Shown: positions 1-64,000 of the stretch, in pieces | How positions within the stretch are numbered: the first letter of the stretch is position 1 | Layout: each line of letters opens with the position of its first letter | Origin: Syncephalis plumigaleata | Lineage: Eukaryota > Zoopagomycota > Zoopagomycetes > Zoopagales > Piptocephalidaceae | Length of the DNA stretch: 64,000 nucleotides | Direction of reading: 5' to 3' | Assembly (NCBI GenBank): GCA_025201365.1 | Contig: JAIXMF010000003.1 | Span: forward strand, 1,054,001-1,118,000 | Notes under the pieces: generated by a model | Database searches by the model: none | The model's input: only the letters and a program-made list of their open reading frames with translations | What the model was told of the DNA's origin: nothing | Position numbers and translations under genes: made by a program

Positions 1-45
1 TTTTAGGTCCCGTACCACCGAATGGATGTGACTCGGTAATAATGT

Positions 46-1412
46 TCAATTTTGGTTTAGATCGTTGACTGCCTCCTTTACCGTCGGCGGATAAGGATTT
101 TGACGTACTGTACACTGAAGCATTGGATCGCAAGAGATACTAGCGATAAGTGGACATGATCGCATGGCATTTGCATCAATACCGATAGAGCGTTGCTGGT
201 CGTTATTATTATTACTATTCTCCTTATCCTTATCCTTAGTGGATCGTTTTTGTAGACAGCCGATAATGGAATGTTTCTTACGCAGTGGTGCCTCCTGTAC
301 ACTACCTCGTCTCACGGGTATATAGTCAACACCGTCGAGGAGGGAAGATGTATCACCGCCGGTACTTGTGGCGGACATGGATCGAATATGTTGCGGCGAT
401 GGCCATTCAACCGATTTACTATGGTTGATGGAGGCTGTCGTCATTGTCATCGCTGTCATATCCATGCTAGACTGATATTGCGCGTCTGTTTCATTGGCTG
501 ATACGATGAAACTGGCGAGGTTAGCGGCTACAACATGACTTGACGTTATTGAGTCGTGCGTAGTCATCGTAGCCGTTCGTTGTTCACCCGATTCCGAGGC
601 AATACTCTCCATGCTACGTTCACTACGGACACTTGGAGTGTTTCGTTTACCCATGGCAAAACTACGTAAACTACTGGCGAGACTAGCCATCTTACGTAGA
701 CGATTGCGAGGATGACGATTGATTGCTCCGCGTACTCCATACGATGCGATGTCTCGTTTGTCATACCTAGTGGTGTACGTATCCAGGATCGACCATGGTT
801 AAAGGAAGAGTTAGAGGTGATGGTAGCAGCAGCAGCAGAAGAAGAAGAACAATTGGAAGCTGAACAGGTGGAAGAAGATAATACGGGCAGTGTAGAACGA
901 CGAGGTCGATCATCTCCATTGCTACCATTACCGCAAGTACACTCGCAACATCCATTGCTGCTATGTACGCAATGAGCAATATCGGATCGTTGTGGTCCAG
1001 GCACAGATAACTTTCTATCAACAACGATACTAGAACCTATTGGGCTTGGTGCGGTATGACTACACCGTGTACCACCATTACACAATCCATGGCGTGATGT
1101 AGTAGTGGTAGTGGTAGCGGCGCTAAGTGGTGATCCTAAAATTGATTGATAAAATGGTGATGATGACGATGACGATTCAACCCAGACACCGTCGTGTAAA
1201 CGATGCTCTTCTCGATCCAGTCGACCAAAGATGGTGTCAGAGTCGCCATCGGCAGATAGAAACGATCGCACATGATCGGGTCCGCTAGATGCCGCGGTAA
1301 TCACCGTGGATGACCTCTTCGATAGTAGTGAACCACGGGAACGCGAACGAGGTCGTCCGGGTATTCTACGATAATTAGGATCGATTGGTCCTCGACTGGG
1401 TACCTGCCCCAT
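46..1412 (-). CDS. Ser/Thr-rich orphan protein, possibly N-myristoylated
   Basis: I do not recognise this protein. The start at 1412 is an ATG giving MGQVPSRG, which fits the N-myristoylation pattern (Gly2, Ser6). The first part is basic (RRIPGRPRSRSRGSLLSKRSS), followed by Ser and Thr runs and a Cys-rich patch (CCECTCGNG). The frame changes at about 690-830, either through a missed short intron or a one-base error. The second part continues with RKMASLASS and ends at the stop at 46. Basophilic kinase motifs recur (RKLSVPG, RRGSVQE, RKKHSII), which suggests a phosphorylated regulatory or scaffold protein. No globular domain is visible. The function is unknown and the exon structure near the break is uncertain. 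Confidence 0.5.
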
Positions 1413-2743
1413 AATTACAAATTATAAACAATAAAAAATATGTAGTAGTAGTAGTAGTAGTAGTAGTATTGATAATGGAACGCGTATGTATATATATAAC
1501 TAGATATAATTGATGATGTTGATTATAATGGTACTATTTAAAAAAGGAGGAGAGATAAGATGATAGAAGGGATGGCGAAGTAATAAAGGATTTGTTTATA
1601 CAGTTGCTACCAAGAACATAGTAACATGTAAAGAACTAATATACTATTATTATTATATTATTATGGTTATTAACGTATTACTATAATGGTAGTATGGTTC
1701 GAGTAATAAAAGGTGTAGAATAGTAAAGAAACGGTAGTTGTAGCGAAAGGGATAGGAGTTGTAGTGGTAGCGGTAGAGTAGTAAAAAGGGAAAAAAACGT
1801 AAGTACAGATAGAACGGTAGAGAGACAGAAAGTAGTACAAGTTGTAGTAACCACTTGTCAGGGTGCCTGGCAGTAATGTTAATAGACATGCGAATGGATA
1901 AACACCGCGTGCAGCGCTTTTTACCATGCGTGCATCTTGCTCACACACACACACGCACGCACATACGCATACACTCGTACACGTACACGCGCACATGGTG
2001 ATACGAAAGCATCTATGAAAATCGGCGACACATGGTGATAGTTCAAGGAAAATGACGCTGTCAAGCGAGTAGTCTCGCCTATGATATTCGCCAATCTTGT
2101 ATAACTAATGGAAGAACAAGCAAGCAAGCAAGTAAGCAAACAAGGAGATGAAGGTGATAATATGCCCTGGTACAACTATGGTATAATCAATGAGTATCAG
2201 GCCTTTGCCACTAATAGTGAATCTATTCTTGTTAATTGATTATTATTGTGTGGTAATAATAATTATATGAACATTTGAATAATTGAATACTTTGTTACTT
2301 CATTCATTGGAAACACTGATCATTACCCTCGATTACGGAAAGTGAGTAGGTGAAGGGCAAGAGTTAGAAACAATTTAGACTTGTATCCAATGAGACAACA
2401 GTATTGCATGCTAATCAAGTTCATTATTATTATTATTTTAATGTGTATGCCAACAATGGAAAGGCGATAGAATTGGCACCCGAGAAAATAGAGACATCCA
2501 GTGTAGTTAGCATGCTAAATGAACAATACTGGTCACACTTGTAGTACCTCACAGTACCGAGTGAAATGTGCGGATATATCTAATACCAACTTGTCTATTA
2601 TGATGAATGAATGAATGAATGGTGGTATGCACGCACATACGTACGTACACACCTAGCATCATGGTTACATTGCATTAAATGCGTATTGAAAGGATACGTA
2701 CGTTTATTTCACACGATAACACTGACTATTTTATAAATGTATC
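1413..2743. other. Intergenic region with simple repeats
   Basis: No gene could be supported here. It holds a (TAG)n microsatellite near 1443-1468, AT-rich stretches, and a (CA)n/(CACG)-like tract near 1941-1995. The region separates the upstream end of the Ser-rich gene from the 3' end of the PHAF1-like gene, so it should contain the promoter of the former. Short ORFs in it are low complexity and look spurious. Confidence 0.6.
1443..1468. repeat. (TAG)n microsatellite
   Basis: About eight perfect copies of GTA/TAG upstream of the Ser-rich gene. Confidence 0.9.
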
Positions 2744-4820
<2,077 letters not shown>

Positions 4821-5186
4821 TCCTTGCTAATAAACAGGATGATGACTGATGATGAGACAAGTAAACAATAGAGACTATGTAGTAGTAGTAGTGGTAGAAA
4901 AGGAGAAGACTAGTGTGACTATTGTATTAAAAGAGAGAGAAAGACTAAGCCACTCGTTGTGTTCGTGATATAAAATGCATCTAAGTATCTCGTCATTGAC
5001 TACCATATGAATGATGCACTGGTTACTAAGGATAACAGTACAGTATAGGCTATTCAGTCCAAATAATGATAGGAACCCAGTCACACAGTAAAACTATATC
5101 AATGAGTAAAAACTGTTGCTTCTCAAAGTTTTTTTCTTTTTTTTGTTATTTACTACTTTTTTCATTAGCACTCTGTTCAACATACG
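4821..5186. promoter_or_regulatory. Shared divergent promoter region of PHAF1-like gene and UTP7
   Basis: The interval lies between two divergent starts (4820 on the minus strand, 5187 on the plus strand). It contains a T-rich tract at about 5126-5163 just before the UTP7 start. No factor binding site was identified. The regulatory role is inferred from position. Confidence 0.4.
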
Positions 5187-7725
5187 ATGGCCATAGGAAG
5201 CGGTACGAAAGGTATGCAAACGGCAGCTGATAAGCTAAAGCCACGCACTGGCAATTCCGATGGAGAAAAGTCAGGTAAAGCAAAGAATCGCTCGCGTAAG
5301 AAGACGGCCGTAAAAGCGAGCAAAATGGAGGTGGAACCTGCGATGAACCCAGAATTACAAGCACGTATGACAAAATACGAGCGTGTGTCGCAAATGTCCA
5401 ATAAACAGCAAAGCAAGGCAAGTAGATAGTGTAGATGTATGATGCTCGTATTAATCGTATTGAATGAATATGATAGAAAGTAAAGGGGGTCGACTACGTA
5501 ATGCAATGGATAAGATGAACAGCTTTGCCAAAGAGGCAGCAGAAAAAGCAGCTCGATCGGAAATGCTACTTACAGAAGAGGCAGGGTACGTTACTATAAT
5601 AATAAGCTATACAATTAGGATATCTTACTAATGCATTACAATCAATCAATAAATATATATATATAGTTATTTGGAAGCAGAAGGCATGGAGAAAACGTTC
5701 AAGTTTACACAAGAGCAAATACGAAACAATCTAGATCTGGCTAGTCAGAATAAGGTAGGCGATAGATGAGCTTAGACGCTGTTCATGAGTTAACAATAAA
5801 GTAGATATTTACATTGAAATGGATACATTTGGTCCGTATACTCTGGATTATGCCCGTAATGGACGGTAAGTAATCCGATGAGACCATTATGTTAATAGGC
5901 AATCTAATAATGCTGCTTCTGGGTAGACACTTATTGATTGGAGGACGACGTGGTCATGTTGCAGCATTTGATTGGCGTGCCGGTAAACTAGGATGTGAAC
6001 TACACTTACGTGAAACTGTACGCGATGTTAGGTAAGCGAATAGTATACTATGCTGCTACTATTGTTGCTGTTAGTATAATGTTTCTATAGATGATCTAAC
6101 TCTACTATTGATTAATAGCTGGTTGCATAACGAGACAATGTTTGCCGTTGCCCAAAAGAAGCATGTATACATTTACGATCACACCGGTCTTGAAATACAT
6201 TGTTTGAAGAAGCATGGCGATGTTAGAAAGTTGGATTTCCTTCCATATCATTTTCTACTTACTAGTATTGTAAGCAACATCATAGATATACGAAGTGAGA
6301 TATACTAATAGAGCAATGATAATTTCATTAGAATGAATCGGGCTATCTTAAATATCACGACACTTCCACGGGACAACTGATTGCAGAGATTAATACAGGA
6401 TTGGGACAATGCGATGTTATGGCGCAGAATCCGTACAATGCTGTTATTCATTTGGGACATGCTCAGGGTAAGTTGGCGATGGCACAACACTGCATTGATT
6501 AATATACGGTATTATTAGGCGCTGTAACATTATGGAGTCCAATGTTACATCACCTCTTGTGAAAATGCAATGTCATAAAGGTCCTATTACTGCGTTGGCT
6601 GTTCAACATTCAGGATAGTAAGTTAACAAGAAAAGAAAAAAGAAAGAGAGTATACATTTATACATGGCCAATTAATGATTTATATCCAGTTATATGGCAA
6701 CCACCGGATTAGATGGCCAGTTAAAGATTGGGATATTCGTAAATTTGAATCGGTTCACGATTATTACACACCGAAGCCTGCAAGTAGTTTGGACATTAGT
6801 CAGATGGGATTATTAGCTGTAGGCTATAACAACACCATACTGTAAGTAATAATGGCACGATGATTACATTAGTTCGTGCTACGATGATGGAACTAACATA
6901 TCCCTACTTGTAATTAGGTGTGGAAAGATGCATTCCAGACGAAGCAACCTCACCCTACATGAACCACACGATGCCACGACAGACTGTAAATGATTTGCAA
7001 TTCTGTCCGTACGATGACGTTCTCGGTTATGGTAGCACGGAGGGCATATCCAGCGTAATTGTACCAGGATCGGGTGAGCCTAACTTTGACAGTTTATCGG
7101 CCAATCCATATCAGACTGCGAAACAACGACGAGAGCCGAAGTACATAGCTTACTAGAAAAGGTATTACAATCATCATCATCATTTTTTTCTTTTTATTAA
7201 TTTATTAATTGTTTGCGTAGATTCAACCTGATCTCATCATGTTGGAACCAAACTTTATTGGACGTGTTGATCGAAAACCACAAGCACTGGTGGATCAGGA
7301 ACGTTTAACATCACTTGTAAGTTGAATATAATCACTTAAAGAAAAAGATTGACACATTTCATAATTGTATTGCATTATAATGTCAATCTCATTAGATGGA
7401 GGCACATCACGATAAGAAAGATGTAAAGAATCGTAAACGTGGTCGTAACTCGGCCACCAAACGACAAATGCGTCGTGTCAAGAAGAACATTATTGATGAA
7501 CGAAGGGTAAGCATAGCATTGTATTATCATTGCTAGCATTTATTAATTCACATCATCTCATTTGTGTGTATACTACTTATCATCTAGCTTACCATCGAGG
7601 AACGCTTACAACGTGAAAAGGAGGAGCGTGCCAATCGTCGAAAGGATGCTGATCATGCGGATAAGGAGCCAACTGCATTGGATCAATTCTACGCCGTTAA
7701 AAACAAACGTTCTCGTGTTCGTTAA
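5187..7725 (+). CDS. UTP7: U3 snoRNP / SSU processome WD-repeat protein UTP7 (WDR46/BING4)
   Basis: The family acts in the small-subunit processome of the nucleolus, in 18S rRNA maturation. The start at 5187 (MAIGSGTKG) leads into a Lys-rich N-terminus. Exons then give [20 protein letters not shown], a WD repeat block with [53 protein letters not shown], and the BING4 C-terminal block [16 protein letters not shown] and [20 protein letters not shown]. The end is very basic ([20 protein letters not shown]) as usual for the family. At least ten short exons are present. The frame breaks at about 6540, 6730, 6956 and 7131, each time where one base seems to be missing from a run (for example W-S-P-N-V and K-I-W-D-I). 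I read these as assembly errors, not decay. Confidence 0.92.
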
Positions 7726-8616
7726 TTATTTCCCGCGAGAGAAATAGGAAATATTTATATTCATATACATGATGCTAATGATGCTAATGATGATGGCAGT
7801 AGTCATAGTAGTCATCGTAGTAGTAATTATAACTATAGTAACAAGAAAAATAAGACACATGTTGATTAAATTGAACTATAAAAAAGAATACATTATCATA
7901 ATGTACGGTATCGTTAACCTATACAAAGAGTAATACACTGAACATAATCAATGACGATAGAATAACGCAATAAAAAGATATGTCAAAGCGCACAAACATA
8001 ACGCTCACTAGAAGAAGTAATAAACGTAGTTGGTATGGTAATATATATGATGATGATGATGATGATGATGATAGTAGTAGTAGTATTGGACAAGTGATTG
8101 ATGACCCAAATAATACGAGGTGTACCATTATTATTATTATTATTACTAAGTGGATTAATAATAATAGTAATAACTGACTGGATCGATCTAGTAGGTAGGA
8201 GATCCTACGACGTATTGATAAGAAAATGAAGAAAAGGACTCGTCGTCGTTTACCGGCTGCATATGTACATCAAAGGTAATAAAAGTAAAAGATAACCTAG
8301 AAGATGAATGAAGAAAGAAAGACGATAATAGACTGGATGCAATACATGGCGAACATGCCAACGAAAGTGTATATAAAAAGAGAAGACATTGTGATCATTC
8401 ATATAGCAAGTGTAAAGAGAAGAGAAGAGAGAAGAGAGAGAAGAGAGAGAAAGAGCGAATAACTCGTCATTATCGTCATATCATTAATGGCAAAAAGGCC
8501 GGAAGAATGAAAGAAAGTACTATAGAGAAATAGCTAAATAGATAAATGAATAGATAGATAGATAATTCAAAGGTAAATTAATAATAATAGCAATAGCAAT
8601 AGTTGTAGTAGAACCA
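7726..8616. other. Intergenic region, AT-rich with GAT and GA tracts
   Basis: No gene was supported. The stretch contains a (GAT)n tract at about 8048-8072, TAT-rich segments, and a purine tract of GAGA type at about 8415-8455. It lies between the 3' ends of UTP7 and the long Ser/Thr-rich gene (convergent), so it should contain both terminators. Confidence 0.6.
8048..8072. repeat. (GAT)n microsatellite
   Basis: About eight copies of TGA/GAT in the UTP7 3' flank, followed by four TAG copies. Confidence 0.9.
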
Positions 8617-11600
8617 TTAGCGACATGATGCATAGGGCAGATGAGTATCAGACGACAAAAGAATCTGAGCACTTCCTCTACGTTGACGTGATGAACGAGA
8701 ATGATAGGTATTCGATTCAATGTTACCATTCATCATCATATCCGTGGTATTCATCGTAGTGCTAGACGAGTCGTGACCGGTCGTTCTTGTACGATGCACG
8801 GATGACAACTGGTTTAGATCGGTTAACGTGTCTCGACCCTCCTCGTTCTCGTCATCCTCCTTTCCATTCGCATCCTCTCCTTGATCCAACGCGTCGATTC
8901 GTATCATTTTATCGCCGGATGATAGACGGTGCCATTTCGAAGAGACTGACAGGGTGGAGGCACGAGATTTCAAGGAATGAACTATCTCCCCTTGTTGAAC
9001 ATGCTTGGGCGGTAAATGTTGTATACTCGATAGGGCTACCGTTGCTGCCACCGTTGTCGGTAAATTAAGGACGACGACATCGATGAACGTGTCGAGTGAC
9101 TAGGCGAGGTCGACGACGTGGACGATTGTCGCGATGATCCGCCGAACACGCTCACCAACTGCTTACCCATACCAATCACCGAGGAGGTTATACGAGCCAA
9201 CGATGGACGTTTCCTTAGCGTATTCGATGCCGATGACAACAGGGAATGCGGCGATGAGGATGCCGTCGAAGCGATAGATGGAGCGGAATACGGCGACGGC
9301 AGTAGATCGGCCAAGCCATGACTATACTGCGCGTGAGCATGATGGAATCTGGCAGTGGGACTGTTTGCGATAACGGGCGTTGTCGTATTAGCGGGTTCAC
9401 TACTATCGTTGCGGTAGTGTCACGACCAAGTCGCCAGCTACCCCAGCTGAATGTGCTCAATCTACTTTGCTGACTATCATTACTACCGGATGTACGTGCA
9501 CTCTCCTGGGAATCAACACTGCTACTAGTCGAGGTACTCCAGTCGCATTCTGGTCCTTGCTGACTATCATAACTACCATCATTGCTGATATTACTACTAC
9601 CGCAATCAATTAATGACTCTGTAGATTGATGACGTTGCTTATGTTGTTGCTGATCAGTAACTGAATATAGACTAGTGGCAATCTTCTGGTCGAGATCCGT
9701 CTCCTTCGTTGATTTCTTCTCCTCAGTATTGGACCAATTCGTATTTGTTGGTGTATTGCTCGATGACGACAAGGCGGTTAACGGTACCTGTTCATCCAAA
9801 TGTCTTCTTAACCATGGTGTAGGTGTGGGTATAGCAGCGGTAAGCACATTGTGTTCCGTTCTATTTATCGGCACCATAGAAGAGCTGGAATGATCGGTAA
9901 TAGGCGGTGGTAATCCCTGCCATTCAAGTAGATTGAGTGGTGGTACATCCGCAGACTCTAATAAAGGCGTTACATCTTGACAATGGCGCAACTGATCACG
10001 TAAGGTATTTTACGTCGTGGTGGAATAGTGGCACGACGACGACGATGACGGCGTGTACTACGATTACGACGAGTACGATTGTCGCTAACCTCTGTTGTCG
10101 TTGATGTATCCACTGTTCGTGATACTATTACTATTACATTGTTATTGTTTGAGTATTATTATTATTATTCAGGTTGATATTATTGCTACTACTATTGTTA
10201 TGACTATAATAATTGCTATAATTGTATTGGACCAATGAGTACTTTCATCGTCATTCTCCTCTAGTTCACTACACTCCGGTAATGAATCAGGATGCCAATC
10301 CAAATGATGTGGACGTGATGTACGATAACGATGTTGTTGTTGTTGTTGTTGTTGTTATTGCTGTTATGACGACGACTTGTAGAAGATGATAAACCGCCCA
10401 TTAAATGGGTACCATCTTTACCATAACTGAGGGTGCGTTGACCAGGTAATGTACCATTCGATTCATAATCACTAATCTGCTCATTCTCAGCTCCATGGCC
10501 AATCGGAGCAGTCATCGGCAGTAATACAATGTCTTAGTTTAGATGGTGTTCGCGGTGTGGTGCTTTCTTGGGCGGTCTAACGCTACCTAGTTGCCAGTTG
10601 ACGCGCGGGGTCAGTGGAGGCAGTAGAGAGTCTGTGTCCGTGGAAGAAATATCATGACATGCGTGTGTTTGGTCCAGATGTTGCTTATTGCTATCAATGT
10701 TAATATCCTAGTGAAAGTAGAAGTAGAAGTAGCAGTAGAAGTAGCAGTAGTAGTAGTAGAGGCAGTAGTAGAAATGGTGACAAGAGATGTATTAGCACTA
10801 GAGATTGTACCAGAAGTATGCACCAATGAAGACGGTACTAATGGTATGATGGCTTCAGGTAGACTTGCATCCATGATAGGTGGAGGTCTTGGTTCACAGG
10901 CTACCTCGGACACAATGGATAGTTTTCGGATTCTTTCAAGATGGACCATGGCGTGGTAAGTGGCAATGCTAGCTCTTGACCAGAATTGTTAAGCGACGCC
11001 ATCGGCAAGGATAGACGTCGTCTAGCGTTGAAGGATGTGGGTAAATCCATTACTGCAGATGGTCGGAAGGCTGCATGATCCTGGGACAACGACATGCGGC
11101 GTCTATTCGATACTGGCATGGCATCGGCAAGATGACGATTAGTAGGACCTTGGCGCCATTGTTGTTGTTTTGTTGTTGCCATTGCTGTTACTGTTGCTCA
11201 TTCGTTCACGTGTTAATATCTCCAAATGTTCTAGTACAACACTACGACGACGACGACGATTATGATGCTGAGGATGTTGATTTGGATAAGCGGTTGGCTC
11301 GGGTGCTAAACAATCTTCATCGTTGGGTAAATCTTGATTGCTATTATTATTACTATATAATAAAGTAGTGTTCGACTCATCGATGGATGTTTTACGAGTT
11401 ACCGCGCTATTTGTTGATGATCTTTTAGAAGCCAACGACGCAGTCAATATATCGGCTAGCGTCGAGGTATGCTCTAGGAATGGCCGCTCACAAAACTTTG
11501 CAGAAAGATAAATGGCAGGCGATGATTGTAGCTTGGCACAAACATTAGGGAAATCCAAACTGTCAACCCCACCACTTTCCATAATACCACTATCATGATG

Positions 11601-11945
11601 TTCATTGTAGTGATCACCCATTGTAACAGATAATGTAATGGCCGTTGCAGACGAGGCACCAGCCGTGAACACATCATTAATATCGTGATCATTCATCATT
11701 TGAACTGGCATCAGATGATCAACTGGCGTGTCTAGTACATCGGATTGTATGGAAATATCATGCGATGTATCCAATACGTCATCTGTGGATATACTAGCAG
11801 TATACTGGTGATGATAGATCTCGTTGTTTGCTGCGTCTGGTGTGTTAATGGTGCCGGTGTGTTCATCGTAACAAGTGTCATTCGAGCGATGATCGTCTAT
11901 CACCGTTGATGTCGACGATATTAAAGGCCATTGTACGCCCAACAT
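8617..11945 (-). CDS. Very long Ser/Thr/Asn-rich orphan protein, probably one gene
   Basis: Seven consecutive minus-strand open segments between 11945 and 8617 have the same low-complexity composition and together look like one gene of about 1,000 residues with a few frame changes or short introns. The start at 11945 is an ATG (MLGVQWPLISSTSTV). No known domain is visible. The protein is rich in Ser, Thr, Asn and His with repeated basophilic phosphosite-like motifs: RKLSIVSE, RRLSLPM, RRMSLSQ, RKTSIDE and KRPSLAR. Such motifs suit 14-3-3 binding or PKA-type control, but this is inference. A (GTT)n run near 10331-10354 encodes Asn residues. It could also be two adjacent genes. No homologue was recognised. 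Confidence 0.5.
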
Positions 11946-13086
11946 GCTACAGGGGAATAGGCGAATACAGAAGACAGCTAGTGGCTAACTATCTTTAGAT
12001 GCTAGACCGGCAAGGTAGCTGAAGCAAAGAAGAAGAAGAAAAAATGCCGCAACTAGTGTGCCGTCACTCTTATACAATCAAGCGGATAATCAAATAACAG
12101 GCAAAAAAATAAAAATAGTAAGCGTAAGCGGAGTATGAAAATTTAAAATACCACAACTCCACTCACGTCGTAGACTGAGATATTTAAGGAAAGCACCGAC
12201 GAGAGTGCAATAAGGTAATAAGACACTAAAACAAGAGAATAGAAATAAGATTACGGCGACTAATGAAATAATGATGCGAATGAAGTTAAGAAAACAAGGT
12301 GGCAATAACGCCTGCGTGGTGTGAGTGAGTGAGTGAGTGAGTGAGTGCTTTTGTGCTTTGTGTCCTTTTTCTGTGTTAACAATTGTAGGGGAAAAAGTGC
12401 AATAAGAGGGGAAGGTGTTAACAACTACTATTTAGGCAATGATAATATGACAACAAACCATAGCAAGTAGTGTGTTTTTCTTTGCCAGCAAGTAGCCGTT
12501 GGTCCAGGCCAACTGAAACAGACAAGAATAACAGTGGGCGTGTAGCTGTGGTTTCGACTAGTTAGGGCAAGGGACAAAAAGAGAAGAAGAACAAGAAGAA
12601 GAAAGAAAGAAAGGAAAAGCGAGGAAGAATAGAATAAATGGACTGCAAAGGTGAGATGTAGTATGGCGACTGATGTACGAATCAAATTACTAAACTATAA
12701 TTTACTTATTCGCTCAATCTCATTGTATTGATACCTCTTAAATGGAGATAGACATGTAACACACGTATATGAGCTCTATCACTTTACGATACAGAATAGT
12801 ATTCATCATTCCATTCTTACTGTTTGCTTGATCATAATGCCATGACATATTCTAGTCCAATAATAGATGCTGTGCAGTATACGGCATTTTAACAGATTTT
12901 TTCTTACAGATTGTTGATCCGGTTTAATTATGTCCTAGGCTTCCATTCGAGATAGGGGCCTTTTTCCTCCTATAATGGCAGTATTATCCATTCGTTATAC
13001 ATGATCAGACTGGAACACATCTTTCATGCCCCATTCTCAATATTGCAGCTGACGTATTTCCAAAACATACTACTGCTGCGATAAAG
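11946..13086. other. Intergenic region
   Basis: No gene was supported. It has a (GAGT)n microsatellite near 12320-12347 and purine-rich A/G tracts at about 12575-12625. It would contain the promoter of the long Ser/Thr-rich minus-strand gene. Confidence 0.6.
12320..12347. repeat. (GAGT)n microsatellite
   Basis: About six copies of GAGT/GTGA in the intergenic region. Confidence 0.9.
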
Positions 13087-13685
13087 ATGATGATGATGAT
13101 AATGATGATGCCAATGATTGCTAGTATCGTCATCGTTATAGGCTTTACCGGTATATGGACTTGGCTAAACGGACCAGCTGACATACTGCAGCGTCTCGCT
13201 AATCAACTATCGAGATTATTGGCCAGCTCTGTTAATGGACGTATGCATGCAACACTCTTGGTATCATTATCAATATGCAAGCTGATAGATGTGAATCCAC
13301 CCTCTCTTTCTTTCTTTCCTTTTTCTTTCTTTCTTTCTCTTTCCCTCTTTATGCAAGTAGGGTATGGCTAGATGCCTGTATTCGGGCATCTTCTCCATAT
13401 GTCTCGCCTTTGAAGCAATCAAGAACAGCGTGTGTGTGTGTGTGTGCAACTACTTTGGGGTCAGTACAATAGCCACTTTGTTACACGAGAATCAGGTGGA
13501 ATTTCTCCGCAGTCTACCGTATCTATTGATAAAGTTAAACTGCGCTAATAGCAACAGTAATAACAGCAATAATAAAAGTTTACTAAGTAACCTTAATTAT
13601 AATTCATTTGCTATCAATGTAGTCAAGCATGTAATTTGGCACTACAAACTATTATTGTCTAAAAGATACAGAATTGCGATAGGAT
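13087..13685 (+). CDS. Possible small membrane or secreted protein, doubtful
   Basis: A Met-rich start at 13087 (MMMMIMMMPM) leads to a hydrophobic helix (IASIVIVIGFTGIWTWL) and an amphipathic stretch (ILQRLANQLSRLLASS). A plausible intron (about 13262-13361: donor GTATCA, pyrimidine-rich body, acceptor AAGTAG) would join to GMARCLYSGIFSICLAFEAIKNS, then a (GT)n-encoded Val-Cys run. The end is Asn/Ser-rich and stops near 13685. No family was recognised. The amino-acid pattern before the simple repeat looks protein-like, but the start rests on an ATG/GAT repeat and the gene may be false or wrongly spliced. Confidence 0.3.
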
Positions 13686-13780
13686 AATAAGCATTAGATT
13701 TACACCAATGTATCAATGAATATTTTATTACATGTGCCATTTTAAAACAAGTAAATACGTAGATAAGATTGTAGTCAGCA

Positions 13781-16577
13781 TTAATGTTGTGTCTCGTATT
13801 TCTTCAGGCTCTTCTTGTATTCCTCTTTTCGAATACTTTCATTCAGCCATTCCTCGTTCGTTATAAGTCGATGCTTGCCAGAGTACCACTTCTTCATTGC
13901 CGCGACAAGTCGTCCTGTAAGATGGCGCAAATGCGCCTCTTTCGTCTTATAAATCAGCGTCATGAGCATGTAGTAATTGGGAGGGAATCCCGCTTCTGGC
14001 ATCTGACGCACGAGAACGCGAGTGGCCGTCTCGATACGTCCAATTCGCCAGTATGCCTCCACTAGCGACGCGTAGTTGTTTTCATTAGGCTTCACCTTAT
14101 CGGCAAGCGCATCCTTCCACACACTTTCCAATGTGTCGACACATCCGTGGTAGCCGGCGACATCGCATAACACGGAAAGACTCGTGTTGTTGATGCAATA
14201 GCCGTATTTCTTGCGTGCCATCGCATACGTCTCCATCGCTTTATCGTTTCGTTGGGCATACGAGTACGCCTGAATAAGACAGGTAATCACGAAGATGTCA
14301 CCCTCCTCGCCAATCTCGCAGGCTCGCTTATACCAATAGAGTACGTCGTTGATCTTTTTACGTTTCCCGTAAAAATCCATAAGCATCGTGTAGCGCTTTA
14401 AGCCTAGCGCCATTCCTTGTTCCTCGATGAATTTCGTCACATGCCGCAGACGCTTTGTCGAGTATTGGCTCATGTAAATGTCGAGGAGATAACCGCCGGA
14501 CACGTCCAATTTCTCCGATTTAGTCTTGTTGTAAATGTCGAGAACACGCTTCGCATCGTCTGGCCGGTCTGTGATCGTGTATTCGCACGCGATGTACAAC
14601 CAGTACGAATCGGCCGTGTAGAGTTCGCCACTTCGTTCAAGCTGCTCTATAAACTTACGCGTACTCATGTGAAGATGAAGTATACGCTCTGCCTTTTTAA
14701 CATTCCTTTGCAGCATAAACACGTCGATAAGTCGACGACACATGAGTGTAGTGATGGGGATCTTGAACTCGACTACATCGTCGACCAATGTAGCGCACAG
14801 TTTCATGTCGCGCTTCGAAACGGCCATATCAAGTAGGCAGGGCATTATTTTGTGGTTGACGCAACGCAAATTGCGTAATAACTTGTAAAGTTCCAGCGCA
14901 ACTTTAGTGTCATCATTTCTACGATATTCTTGCAATAGATCCTCGGCTGCTTCTGTGATAGGATATACAGATATACTATTAGATGACGTGTATTGCACAC
15001 CATCCTTGAGCTGCGAGTGTTCACTAGAATCCATTTGATTGCCATACAACATCGCATGATATAGGTATGGTTGATTATCGGGATGGGTGTCCAATATATG
15101 TCCTACCGAGGGCATCTCATCATTTGACGGATCGTCGAGTCGTGCCATCATATAATCATATACTTTGTACATACTCCAGGAAACGTGTACCAATTTATGA
15201 TCAATTAGTGCCCTGCCATCGGGACCGGTATACGTGCCATCGGGCTGCTGATGGAATGTCTTGGTAATCATTTGCAAGAAATACTTTTGCGCGTCGTCCG
15301 TCTTATCCTGTCGAATCATGCACTCACGTAGCTCGCCTCCAATCCTAGACTGTCAAGATTCTCCTTAAGAACAATCCTGTAGAATTCATCCGCTTTCTCC
15401 AGTTTCCCCGCATTCTTTAGTTTCGAGTATATCAATTGTAGAACAACTGGCTCGGGTGATACGCCATCGGCTATAAGTTCGTAGACAAGTTCTAACGCGC
15501 TTTCCAATCGTTCTTCAAACTTAAGTTTCCCCACAATGTTCGTCGTTCGTCGACTGAGTATAACGTTAATTAGTCGCGCAATCTGCCGTGGACATGGCTT
15601 CATATCGGCCGCACGTATATTTAAATAAAGCGTCAATAGCGTTCCAACATCGGATTTCTCGTCAATAGACACATTGCTGAATATCTCCATTCCGTCTCGA
15701 TGGAAATCTTCATACCGGCATCGATAATCTCGCGGTATATGTCCAGCACGCATGTCAACGATGGATCCCGAGTCATATCTAGTAGGAATGTCTCAAGTCG
15801 ACCGTCCAATAATGATCGATGATGCTGCATAATATCCGTGAAGACCGCGCAAATTGCACTCTCATTGCCCGAAATAATCGTATTCCCCGCTTGATCATCG
15901 GAATCCTTCTTAACGTAGAGCGTATTGAAAACGGCCTCCAGGAATGATCGACCATCGTTGAACATTGCCACTGGACGATAATGGAAATACACCTGAATGG
16001 CCTTCCAGGGACGTTTGATATCTCGATAATAGTTGATCCATGCTACGTAGTCCGATGCCTTTTCGAGACGTGCACTCTGCTCGTCAATGGCCATAAGATA
16101 ATCCTCGAGGACAGGCGAGTTGTTTCGATGTAGCAAATGGAATACACGCGTCAATATGATCGGTTTCATACGGACGAGCGCATTCTCGCTAATTAATTTC
16201 TGCATAAGCATCCATGTCAAAATGATATCATCGTTCTGTACGGCAGCTTCGAGTTTCTCAACGATACGCGTTTGTCTTCGTGTCAATGGTATTCGCCAAG
16301 GTGGCACACTAGTTGCTGCTGTTTTTTCCGTTTTGTCATGAGATGATTTCGTTGTCTGTTGCTGTTGTTGCTGTTGTTGCTGTTGTTGCGTTGTAGGACT
16401 AGTTGAAACTTGCGGTTTAACCGAATATGCCCGACGCTCAACCGGTGTAATAGATAGAGAACGACGACTACAATGCGTAAGGTGGCAGACCCGCTGGGCT
16501 CTATACAAGAATGCTACTGATGACTTTGCTGCAACACACGCGCTAGCTAGATTACGCTGAAGCACGGAATGCTGCAT
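13781..16577 (-). CDS. Mitochondrial pentatricopeptide-repeat (PPR) protein
   Basis: The long helical segments read as degenerate PPR units of about 35 residues, for example ERAYWRIGRIETATRVLVRQMPEAG-like, IFVITCLIQAYSYAQRNDKAME and YTMLMDFYGKRKKINDVLYWYK. PPR proteins bind organelle RNA and act in transcript stability or translation. I chose the ATG at 16577 (MQHSVLQRNL); the next 50 residues are rich in Arg, Ser and Ala with no acidic residues (RRSLSITPVERRAYS), a typical mitochondrial presequence. A poly-Gln run follows (about 16352-16388). Two frame changes, near 15320 and 15700, join three open segments; both look like single-base errors because the repeat pattern continues. Total length is about 930 residues. 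The exact orthologue is not clear. Confidence 0.85.
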
Positions 16578-17300
16578 GATCAAAGGAACACGGTCCACAT
16601 TGAACGTATTAGAAACGGAGAATTGACGTGAATGCTTAAAATAAAAATGGAATAAAAATGGAATAAAAAATCAGCTCTTTCTTATTGTCATCTAATGGAT
16701 TACCTAATAATAATTGATTACATACCTGTTTACTTGTGTCATATATATCGTATCAATATCACATAGCTACTGTTTCTTCAATACAATCGATTAGTATCTT
16801 GCTAGTAGTATACGAATGTTATAGTCAATGGCATAAATATCCATCATATATGTACAAGTTTCATATTCAGGAAAAAAGAAATCCCGTATCGCCTATATGG
16901 TCTTGTGTAGCTATTATGTCGATGCAAGTATCAATGAATGTCGTACGCGTTTTGTACAAGTATCGTCAGTTGATACATTAGGGTAGCATTTTTTCGTAAA
17001 CATGTTCATTTGACATACTCGTACGCTTAGTTCACTGTTATGAATAGTAAATGAAGTAGATGATTGACTGATTGTAGTCGACATGTAATGCTATAACGCG
17101 TAGGTTACACCCGTTCAATATCATCTAATCCCTTGAGGATACTGGCCCCTTAATTAAATAAATAACACCTTTATTGTGTAGCATGGCTAATGTATAAATA
17201 CGTGTAGATTCACTCCTTGCAACTTGCATCTCCTTTCTTCTTGTGCAAAATCGTGCTCATTCACCTTTTCATTGATAATACAACGAGAGAAGAATATAAA
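16578..17300. promoter_or_regulatory. Divergent promoter interval of PPR gene and GH30 gene
   Basis: No gene was supported. The interval separates the starts at 16577 (minus) and 17301 (plus). A TATA-like TGTATAAATA lies at about 17190-17199, about 105 bp before the GH30 start. The upstream frame extension of the GH30 ORF to 17217 begins with TTG, not ATG. Confidence 0.4.
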
Positions 17301-19154
17301 ATGGCCATCCGGCATGTTACAACGTTGGATGAACGCCTCCTCTTCACGCGAGTACCACCCGTGATCTTACGTGAATGTACAGCAACCGGTCTACCTAATG
17401 AAAATGGCGTAAAGATCAATGATCCGTTACCGCGTTTAAATGCATCGGAAAATGCCCAACTACCCTTGAGCTATCGTATCGTGCCCGAGTTAACGATGCC
17501 TCGTCAGCCGATACTTGGCTTCGGTGCTGCCCTGACCGAGTCGAGCGCGTATAATCTATTTATGCTAAAGCAACATCAACCCATCGAATATGACGAATTG
17601 TTACGTCGTCTATTTGCCGTTGAATCAGTGGCTGCCGATAATACTGCCATCACTAATAATGGTAAGTGTAAATCATATCTAGCTGTTGCATCGTACACTA
17701 ATTGTCATTGCTAATTAGTTGCTGATCCAGCTACCGGTGCAGGTCTACAATTGTTACGCGTGCCGATAAGTGCTTGTGATTTCAATTTGAACGGACATAA
17801 TTTTACGCTGGCCGACAAATCGCCCAAGTGTGGCGTTAAATCACTGTGCAAGCAAGCGTCCGCAACTAGTGCCACTAGTCAAGCTAGTAGCAAGTGTCCG
17901 ATGGAGATCGATCTCACACCGCTGAGGAAATACGTGCTACCCATGTTGAAGGATATTCTACGTGTGCGTCCTCAGCTCAAACTCATACTCTCCTCGTGGT
18001 CGGCACCGAAGTGGATGAAGACACGCGACACGTTAATGGGCGGACAACTTAGGGATGACGCGCAAACTTGTTACGGTGTTTATTTAGCGGATGCTGCCGC
18101 TGCCATCGCCAAGGAGTTGAACAATCCGCGATGTGTTCACGCCATTACCATACAGAATGAGCCTGGATTCGAGACGCAGAACTATCCGAGTATGACGATG
18201 ACTCCGGCTCAAGAGACCACGGTAGCCAATGTGTTACGCGCTCGTCTTAACGCGCATCAATTACGCGATACACGCATTTGGGCACATGATCACAATTGGG
18301 ATCGACCTGATCGACCGGCCGAATCATTTAAACTTGACAAGAAACGTGTAATTGACGGTGCCGCCTTCCATTGCTACGACCCGTATGGTGGTCAGGTGGA
18401 GAAGCAATCCTGGTTACATAATCAGCATCCAGATCGTGCCATTCATATCACCGAGTGTTCCGGCGGTAATTGGGCACCTCATTTCCGTGATAATATGCGC
18501 TGGAATTGGCAGAAACTCTACTGGGGCGGCATCAAACATTGGGCCCAGTCGGTGTTGCACTGGAATTTAGCACTCGACACGAGTAATGGTCCACTTAACG
18601 GTGCATACGATGGTTGTCGCGGTGTAGTGACAATAGATACGAAGAAGGCAATGAGTACATCACCAAAGAATAGCACGCTAAACGTAGCAGCATCGACCGT
18701 TCGCTACGAAGTCGAATGGTATGGCATGGCTCATGCAGCACGATATTTACCAGAACAGGCACATTACATTGACACTAGTATTACACCAATCAACAGTAGT
18801 AGCAGTAGTAGCAGTAGTAAACAGCATTCACCCTGTGTTAATGATGGTGAATTACAAGTTGTTACGTATGTCGGTGTCGATTCAACTGAAATGATCATTA
18901 TGAATCGATGTGACAAACAGTCTATTGCGGCTCATGTGGTTATCGGTAATTATTCGGGCTACGTTCGCTTGCCACCCGATAGTTTAACGACACTTGTCTG
19001 GCCTATACCCTCGTTTAAGCGAGTAAATCCGTCCAATAGTAATAATCATTATAATGCAACTACAAATGTCACTCCTACTACTTCTCCTGTCAATACGAAT
19101 AGGTATAAAAGTATAAAAGCTAAATTGAGACAATGGCTTACAAAGAAGCGATAA
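17301..19154 (+). CDS. GH30-family glucosylceramidase-like glycoside hydrolase
   Basis: The enzyme should cleave a beta-glucoside such as glucosylceramide by a retaining mechanism. The acid/base Glu lies in TIQNEPGFETQNYPS and the nucleophile Glu in HITECSGGNW, both in the order expected for GH30. GFGAALTESSAYN near the N-terminus is the family's opening strand. There are two exons: 17301-17661 and 17719-19154, with a 57-nt intron (GTAAGT...ATTAG); the spliced frame is open over 598 residues. The start ATG at 17301 has an A-rich context (AAAATGGCC). No signal peptide follows this ATG, unlike lysosomal or secreted GH30 enzymes, so it may act inside the cell or an upstream coding exon is missed. 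The C-terminus is basic and Ser/Asn-rich (KAKLRQWLTKKR). Confidence 0.9.
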
Positions 19155-19204
19155 TAAAGTAGTTTGAATTTCTTTTATTAAACTAAATAGATGTATGTAC
19201 GTAT

Positions 19205-19229
19205 CGATAGATAGATAGATAGATAGATA
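19205..19229. repeat. (GATA)n microsatellite
   Basis: Six copies of the tetranucleotide GATA in the GH30 3' flank. Confidence 0.9.
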
Positions 19230-19400
19230 ATAGATGTAGAGGTGTATACGAAGTAACAAACAGTAAATATCGCTTTTCAGAATAAACGAAATGATAAAAG
19301 AAGAAATATTGCTTGCTTGGTTGATTGGTTGATCGATCAAGTTCATGAATAACGAGATGGTACTTCACATTAGGGGAAATCAACTATTCGATGGTGATAT

Positions 19401-20963
19401 TTAATGATGTCCCTCAGAAGATAGTCCGTTCATAGCTGGTACACGCCATAATACTCGTTCGCGACCTGCAGTAACGGAGCGAGGTGGCTTACGTACAATG
19501 GCAATTCTGCCACCTTGTACTTGACCGAATGCCAGGATAACCGATTCCTCACGATCACCACCTGGTTGCCCGGCACGTAGTTGTTTTCGTCGTTGTACTG
19601 CTTCCTTGGCCAATTGATAGCGCTCCATATCGGTACCGCAACGGAATCGATTCGACTCCATGAGTCGTTTAAACCATGCAAAGCGTAGTGTACACAGTGT
19701 ACGTAGTAATATGTCACGACCATCCGACAATGAACGCAAGTCATCGAGTAATCGATCGCCCAGGTAAATTAGGCGGTATCGCGAATAGCTCTACTGTACA
19801 CGCCGTAACGATCGGTGACAACGTGAGCCGGTTGAATTGATGCACGATTACTAGGCGGTAGTGGTGTGTCATTATTAACGATCTCGGGCGACAATCCAAC
19901 AAGTTCATCAGGATCGGTGTTGGTATCACTCACGAATTCCGTGTAAATACCCGCCGTCTCCATACGTATATCTGCCTGACATACTGCGGTGGCAGCGCTA
20001 CACAAATCCTCTAGACCAAGCCACCAAGCAGCAGCTAATACGGCACGTGCATTATTCACCGTTAATCGATGTAACGCGCCAGCCGAGTATAGATGAGCCA
20101 GCGCTAGGCATAAACCTTCCTTAGTGATATTGGGATCTTCCGGTCGTAGTACCACTTCAAATGGCGGACCACCATTCAATCCATTATTAGTGTTTATGCC
20201 CATGTTCATGTTCATGTTCATATTAGATGATGATGCTGATGACGATGATGGCATACCAAACAGACTAGGCGAGGTAGATTCCGATGGTGTATTGTCAATG
20301 CCAGCGCCATTAGTATCCAGTGTATGCAATCCATTAATAGGTGTCGAGTAGATGGACCCGCCGACACTGTTGTCTTATTGGCTGCCGATACCATCAGTAG
20401 ATGACGAAATAATGGTGAAGCAGATACAACAACTGTATGCAGATTAAATGCTAATTGATAGGCCGGTATCTGAACAACCAGATCGCTGAAGGCACCCGTT
20501 TGAAAGGCATGATGCAAATGTGCGCATATAGCCTCATGTCGCGCATGTGTTGCGGCCATTAGACCGGGTAAGGGGCTGGCAGATATACCATTATTACCAG
20601 CAAGTCTTTTCAATGAGAAACAACCATAGCAACAACAACAAAAAATATTCAGTTTAGTATAAGTTATTGAAATGGAATATATGCAAGTGTTATACTACTT
20701 ACCTGTCGTGTTATTATCCTCGTTAGCGGCAGTCTTGGGTATTAGTCGTTGATGGGTGACATATTTTGCACGTTTATCGTTTCTATAGGCGTCGTTAATG
20801 TTTGTTCCGGTAAACGTTGCTGTATATTGGAACTAGTAGTTTGATTGCGGTTAAAGAGTTCAGAGGCAGTAGTAGCAGTAGCAGTAGCAGTAGTAGTTTT
20901 TACGTAGGGCAACCACTTTGACTTGATTGGCGAATCTTCGTCGGTCAACAGCGTCGGATCCAT
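19401..20963 (-). CDS. BTB/POZ-domain protein
   Basis: The gene starts at 20963 (MDPTLLTDEDSPIKSKWLPY) with a Thr/Ala run, and has one intron just after about 20703. The next exon carries a BTB fold: HAFQTGAFSDLVVQIP followed by FNLHTVVVSASPLFRHLL, which matches the SDVxV...HxxVLxxxSxxF pattern. The second half of the domain is at about 20200-19930 (LCLALAHLYSAGALHRL, AVLAAAWWLGLEDLCSAA). A low-complexity insert with Met-Asn repeats splits the two halves. The C-terminal region (RSLSDGRDILLRTLCTLRF, ERYQLAKEAVQRRKQ) continues to the stop at 19401. Fungal BTB proteins of this layout are often Cullin-3 adaptors or transcriptional regulators; which applies is not shown. Frame changes near 20350 and 19770 look like single-base errors. 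Confidence 0.75.
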
Positions 20964-21450
20964 TGACTATACACGATAGACACGACAAGAATGACCGTTT
21001 GTCCAAATGTACGTTTGCTACCGATTTGTTATACAATCAGTATTCGTTTGTTTATCGTTGACTAGTACAGATTCAATAGGTAGATAAACGGAATAATGAA
21101 TAGTTTAACGTGATGCAGGTAGAGGAAGGAGGAAGAAGAAAAAACGAATTAATATCGTTGTATGGTGATGATAACAAGCGATCAAGCAACATTCCTTTTA
21201 AATGAATTTGATTACATATTCAACATTGACATGCGCTATATTTATTCAAATTTATTCACTTATAGAATTGCTAAAAATCACAATGTCAAACTAGTGTATA
21301 TATACATATATGCTGCTCATTCAATAATTGAATGACTGAATGAATATGATAACATGCTAGCATTGGCAATGACTAATAACAAAGCACTGATAAAGCTAAA
21401 GAAACAACACAATCGATATAGAGAGACTGATGACTAGACGCGTATACTTC
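20964..21450. other. Intergenic region between Argonaute and BTB genes
   Basis: No gene was supported. The stretch is AT-rich and should contain the BTB promoter and the 3' end of the Argonaute transcript. A short TATATA tract lies near 21296-21312. Confidence 0.5.
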
Positions 21451-24235
21451 CTAGGTGAAGAATAGCTGGGTGCGTAGATTGTTAGCAATAGGCACATAGG
21501 GTTGAACGGCCATGGATGTGCTAGTGCTGGTTGACACCATACTGCCCGTATCACTTGCAATGTCCTCTTTGACGTAATGACGCGCACGATCAGCCAGCAC
21601 GTGTGCCCAATAGACGGCAGGCACTAGACTGACACTACGAGTGCAGCGTGAAAACGTGTAACTCATACGATTTGTCATCTCCTGTACCGTATCCGGTTCC
21701 ATCTTGTTCTCATCGTATAGGACGACGTAATGCACAGGGTTACAAGTGCCCTGTATGCCTGCATGAGCTTGAAGGAAAAAGTCGTATAGACCCGGGTAGT
21801 GACGACACGATCGACCACCATGCCAGCCTTGCAGTTACCCGAATTATCCGTGGTTTGCGGTCCTGGTTGCGAAGCAAAGAAACGAGTATGATGTCGTTTC
21901 TTCGCCACGATAAACGTCAACTTTGGATTGTAATTGGCGCTCAATTGACGACACGCTTGCTTGATGCCTTCACTTCCGCATCGAGTACTAGATGGAACTG
22001 ACCATCCGACACGCCATCACGATAGAAGATGATACGCTTAGGCTCGTGTCCCGATTTACGACGGAAGTTAATGAGAATCTCCTTGGTCATCTCGCCATCT
22101 TCTCGATGATCTCCGTGTTACCCTCTTGCGTTCTATAGGTGCCATCGTAATTCGATAGGTGTAGATCCAACGAGCCGCACACCGTGGCAATCGACGGTTG
22201 TCCATGGCGACTTGCACTACCAGTAGGGTGTGATACATCAGCGCCCATGATAATGGTAGGTTCACTGGCTAGAATTGGAATGGATCGATCCGCTAATTTA
22301 CAATTCGTACCGCCCAATTTCTTGTTGACTTTAAGTGACATATTGCCACAATACTGAATGAGAGATAGATATCAATATATATAAATAAGCCGGCTTCATT
22401 AGAAAGGCGAGCTATAATGAGGATCGATTACATGTTATTACCTGAGCATTCTTCTTATAGATATGACTCGAGCGCATTCCTTGAGTTATTAAACCGAGTT
22501 TAGTCTCGGCCACCTTCTTGATTTTACCATACAAATCGGTAGTTTTCGAGAATACGACAAAGATCAATTGTGGTGCCGCGCGGAATTGCTTTTAGCCATC
22601 ATGAACGCTTCTTGCAACGGTTTCTCGGGGTCTCCGTTCATGTTAGCATAGGTGATCGGCGGGTTCTTCCCTACCACGTTGATGCCCTTATCTATGAACT
22701 GTCTCTCCATAAAGGTGAAAAAGTCTCTCACTTTATCGCGTGGACAGAACTTCTCTTGAGAGAACACGACCACAGCCCAGGAACCAGGGTTACCGGCACG
22801 AGCAATCGTTTGTTTTGTAGTGACCACGAGCCGTCCCTTGGCGCACAGTGGCATCTCTACCCGATGCAGGATTGTATAAAATCTTGGTGCATCTAGGACT
22901 CGTCCCGTCAATGACACCATTCTCGTGTCGACTGCCATGTTGAACTGTTTGAACGTGGCATCTCGGTTGAATCCCACTAGACTGTGACAGTCGTTGATCT
23001 TATTACGTCGTTGATACGGTTTCTCGCAGCATACTTGATCATTGCTGCAAGTTGTATATCACTTAGTTGATGCGGTACTCGTTGATTAGGCTCGATCATG
23101 CATACTTCTAAGGGGAAGAAGGTCTTTTTCTTAGTTACACTGCAATGGTAAGTGCGTAATCATAGTCATAATTAGTACATGATCCAGTTAAATGCTACCA
23201 GTTTCACACTTACATGCATGGCAATTGTGGATATCTTAGTCGATAGTTGTACTGCTTTGCAAAGTAAGCGGCAACATTCGTGGTCTGTCCAGTTTCGCCG
23301 ACATTGAACACCGTATCGCTAGCACCCTTAGGAGTCAACTTATCAATGATGCATCGCGGCTTAATACCCTGCCGATGCGTCACATGAACCTTGATTCTAG
23401 CTAGTGCGCGCACTAACACGTTTCTCTTGTCTCGTAGCTTATAGGATATATCCGTATAATCCCTGGCCTCTAACACTGCGCAGACGTAGTCCAACAATGG
23501 ACACGGGCGATAGAAGGCCTCGTAGTTGTATTGATGTTCAACATTAGATTGGATTCACCCGGTCGAACTGAGAGGGTGTAGCCGCGCCATGCGTCTAATC
23601 CTCCCGGTAATTGCATGCAATCCTCGCCCGTGTAGAGTGATCGACCAATGGACAAGAATCGGCTTGACGCCATATGACCCAGCAACACCTCTAATGCCAT
23701 AATGGGTTTAAGGAGTACATCTGGATCGCGTAGTTTACCAGAGTAATATGCTTCGATGGTTGCCATATTAACTCTTGTACTTTACGTAGAATAACCTTGA
23801 ATATGCGTGGTTTCCCTTACCACCACCACCACCACCACCAGATTCAGGCAATGTGACCTAAATAATTAATAGCAATAAATGGATTATAGATGGTTAGCGT
23901 AATTTCCACGATATAATATAATATATAGCTATAACATGATAAATACCTCTACACTTAATGCATCGCCTACTGCCAGTGGATGTGGTGAAAATGCAGTTGC
24001 CATGCCATCATAGGCTAGAACAGCTTTGCCTAGTTTGCTCTTGTGTATGACTTGCAATTGTGCAATAACTTGTCGCTTCGTTTCCTTCTCCTTGACCTCT
24101 TTGTCGGTACTGATCTTCACGTCAAAGTGTATGAGGTTGCCTTTAGGCAAGGAGGTCAGTGTGTAATGATTGGCCAAGACTTGTATAGGTCGACCTGCCT
24201 TGCCGTAACCAGGACGACGTAGCAACTGTTGCGAC
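21451..24235 (-). CDS. AGO: Argonaute (Ago clade), slicing tetrad present
   Basis: This is the RNA-guided core protein of RNA interference. The start at 24235 ([12 protein letters not shown]) leads into the N domain ([16 protein letters not shown]). A Gly run encoded by (GGT)n at about 23819-23838 lies in this region. The linker and PAZ domain follow (VGRSLYTG-like [41 protein letters not shown]). The MID domain is near 22950-22560. The PIWI domain shows [26 protein letters not shown] and [14 protein letters not shown], which supply the D-E-D-H tetrad of slicer Argonautes. KRHHTRFF and HAGIQGT are also typical. Introns fall at about 22340-22440, 23140-23215 and 23880-23946. Frame changes at about 22580, 23520 and 23800 fit missing bases in short runs. 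The sequence is close to animal-type Ago, as in early-diverging fungi. Confidence 0.93.
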
Positions 24236-24929
24236 ATGCTGACACGCGTTACAATAAGCAGCTATAGTGCGTGTAGTTTACAAAGTAAAAACTGGTTTAC
24301 GAATAGACACGGTAATATGAAGATACGACGAGAGAAGAGTAGGTGAAAACAGGTGGAATGTAGGAGGGGAAAGAAAAAAAGGAGGAGAAACAATGTGAGT
24401 TGAAAGACACTTTGTTGTGATAGGCAAGAAGAGGAGAAGGATATTTAAACATTTGCCATTCACCATTTGATAGTACATAGACAGCGCTATTCATTTGTTC
24501 CAAGCGAGCAGACTGCATTGTTCTATCATTGGTACTGTGATTGTTCCTCATTTCCATTTAGTAGTGCTGACTTCTTGGCATTTATCACTTCAATGGCAAT
24601 CTAATCATAGTGTGACTGATGATAACGTCATCATGGAACTGGTTTGAACTCGCACGCAAAGAACAACGAGTAATGTGTCAATCTTCTATTAGTCGTTGAA
24701 GTACCAATAGTTACTATTGGTGAGACTTCAAGTGTGTGCGCGACTGTACGTGTCACAACATTACGTGTCACATGGAGGACTTGCAGATAAATTGACAGAT
24801 ATGCTTCATTCAGCGGTATTCAATAGTCACAAGCATAAATTTATTAATTGTAACTCGCGTTGTAACAATATATACTATACTTTTATCAACACGATAAATA
24901 AGAATCTATCATGCAGGAATAGAGGTCGC
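24236..24929. other. Intergenic region between Argonaute start and kinase-like gene A
   Basis: No gene was supported. It holds a purine-rich tract near 24355-24390. It should contain the Argonaute promoter and the 3' end of kinase-like gene A. Confidence 0.5.
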
Positions 24930-26306
24930 CTAGTTCAATCTAACAATTCTATGTTGTCCTGCACTTAGTTGTTCTAGTATGCGTGTATTATACTGATTGT
25001 GCTCCAGGAACTCCTCTGGTGTAAGCCGTCTTTTATGATTCGTGTCTAGGAGAAGTTTCAGTACGTCGATTATATGCCCTGAAATAGGACGTCCACCAGG
25101 ATACATATTGCTTGGAGGCACATGTATGTCTTCTTATTCATGGCCTTCAAAGCCTGCTTGAAATACACGCGATCGTAGCTGTTGCCTCGGCCTATAAGCT
25201 CACCGGTAACCACTCTTCCGGATAGAATACGGTAAAACATTGCTCCTATCGACCAGGTCGCGCTCTTTAGTAAATTGATCTTTCCCCATAGCCTCGCTTC
25301 CGGTGGCGTATACTCCAGAACACGGCCCGGATAGTAGCCTTTAGGTGGCTTTTTCAAATCAGGATTAAATAGCGTACTCGTGTCGAAATCAACAAGCTTA
25401 ATGGAGGGATGGCCATACGGTCCTAATGTAACGATAACATCTGAGGAAACGAGCATTAGTATACTGTAGCAAATAAAAGTTTCGTTGTAATTTCCCCCTC
25501 ACTAACCTTCAGGTTTAATGTCGTTATAAGCTATTCCCGCCTTGTGAAGGAACTTTATAGCTACGCCAATTTTTGTTAGTAGCATTCGTGCAATTATTAA
25601 GCAATACTTACCATCCAACAATTGGAAAATCAACTGATACGTTCTATATTCCACCTCGCCATTCGGTAAACTACGAATGTAGTCCTCCAGTGTTCGTTCG
25701 CCGGCGTACTCGGTAACGATACACGTACCAAATGAAGGCACTACAGAATTGATCCAACCGGTTAGAATGGACTTCTTGAGCCAAGCCGCCAACCTATATG
25801 GTATGCCTATTTTGAAGCTATGCAAATAGTTGACAAAATAATGTCTGGCGAAATCGTTGCTTCTAATCCTAGCCTTGCTAAGAACCTATACATACGTCAA
25901 AAGAAGATTAGACATGCTTGACAAATGTAAACGCGAACCACTTGCCTTATTCACTTTTTCATCTCGTTTTATGCTTCGTGAATGATAAGAACACTTGACA
26001 AATACGCCTTTATCATAGTATCTCGCCGATGCCATTACGGATAATTTACCATAGCCAATGATCTTTTTGATTTCTAAGCCTCTCTCAAGTTCATCCGGCT
26101 TATGAACAGGTAGCGTGATCCATTTGCTTGTTTCATCAACATCTATTTTCGTATAGTTAGCATAACCACGAAACTGTACAACAATACCATTGCTACCAAC
26201 CATGTGCAGGTACAAAGTTGACAGGAGTTGCAAATACCCGTCGAGCACATAGAATAGCAACCAAGCAGCCAATAATGGCAGAACTGCTGAATGCTATTAA
26301 CCTCAT
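24930..26306 (-). CDS. Secreted kinase-fold protein, copy A (catalytic Asp kept)
   Basis: Five exons: 26306-26201, 26142-25946, 25885-25612, 25560-25507 and 25440-24930. The first encodes a predicted signal peptide (MRLIAFSSSAIIGCLVAILC, then ARRVFA before TPVNF). Kinase-fold landmarks follow: glycine loop IGYGKLSVMASA, Lys in VFVKCSY, a helix-C candidate Glu in KRDEKVNK, AYNDIKPED at the HRD loop, DFD in place of DFG, and TPPEARLW at the APE site. The Asp of HRD is retained, so catalysis is possible. Intron 2 has a GC donor (GCAAGT...TATAG) and is confirmed by the identical exon plan of copies B-D. The last exon has one frame change near 25110-25125; adding one base gives a length in the same phase as the paralogues. 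The substrate is unknown. It is the most divergent copy of the cluster. Confidence 0.8.
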
Positions 26307-26704
26307 GATGCGATCTATCAAATGCAGTTAATAGCAACAAGTATAGCCTCTAATCAAAATGTAACGCGTAATGCTATCAGTTAAAATAAGCGGCAAGTTA
26401 TATGGTAAAGGAATAATTAAAAAAACAATAGCTTAGGAATGGCAGTCAGTTGGCATGATCATGACCGGATATACGCCTCTTTATAATGACGATGAACGCT
26501 CTCTTTGGCAGTTATGAAGAAAATAAAATGTGATGCTCACCTACTATGTCTACGATAAGCAGCACGTGTCCTACCTACTATATGATATGTGGATTGCCCG
26601 GAAAAGGTACAAAACCCACGACATACAAACGGAATTATGACAACATTAAACGATGCTTTTTATTTTTTATTTTGACTCATGAATTGGCATGACGATTATA
26701 TTGG
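26307..26704. other. Upstream region of kinase-like gene A
   Basis: No gene was supported. This stretch is not part of the tandem repeat and has no obvious match to the upstream regions of copies B-D. It ends where the first 3.4-kb repeat unit starts. Confidence 0.5.
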
Positions 26705-27002
26705 CTCATTTGTAAGTGTTGTCGTTGATTAGTACTATACGAATACATGACTTGGTATTTGTACGCTCAATCTTTCTTAAGCTTGAATATTGCCATGCAT
26801 TCCAATCAAACGGTATACACAGCCATTACATCTATCTAATCATTTTAATATATGAATATATCATTGACACCAATAAAGTGTATCAATTGAAAGCAGCTTT
26901 ATTGCTATGCATTATATCGACTGATAACAAGCAGCTAGATCCATTGTATCTGACATTTGCTTATAATTTATCATGAACATTGATCATGGCAATAGCGTAT
27001 CG

Positions 27003-28366
27003 TTAATTACGAGGGCGCACTACAAGCTGCATCTGTGCAGGATGTCGCATATCAGCTGGTCTATTGAGATATTCCTCTGCTGTTGGTCGATCGGCCACCT
27101 TAGGAGCCAAGAGCACCTTTAGTAAATCAGTTAGGTAGGGTGCAACAGCACCATCATCATTTCCGTATTTCGTGACCGGTGGAGGAGTAAGTTTACCGCT
27201 TATGTAATCTTTTTTATATCTCTCAATATCAAATCCCAGTGGTTGAGTTCTACTTGCATAGTTGTGTCCATGCGCATTTAGAGTAGCATCTAAAACGCTT
27301 TTACCAGTTATAAGCTGGAAGAGTCTTGCACCAATATACCAAGTGTCGGCCCTTCGCATACTAGTCCACCTCCAGTTTCCGAACTCGGGTGGTAAACTAT
27401 CAACATCTTGATTCATCACTTTTCCTACAAGTGGCATGCCTCCTCTGAACATAACACTCATGTCAAAGTCAATAAGCTTGATACGTGGATTACCATTTGC
27501 ATCCTGCGTTACAATGATATCTAGTATGATGCATATTAGTAATTAGCAAGTCATAATATCCATACTGCACTTACCTGAAGATTTCATGTTGTTATAGATA
27601 ATCTTATTCTTATGGAGGAGTCTATGGGCTATACAAATAATGTTAAGGATCACGTATGCAATAGGAATAATTGACATTGACTCACCTTTGAGAAGCTGAA
27701 TAGCTATATCGTAGATAATACGATCCCGATTGTTGGCATTCAGTGTCTCAACGAATTTATCCAATGATACATCTCCAGCATACTCCATAACCATGCATCG
27801 ACCAAACTTAATGAATGGGATTGTCTTGGGCAAGAAACCAGGTCTGACACTCTTGACTGATTCTGAAGTTGCATGTGGCAAACCAGTGTCGAATGTCTTT
27901 ATGTGATCCACAAAGTATTGGCCATCTTGAGGATTTGTTTTTCTGGCCTCGGCAATTGCCTAGTAATAGTACGTTAGTCATAATATTAAACTATCATGAT
28001 GGCGTATTATTACCTTCAATATTTTGGCCTCTCCTCTGCCCATACCAAAGTAACTGCATTTAATAAATCTTTCTTGGTTATTATATGTGGCAACGCCCAT
28101 TGCTGAACCAATACCATAGCCGATAGCTTTTGTAACCGTGAGACCTGGATGAAGCTTGCCCTCTATGCCCACTGGCAATGTAACCCATCTATCTGACACG
28201 TCATCGTTTGCTAATTCAATGGAGGTTAGAACAGTAATAGTCTAGTATATCAATACTAACCACGTGCACGTTCGAAATTTACCGGTGTTCCCAATGCCTG
28301 CTGAATATATGCGACAGCAACCAAAGTGGAAACAAGAACGGTGCTACTGAGCGATAAAGACTTCAT
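27003..28366 (-). CDS. Secreted kinase-fold protein, copy B (predicted pseudokinase)
   Basis: Five exons: 28366-28261, 28210-28014, 27959-27686, 27628-27575 and 27520-27003, together 1,149 nt for 382 residues with an open frame throughout. The N-terminus MKSLSLSSTVLVSTLVAVAY with IQQALG is a strong signal peptide. Kinase-fold landmarks: glycine loop IGYGIGSAMGVA, Lys in RFIKCSYF, Glu in RGEAKILK, IIYNNMKSSD at the catalytic loop, LIDFDMS at the DFG site and LPPEFGNW at the APE site. The HRD Asp is Asn (YNN), so normal phosphotransfer is unlikely. The C-lobe helix reads ADTWYIGARLFQLITG. Introns are 50-60 nt with CTAAC-type branch sites. Copy C looks identical over the coding region. Substrate or host target unknown; a secreted decoy, scaffold or effector role is inference. 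Confidence 0.85.
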
Positions 28367-28996
28367 GGTGAAAGTGTTGGATCTGGACGACAGTTGCTTG
28401 TAACTTGGCTCCTCGAATAGTGTAAGCTCGTTAACAATAATAAAGATTGTAATAAAGAGTGAAGTGAATGGTTTAATAAGCTGTATGAGGTGTAATCGTA
28501 AAGAGGAATGGTGATAAACTATAGCTTACTGTTGACAGATATCCGTTTATTTATATTTCTGCGATATTTTTTTGCTTTGTATGCTTCAATGATGAGTAGT
28601 CAATAAATCTATACTATGACCATAATTAGGGTTCAACATGCAAATGTAAACAGTATTTGGCAATGGGATCATGGTATAAAATGTGGTGAATTCTATTTGT
28701 TTCATGTAGCACGAGTGTTGGATTGACCATTTCGCATCTATTACTAGTTTGTTTCGAGTATGCTTGCAGAAGAGCATTGTAGCATTGCATTTTTGCGTCT
28801 AAGGAGAACAGTATACGATTTTGGCAGTGGCACACATGTCATACCGAAATGAGTGTAGCTGAATTTAAATCCACGTTTTACATCCATATTTTGCCATCTC
28901 ATTAGCAATGACATGTATTGATTCAGTATGGAATCCTATTGTCATATTATATTTGGTATACACATCGTGTAGGAGCATTACTAGTTATGTCTTTTC
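28367..28996 (-). promoter_or_regulatory. Conserved upstream region of kinase-like gene B
   Basis: About 630 bp directly upstream of the gene B start are highly similar to the 630 bp upstream of gene D (40477-41106), with long exact stretches, although the two genes differ more inside their exons. It contains the AT-rich block TTTATATTTCTGCGATATTT near 28550-28566. Conservation suggests shared control, but recent common descent alone could also explain it. Confidence 0.5.
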
Positions 28997-30406
28997 CTAA
29001 TTGCTTTGATGTAAAAGCTAGCTTAGCGACTCTACCAAGGAGCTCTTACAGTGCGCGCTGCGGAGAATTCTGGAATTCTGGAAAGGAGTGGAAGGACATT
29101 GAGTGGATTAAACACGCAACATAATAATACACGGCCCAACGACTCTCGATAACCACTCACTTCAATAACTCAAACGATCATATCCCTGTATTCTATTTTA
29201 TCTCATATGATAATTCATTTGAATGTTGTCCAATAGGTTTATTATAATAAAATACGCTACAACAACATTAAAAGAAAAAGGCTGGCTTACCGACTCATGC
29301 TTTTCCCTTGTAATCCTTATTAAGGAAGATGTCAACGAGAAGATGTCAAAACATTGGAGAGAAAGACGGCAGACATGTTGCAGGCTTAAAGGTGGATTCC
29401 AACGAGATGACAGCAAAAGGCCGTCACCAGTTATTCCAGCACTTCCGATAGAATGCAATTCGGTGAATAGCAGCGAAAAGTACTTCAAACTAGGAAGAAG
29501 GGCAACATGTCTACACCTATAGCCCGCACGTATGACTTCTCAAATGGGATGAACTACGGAGCAACTATCAACTAGACGAGGATGTATCTCCGTATCATGC
29601 ACAGCTAATGTGTTGATATCAAAACAGAGAACTAATGGTTGCGCCGACAATACATGAACACTGCAGTAATAGAACATGATAGCAGTATGTTCCATGACTA
29701 GATCTACTCGGGGATTTGATCGTAATCAATGAATGACCAATAAATTCTTAAAAAGCTAGTGTCATGCTAGGAAAGAGCATCAACCATCCGCTATCGACTC
29801 ACTACACACACTTCAACAATGAATGACAGCATTCCATCGATGAAGTTTTGGAAATGGCAATGACATTTTACAAATCGAAACTGCATTGTGTGCATTGAAT
29901 CATTGCCATATATTTTTGTTTCGTTCTACATTTCTTACTTGTATAGAATGAGCCAATAAACAAACTGATTCTTCTATAACTGCATGAAGATCGATGGCTA
30001 ATCAATTGAATGTATCTAGTAGTTCTATTCGATTACATTCCTGTCGTGACATAACATTTCAATAACAGTATAATCATTATTAATCCATATCATGGATCAA
30101 TAATTAGCTCATTTGTAAGTGTTGTCGTTGATTAGTACTATACGAATACATGACTTGGTATTTGTACGCTCAATCTTTCTTAAGCTTGAATATTTGCCAT
30201 GCATTCCAATCAAACGGTATACACAGCCATTACATCTATCTAATCATTTTAATATATGAATATATCATTGACACCAATAAAGTGTATCAATTGAAAGCAG
30301 CTTTATTGCTATGCATTATATCGACTGATAACAAGCAGCTAGATCCATTGTATCTGACATTTGCTTATAATTTATCATGAACATTGATCATGGCAATAGC
30401 GTATCG
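28997..30406. other. Spacer between kinase-like genes B and C
   Basis: No gene is supported. ORFs of 60-100 codons occur on both strands at 29198-29522, but none has a recognisable domain and they overlap each other. The right part from 30108 is the start of repeat unit 2 and includes the 3' flank of gene C. Confidence 0.5.
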
Positions 30407-33400
30407 TTAATTACGAGGGCGCACTACAAGCTGCATCTGTGCAGGATGTCGCATATCAGCTGGTCTATTGAGATATTCCTCTGCTGTTGGTCGATCGGCC
30501 ACCTTAGGAGCCAAGAGCACCTTTAGTAAATCAGTTAGGTAGGGTGCAACAGCACCATCATCATTTCCGTATTTCGTGACCGGTGGAGGAGTAAGTTTAC
30601 CGCTTATGTAATCTTTTTTATATCTCTCAATATCAAATCCCAGTGGTTGAGTTCTACTTGCATAGTTGTGTCCATGCGCATTTAGAGTAGCATCTAAAAC
30701 GCTTTTACCAGTTATAAGCTGGAAGAGTCTTGCACCAATATACCAAGTGTCGGCCCTTCGCATACTAGTCCACCTCCAGTTTCCGAACTCGGGTGGTAAA
30801 CTATCAACATCTTGATTCATCACTTTTCCTACAAGTGGCATGCCTCCTCTGAACATAACACTCATGTCAAAGTCAATAAGCTTGATACGTGGATTACCAT
30901 TTGCATCCTGCGTTACAATGATATCTAGTATGATGCATATTAGTAATTAGCAAGTCATAATATCCATACTGCACTTACCTGAAGATTTCATGTTGTTATA
31001 GATAATCTTATTCTTATGGAGGAGTCTATGGGCTATACAAATAATGTTAAGGATCACGTATGCAATAGGAATAATTGACATTGACTCACCTTTGAGAAGC
31101 TGAATAGCTATATCGTAGATAATACGATCCCGATTGTTGGCATTCAGTGTCTCAACGAATTTATCCAATGATACATCTCCAGCATACTCCATAACCATGC
31201 ATCGACCAAACTTAATGAATGGGATTGTCTTGGGCAAGAAACCAGGTCTGACACTCTTGACTGATTCTGAAGTTGCATGTGGCAAACCAGTGTCGAATGT
31301 CTTTATGTGATCCACAAAGTATTGGCCATCTTGAGGATTTGTTTTTCTGGCCTCGGCAATTGCCTAGTAATAGTACGTTAGTCATAATATTAAACTATCA
31401 TGATGGCGTATTATTACCTTCAATATTTTGGCCTCTCCTCTGCCCATACCAAAGTAACTGCATTTAATAAATCTTTCTTGGTTATTATATGTGGCAACGC
31501 CCATTGCTGAACCAATACCATAGCCGATAGCTTTTGTAACCGTGAGACCTGGATGAAGCTTGCCCTCTATGCCCACTGGCAATGTAACCCATCTATCTGA
31601 CACGTCATCGTTTGCTAATTCAATGGAGGTTAGAACAGTAATAGTCTAGTATATCAATACTAACCACGTGCACGTTCGAAATTTACCGGTGTTCCCAATG
31701 CCTGCTGAATATATGCGACAGCAACCAAAGTGGAAACAAGAACGGTGCTACTGAGCGATAAAGACTTCATGGTGAAAGTGTTGGATCTGGACGACAGTTG
31801 CTTGTAACTTGGCTCCTCGAATAGTGTAAGCTCGTTAACAATAATAAAGATTGTAATAAAGAGTGAAGTGAATGGTTTAATAAGCTGTATGAGGTGTAAT
31901 CGTAAAGAGGAATGGTGATAAACTATAGCTTACTGTTGACAGATATCCGTTTATTTATATTTCTGCGATATTTTTTTGCTTTGTATGCTTCAATGATGAG
32001 TAGTCAATAAATCTATACTATGACCATAATTAGGGTTCAACATGCAAATGTAAACAGTATTTGGCAATGGGATCATGGTATAAAATGTGGTGAATTCTAT
32101 TTGTTTCATGTAGCACGAGTGTTGGATTGACCATTTCGCATCTATTACTAGTTTGTTTCGAGTATGCTTGCAGAAGAGCATTGTAGCATTGCATTTTTGC
32201 GTCTAAGGAGAACAGTATACGATTTTGGCAGTGGCACACATGTCATACCGAAATGAGTGTAGCTGAATTTAAATCCACGTTTTACATCCATATTTTGCCA
32301 TCTCATTAGCAATGACATGTATTGATTCAGTATGGAATCCTATTGTCATATTATATTTGGTATACACATCGTGTAGGAGCATTACTAGTTATGTCTTTTC
32401 CTAATTGCTTTGATGTAAAAGCTAGCTTAGCGACTCTACCAAGGAGCTCTTACAGTGCGCGCTGCGGAGAATTCTGGAATTCTGGAAAGGAGTGGAAGGA
32501 CATTGAGTGGATTAAACACGCAACATAATAATACACGGCCCAACGACTCTCGATAACCACTCACTTCAATAACTCAAACGATCATATCCCTGTATTCTAT
32601 TTTATCTCATATGATAATTCATTTGAATGTTGTCCAATAGGTTTATTATAATAAAATACGCTACAACAACATTAAAAGAAAAAGGCTGGCTTACCGACTC
32701 ATGCTTTTCCCTTGTAATCCTTATTAAGGAAGATGTCAACGAGAAGATGTCAAAACATTGGAGAGAAAGACGGCAGACATGTTGCAGGCTTAAAGGTGGA
32801 TTCCAACGAGATGACAGCAAAAGGCCGTCACCAGTTATTCCAGCACTTCCGATAGAATGCAATTCGGTGAATAGCAGCGAAAAGTACTTCAAACTAGGAA
32901 GAAGGGCAACATGTCTACACCTATAGCCCGCACGTATGACTTCTCAAATGGGATGAACTACGGAGCAACTATCAACTAGACGAGGATGTATCTCCGTATC
33001 ATGCACAGCTAATGTGTTGATATCAAAACAGAGAACTAATGGTTGCGCCGACAATACATGAACACTGCAGTAATAGAACATGATAGCAGTATGTTCCATG
33101 ACTAGATCTACTCGGGGATTTGATCGTAATCAATGAATGACCAATAAATTCTTAAAAAGCTAGTGTCATGCTAGGAAAGAGCATCAACCATCCGCTATCG
33201 ACTCACTACACACACTTCAACAATGAATGACAGCATTCCATCGATGAAGTTTTGGAAATGGCAATGACATTTTACAAATCGAAACTGCATTGTGTGCATT
33301 GAATCATTGCCATATATTTTTGTTTCGTTCTACATTTCTTACTTGTATAGAATGAGCCAATAAACAAACTGATTCTTCTATAACTGCATGAAGATCGATG

Positions 33401-33511
33401 GCTAATCAATTGAATGTATCTAGTAGTTCTATTCGATTACATTCCTGTCGTGACATAACATTTCAATAACAGTATAATCATTATTAATCCATATCATGGA
33501 TCAATAATTAG
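30108..33511. repeat. Tandem repeat unit 2 (3,404 bp) carrying kinase-like gene C
   Basis: Direct tandem copy of unit 1. The left junction (CATGGATCAATAATTAG before CTCATTTGTAAG) is repeated exactly at the right junction at 33511, as expected for a true head-to-tail array or for an assembly duplication. Confidence 0.9.
30407..31770 (-). CDS. Secreted kinase-fold protein, copy C (twin of copy B)
   Basis: Five exons at 31770-31665, 31614-31418, 31363-31090, 31032-30979 and 30924-30407. Protein and introns are the same as in copy B, 3,404 bp away. It has the same signal peptide, the same YNN in place of HRD and the same DFD. No difference from B was found in the coding region, so either the duplication is very recent or copies are kept equal by gene conversion, or the assembly repeated one locus. 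Confidence 0.85.
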
Positions 33512-33810
33512 CTCATTTGTAAGTGTTGTCGTTGATTAGTACTATACGAATACATGACTTGGTATTTGTACGCTCAATCTTTCTTAAGCTTGAATATTTG
33601 CCATGCATTCCAATCAAACGGTATACACAGCCATTACATCTATCTAATCATTTTAATATATGAATATATCATTGACACCAATAAAGTGTATCAATTGAAA
33701 GCAGCTTTATTGCTATGCATTATATCGACTGATAACAAGCAGCTAGATCCATTGTATCTGACATTTGCTTATAATTTATCATGAACATTGATCATGGCAA
33801 TAGCGTATCG
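31771..33810. other. Upstream and spacer region of copy C, plus 3' flank of gene D
   Basis: No gene is supported. The sequence repeats 28367-30406. From 33512 it is the start of a partial third repeat unit. Confidence 0.6.
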
Positions 33811-34000
33811 TTAATTACGAGGGCGCACTACAAGCTGCATCTGTGCAGGATGTCGCATATCAGCTGGTCTATTGAGATATTCCTCTGCTGTTGGTCGATC
33901 GGCCACCTTAGGAGCCAAGAGCACCTTTAGTAAATCAGTTAGGTAGGGTGCAACAGCACCATCATCATTTCCGTATTTCGTGACCGGTGGAGGAGTAAGT
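33512..34000. repeat. Partial tandem repeat unit 3 (489 bp), ends inside gene D
   Basis: Sequence is the same as the first 489 bp of unit 2, covering the 3' flank and the last part of the final exon. The identity stops sharply at 34000 (GTAAGT then AAACCG against TTACCG), where gene D becomes clearly divergent. This marks a crossover or conversion border. Confidence 0.85.
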
Positions 34001-34279
34001 AAACCGTTACTGAAATCCTTCAAAAAATTTATAAGACCACCTCCTGATCTTCTATTACTAGTAGCATATCGCTCTGCATACATATCTACAGTATCTTCTG
34101 TAACGATGCTACCAGTTATAAGCTGGTAAAGTCTTGCACCAATATACCAAGTGTCAGCCTTTGGCATACTAGTCCACCCATATTTTGCGTATTCTGGTGG
34201 TGAATTGCGCAAATCTTGATTCTTCATTTTCCCTACAAGTAGCTTGCCTTCTTTGAACATAACACTCGTGTCAAAGTCA

Positions 34280-34284
34280 ATAAG
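34280..34284. repeat. Target-site duplication ATAAG, left side
   Basis: ATAAG lies directly before the left LTR and again directly after the right LTR (39344-39348). Copies B and C have the unoccupied site (GTCAATAAGCTTG), which confirms a 5-bp duplication. Confidence 0.95.
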
Positions 34285-34474
34285 TGTAACGACCTCACAT
34301 GCACACACGAATTCGAAAAGTAAGATATCGTTTTTTATTAATAAAAGTATAATCGTATTTATAATTGCTTATGCTTACTAATTCTCTGTAAACGAAGATG
34401 TAAATATACTCACGCTTCGGTAGTGGTTACCGAGCTTTTCCCATAAGAATATAAATAAAAATTGTTTCGTTACA
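34285..34474 (-). repeat. LTR (3' LTR of the element)
   Basis: 190 bp, begins TGTAACG and ends CGTTACA, with TG...CA ends. It appears identical to the other LTR. Confidence 0.95.
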
Positions 34475-34485
34475 CCTCCCTCCTT
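34475..34485 (-). other. Polypurine tract of the LTR element
   Basis: On the minus strand this reads AAGGAGGGAGG directly next to the 3' LTR, the usual place and composition of the plus-strand primer. Confidence 0.75.
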
Positions 34486-37400
34486 AGATTGATGCCGACT
34501 CGGCATTATCATTAAAAGCTTGAACTAGCTCTTTAGCATTTGCTAGATCGTCCGTGGATTGCCATGTCATCTCGTGGTCTGCGTATCCTTTCCATTTGAC
34601 TAAGTATTGTGTCTTACCGCGTCTTGTACGTTTACCGACGATTGCTTCAACTTCGTATTCTTCTTCGTTATTAATAATAATTGGTGGAGGGGGAGGCGGA
34701 TATCGGTTAGCGAATTCGACGGGATTGTTTTCGTACGGTTTTAATAAACTAACGTGGAATACATTATGTATTCTCATGCTATCTGGTAATTGCAATTTGT
34801 ACGCTACCGTCGATACACGCTCGATGATTTTGTAAGGGCCTGTAAATTGATGCGACAACTTACGCTTAGGTCGATCACGACTTACTTCCGGTGTCAAGTT
34901 CTTAGTTGATAGTAGAACTTGTGTACCAACCTCGAATTCCACTTCTCGTCGCTTTTGATCTGCATGTTGCTTTTGTCGTTCTTGTGCCGTTTCCAGCGCA
35001 TCCCGTGTCGTTAAATAAATATCGTTCAACTTCTGTAAAAAGGTTGCTGTGCTTTCTATGTTAGTGTCTTTGTTGAAATCGTGACGTCGAGCTAGGTCGT
35101 CAGGCATGTAGGGATGATGGCCTAAATCGGTGTAAAAGGGCGAGTAACCGGTCGATGATTGTTTAGCGTTGTTGTAAGCGAATTCAACAAGTGCCAAGTG
35201 CTGATCCCAATCATTTTGTTGATGGTTAACACATGTACGCAGAAGTTGTTCCAATGTGCGATTGGTGCGTTCCGTCTGGCCGTCTGTCTCGGGGTGGAAG
35301 GCTGTAGACATAAGTATGCGAACGTCGAGTATCTTGTGTAATTCCTGCCAGAATTTGCTTGTGAATTTCGCATCGCGGTCGCACACAATCGAACGGGGCA
35401 TACCATGTAAACGCATGATGTTGTTGACAAACAGCTGCGCAACGTCAACTGCAGTCGCCGTCGTCTTCATAGGTATGAAGTGGGCTCGTTTCGTGAAACG
35501 ATCTACGACGACGAAGATAGCGTCATAACCTGCCTTAGTACGCGGTAATTGTACTATGAAATCCATGGAAATGTCGCGCCATCTTCCTTCTGGTATTGGT
35601 AAAGGTTGTAGAAGACCACCAGGTAACTGCTGCGAGTGTTTCGTGCGTTGACATATCTCACAAGATTTGATATATCGTTTAACCATGCTTGATAGACCGG
35701 GCCAATAGTATTTGCGTTTGATTGCCGCTATTGTCTTTTCTTCACCGAAATGTGCAGCTAGTGGTGCATCGTGATGGTCGTTGAATATATCTAAATAAAG
35801 ATCATCGTACTTGGGGATGCATAGCCTTGGTTCTATTCCTTTCATTTCATAAATTAGCCCATAATCGTCACACCTGAAATGTCGTAATATCTTTCGCGTT
35901 GTCTTATTACTAATTTTCTTCCCTCCCAACAAAACAGACTTTACACCCGTAAAGTAATCGTCATGATCGTAACCTGTTAGGATTCGTTGCTGGAAGGTGG
36001 TGAGATCGACTGAGTATAACGTGTTGCAGATGTCGGCCATACGACGAGACAACGCGTCCGCTACGACGTTAGTACGGCCAGGTTTGTAAACGATATCGAT
36101 ATCATACCCGCGCAGGAGTGTAAGCCAACGTGATTGTCGCGCTAATAGTACATTTTGTTGTTTAAGTAGGTGTGTGAGTGGCTCATGGTCTGTATAGAGA
36201 ACAAAACGGCCATAGCTGAGGTAAGGGCGCCATAGACGCACCGCTGTAAGTGCTGCTAACATTTCCTTGTCATACGCAGCGTATTTCTTCTCGGCAGTTT
36301 GTAGTGTACGCGACATGAAAGCAATAGGGTGTTCGATGTCATCTATCTCTTGTGATAATACAGCACCGATTGCGTAATCAGATGCATCGGTAGTGACAAT
36401 GAATGGTACGGTAACATCAGGTATCGCTAAGACAGGTGCAGTGACTATAGCTTTACGCAATGTATCGAACGCTAATTGTTGTGCTTCCCCCCATGTAAAC
36501 GGTACATCCTTCTTAGTCAATTGACTTAGATGTCGTGCAATATCAGCATACCCACGAATAAACCGTCTATAATAACCGGTTAATCCCAAGAATGATCGTA
36601 ATTCTTTTAAATTACTGGGTATTGGCCAATTAGTAATGGCCGTTACCTTATCATGTAGTGGTTTTATACCCTCGCAACCAATATTATGTCCCAAGAATTC
36701 CACCTCCTCTTTACCGAACTCACACTTGCTCAGTTTCGCATAAAGCTTATGTTCCCGTAACAGTTCTAATACCTGTCTCAAATGCAATTCATGTTCCGCA
36801 TGATTTTTACTAAATACAAGTATATCATCTAGGAATATCACTACACATTTGTCTAACAATTTGTGAAACACGTTTTGCATTAAACGCATAAATACAGAGG
36901 GCGCGTTAGTTAGACCGAATCCCATTACTGTCCACTCGTAATGCCCATAGCGTGTTCTAAACGCTGTCTTGTGAATATCATCCTCATGTACTCTAATTTG
37001 ATGATATCCACTTCTCAAGTCGATCTTTGAGAACACCTTAGCCCCATGTAGTTGATCAAACAATTCGTCGATCAACGGTAACGCATAACGATCACGTATC
37101 GTTTGCGCATTTAGCATTCGATAATCCACACACATTCGCAAATCACCCCCTTTCTTTTTAACAAACAGTACAGGTGCACCAAATGGTGATGTACTTGGCC
37201 TAATAAAGCCTTTTTCTAACAAATCATCTAATTGTCTTTTTAACTCATCTAATTCTTTCTTTGCTAAATGATAGGTGGGCCTGAATGGTGGCTGCTGATG
37301 TGGGATTAGATTGATACGTATATCAATATCGCGCTTAGGCGGTAATCCCGGCGGTAACTCGTCAGGTCCCACATCTGCAAACTCACTCAATAATCGAGCA

Positions 37401-37894
37401 TAGCGCCCGTGCAATGGATTATTATTTTCTTTTGCCTCTTTTGTTTCTTGTACCATTGCTAATAAAAATATATCATCATCTTTTAACTTCTTAACCTCTG
37501 CTAATGTCATCAAAGTGGATTCAACGCTGCGATGATTTGATTGCTCAACCGTGGAATTGGCCATTGATTCAATGATGCCAGAACTCCAATCTATTTGTGC
37601 CTCGTGTCTTCGTAACCATGGCATACCTAGTATTGCGTCATAATTGCCCAATTTCATTATAGTGAAGTCAACACTTTCTTCAAAATGATTGTAGACTGTA
37701 GGCACTTTATTTGCAACACCAGATACGCTACATTCCGCACCATTACCCAATTTTACGTTTGATCGCTTGGCTGTTGTATTCACATGTACTTGTGCTTTTC
37801 CAGCAAATTCTGTGTCCATGAAATTTGCAGATGCGCCTGAATCGATAAGTACATGGGCAGTAACACCGTTAATGATAGGTGTTACCGTGAGCAA
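34484..37894 (-). CDS. pol: Pol polyprotein of the Ty3/Gypsy element
   Basis: 1,136 residues. Protease [10 protein letters not shown] near residue 16; reverse transcriptase with FLDDILVF; RNase H with [14 protein letters not shown]; integrase with an HHCC zinc finger (HH...CEICQRTK) and the core residues in [15 protein letters not shown] and [15 protein letters not shown]-terminal chromodomain ([20 protein letters not shown]). The chromodomain marks the chromovirus branch and is known in the family to steer integration toward certain chromatin. Confidence 0.96.
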
Positions 37895-38004
37895 TCCGGA
37901 ACTAGTGTTTCCTTGGATGAGCGAGAACAGCTCGAATCCAGGTGGGATCTTGGGTGTTGGAGTAGTAGCGGCGACCTGGCCGTCAGTAATAACGCCGCAT
38001 TCGA

Positions 38005-38838
38005 TTACTGACGGTCGTCGTTTCCCTGGTTGTCGTCCGCGTTCGGTGGGTGTTGTATGTTATTGGCTTGTTGTTGATTGTTGTTGAAGTTACGATTGTT
38101 GTTGTAATTGCGGTTGTTGTTGAAGTTACGGTTATTATTGTTGCGGTTGCGACAATTCCGAGCTATGTGACCGCGTCCATTACACTCATAGCATCGTATG
38201 GCGTTGTTGTTGTTGTTGTTACGATTGTTGCGGATTCCTAGGCTGTTTAAAGCTTGCGCTAACACGTCCAAGTCCATAGGTACCGGTCCGTTTTGTGGTT
38301 TAGGTTGGGCTCGCGCTAATTGTTGTAATCCATGCTTCCTTGAATAATAAAAAGCTCTTGTTACCGTGAAAGCCTCGTTAATATTGTGAACATTGTTCCG
38401 GAATGAATCAGCTAAGTACTCGGGTGGCAAGGTGAGACGGAACGATGTTACAAGCTCCATATCGCCTGCATCTGAAATTTTACTGCGTAGCGCGGTAAAT
38501 TGGGTGATATGTTCTTCGATGTCTTGATCTTCTGTCCAGCGTAGTCTGGTCAACTCTAAGCGCGCGATATCGGCGGATTTGTTACCGTTGAAACGGTCCA
38601 TAATACCGTTTCTCATTTCTTGCCATGTGGTGTACGGTGTGGCTCCTCCTCGTATTGATTGGTACCAGACAGCAGCGGCACCAGATAGTTGTTGAGCTGC
38701 TATCACCAATTTCTGAGCATCGGTCCATTCTCCTAGCGTCCATGCATCATCAACCATGTTACACCAATGATCCACTGGAATCGAGGAATCACCGGTGAAC
38801 TTCTCGGTGTGGGTGAGTGGTGATCGAGCGGGATTCAT
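38005..38838 (-). CDS. gag: Gag protein of the Ty3/Gypsy element
   Basis: 277 residues. It has the retrotransposon gag core ([18 protein letters not shown] region) and one CCHC zinc knuckle ([14 protein letters not shown]) followed by an Asn/Arg-rich tail of the NNNRNFNN type. It lies upstream of pol in a separate frame. Confidence 0.92.
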
Positions 38839-38913
38839 GATGTAATAATCTGATGTTACGTAGATGGTGAATTCAAGAATCTTGGACGACTGGAACTGGA
38901 ATATTATTGCTAA

Positions 38914-39120
38914 GCGACTAACGCAATGACGGTGCGACTAACGCAATGTAACGGTACGACTAACGCAGTGACGGTGCGACTAACGCAATGTAACGGTACG
39001 ACTAACGCAATGACGGTGCGACTAACGCAATGTAACGGTGCGACTAACGCAATATAGCAGTGCGACTAACGCAGTATGACAGTACGACGAACGTAAAAAT
39101 AGCAATGCGACTAACGCAAA
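38914..39120. repeat. Minisatellite of about ten 20-23-bp units in the element's leader
   Basis: The unit core is GCGACTAACGCA followed by a variable tail (ATGACGGT or ATGTAACGGT). About ten units, alternating between two tail types for the first six, then degenerating. It sits between the primer-binding site and gag. Confidence 0.9.
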
Positions 39121-39140
39121 TAGGGCGATGGAAAGTAGGT

Positions 39141-39152
39141 CCGTTGCTACCA
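39141..39152 (-). other. Primer-binding site, initiator-tRNA-like
   Basis: One base after the 5' LTR the minus strand reads TGGTAGCAACGG. This is complementary to a tRNA 3' end ...GCTACCA, which fits initiator methionine tRNA, a common primer in this family. The host tRNA is not in the window. Confidence 0.65.
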
Positions 39153-39153
39153 A

Positions 39154-39343
39154 TGTAACGACCTCACATGCACACACGAATTCGAAAAGTAAGATATCGT
39201 TTTTTATTAATAAAAGTATAATCGTATTTATAATTGCTTATGCTTACTAATTCTCTGTAAACGAAGATGTAAATATACTCACGCTTCGGTAGTGGTTACC
39301 GAGCTTTTCCCATAAGAATATAAATAAAAATTGTTTCGTTACA
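39154..39343 (-). repeat. LTR (5' LTR of the element)
   Basis: 190 bp, no difference from the other LTR was found. Followed by the second copy of the ATAAG target site at 39344-39348. Confidence 0.95.
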
Positions 39344-39878
39344 ATAAGCTTGATATGTGGTTTACCATCTGCATCCTGTTTTACAATAATATCTAGTATG
39401 ATGCATATTAGTAATTAGCAAGTCATAATATCCATACTGCACTTACCTGAAGATTTCATGTTGTTATAGATAATCTGATTCTGATGAAGAAGTCTATGGG
39501 CTATACAAATAATGTTAGGGATCACGTATGCAATAACAATGATTGTCATTGACTTACCTTTGAGAAGCTGAATAGCTATATCGTAGATAAAACGATCCCG
39601 ATTGTGGACATTTAGTGTCTTAATGTAATTATCCAATGACATATCTCCTGCATACTCCATAACCATGCATCGACCAAAGTCAAGATATGGGATTTTCTTG
39701 GGTAAGAAACTAGGTCTATACTTCTTGATAAATTCTGCAGTTGCAGATGGTAAACCAGTCTTGAATGTCTCTATGTGATCCACAAAGTATTGGCCATCTT
39801 GAGGATTCGTTTTTCTGGCCTCGGCAATTGCCTAGTAATAGTACGTTAGCCATAGTAATAAACAACCATGATGGTATA

Positions 39879-40111
39879 TGCAACAAGTAGACACACAAAA
39901 CCGTATATAATCGCAGCGTAATAAGTATAAGCTAATAACCTCTCACGGCAATTAACTATTGCCAATTGCGGTTGCTACTATCATTACTACATTATAATTT
40001 TGTTCAAATATTTTATTATAAATAAAGAAAGCCTCCGCCATAACAGCGGGAAGGGCATCATTCATACTCTAATCCTTATTGTCTAAGTAGCAGTAGCTTT
40101 CACTTGTTACA
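39879..40111. mobile_element. Solo-LTR-like insertion in intron 2 of kinase-like gene D
   Basis: A 233-bp block is present only in copy D and expands its second intron. It starts TGCAACAAGT and ends ACTTGTTACA (TG...CA with near-perfect inverted ends) and is flanked by a 5-bp duplication GTATA (39874-39878 and 40112-40116). TG...CA ends with a 5-bp duplication are what a solo LTR leaves; its sequence differs from the 190-bp LTRs nearby, so it belongs to another family. A MITE is the alternative. Confidence 0.75.
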
Positions 40112-40476
40112 GTATATTATTACCTTCAATATCTTGTCCTCTCCTCTGGCCACTCCATAGTATCCGCATTTTATGAATCTATCTTGATTATTATATCTTG
40201 CAACACCCATTGCTGAACCGGTACCATATCCGATAACTTTTGTAACCGTGAGACCTGGATGAAGCTTGCCCTCTATGCCCACTGGCAATGTAACCCATCT
40301 CTTTGATACGTCATCGTTTGCTAATTCAATGGAGGTTAGAACAGGTATAATTTAACATATCGATACTAACCAGTTGCAGGTTTGAAATTTACCGGTGTTC
40401 CCAATGCCTGCTGAATATATGCAACAGCAACCAATGTGGAAACAAGAACGGTGCTGCTGAATGATAAAGACTTCAT

Positions 40477-41106
40477 GATGCAATTGCTGGACCTTGACGA
40501 CGATTACTTGTAGCTTGGTTCCTCGAGTAGTGTAAGCTCGTTAACAATAATATAGATTGTAATAAAGAGTGAAGTGAATGGTTTAATAAGCTGTATGAGG
40601 TGTAATCGTAAAGAGGAATGGTGATAAACTATAGCTTACTGTTGACAGATATCCGTTTATTTATATTTCTGCGATATTTTTTTGCTTTGTATGCTTCAAT
40701 GATGAGTAGTCAATAAATCTATACTATGACCATAATTAGGGTTCAACATGCAAATGTAAACAGTATTTGGCAATGGGATCATGGCAGAAGAGGCAATAAG
40801 CTCCACTTGTTATATACAGCACGAGGATTGGATTGACCATTTCGCATTTACTACTAGTTTGTATCGAGTGTGCTAGCATTATAGCATTGTAGCATTGCAT
40901 TTTTGCGTCTAAGGAGAACAGTATACGATTTTGGCAGTGGCACACATGTCATACCGAAATGAGTGTAGCTGAATTTAAATCCACGTTTTACATCCATATT
41001 TTGCCATCTCATTAGCAATGACATGTATTGATTCAGCATGGAATCCTATTGGCATGCTACAGTTGGTATACACATCGTGTAGGAGCATTACTAGTTATGT
41101 CTTTTT
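40477..41106 (-). promoter_or_regulatory. Conserved upstream region of kinase-like gene D
   Basis: Homologous to 28367-28996 over 630 bp with long exact runs (for example about 40555-40780). Similarity stops near 41106. Confidence 0.5.
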
Positions 41107-41708
41107 TCTTTATTAGCTGGATATATCCCGCATATTACTGGTGTATACTGAACATGCCACTAAAGTGGTATCCCAGCATCACTATCAGCAAACTACACGG
41201 CAGGGCAACTTGATGTGCCGACTCTCGACAACGGGAACGCGTGACAAGCGACGGTTAATCGAATCATATGAATGAAGACGCATTGGCACGAATCTGTGTT
41301 GTCTGATTTGGATTTTTGTTCAAGGAAACAAACGATTGGTGGGTAAAATGGACTGGTTGTACTGGCGATGAACATGTGGAATGTGTTTATGGGACAGTAT
41401 CCTATCGTAATCACATATAAAATGGTGCAGGCATGTTTATTACAAACTAATCAATGGAGATACGACGAGCATTCATATTGTCAACGGGTAAAGTGCGACG
41501 CTGCTTAGTTAGCACAGGGTTTAACGTGATGGACTGATAGGCATTATCGCACAATAAACTAGTTACTAGATTGTCAAGTTCGATTGATTGATAACATGCA
41601 CTGTTTGTATTCTAAGCATTTTAATGCATACAATGTAATGTCAAACAAACTAACAGTACGTCGTTATTGTCATTAATTCAAAGATACAGCAATTCTAATA
41701 GTGGTTTA
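41107..41708. other. Intergenic region between kinase-like gene D and PFD1
   Basis: No gene was supported. The sequence does not belong to the repeat units. It includes the 3' end of PFD1. Confidence 0.5.
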
Positions 41709-42258
41709 TTAGGCACGTGGTGCAACTTCACGCAAGTTGGCGGCAATTTCCTTAACGCTACGTTCCAAGTAGGCGCGTTTCTTCTCCAGTACTTTAGCCT
41801 GCTCGCCCGACTCTTTACCTCGCGTGACTACCTCCTTCTTAACAGTTGGAAGGTCTGACAATATAAACCTAGTTATAGCAATTTATTAGTCGACCAATAA
41901 AGCAACTGGTGATTGATGCTGTAAAAACAAATAGGTAACATGATGCTTACATTTTTCCTACACTCTTGTAGACACGTACATCATCGGCCAGTGAGTCCAA
42001 TTCTCGTCCAACGATCGTCGATGTACGTTCCTCTCGCTCACACTTTTGCACTTGCGCGGTTACTTTTGCCAACTCACGCTGATCGTCTTGTAATTTTATT
42101 TGCATTTGTTGCATGGCAAGCAAAACCTAATCAATCAGATTGTAAATAATAAACGAATAAGTGAGAATTCCTTCTCTACACAGATTACACGAGAACCAAT
42201 AGTTCTCGTGTAGACTAAGAGCAAGTACCTTGTGCAAAGCAGCGTCAGGAAGCGACAT
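41709..42258 (-). CDS. PFD1: Prefoldin subunit 1
   Basis: Prefoldin is the hexameric cytosolic chaperone that passes unfolded actin and tubulin to the CCT chaperonin; this is one of its beta-type subunits. Three exons: 42258-42229, 42126-41951 and 41868-41709, together 366 nt for 121 residues, the usual family length (about 122). The first coiled coil is VLLAMQQMQIKLQDDQREL, the central hairpin VYKSVGKMFILSD matches the family's YxxVGRMFIL, and the second coiled coil ends KKRAYLERSVKEIAANLRE, matching KKxYLERSVKE. The start at 42258 is the only ATG that gives the expected N-terminus. The first intron is 102 nt and carries a strong hairpin. Confidence 0.93.
42186..42212. other. Perfect 11-bp hairpin inside PFD1 intron 1
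   Basis: TACACGAGAAC and GTTCTCGTGTA form an 11-bp perfect inverted repeat with a 5-nt loop (CAATA). It lies inside the 102-nt first intron, about 17 nt from the donor site in the transcript. Confidence 0.8.
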
Positions 42259-42445
42259 TATAAATAACTTTTGACAGATAGCTTTTTGCTGTTGATGATA
42301 AACTAAAGAAAAGAAGAGAAACGAATAAGAAGGATAATGTCAACTGGTAACTACATCGTAAAACAATCATCAGTAAAATTAGGCGAAATGAATCATCCAA
42401 TCACAGGACGATATTGCTTTATTACTAGCATTCTATACGTGCTAG

Positions 42446-43641
42446 CTAGACACATTGTGGCATCATAGCAGTAGCAGTAGTAGCGGTAGTAGAGGTGGCA
42501 TCTGAACCTTGATCCATAGGTTGATATTTGAGATCACGATGATCAACCGATGGTTCCAATGCAGTAGCAGTAGTAGGAGCAGTAGTAGCAGCAGGAGCTG
42601 GCATAGTCATTGCTGGTGGATTGGATGATCCCATTTGAATATGTTGAATCTGTTGAATCTGTTGACTGATCGGCACATTATTCATGGCAAACGATGGCGA
42701 ACAACCGGTGGCTGACGTACACTCTGTGGACTTGTCAGGTGTCGTCATTGACTGGGATATAGCCACACTAGGAGATGTCGCTTTTGACATTTCCGTATTG
42801 CTATTACTATTAACCGATTTATCCTGAACATTGTTTGAACTGTCATCGTCGTTATCATCGTCATCGTCGTCATCGTCATTATTGGTATTAGTGTTGATGG
42901 TGACAGGTTTCGTGGAAGTTGGTAGGGAAGCGGGCTTACACGCATCACTCGATAGTTTTTGCTTTGCTGCGGTTATTAGACACCGAACAGATAATGACTG
43001 ATCCAATTTAGTGGACATTGATTCAGTTTGAACATCAGATGGCTAATAAACAGTTATAATCATAATAATAGATTAGTTACTTTGTTCAAATGTATATATA
43101 CTGCTATTATACTGATAATGATACTTACCGTCTCTGGCATATCCGTGGTCAATTGACGTGCCATTAACCAACGATGGTGTGGGCGATGAGGATAGCGTGG
43201 ATAGCGTGGATAGTATGGATAACGTGGATGATATGGATAGCGTGGACGGTATGGATAACGTAGATGATAGGGAGAGTATTGACGACGACTAAGATGACGA
43301 TAAGTGGATGGTAGTAACACGCACTGCTGGTCAACTGGCGATTGATCCTCGGTGCACTTCATACACGAAGCGGGCAACTCCATGGATACTAGCCATTGTT
43401 CGCGAGGCAAGGCGAACTTTGGATTATACCGAATAGCACATGCCCAATCAACATTAGCGGGGATATATTTGGCTTGAGGAAAGGCGGAAATGGTAAGTGG
43501 CAACGTGGATACAGTCTCGGATGGAGAAGTGGCAGCAGCTATAATGGCAGCACCACTCGTCACTTTGGCCATGAGGGACAGGCCAGTCAAAGCGGTAGCG
43601 AGAATGACTGTTGCATAATAGTAGTAGTAGGAGCAGGCCAT
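42446..43641 (-). CDS. Predicted secreted protein with Tyr-Pro-Arg repeats
   Basis: Two exons, 43641-43129 and 43042-42446, keep an open frame over 369 residues. The N-terminus (MACSYYYYYATVILATALTG, then LSLMAKVTSG) is a predicted signal peptide or anchor. A Cys-containing segment follows (CAIRYN, CMKCTEDQS, CVLL), then a repeat of R-Y-P-x-H/R-P type (RYPYHPRYPYYPRYPRYPHR). The second exon is Ser/Thr/Asn-rich with a run of Asp (about 42841-42890) and Pro/Ala/Thr-rich tail. No known family was recognised. Tyr/Pro/Arg repeats suggest a wall, matrix or adhesive protein, but this is inference. The repeat is also visible in the DNA as GGATA-GCGT/ACGT units at about 43190-43275. Confidence 0.7.
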
Positions 43642-45045
43642 GATGATTATAGTAACTATTAAAGTGGAAAGAGTAGGCTAAGTAGTAGTAGTAGTGGAAG
43701 AAGAAGAATGGAGCGTAATTAACTTGTGTCAATGTTATAACGATAGTATTGTGAAATCAACAATGATTATACTGGTAAGAGTAGAAGTAGTAGAAGTAGT
43801 AGTCGTTGTAGAGATGATTGTTGTGGATATTGAGTAGTAAATATGTCTCGTTGCAACGAGTATTTATTGCTTTGTCGAATAGTTGACACGACAATTCAAC
43901 ATGATAGATATCATATGCAGAGGATAGCGAGTAGTCTTTATTGATTGCTACATACACTTAATGCCAATGTCATTATTGACTGGTTCAACATTGATCAGCA
44001 TCTTCTTCTACGATGTGTCAACGGATAGACCATGTCATTGCAGTTGATTGATATCACCATGAAGTATAGGAAGGATGGCCCAATTTATCCATATAACGCT
44101 GACAGTGTGTACTTGCTCGCTTCTACTCCCATATTGGGACATGTCAAGCTTTGAGCCACTCCATTGAACGGCATATCAACTTGTAAGATGACAACTACTA
44201 CAAATGGTATAATTCCGATGGTTATTTGTTGTCAACGCCGCACTACATCTCTATCATGCTGAATGATAGGCCTTGTTGCTGTGCTACACGCTGATCGTAC
44301 AGATATCCATTGATCAGAAACGAGTAATCATTAGTTATGTCAAGTAATGTAGATGCACACACATACGCACACACATACACACATGTACATACGTATACTA
44401 TTGTACACAATTGTTTTATTCCACTCTAATTTATTGCTATTCCATTTACAGAATGTAAACTCTACTCAGCATGTAACGATTAGACGCTGAGTCCTTATTA
44501 TCAACAACGACGCATATTTGTATTCATAGTAAGGAAAAGAGAGAGAGAAAGAACGAGAGAATGACCGCATGCAAGTCATGGTTAACTCATTCGACCTGTC
44601 TATTTGCGGAGTAGCATGGTCTCTATCGCACAATCATCCTCATTCATTCGCTCACTCATTCTGGACGATTCTTGCTCCGACTTTTTCCCTTTGGCATGAA
44701 ATGGCCATCAACGACTAATCTAGCGTCGTACACGAATAAAGCATTCCATCTTTATAACTAGCACGGCTACTTGATTGCTCTCACCTTGACCGTAAAATAC
44801 TGCTTTTTAGTCTCTCCTTCTTTCTCTTTCTCTTTATCTCTCGCTTTATATCTCTCGTATCATCGTATATTCTATCTCGCATCGTGCTACTCCTAATAAC
44901 ATTACTATTACTATTGTTACTATTATTACTGAACAACTACAGCCACAACTACTACCTTGACCATTAAACTATTTGGTGTTGTACACCTTTTTTATTAGTA
45001 TTTACTACTTTTATATACACAATATCCACACTTACTCTATCTAAA
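43642..45045. promoter_or_regulatory. Divergent intergenic region with pyrimidine tracts
   Basis: No gene was supported. It separates the divergent starts at 43641 and 45046. It holds (TAG)n-type repeats near 43682-43695 and 43785-43805, a (CA)-rich tract at about 44352-44385, and TC-rich tracts at about 44810-44860, which often mark fungal promoters. Confidence 0.5.
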
Positions 45046-46025
45046 ATGATGAGCCTTCGTTTTGTTCCGCAACAACAGCAAGCAATGTCAAATCAACGGC
45101 CACGCAATCGATCGATTCCATCGCAGGTGCCAATTCAACCGCAACAACTACACCATTCATCATCGAAATATCCATCCAAGACCATAATACTCAATAACAA
45201 CAACAATAATAGTAGTAGTAATAACAATAATAATACACCCCTTACACCCATCACACCTAGCAGTTCACCAATTCATTCGGTAAAGGCTGGTTTCTCTTAC
45301 CAACCATCCAATTCGCCATTTATTCTTGTTGAGCAACAACAACAACAACATACTGGCAATCATTCTCCTCAACATAGTTTACCGAGTGCAGTAATGAAGA
45401 CGACAACATCATCCGTTCCAGTTACATCTAATATTGCTCATTCAACATTTGGTACACTATCACCTGTGGTATCTTCCTCCTCATCCTCTAACAACAACAA
45501 CATGTTAAATGTAACCCTGCCTAATCAATCGGCATCGTTGGTGCAATCCACTCATCCTCAATACAATAGCATCAATCTATTGCAAAACAAGAACATGCAA
45601 CTTTCTGCTAATCAGCGTCAACAACCTACACCTTCACCTCCATTAAGTGCGCTACCTGCCTCGGTTCAGTCAGCAACACTTAATACAAATGAATCAACTG
45701 CAGCGACATCTGCTCTATTTCATAATTTCATTACTGCTATTATGGAGGGTAGATTGAAACCAATCCCTATGGATGGTAAGTGATTCCTACTATTATTATA
45801 AGCATTGTAACAATTTACTAATCCATTGTATCTTATTTAGATACGATATCCTACATACTTTCATTGGCAACACTTCATAACACACTATTTTCACAGCATC
45901 TAGCTCGTTTATCGGATCAGCAACTTGATGTATTGAATCGATTTTATACACAACTCTCTAGTACGGTTCAACAGATTCATGCACGGAATACTATACAAAA
46001 TACACAGTTGCCATCATCCGTCTAA
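45046..46025 (+). CDS. Asn/Gln/Ser-rich protein with a short conserved-looking C-terminus
   Basis: Two exons, 45046-45775 and 45841-46025, with a 65-nt intron (GTAAGT...TTTAG); the spliced frame is open for 304 residues. Most of the protein is low complexity with poly-Asn, poly-Gln and poly-Ser runs. The last ~85 residues are non-repetitive and helical (FHNFITAIMEGRLKPIPMD, then ILSLATLHNTLFSQHLARLS and LNRFYTQLSSTVQQIH), so this part is probably the functional domain. The composition suits a transcription or RNA-granule factor. No family was recognised. Confidence 0.6.
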
Positions 46026-46937
46026 TGATGCTTCTTCATGACGTACAACTCATCGTCAACCTCTAGTCTACGCAATGCTACACTTCCTTAATACTGGCTA
46101 CCCTTTACTTACTTATTGTCAATTAATAACTCATCACTCGAGCATCAACTATCATCTTCGTATTTAGTCAGGAAGTAACTAAAGAAGCGGTACATTATAG
46201 TTTCTCATCATCTCCACTAATCGAATGAGATTACTCTAGCATTTCATTGCTACAGCTATTCTACCGCTCTGCTTGCTGTATTCTTGTTGTATTTTGCTAT
46301 ATTATCCGATCATCATCATCTACATCATTTCTTGCTAATTCCGCAGGCGGCTGTTTCTTTTCGCTTTTTTCATAGGTGTCATCTGCCATTGAAAGTTCTA
46401 ATCTCTATCGTCATCATCTATATATTTATCAATCTACACAGGGAAGAGAAAGGACATGTCCTTACTTTCATTTCCTCTTTCTCTTTCTCCTTCTCTCTCT
46501 CTTTCTTCCTCTCTTTCTTTCTTCAACTTTATCCTTTTATATATAAGCATCGTCCATTGTGACTAACAAGAACTTGATTCATTATATCTCTTATATCTTG
46601 ATCAAGTAAATTAAAAAACCATTTATAGAGAAATTAGTACAATCCTTTGAAATGTGAATATAATGTACCAGATGTAGATGTAGCTATTCTACGCGATAGA
46701 TGATAACGAATCGATTGCGTGATGTGATACATGCCTTTATCATATGCGTCATGATGTCGAAATTTCCTACATAAATTGTTTATTTTAGGAAAGTGAGATC
46801 GATATTTTAGCATAAAGAAGTTCACATAACAAACCCATTCTAAATCATCCACCTCTTTTATTATATCCAACTCCTTCCCGCTCTATTGAACTTTTATATA
46901 CGCACTAGGAATTACACGTCTGCATGTACACTCTATA
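46026..46937. other. Intergenic region with TC-rich tract
   Basis: No gene was supported. A TTTCTC-rich tract lies at about 46466-46525, in the 3' flank of the Asn/Gln-rich gene and upstream of the ABC transporter gene. Confidence 0.5.
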
Positions 46938-49886
46938 ATGACCAGTCTTATGTTGTGTAGTTTCCGAGGAACCACTCGGCGTTCTATCAACTTATTACTA
47001 TGGCGTTCTACACCTAGAAGAATCACGCCATTCAAACCAGTATATTCGTCGTTAAAACTACCAATAACGTCACCCATTTCGACGGTGCTTCTTAATTCAC
47101 AACCATGGACCCTCAATAGCGATATAGGAAATGGTAGCTATCGACTATTTCATACTAAGGATAGTGGTGTCGACTATACGAGTGCGTCTACTCGTATTAC
47201 GAAAGAAGCAAAGCATACTAACGAGGATGGCGTTAACGATAAGAAGAAGACCTCTTCTGGTTCTTCACCAAAATGGCCGGAAACACGGCGTCTATTCGCG
47301 TTAGCTCGTCCAGAAGCACGACTATTAGGAGGTATGTGTTATTACATAGACAAAATAATACTACATCACGATAATTAAGCGTAATACACGTTACGTATTC
47401 ATCATCATCATTCTCATCATTATTATTAGGGGCTATTGCTTTGCTACTCGTTTCATCGGCCGTGTCTATGGTAAGTATAAAAGTAAATAGTTAGCATGAC
47501 TCCTTGTCGTATTTAATAAACAAATAATTGTGCGTCATTCATAGTCGGTACCATTCTCGATGGGCAAGATCATTGATATCGTTACGAATCCTATGGCCGC
47601 ACTACCCGGCAACCTTACCGTAACTCAATTCTACTCTTTACTTGGTGGTGTTTTCCTTGCCGGTGCACTAGCCAACACGGGAAGAGTCACATTGATGAAA
47701 TTGGTGGGCGAGCGTATCGTTGCAAGATTACGTAACAATTTGTTCGACACATTCCTTAAGCAAGATGTGGCATTTTTCGATCGAACACGTAGCGGTGAAT
47801 TGATCAGTCGACTCTCCGTGGACACCTCGATTGTTGGCAAGACCTTGTCTAATAACATATCTGATGGACTACGGTAAATGATAAAATGATATATATATAT
47901 ATTTATGGAAAAGTACTAAGTGATGTGTATATGATATATAGAAATACTGTCATGTCCATTGGTGGATTATCGATGATGGCGTATGTTAGTGGTAAATTGA
48001 CCGTAAGTGACTATAGTTCAGTCATTAGTATCAAGTAATAGCTCATATCATTATTACTATTATCAGTTGTGTATGGTATTTATTGTTCCACCTATGGCAG
48101 TGGCTGCCGTATATTACGGACGATATGTACGTAGTCTATCCAAGAAGACACAATCGGCGCTGGGTGAAGTAACAAAAGTTGCCGAAGAACGTCTAAGTAA
48201 CATTCGTACGGTGTTTGCTTTCGCTCGAGAGGGAGATGAATCGAAACGATACAGCAATCGAGTGGGTGAAGTATTCTCACTAGCCAGGAAAGAGGTAAGC
48301 CAGCTATACATTCATTATACATTAGAGGAATGGATTGACTTACTATTCATTATCGTTTATTATACACACACATGTATATGTTTATATATAGGCATTTGCA
48401 AGTGGCATATTCTTTGGAATGGTAAATCTATTATTATGCTTGTAGCAATTATTGTTATTATATTTATGGTAAACAATTGAATTAGGCAGGATTTACGGGT
48501 AACTTGACTGTACTGGCCGTGTTAGCATTGGGAGGCAACATGGTGTCTCAGGGACAGATTAGTGTTGGAGAATTGGCTTCATTTCTAATGTATACCGCTT
48601 ATGTTGGCTCTTCTACTATGGGTAACTTACATTGATAATAATGATGATGATAGTGATTAATGAGACTATTATAATAACTATTCATCTACTAGGTGTAACA
48701 TCATTCTACTCGGAAATGATGAAAGGATTAGGTGCTGGTAGTCGATTATTCGAATTATTAGACAGAGTGCCTGCCATTGATAAAGATGGTAATCTATTAG
48801 AGTGTGTACATCTAGTATCCCACTACTAAACATATTCTATTACTAGGTGGTGCACGTTTACCGATAGTACATGGTGAAATTAGTTTCAAGGGTGTTCATT
48901 TTACTATCCAACTCGACCAGGCATTCAAGTATTGGATGGATTAACCTTTACCATTAAACCAGGCACATCAATAGGTAACAGAATAGCTGTTATATATATA
49001 TATCATACTAATGGATTATTCATTGGTAAAATAGCGGTTGCTGGTACATCAGGTGGCGGTAAAAGTACCATAGGCTCATTGATTCTTCGTTTCTACGATC
49101 CAACCAAGGGACAAGTGCTAATTGATGGCACGGATATACGTGAACTCGATGCACGATGGTGGCGTGGATATGTGGGTGTGGTGAGTCAGGAGCCGGTACT
49201 ATTTGCCGGGACACTCGCCGATAATATACGCTATGCCAATCCTGAGGCTACCATGGCCCAGGTGGAGGAAGCGGCTCGTATGGCCAATTGTGACTTTATT
49301 CAACGGTTACCCGAGCAATTTGATACATTTGTCGGTGAGCGTGGTGTCAGTCTAAGTGGAGGACAGAAGCAACGGTAAGCTACTAGTAATTGATGATTGA
49401 TCGATAATCATTTATACTATGGATTGTGACATTATTCATCCTACTCATTCACTTACTTGTAGAGTGGCTATTGCACGTGCCCTATTAAAGAATCCACGCG
49501 TATTAATCCTTGATGAGGCGACGAGTGCATTGGATGCCGAATCGGAATATCTTGTACAAGATGCGCTAGATCGTATATCACGTAATCGCACGGTGATTAC
49601 TATTGCGCATCGAGCATCTACCCTACAACGAAGTGATCTAGTATTATGTCTAGATGGTGGACGCGCCGTTGAAATGGGCGGTTACGCTGAGCTTATGGCA
49701 GCACGTGGCACTTTTTGGCGTATCATGGAACGACAACGAACTGCTACCACTGAGGAAGATAAAGCGTTGATGAACGAGGACAAAGATGAAGAAGAAGACG
49801 AAGACGAAGCGGAGGAGAAGGAAACATTTGAAACCGATATACTTGGTCGATCAATAGAACATATATCATCGAATGAAAAGCGGTAA
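46938..49886 (+). CDS. Mitochondrial-type ABC half transporter (MDL1/ABCB10-like)
   Basis: A half transporter with one transmembrane domain and one nucleotide-binding domain, predicted in the inner mitochondrial membrane. The start at 46938 gives a basic N-terminus ([26 protein letters not shown]) with the look of a presequence. The membrane part has [42 protein letters not shown] and [14 protein letters not shown], all typical of the ABCB family. The ATPase part shows Walker [10 protein letters not shown] (about 49050), Q-loop [12 protein letters not shown], signature [10 protein letters not shown] (about 49350), Walker [14 protein letters not shown] and H-loop TIAHRAST. At least nine exons with short introns. 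The C-terminal tail is acidic (Glu/Asp-rich, about 49755-49820). Yeast MDL1 exports peptides and ABCB10 acts in haem biology; the substrate here is not known. One frame change near 48900 may be a one-base error. Confidence 0.92.
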
Positions 49887-50320
49887 ATAATAGGGGAAAT
49901 GTCGTTGTTGTATTTCGTTCCAATCGTATCCATTTAAATTTATGAAACACAGCTTTGCTCTAGACTTGTCAAGTCAAAGAAGAAAACCAATAAATGTAAT
50001 CAATTAATCATACATGTTTATACTCTCATTATAATAATATTTATTTATTAAATCATTCCAATGTCATTATCACATTAGTTATGCAATAATGACATTATCG
50101 TTGTCTTCATAATTTTATAGTTAGTATAACAATAATAATAGTAATAATGAATAGTAATAGTGAATAGTAATAGTCATATAGTAATAATATAACATTTAGA
50201 AAATATGCTAGCTAATACATCGCAGTGTTGGAGTCATATGACTTGTGCTTATGGGATGGAATGGAATGGAATGGTATATCATGTCATTATCATCGTCGTT
50301 ATCCTTGTTGCTCATTGTCG
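49887..50320. other. Convergent intergenic region
   Basis: No gene was supported. It lies between the 3' ends of the ABC transporter and the MARVEL-like gene and is AT-rich with AATAAT-type repeats. Confidence 0.5.
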
Positions 50321-51809
50321 TCACTCCTCTTTGACGTCATCCGGTAGTGATGGTGCTCGTGAACTACCCTGGTACATTCCATCAGTGGAGGCCGGGTAGA
50401 GACTGCCCATCTCATTCTCCTCTTCTCTACTACGTATACTAGGTATGCTTAGTGCTTCTCGTGATAGAATACTATCGGTGGCACGGGAACTGCCGTGATA
50501 AATGGCATCGGTAGAGGCTGGATACACCGATCGATCATCTTGTAATGTCGTGGGTGGTGTCACCGTACGCGTATAGGTCGTTAGCGCTGTACGTCCCGTG
50601 TAGGCCGACGGATCATAACTGGCCACCATTGACGGTGCCGTGGTCGTTATAGACCGACACTCACCCGAGAATTGACGTCGATGCTGTGCAAGATGCGGTG
50701 ATGGAAAGTTAGGCGACGGTGGATTGGTGGCTAGCAATATCGGACTAGACTGACCGGTCGACACTGGTTCAGGCATGGAAAGACTCGGCGAACCAAGCGA
50801 CGAATCTGCGTTAGGGCAGCGGTCATTGGCACGGGGAAACTCGTGACATGACTAGGACTGACGGCGTAAGAATGAGCGGTGACTACTGGTTCTGGCATCG
50901 GCATGGATATACGCTATTAGAATGATGAGGATGACCACCGTTTAATGGTAGTGAAGGAGACGACGACGATGATGGTGATAATTGATGATTGGACTGTGAT
51001 GGAATATTCGATGCGTAGATTTGTGGCGTGGTAGATATCGACATGTTACTATCAGATACAGCGTTGGATGCCTGTGCATAGGGCGAGGAGGAATTAATGC
51101 GGCTTATTGCCATCACCGATAACACCGCTATTCAATTCAATTTCCGGCTTAGTGGACGCACTATGATTCGTGGATTGTGACGGTAGTGCGGGTGGCAAAT
51201 TGCTAGAAGGTGACATCGACGCCATAGTTGCATTCTGACTGAGTACGTCGGCATGAGCAGCAGCAGCACCCGGCACGAATAGAACGCGTAGACGATAGCA
51301 ATTCATGTACACGAGTAGGGCAAATGTACCGATCCACGTAGCTAGTGCGAGGAAATCAAAGGCCGCGGCTGATTTAGCGGCACGACATGCACCGGGTGCA
51401 CTATCATCGCTCGACACATCATCCGACCACTGTCGCTATCCTCTACTAGATCCATGAAATGTTGTGCGCTACAACCACCGTCTCCTGGAGCTGCCTTTAT
51501 CGCTACCACGGTACCCGAGATAAAGAAGAATACGATGTAAACGAGCGAGCTCATAGTCTCACCAAAGGGATCCACCAGAAATCGCGTCCATGTCCAGCGT
51601 AGTCGATTGTATAGGAATGGCGCGCCAATAACCAAGCTCGATAGACATAGCCCGGTTATGCAGGTGAATAGCGAAAAGTTAAACGCCGAATTGCTACCGG
51701 GACCGTGTCTATTGTACACATCAATGACCCGCGCCGTTAATGCCATTCCTAGGAATGCGCAGACAACCTGAGCAGCCCGTAATAGAAATATAACGTGTAG
51801 TAATTCCAT
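50321..51809 (-). CDS. MARVEL-like four-helix membrane protein with long repeat-bearing tail
   Basis: The start at 51809 (MELLHVIFLLRAAQVVCAFL) begins the first of four predicted membrane helices; the others are FSLFTCITGLCLSSLVIGAPF, SSLVYIVFFFISGTVVA and AAFDFLALATWIGTFALLVY. The motif CRAAKSAAAFDFLALATW before the last helix is characteristic of fungal MARVEL-type proteins, which sit in plasma-membrane or eisosome-linked domains. The tail of about 250 residues is Ser/Pro-rich and probably cytosolic. It ends with two copies of a motif, YPASTDAIYHGSSRA and YPASTDGMYQGSSRA. Frame changes near 51400, 51110 and 50880 divide the open segments; they fit single-base errors or short introns. Confidence 0.65.
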
Positions 51810-53011
51810 CTTTACTAAATAGCTTTTGTATTTGCTGCGAAGTAACGATAATGAGATAGCCTAGGATAGATGATATGAATATTATTAGATTAATAGTTGA
51901 ATTTGCTACAGAAAACAATAGGAATAGATGAATAATCGATATTGAGATAATGAAAATGAGAGTGAATCTCTCTCTTTCTCTTTCTCTCTCTCGCGTGTAT
52001 GCAAACACAACTATGCTTTCCTCGCTAGAGTGTGAGTTAAGCGCTAAATAGTCATAAGGGGGAAGGGCGAGTAGACTATTAGGATAGAGGAATAAAATGC
52101 TAGACGCTAAAAAGGATAAGTAGCCGCAACAGATATATCGTTAGGGACTGTCGAAGAGAGGATGAAGAAAGCACAGATCAAATCCGCAAAATGATCAGGA
52201 GAACAAGAAACGAGAAAAAAGTAATGTGGCAGCACTGAGGAGAAGGAGTTAAGTTGACTTTTTTTTATGGATGAATGGATGGATGAGTGAGTGCGCAATT
52301 TTGTGCCACTCAATTAAATACTAGGAGATTAGGTTAAGGGATTACGCCCTCAACTTATTAGGCACGAGTCAAGTTGATCTATTTATATATATTTATCGAG
52401 TAATGCATCTAGTATGAAACACATCGTTTTGAATATCTTCTTTTCCTCTTGTTGTTGAATAGTATATAACTACATAAAAGTAGCATATAGTCATGTACGA
52501 TATTGACTGATACAATTGTTAATACCATCGATCACTCATGTGATATACGAGAGAGTAGAAGAGAAAGAAGGAAACAGCGCCACTCATCGAGAAATAAAGC
52601 CTTTGTGCGGTTCACGTGACAATAAGCACATGTCTACTTATTGTTTACTGTTTACTTACCATTTTGTCAACAAATAAACAAGAACACAGTCTTGATATAA
52701 GAGAAGTGAAAGTAAATGAGATATGTAGATGTAGATGTAATGCAATCATATAGGATCTATTTAGCAAGTGTTTTTATATTGTTCTACTCGTTAATAATGC
52801 CAAGAATACCATATATCGTATTGTACGTAGCCAAGAAATGTGTTCTACCATGTCACATGTCGTGGTTGAACATTATCGTCATAGCATAGGACTTATTGCT
52901 CAACAGCAATAATAATAGTAATAATAAAATACACGAGTGGTACATACAAAGGAATATCCATATCATTTAGATGATCTTTATAATATGAGTGCCATACTAT
53001 ATATATATATA
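51810..53011. other. Intergenic region
   Basis: No gene was supported. It holds a GA-rich tract at about 51966-51992 and AT-rich stretches, and should contain the promoter of the MARVEL-like gene on its left side and the 3' end of the TMEM135-like gene on its right. Confidence 0.5.
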
Positions 53012-55157
53012 TTAATTCTTGCCGAAACAACGAGTCATTACATCACGATAACCGCCCTGAATAGATTCGGGTGCAGTCTGATAGATTGACATAAGGATAC
53101 CCATGGCGAAGGAGAAGTAGACTAGTTCGGCGTTCTTGATATTACGCCACCAGCCCCATTGAACGCCACACTTCCAGAAGGACTCGAGGGCACGGGGTAA
53201 GCAGTACATGCCAAGCTCAATACGACGACCCGGTGCATCAATAATGGCGCAAAGACCCGATAGAATGCCATTGAGGTAGTAGCTAGTCATGAAATAGACA
53301 AAAAGAATAGTACATGGTCAATATTGACAGTTATTATGATCATCATTCATTCGTCATATACTTACAACCAGATACGCTCTCGTTTAAAGGTGTAGCGTAA
53401 TACGCAAGGGACAATCCACGCCATGGTGACGTAGGATGACAGGAAGAGCGAGCTACGTAGTGTACTCTTCACGAAGCGTAGTAAAGTCTTGACTGGGTCT
53501 TTCATCAATTTCTTGCCGGAATAGATTAACGTCATGACCACATTCAAGGGCAGGTAAAGCTTAAGACTACGTCCCATAGCACCGATAAACGTGCTAATAT
53601 GTGCCTGTGTGCAGCTTGTATCCCATGGATGTTCAAGTGCACAGATAGCAAATCGATGTCGTGCATGAGGTGTGTAGATGGTAGCAAGATTTGGTGAGAT
53701 CTCACGAGCCACATACTCGATCGAGGTCATATTGTCTGGGATCTGTACTTCCGCACCTTGTAGCGTGTTCATACGCAATACAGTTTCACCCATTTGGTTA
53801 AGCAAAGGAACGGCCAAAGTACCATAGTGAGCCTTTAGACCACCATGCGTAACAAGGAAACCATAGTAGGAACGCTAATAGTCATAGTAATCATTGCATA
53901 TAAACTGTTAATGTTCGTAAAAACTATAGCTATAGTAATAACTTACAGGTAAGGTTTGTGGTGCAACTATATAGGCACATAGAATCTGACTACTCGATAG
54001 TGCCATGACAATCGTGCCACCCCATCGACGTAGCCAGGCATCAACCTTATCTGCCAGATCCGCTGGCTCATCGTCAATCGGATGAGTTATCTTGCCGTCC
54101 TTTATGTTAGATGCAGTGACGACATTATGAGCACTGCTACTGCTGCTGCTGCTACCACTCTCGGCACTCTTATCAAATCGAACACTTGGTTTCGGTATAT
54201 CTTCGACTATCTGACTATCTACACTACCGGCACCTCCCATCTGACCACTTTTACCGTGATGCGTCGCCTCATCAGGTATAGTGTAGCCGGATGTTTTATG
54301 ACGAGCTTTGCCACTAGCACCTCCTCGATGCTCGCCACCCAATACTGCAGACGATGCAGCAGTAGCAGGACTGGATCCCACCTTGCTTAGAACGATCTCG
54401 CTGCGAACACGCATTAGACCACGTCGTTTACGGGCACGATAGGCCGACCAACGATTCATTAGCCATACGCATGCAAACTGCGCACTACGTGTTGACAAAT
54501 ACAACGCGATCGCTTGTCTACGTCCTCGGTTACGCTCGAGACAAAGCGAGAGACCGGCCACTGTACCCGCGATAAGTGCATTCAATTGATCGCCACTCTC
54601 GCTATCACCGTGCTGCTTGCGAATATTACGCAGGCCACACAGGATCGCCTTGTACGTGCCGATAAATGCCGACAAGAACATGCCAAACTCGATGGTGTCA
54701 CGCCCGCCCATCTGTCGTAGTATGTCAGGCCTATCAACAGCAAGTATTGCATTAATTCGTTGTCATCCTCTAATGAATGACTTATTAAGCTAGCTTACCG
54801 TTTAAAAAGTCGACCTGTTAACAGGGCGGGTATCGCTTCCACGAGGAACTTGACGCCATAGCCCACGGCGAATGCCTTGATGTAGCCACGTAGCGCATTC
54901 TGAACGCACGTTTTACCATCGTGACGACAATGAGGCCGTCGATACTCTGAAGTGCTCGCTTCCTCCGCTAAACGGCGCAAGTTACGATTGCTGAGTCGTT
55001 TTAAACGAGCGTGAAATGCATGGAAACTAGCGATAATCGCCTCGGTTTCACGATCCGTCAGAGCGAACGACGTCAACTGCGCCAGAACCTCGAAGAAGTT
55101 CTCCCAAGATATAGGTGAGGCCGATAATAAGGAATAGTAGTTGTTTTGGTCGTCCAT
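53012..55157 (-). CDS. TMEM135-like peroxisomal membrane protein
   Basis: Four or more exons. The start at 55157 (MDDQNNYYSLLSASP) is followed by a Cys/His-containing N-terminal block (RRPHCRHDGKTCVQNALRGY, KAFAVGYGVKFLVEAIPALL), the TMEM135 N-terminal pattern. Membrane segments include EFGMFLSAFIGTYKAILCGL and NALIAGTVAGLSLCLERNR. The C-terminal half has a second related set (HPWDTSCTQAHISTFIGAM, LPLNVVMTLIYSGKKLMKDP, YYLNGILSGLCAIIDAPGRR, ELVYFSFAMGILMSIYQ), also typical. A variable Ser/Gly-rich loop lies at about 54130-54380. TMEM135 has been linked to peroxisomes and to mitochondrial division in animals. It is head-to-head with PEX4, which supports a peroxisomal role. Transmembrane topology is inferred. 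Confidence 0.85.
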
Positions 55158-56229
55158 ATTGGTGTTAGCTATACCGTCCTTCTTCCTCTTCTTCCTGTTG
55201 TTGTTGTTGTTGCTTCCTTCCTTCCTTCCTGCCTTCCTGCTTGGCTGACTGGCTAGATACGACCGGTTGCTATCCGTTCAACGCCACACTATCGCTTTCG
55301 TTGTTCACGCGATATGGCCATACACGGCCCACACACACCGTGTGATTGTTGTGTGCAATAGTTGTAATACTAGTAGCAGTATTCGGTTTGAAGAACAAGA
55401 GAAAAGACACAGTTATACTAGTAGTTATAATAGATAGATATATACGTGTAGTATAACTGGTTATAGAAAGGAGAAGGGATGATAACAGTAGTAGTAGTGC
55501 AATTAACTAATAAACACAAGAAAAAGGAGCGCACATGCACAAAAGGGAAAGAGTCGCAGTGCCTATCCTGAATGTGATGAACTGACGTGTTATCATTGTC
55601 ACGGTCGTTGTCGCTGGCTCATGATATGCCGGTTTAATTTGTTCCGTCACCTCACACAATAGAATTGTTGTAGAACAAGTTGTATAACGAAGCTACCTCA
55701 TTTAGAATAAACTGATTGGTTGACATCTATTCCACTTGAACAATAATCCAGATATTAGAAAGCGAGCATATGTGTACTATTTAGTAATGTAGCTTGAGTT
55801 ACAAACATTATTGATGCTCACTTCAAATCGTAATTCATTAGCAATCAATGTTGTGAACAGCAATGCATTTGTATTCATGCTATAGCATACTATTAATAAT
55901 AGGATTGATATTGCAATGACATCAATTAATATTTCGTATATATGACAATGTAAATGAGCTTATCCTGTAGATTGTCGTATCTAAATTAAAAACAAATGAC
56001 ATTATATTGACATTAGTACAGAGATTGGGGCTTATCGGCTCATTTAGATACTTTGTTAAGACGATTGGTTCGTGTTTATCAATACGCGTGTGCGCGCATA
56101 TAAGCTCGCTTCCTCCTTCTCTTCTCTTGTCTCTCTTGTCTCTTGTCTTTAGTAGTTGGTACATGCAACACGTTACCTGCTCTCTTACTCCTCTTCCTCT
56201 TACTCCTCCTCTTCTTCTCTCGCATTAGT
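55158..56229. promoter_or_regulatory. Divergent region between TMEM135-like gene and PEX4
   Basis: About 1.07 kb without a gene. It has (TTG)n and (CCTT)n repeats near 55196-55232, a TATA-rich block near 55436-55445, and a long TC-rich tract at about 56105-56222 immediately before the PEX4 start. No specific binding site was identified. Confidence 0.5.
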
Positions 56230-56919
56230 ATGGCTACCAGTGCAGTCACTCGTCGATTGTTGAAAGAGTTGCAGGATTTCCGTCGTGATCGTGCTACCTC
56301 ACCGGAACTCGCTCGTTTAGAACCGGTCACTGATGATAATCTACTCGCTTGGACGGCAATCATTTGTGGACCTCAAGGTTCACCATATGAAGGTAAAAAG
56401 AGAGGAAACAATAGAACGCTATTTACTATGCAACACACTGGTGTATTAACCATACATAATATGGTCTACTTCACAATATTAAGGTGGTCAATTTGAATTA
56501 CGTATTCAAGTACCTGATAGATATCCGCTACAGCCACCACATATAGAATTTGTCACGCGTATTTGTCATCCTAATGTGCGTTTCACGGTAAGTAGAATCA
56601 CATTTCACTAGCTAGTTTGATGATCATAATAATAATAATCGACTATTAGACAGGAGAGATTTGTCTGGATATATTGAAAACGGCTTGGAGTCCAGCTTGG
56701 ACCCTACGCTCCACTTGCTTGGCCATCGCCCTACTACTTAGCCATCCGGAACCTAGTAGTCCATTGAATGTAGATGCAGGTGAGTTAGCTCGTCGAGACA
56801 ATTTCATCAAATATACTCATGACTCGAGTTTAGCCAATCTTTTACGTTGTAGCGATAATTTGGGCTATTATTCACTTGTTCGCATGTACACTGTACGTTA
56901 TGCCATGGAAAACGTGTAG
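56230..56919 (+). CDS. PEX4: Peroxisomal ubiquitin-conjugating enzyme PEX4
   Basis: PEX4 is the E2 enzyme that mono-ubiquitinates the peroxisomal import receptor PEX5 on the cytosolic face so that it can be recycled. Four exons: 56230-56392, 56484-56587, 56650-56779 and 56834-56919, together 483 nt for 160 residues. The E2 fold is shown by SPYEG|GQFELRIQVPDRYP, FVTRICHPNV and the active-site Cys in TGEICLDILKTAWSPAW. The block LLSHPEPSSPLNVDA|ANLLRC is specific to the PEX4 group. The fourth exon border is supported by the restored NVDAANLLR sequence; leaving that 54-nt intron in place would keep the frame open. It faces the TMEM135-like gene. Confidence 0.93.
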
Positions 56920-57453
56920 GATAACGGAAGAGTAAGTATGAATACTCGTTAGCATCAAATGGTATTATTGACTATCAATCTATATATCTACATATCTTAG
57001 AATGAACACGAATACCATCATTGTGAATACAAGTTTAATTGAATGTAATTAGCAACAGCAGTAGCAATAATACTTTCATAATGTAGTAAACTATGAAACG
57101 TATACTCTTACTTCTTAGTGCTATTATTGTACATCTAATAATAATAAAAACAAATATAAACTACTTAGTTCATTAGATAGGTGCATGTATACTAAAGTAC
57201 ATTGTAGATAAATGACACGCGTTTTGTAACGAGCATGCCAATCTCTTTCTATTATTGTTATTCGAGGTAGCGTGTTGGTTGAACAACGTGGCAAGGCGAG
57301 GTTTGTCCAAATGAGAGGATTTCCATTTCATTCTCGTTTATTTCTATATTCTTACAGTATCTCCGCCATTTTTAACCGTAGTTAATTCAAGCAGTGGACC
57401 CGCTTTCTTTCTCTCCCTATTGACAACTTACTCGTACACGTACAGTATTTACA
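56920..57453. other. Intergenic region upstream of PI synthase
   Basis: No gene was supported. AT-rich. It follows the PEX4 stop and includes a pyrimidine tract (CTTTCTTTCTCTCCC) at about 57402-57418 before the PI synthase start. Confidence 0.5.
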
Positions 57454-58683
57454 ATGGCTGACTCTAACTCGCATAAGACAGCGACCAGTAACGGTATTAC
57501 ACGCAATAAGCAAGAGAATGTCTTTCTATTTGTACCGAATCTCATTGGTAATCTACACTATTCACTATCTTACTAGAGATCACTTCTTGACAACCCTATC
57601 TTATTTATATATGGTTATATATATCATAGGTTATGTACGAGTTGTCCTGGCCGTGTTCTCGCTATTTGTCATGCCCACTCGACCGATAGCGTGTGTCGCG
57701 TTGTATTGCATTTCTTGCTTGTTAGATGCGGTAGATGGCAATGCTGCCCGTTATTTTAATCAATGTAATAACCACTCGCGTCTCTATAGCTTGCTATCTT
57801 TCCTATGATGTTGTTATTAACGAACCAACTCACTGAATTACACCATAACTAGGTAGTCGATTTGGCGCAGTACTAGATATGGTGACTGATCGGTAAGTGT
57901 GTTATCACTATTCATTAGTGATGATAACGGATATGCTACATACCATTATTATCACGAGTACTAATGATGTGCATCTACTACTCTCTCTCTACATATTTAT
58001 ATATGTATACCATATGGCTTCAATGACCATGCATAGTTGCACGACCATATGCATGCTTTGCCATCTAGCATCGGCGTTTCCTTCGTTTGCCGTGTTATTC
58101 AATTGCTTATTTCATTAGATTTAAGTAGTCATTACATGCATATGTACAGGTAGGTTGATTATCATCATTGTTATTATTGCAGTTAGTCTCATTACAGTAT
58201 GTTTACTCAACAATATCATCTAGTTCATTGGTGGCCGGTGCCGCTAGTCATAAGATGATCTCGAAATCACGTAGTGCAATCTACGTGCCTATTATTCGAA
58301 TAGTGTAAGTAGTCTATTTATTTATGTTTGTGTATTGCTTTGCTGATATCATTGTATCAATCCATATTAGAATGTTCTATTTCTATTCTGTGCTGGTAAT
58401 GAGCTATTCTTTGTGGCAGCCTATCTATTATCATTTACCATGCGTAAGTTGTAATCATCACAATGTATAGTATGCTATTTATACTGATATAACAATGAAA
58501 TCATTAGCAACATCTACGGTGTCCTTACCCACCTGGCTACCTGTCACTAGTCTACAATGGCTTGCCTATGCTGCATTGCCCATTTGCGCTGGTAAACAGA
58601 TTATTAGTGTAATTCAAATGGTCGGTGCCTCACGAGCCTTGGCTGAGAAGGATTTAGAAGAACGAGCTGAAAAGCAATTATAG
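57454..58683 (+). CDS. PIS1: Phosphatidylinositol synthase (CDP-diacylglycerol-inositol 3-phosphatidyltransferase)
   Basis: The enzyme makes phosphatidylinositol from CDP-diacylglycerol and inositol in the ER membrane. The start at 57454 (MADSNSHKTATSNG) leads to ENVFLFVPNLIGYVRVVLA, the usual first helix. The CDP-alcohol phosphotransferase motif is complete across an intron: DAVDGNAAR, eight residues, then GAVLDMVTD, giving D-x2-DG-x2-AR-x8-G-x3-D-x3-D. Later blocks (LDLSSHYMHMY, GNELFFVAAYLLSF, ICAGKQIISVIQMVGASRAL) match PI synthases. About seven exons with short introns. The frame is broken near 58100, where one base seems missing from a short run. The stop is at 58681-58683, convergent with the calcium pump gene about 280 bp further on. 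Confidence 0.92.
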
Positions 58684-58961
58684 TTCATTAATGACAACTA
58701 GTATAACAAAATATGATGAATGATCATCATCAATTAAATAAAGCAACAATTACTATGGAATAATGGTTAGATTTTATTGTCATTGATAACCATGCCATCT
58801 TCATCTTCCTATGCATGCATGTATGTATGTATGTGTTTGTATTTGTTTGTTTGTATTTATGTACGTGTGTGTGAGTGGGTGTGCATGTATACGAGAGTAT
58901 GTCATCTACCACAGTTATCAATTGTAAAGAGGAGTCGTATACAACTAGGGTAGTTTTCTAC

Positions 58962-62058
<3,097 letters not shown>

Positions 62059-63047
62059 GATGGACCTAGGTTCACTCTTTATTACTTTCTTGTTTCTCTC
62101 TCAAGTGATCACCGGCTAACTTGAAGTAATAGCTGTTATATTGCAGTTGCTACTGTCAAGGAGATAACCGAGTAAAGAAAAGTGTCGATAATAACGTACT
62201 ACAATCCAAAAAGAAGGAAATGCACAGGAAAGAGAAAGGTAGCGTAGTGAGTGGTAACAAGTAGTAAGAATAGGAATAAGAATAAGAGTGAGCGGGTGCG
62301 TGAGTGAGTGAGGAACACGCAAGATAAAGAAAAGGTAAGGAAAAGGAAGAATAGAAACTACAATCGATTGCGTTCTATTTTATACTTTTCTTTTAGACAA
62401 ACTAGTAAACAAACAAGTAAGCAATATTACTATTACACCTTGACTTTGGCTACTAGTACTAGTAATGTTGCTGTTGCTCTGCTACTATTATTACCACGCC
62501 ACACTTAGAGAAATAGGCGTATACCAAGACGAGGATAGTGCTGGTAGAATAGAATGAATGGAAATCAATGTTATAAAAGTCAAGTAATAGTAATAGCGAT
62601 AATAACACGATATCAATGTAGCGTGAGAACGTGTCGGCGTGTGGTTGGTTCATACGTCGGCTATTTAAATAGACCGCTAATATGTTCATCACTTATTATT
62701 ATTGCTACATTAGTTCAAATATGGTTGGTTAAAAAAAAAGGTTGGATTAGAATGACAATGCGAGATCCAATCATCAATTGCCACACTATGGTAGATGATG
62801 TACACACTCAAATAGACACACACACATACGCATATCAAAGTGAACCCTTATTGATTATATCGTTGCTTACTAATAGATAGATACATATGGCTTTTTACTA
62901 CGGTTATTTATAATAAACAATATTTGCAGTGATGTTATGTAAAACCAAATTAGTTTCAATTAATAGGTATAATATATATGATGATCATGAAGACTACTCG
63001 TTGTCATGATCGTTCTACGTGACTTTACTTTGTAATTATACTTCATT
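62059..63047. promoter_or_regulatory. Divergent region between SERCA and HAD phosphatase genes
   Basis: No gene was supported. It carries a GA-rich stretch at about 62215-62350, and a short poly-A at about 62730-62740. It should contain both promoters. Confidence 0.5.
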
Positions 63048-64000
63048 ATGGATAATATGTCAAAAAATCAGGTCGATATACTTAAAGTGATACGTAATAA
63101 AAAAGCGTTCATATGTGATATGGACGGTGTCATTTATCATGTAAGTGATGGAGGGATGATGAGAATAGTACGACAACGTCTATCGCGTACCTTATGCAAA
63201 CATGGGCCTATTCTAGGGAAATCAATTATTCCGGTGCGCAGGAATTCGTCGAATGGTGCAAGCGAGAGGGAAAGAACTTTCTATTCCTGACGAATAACTC
63301 TGCCGTTACACCGCGCGAACTACAAATGAAGATGCGTCGACTGGGCATCGATATACCGTGGAACGTTCTATACCTCGGCCATTGCCACAGCAAAGTTCCT
63401 AGCCTCGCAGAAACCGGTTAGTAGCATATTGTTGATGACGTCGATTGATGTAGTCATTATTGATGATTGCTATTCTATACGTAAACATCATAGAATGGTA
63501 CCTGTTACGTCGTGGGTGAACCGGGTAAAATGGACAAGATGCAATGCAATGGAATGAGATATAGACATGACTGATTGTTATATTCATCTTTAGGATTGAC
63601 TAGTGCCTTATACGAGGAAGGATTCATTATGAATGATATTGTAGGTGAACTAATTTTTTTTGTTATTCTGCTAATACTATACATTAGAATCCGGATTTCG
63701 TAGTTGTTGGAGAGGGTACTAACTTCAATTGGGAAAAGGTAGTCAAATATACATTTGTTATTATTATTATTGAATAATAATAACCATTTGAATATTAGAT
63801 GAAAAAAGCTACTCAATTGATAGTACAAGGTGCCAAACTAATCGCCACTAATCTCGATGCTAATGGACCGGGAGAGGGAGGTACACTCGTGCCAGCATGC
63901 GGTGCATTCACATCTAGTCTCGAAGTGGCCACCGGTCGTAAAGCATTCTATTGCGGCAAACCTAATGCACTAATGATGCGGTTAGTAGATTCGATGATGA
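63048..64000 (+). CDS. HAD-family sugar/p-nitrophenyl phosphatase (NagD/PHO13-like), cut by window end
   Basis: A HAD class IIA phosphatase, usually acting on small phosphorylated metabolites such as phosphoglycolate. The start at 63048 (MDNMSKNQVDILKVI) leads to the catalytic motif FICDMDGVIYH. The second motif FLFLTNNSAVTPRELQMKM contains the conserved Thr-Asn-Asn. Later exons give LTSALYEEGFIMNDI, PDFVVVGEGTNFNWEK, LIATNLDANGP and GRKAFYCGKPN, all typical. At least six short exons. Frame changes at about 63233 and 63358-63366 fit missing bases in CC/GG and TT runs. The 3' end lies beyond the window. Confidence 0.88.

Follow-up and report, generated by a model that had tools for sequence, protein, structure and literature searches.

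A tandem cluster of genes for putatively secreted kinase-fold proteins in the mycoparasitic fungus Syncephalis plumigaleata

Results

Organization of the cluster

The stretch of DNA analysed here (hereafter the window) consists of 64,000 nt from Syncephalis plumigaleata, a mycoparasite, i.e. a parasite of other fungi (GCA_025201365.1, contig JAIXMF010000003.1, 1,054,001-1,118,000, forward strand). The initial annotation described four genes in a row on one strand. Four related gene bodies are indeed present on the minus strand (24930-40476), but only two of them, B and C, are open (Table 1). Exons of 106, 197, 274 and 54 nt are common to all four genes, as had been proposed, although in A the 197-nt exon requires a GC-AG intron. 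As for the last exon, the announced length of about 518 nt applies to B and C, while it is 511 nt in A and split into 49 nt and 474 nt in D.

Table 1. Features of the gene cluster (positions in the window).
Feature	Position	Strand	Description
Gene A	24930..26306	-	Exons 26306-26201, 26142-25946 (GC donor), 25885-25612, 25560-25507, 25440-24930
Tandem repeat unit 1	26791..30193		Gene B and upstream DNA; identical to unit 2
Gene B	27003..28366	-	Exons 28366-28261, 28210-28014, 27959-27686, 27628-27575, 27520-27003
Hypervariable segment of B	27132..27371	-	Residues 261-340, region of helices F-G, kinase C-lobe
Stretch missing from other haplotype	27998..41090		Contig C240 joins 27998 directly to 41090
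Tandem repeat unit 2	30194..33597		Gene C and upstream DNA
Gene C	30407..31770	-	Exon pattern as B, protein identical to B
Gene D, 3' part	33811..34284	-	474 nt of last exon, beyond inserted element
Gypsy-type LTR element	34285..39343	-	In last exon of D; long gag-like and pol-like open frames (by eye)
Gene D, 5' part	39344..40476	-	Exons 40476-40371, 40320-40124, 39831-39558, 39500-39447 and first 49 nt of last exon

Gene B is open and encodes 382 aa, with a predicted signal peptide at about residues 1-26 and a kinase fold at residues 53-377; the spliced product of B and C matches NCBI protein P0001 at every letter. Gene A likewise combines a signal peptide with a kinase fold (motifs YND...D and DFD). 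Its last exon is frameshifted and the frame ends after 333 codons, versus about 380 for the whole reading, while the frame is open in the copy of A carried by contig C240, which belongs to the other haplotype. In D, a 292-bp intron precedes the third exon, and the final 190 nt of the 3' part are identical to B and C. As A and D are broken and B and C are identical, only one distinct intact protein is encoded by the cluster in this haplotype.

C repeats the sequence of B exactly, with 0 mismatches over 3403 bases at an offset of 3404. The Gypsy-type element that splits D is young: its LTRs (34285-34474 and 39154-39343) are identical at 190 of 190 bases and it is flanked on both sides by the target duplication ATAAG. 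Finally, contig C240 is devoid of 13 kb of the cluster, namely the 5' part of B (exons 1-2) and the whole of C and D, and its identity to the present haplotype is 94% to the left of the join and 97% to the right.

Such differences in cluster copy number and content between two haplotypes of one assembly could fit a role in self/non-self recognition between individuals or nuclei, which the initial annotation had raised. However, this pattern is equally expected of effectors, no partner gene was noticed and, to our knowledge, no self-recognition system relies on exported kinases. Nothing was found to support self-recognition in particular, and we regard it as the least probable of the explanations considered here.

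Kinase fold and catalytic motifs

The kinase fold previously proposed for these proteins is borne out by the Pkinase profile (PF00069), which all seven proteins scanned pass with 60-99 bits for a cut-off of 31.7 (60.1 bits for B and 77.1 bits for the haplotype copy of A). AlphaFold also predicts the three-dimensional fold of a protein kinase, with a confidence that hinges on the presence of other kinases in the alignment, six family proteins alone yielding a mean pLDDT of 37. The fold was thus also rested on sequence motifs and Pfam. As rows obtained with Foldseek and VIA-align mixed ordinary kinases (PknB, DAPK, CaMKII, ULK1, JAK3), no sub-family was assigned on this basis.

The catalytic motifs differ among branches: YND...D in the A branch, YNN...D in the B branch, and mostly conserved HxD...N and DFD in the outer branches. 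B and C retain the beta-3 Lys and the DFG Asp, while the HRD Asp is replaced by Asn and the catalytic-loop Asn by Asp, which departs from the residues of an active kinase. Given the YNN...D motif of their branch, B, C and D are probably pseudokinases. By the same sort of motif reading, most outer members are probably active kinases: 10 of the 24 family rows keep all five of the beta-3 Lys, the helix-C acid, the HRD Asp, the catalytic-loop Asn and the DFG Asp, and in two outer members the DFG motif is changed (to NFT and DLS).

A conserved cysteine pair

A Cys directly follows the beta-3 Lys in all 21 family rows that reach this position, and another is found on beta-5 in 24 of 24 rows; in mature B and C, these two (C87 and C156 of B) are the only cysteines. 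For comparison, we used 168 kinases returned by our searches, a set selected for similarity to the family rather than at random. None of the 91 controls readable at both places carries both cysteines, and neither does the one readable ordinary kinase of the same genome (in L005). By motif, the residue after the beta-3 Lys is Cys in 2 of 119 readable controls, and 12 of 114 readable controls have a Cys at the beta-5 place. By profile column, however, 17 of the 35 controls filling the beta-5 position have a Cys, so that the beta-5 Cys alone is no mark of the family, and the beta-3 Cys is the rare one of the pair. Assuming the strand register of PKA, the two cysteines would be neighbours, and they probably form a disulfide fitted to secretion.

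Leader sequences and predicted secretion

As suggested by the initial annotation, each of the four genes starts with a hydrophobic leader, and a simple rule places the cleavage between ALG and TP in B, C and D, and between VFA and TP in A. The same rule fits all 14 family N-termini tried (13 loci, identical B and C being counted once), compared to 76 (14%) of the window's 546 ATG-led frames with 42 aa or more, a background that includes overlapping frames and real genes, under a rule that is itself crude. Ten of the 14 N-termini were taken from alignment to the whole of B, hydrophobicity not being the selector. Cleavage falls between A or G and TP or SP in nine of the 14, across proteins 23-35% identical to B, and the leader exon is kept in the same phase. 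As no 19-residue stretch exceeds 1.30 on the Kyte-Doolittle scale in any of the eight mature proteins tried, no membrane anchor is evident, in line with the earlier proposal. None of eight proteins tried has an HDEL-type ER-retention end, and no obvious host-delivery motif was seen by eye after the leader.

These features suggest that proteins of the family are classically secreted. Alternatively, they might be cytosolic, if exon 1 is skipped or translation begins downstream. Such a reading would agree with NCBI models P0004 and P0058, which begin downstream of an existing leader exon, and only three of the eight models (P0001, P0002 and P0057) begin with a leader, while the remaining three (P0003, P0005 and P0006) derive from truncated or broken copies. 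However, those three annotated leaders, the conserved phase of the leader exon and the recurrent cleavage site all argue against cytosolic proteins, which we consider very unlikely.

Family size, divergence and decay

The combination of signal peptide and kinase fold noted for the cluster extends to a family of about 36 non-allelic loci (hand count), 29 of which have a recognisable leader (two of them damaged); the family also shows kinase motifs throughout the sequence and the invariant cysteine pair. We built a tree from 24 family rows and four other sequences (three labelled bacterial and one unlabelled); the 847k, 901k, 970k, 1120k and 1462k copies, the 3' part of D and the C112 cluster except 990k are absent from it. 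The A and B branches group with C24/C343 and C257 (support 100/98), while the outer branches are long and unresolved, the program warning of long branches meeting.

Comparisons of B with other copies yield dN/dS values of 0.41-0.63 over residues 1-210 in eight cases out of ten, indicating that constraint has acted; the two other values, 1.12 and 1.53, involve the truncated 847k and 901k copies. In residues 261-340, divergence exceeds that of noncoding DNA. Less divergence is seen in the 1120k copy, whose second half has a dN of 0.13 and a dN/dS of 0.59. Positive selection is not claimed for the fast segment: dN/dS exceeds 1 in single segments, but the nonsynonymous excess over synonymous changes is not significant. 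As synonymous sites of the segment are raised too, exchange among diverged copies is indicated, and such mosaic exchange accounts for part of the divergence.

Among the 12 B-branch loci, only B and the identical C are open over their full length in the models made here, the others exhibiting frameshifts, 5' truncation or an insertion. Since most copies of this branch are broken, decay fits as well as an arms race. The B branch might be mostly a family in decay that segmental duplication and transposons have spread, and that now has no role apart from the intact B/C protein; a gene of another branch (C373:186k) is similarly interrupted by a stop in both haplotype copies. Nevertheless, open frames are found in both haplotype copies of several other branches (C343/C24, C186/C362 and C327/C329), and residues 1-210 of B have been under constraint; we hold this reading to be quite unlikely.

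Relatives in other organisms

Homologue searches retrieved S. plumigaleata proteins and other kinases; organisms named were bacterial except for one nematode, and many hits were unnamed. No other fungus was named among the matches listed (in one of the searches, 120 of 138 hits, the 7999 candidates sharing most words being scored). Since hits must share 5-residue words and Zoopagales may be incompletely covered, restriction of the family to S. plumigaleata is not claimed. Among the literature matches listed, from a collection leaving out most subscription journals, none deals with exported kinases of Syncephalis or Zoopagales. As for three related papers, "kinase" is absent from the main text on structures of fungal secreted proteins (PMC9816061), "signal peptide" and "secreted" are absent from the study of fungal kinomes (PMC2838846), and "kinase" occurs twice, both times in metabolism, in the work on single-cell mycoparasite genomes, including that of S. 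pseudoplumigaleata (PMC6784888).

Discussion

A candidate effector family

Our best explanation, in which we have moderate confidence when it is taken as a whole, is that the A-D cluster arose by recent amplification of one branch within a large exported kinase-fold family, whose members would act as kinase and pseudokinase effectors against fungal hosts. An effector role is natural as S. plumigaleata parasitises fungi. Each protein would be made with a signal peptide, enter the secretory pathway, fold as a protein-kinase domain with an N-lobe probably stapled by the beta-3/beta-5 disulfide, and exit the cell without a membrane anchor. Its likeliest place of action would be the interface with the fungal host, where B and C, as probable pseudokinases, would work by binding. 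Contact with the target would be made by the hypervariable F-G face in the C-lobe.

FAM20C and VLK are kinases of the animal secretory pathway that act on the animal's own secreted proteins. The Syncephalis proteins could similarly be exported or lumenal kinases that modify the fungus's own secreted proteins or wall, rather than a host. Most outer members, being probably active, and the apparent lack of a delivery motif behind the leader would be compatible with this view. On the other hand, a family of about 36 loci with tandem clusters, a hypervariable segment and 13 kb of difference between haplotypes would be unusual for housekeeping kinases, and none of the seven members scanned has FAM20C among its Pfam matches. 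We thus find kinases of own proteins somewhat unlikely, and retain host-directed effectors as the preferred explanation.

A large exported kinase family would provide a protein-based answer to the question of how Zoopagales mycoparasites control a living fungal host, together with a set of candidates. According to a review, Piptocephalis and Syncephalis genomes are poor in secondary-metabolite genes (PMC10386755). Such kinases could also be recognised elsewhere by the cysteine pair, a simple signature that in addition suggests a testable way in which the kinase fold adapts to the secretory pathway.

Comparison with known systems

FunK1 is, like the present family, a fungal kinase family. Two of seven Syncephalis proteins pass its profile (PF17667, cut-off 24.1), with 33.0 and 26.7 bits, while B scores 12.0, below the cut-off. 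FunK1 proteins are not, as far as we know, known for signal peptides. Plasmodium FIKK kinases resemble the putatively exported Syncephalis family in being an exported, lineage-expanded family of parasite kinase-fold proteins. They are named for their beta-3 motif Phe-Ile-Lys-Lys, whereas the residue after the beta-3 Lys is Cys here in all 21 rows reaching that position. Phytophthora CRN8 provides another example of a kinase-fold effector, secreted by a filamentous parasite (PMC3426532), but its CRN architecture is modular and includes a delivery motif at the N-terminus, of which none was seen by eye in our proteins.

The Toxoplasma proteins ROP18 and ROP5 belong to a kinase-fold family exported by a parasite, with catalytically complete and degenerate members. 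ROP5 is described as a tandem polymorphic cluster (PMC3426532) and as assisting an active kinase in the role of cofactor (PMC3393671). The latter paper further indicates that ROP5 binds its target away from the active site via a largely conserved surface (PMC3393671), whereas the segment near helices F-G is fast-evolving here. Rhoptry targeting and apicomplexan origin, which define ROP kinases, do not apply to a fungus, an organism without rhoptries, and no sequence relationship beyond the general kinase fold was seen here. More tentatively, Syncephalis may have independently evolved an equivalent of the ROP arsenal, with some thirty or more exported kinases and pseudokinases that would be stabilised for the oxidising exterior by a disulfide staple of the N-lobe, vary at a single C-lobe face and control the signalling of another fungus. 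If so, one fungus would act on another through kinase effectors whose sequence signature is Lys-Cys on beta-3, a Cys on beta-5 and DFD, and exported kinases and pseudokinases would also be a feature of fungus-on-fungus parasitism.

Organization of the cluster

Initial annotation of the window described four genes on one strand with common exon lengths of 106, 197, 274 and 54 nt and a last exon of about 518 nt. The four lengths and the common strand were recovered in A, B, C and D, while the last exon has that length only in B and C, being shorter in A and split in D (table below). B and C each occupy one of two 3404-bp tandem units that match at all 3403 positions compared, and their spliced product is identical across 382 residues to the NCBI protein model P0001, "kinase-like domain-containing protein [Syncephalis plumigaleata]". 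The reading frame of A ends in a stop after 333 codons. A 173-bp dispersed repeat within the tandem unit recurs with 90-95% identity at about 24 near-full-length sites elsewhere, as well as at some partial ones.

Features of the cluster and loci of the kinase-fold family (plain numbers, window positions; C-numbers, contigs of the assembly, followed by position)
Feature	Position	Strand	Description
GH30-type glycosyl hydrolase gene	17715-19154		
Argonaute gene	21451-24261	-	lower end by eye; ArgoN in 23929-24261; ArgoL2 and ArgoMid in 22564-23058
Gene A	26306-24930	-	exons 106/197/274/54/511; second intron with GC start
Gene B	28366-27003	-	open; exons 106/197/274/54/518; GT-AG introns
173-bp dispersed repeat	29107-29279		
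Gene C	31770-30407	-	open; exons 106/197/274/54/518; GT-AG introns
Gene D	40476-33811	-	first four exon lengths as in B and C; one intron grown to 292 bp; last exon interrupted
Gypsy-type element	34285-39343		splits last exon of D
Short tandem-like repeats	38910-39130		
Prefoldin-subunit-like gene	41700-42280	-	small coiled-coil protein; likeness by eye
B-like loci (12)	C223: 847k, 901k, 953k, 955k, 970k, B, C, D, 1120k, 1462k; C329:1298k; C124:236k		
A-like loci (3)	A, C24:605k, C340:1135k		
Other loci (11)	C13:308k, C362:307k, C373:186k, C329:840k, C223:1784k, C124:165k, C124:167k, C223:706k, C2:155k, C2:157k, C112:990k		
C112/C351 cluster (10)	C112: 604k, 960k, 962k, 965k, 987k, 1049k, 1059k, 1062k, 1264k; C351:408k		

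The two LTRs of the Gypsy-type element in D match at 190 of 190 positions and the element is flanked by the target duplication ATAAG, so that its insertion is young. Short tandem-like repeats (GACTAACGCAATG...) lie directly inside one of these LTRs. In unit C, the terminal 403 bp on the 3' side of the gene, 190 bp of them coding, have a mismatch-free counterpart at the end of D, and the exon immediately upstream shows 79% identity over 227 nt. An identical end next to a diverged exon is the kind of trace left by unequal crossing-over or conversion between neighbours.

The window occupies positions 1054001-1118000 of contig C223. Contig C240 of the same assembly matches the window at 24511-27998 (94%; 98% over the A region) and then continues uninterrupted at 41090-42500 (97%). 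It carries an open A and a B-like gene without exons 1-2; C and D are absent from it. Its collinear flanks suggest that it is allelic, in which case two haplotypes within this assembly are 13 kb apart in their content of the cluster. The cluster is adjoined by the Argonaute gene downstream of A and, on the other flank, by the prefoldin-like gene, near the breakpoint of the other haplotype; a GH30-type gene also lies in the window. Many small contigs resemble alternative haplotypes of larger ones (pairs such as C24/C343, C362/C186 and C329/C327), so the assembly appears partly diploid and unpaired gene counts are inflated.

A family of about 36 loci

Genome searches with six proteins and then with a C112 member, followed by spliced alignment of the fetched loci, yielded about 36 non-allelic loci in the fungus's own genome, a hand count that is neither exact nor a census and that treats small contigs of matching layout as haplotypes (C84 and C341 without layout check). 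Nine of the 11 gene models are unbroken (A' on C240, C343, C24, C13, C257, C186, C362, C327 and C329:840k). All nine have five exons, phases 1,0,1,1 and a fourth exon of 54 nt, the others measuring 106-118, 188-215, 262-289 and 476-557 nt, and the six of their proteins that were aligned are 23-35% identical to B. We take this shared plan to reflect common descent among genes with five exons. Introns are fewer in the aligned parts of three outer members (L059, L060 and L062), and C112 cluster genes have three exons, the first again encoding a leader.

Some of the ~36 loci are broken: B and C are the only fully open genes among our models of the 12 B-like loci, and both haplotype copies of the C373:186k gene contain a stop. 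Four 5'-truncated B-like copies (L039, L040, L042 and L046) share one upstream join; one truncated form has thus seemingly been copied to several places. At four further sites (C246:47737, C257:25792, C340:1113743 and C340:1181233), the match to the C13:308k kinase is confined to its final ~100 residues (72-74% identity), and none of its remaining exons has a counterpart; these sites are either fragments or a shared 3' element.

Putative export signals

A leader is recognisable at 29 of the ~36 loci and complete in most, most of those in the C112/C351 cluster being known only as a leader-exon match in the genome search. Two loci, 1120k and 1462k, have a damaged or incomplete leader; the 5' end is missing at 847k, 901k and 970k, and 953k, 706k, C2:157k and C112:960k were left out of the reading. 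A simple signal-peptide rule fits 14 of the 14 family N-termini tried, against 76 of 546 window frames, with a predicted cut after A or G and before TP or SP in nine of the 14 and at differing sites in the remainder. The C124:165k and C124:167k leaders were chosen by hydrophobicity, and the NCBI model of the latter (P0057) begins at the same leader. Counting against the leaders, only three of eight NCBI models start with one (P0001, P0002 and P0057): in P0004 and P0058 the annotated start lies beyond a leader exon that the gene does possess, and P0003, P0005 and P0006 represent copies that are truncated or broken. The eight mature proteins checked showed neither a hydrophobic segment nor an ER-retention end.

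Catalytic residues and a cysteine pair

Of the 24 aligned family rows, 18 retain the HxD Asp, and the six with Asn instead all belong to the B branch; 13 retain the loop Asn, which Asp replaces in the other 11 (B branch, A, C24/C343 and C257). The DFG Asp persists in 22 of the 23 rows read, and Asp stands in place of the Gly in 20 of 23. The DFG motif is altered in two outer members, to NFT (C223:1784k) and DLS (C124:167k). The full set of Lys, helix-C acid, HxD Asp, loop Asn and DFG Asp is present in ten rows. In the tree, rows in which Tyr replaces the HxD His form one group (100/98 support), and the order HxD...N, YND...D (A branch), YNN...D (B branch) suggests a stepwise loss of catalysis. 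Judged from these residues, B and C are probable pseudokinases, which could still bind nucleotide.

All 21 family rows reaching the site have a Cys after the beta-3 Lys, and all 24, eight of which represent four haplotype pairs, have one on beta-5; direct reading of L063 and of both L064 copies gave FIKC and the beta-5 Cys. Of 168 other kinases returned by the searches, a motif scan could read the beta-3 site in 119, two of them with a Cys after the Lys, and the beta-5 site in 114, 12 of them with a Cys; none of the 91 readable at both has both. As 17 of the 35 controls filling the beta-5 column of a profile alignment have Cys there, it is the beta-3 and not the beta-5 Cys that distinguishes the family. 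Six of nine mature proteins contain exactly these two cysteines and the remaining three one more. In the structure model they lie on strands 85-93 and 151-160, which we take, from the PKA strand register, to be adjacent with the cysteines opposed; the pair probably forms a disulfide.

Divergence among B-like copies

Exon 5 of the copies is 76-88% identical to that of B, mostly lower than introns (83-100%) and flanks (84-100%). Within residues 261-340, all five copies tested (of ten available; 1120k was left out) depart from B at 23-25% of nonsynonymous sites, compared with 6-11% for noncoding sites (Fisher p 2e-6 to 6e-14), nonsynonymous change not being significantly above synonymous change in this segment. 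Residues 341-382 are nearly unchanged (0-4% of nonsynonymous sites), and the 1120k copy is less diverged over residues 211-382 (dN 0.13, dN/dS 0.59). Residues 1-210 look constrained, with dN/dS of 0.41-0.63 in eight of ten comparisons with B, the truncated copies 847k and 901k giving 1.12 and 1.53. In our reading, residues 261-340 form a hypervariable segment that has been shuffled between the copies. It lies near helices F-G in the structure model, a region that forms a docking face in kinases.

Comparison with known systems

Syncephalis plumigaleata belongs to the Piptocephalidaceae (Zoopagomycota, Zoopagales). PMC10386755 describes haustoria in Zoopagales mycoparasites, whose targets are mostly Mucoromycota, and a literature title terms Syncephalis an obligate mycoparasite. 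By analogy, the function of the family may be likened to that of ROP18/ROP5 of Toxoplasma, where, as described in PMC3393671, pseudokinases serve active relatives; export of the proteins to act at the surface of the fungus itself is a serious rival to such a role in parasitism. The family resembles the ROP18/ROP5 logic in belonging to a parasite, here of fungi, with ~36 kinase-fold loci of a family predicted to be exported and with haplotype variation, and also in the degenerate catalysis of its amplified B branch and in its hypervariable face.
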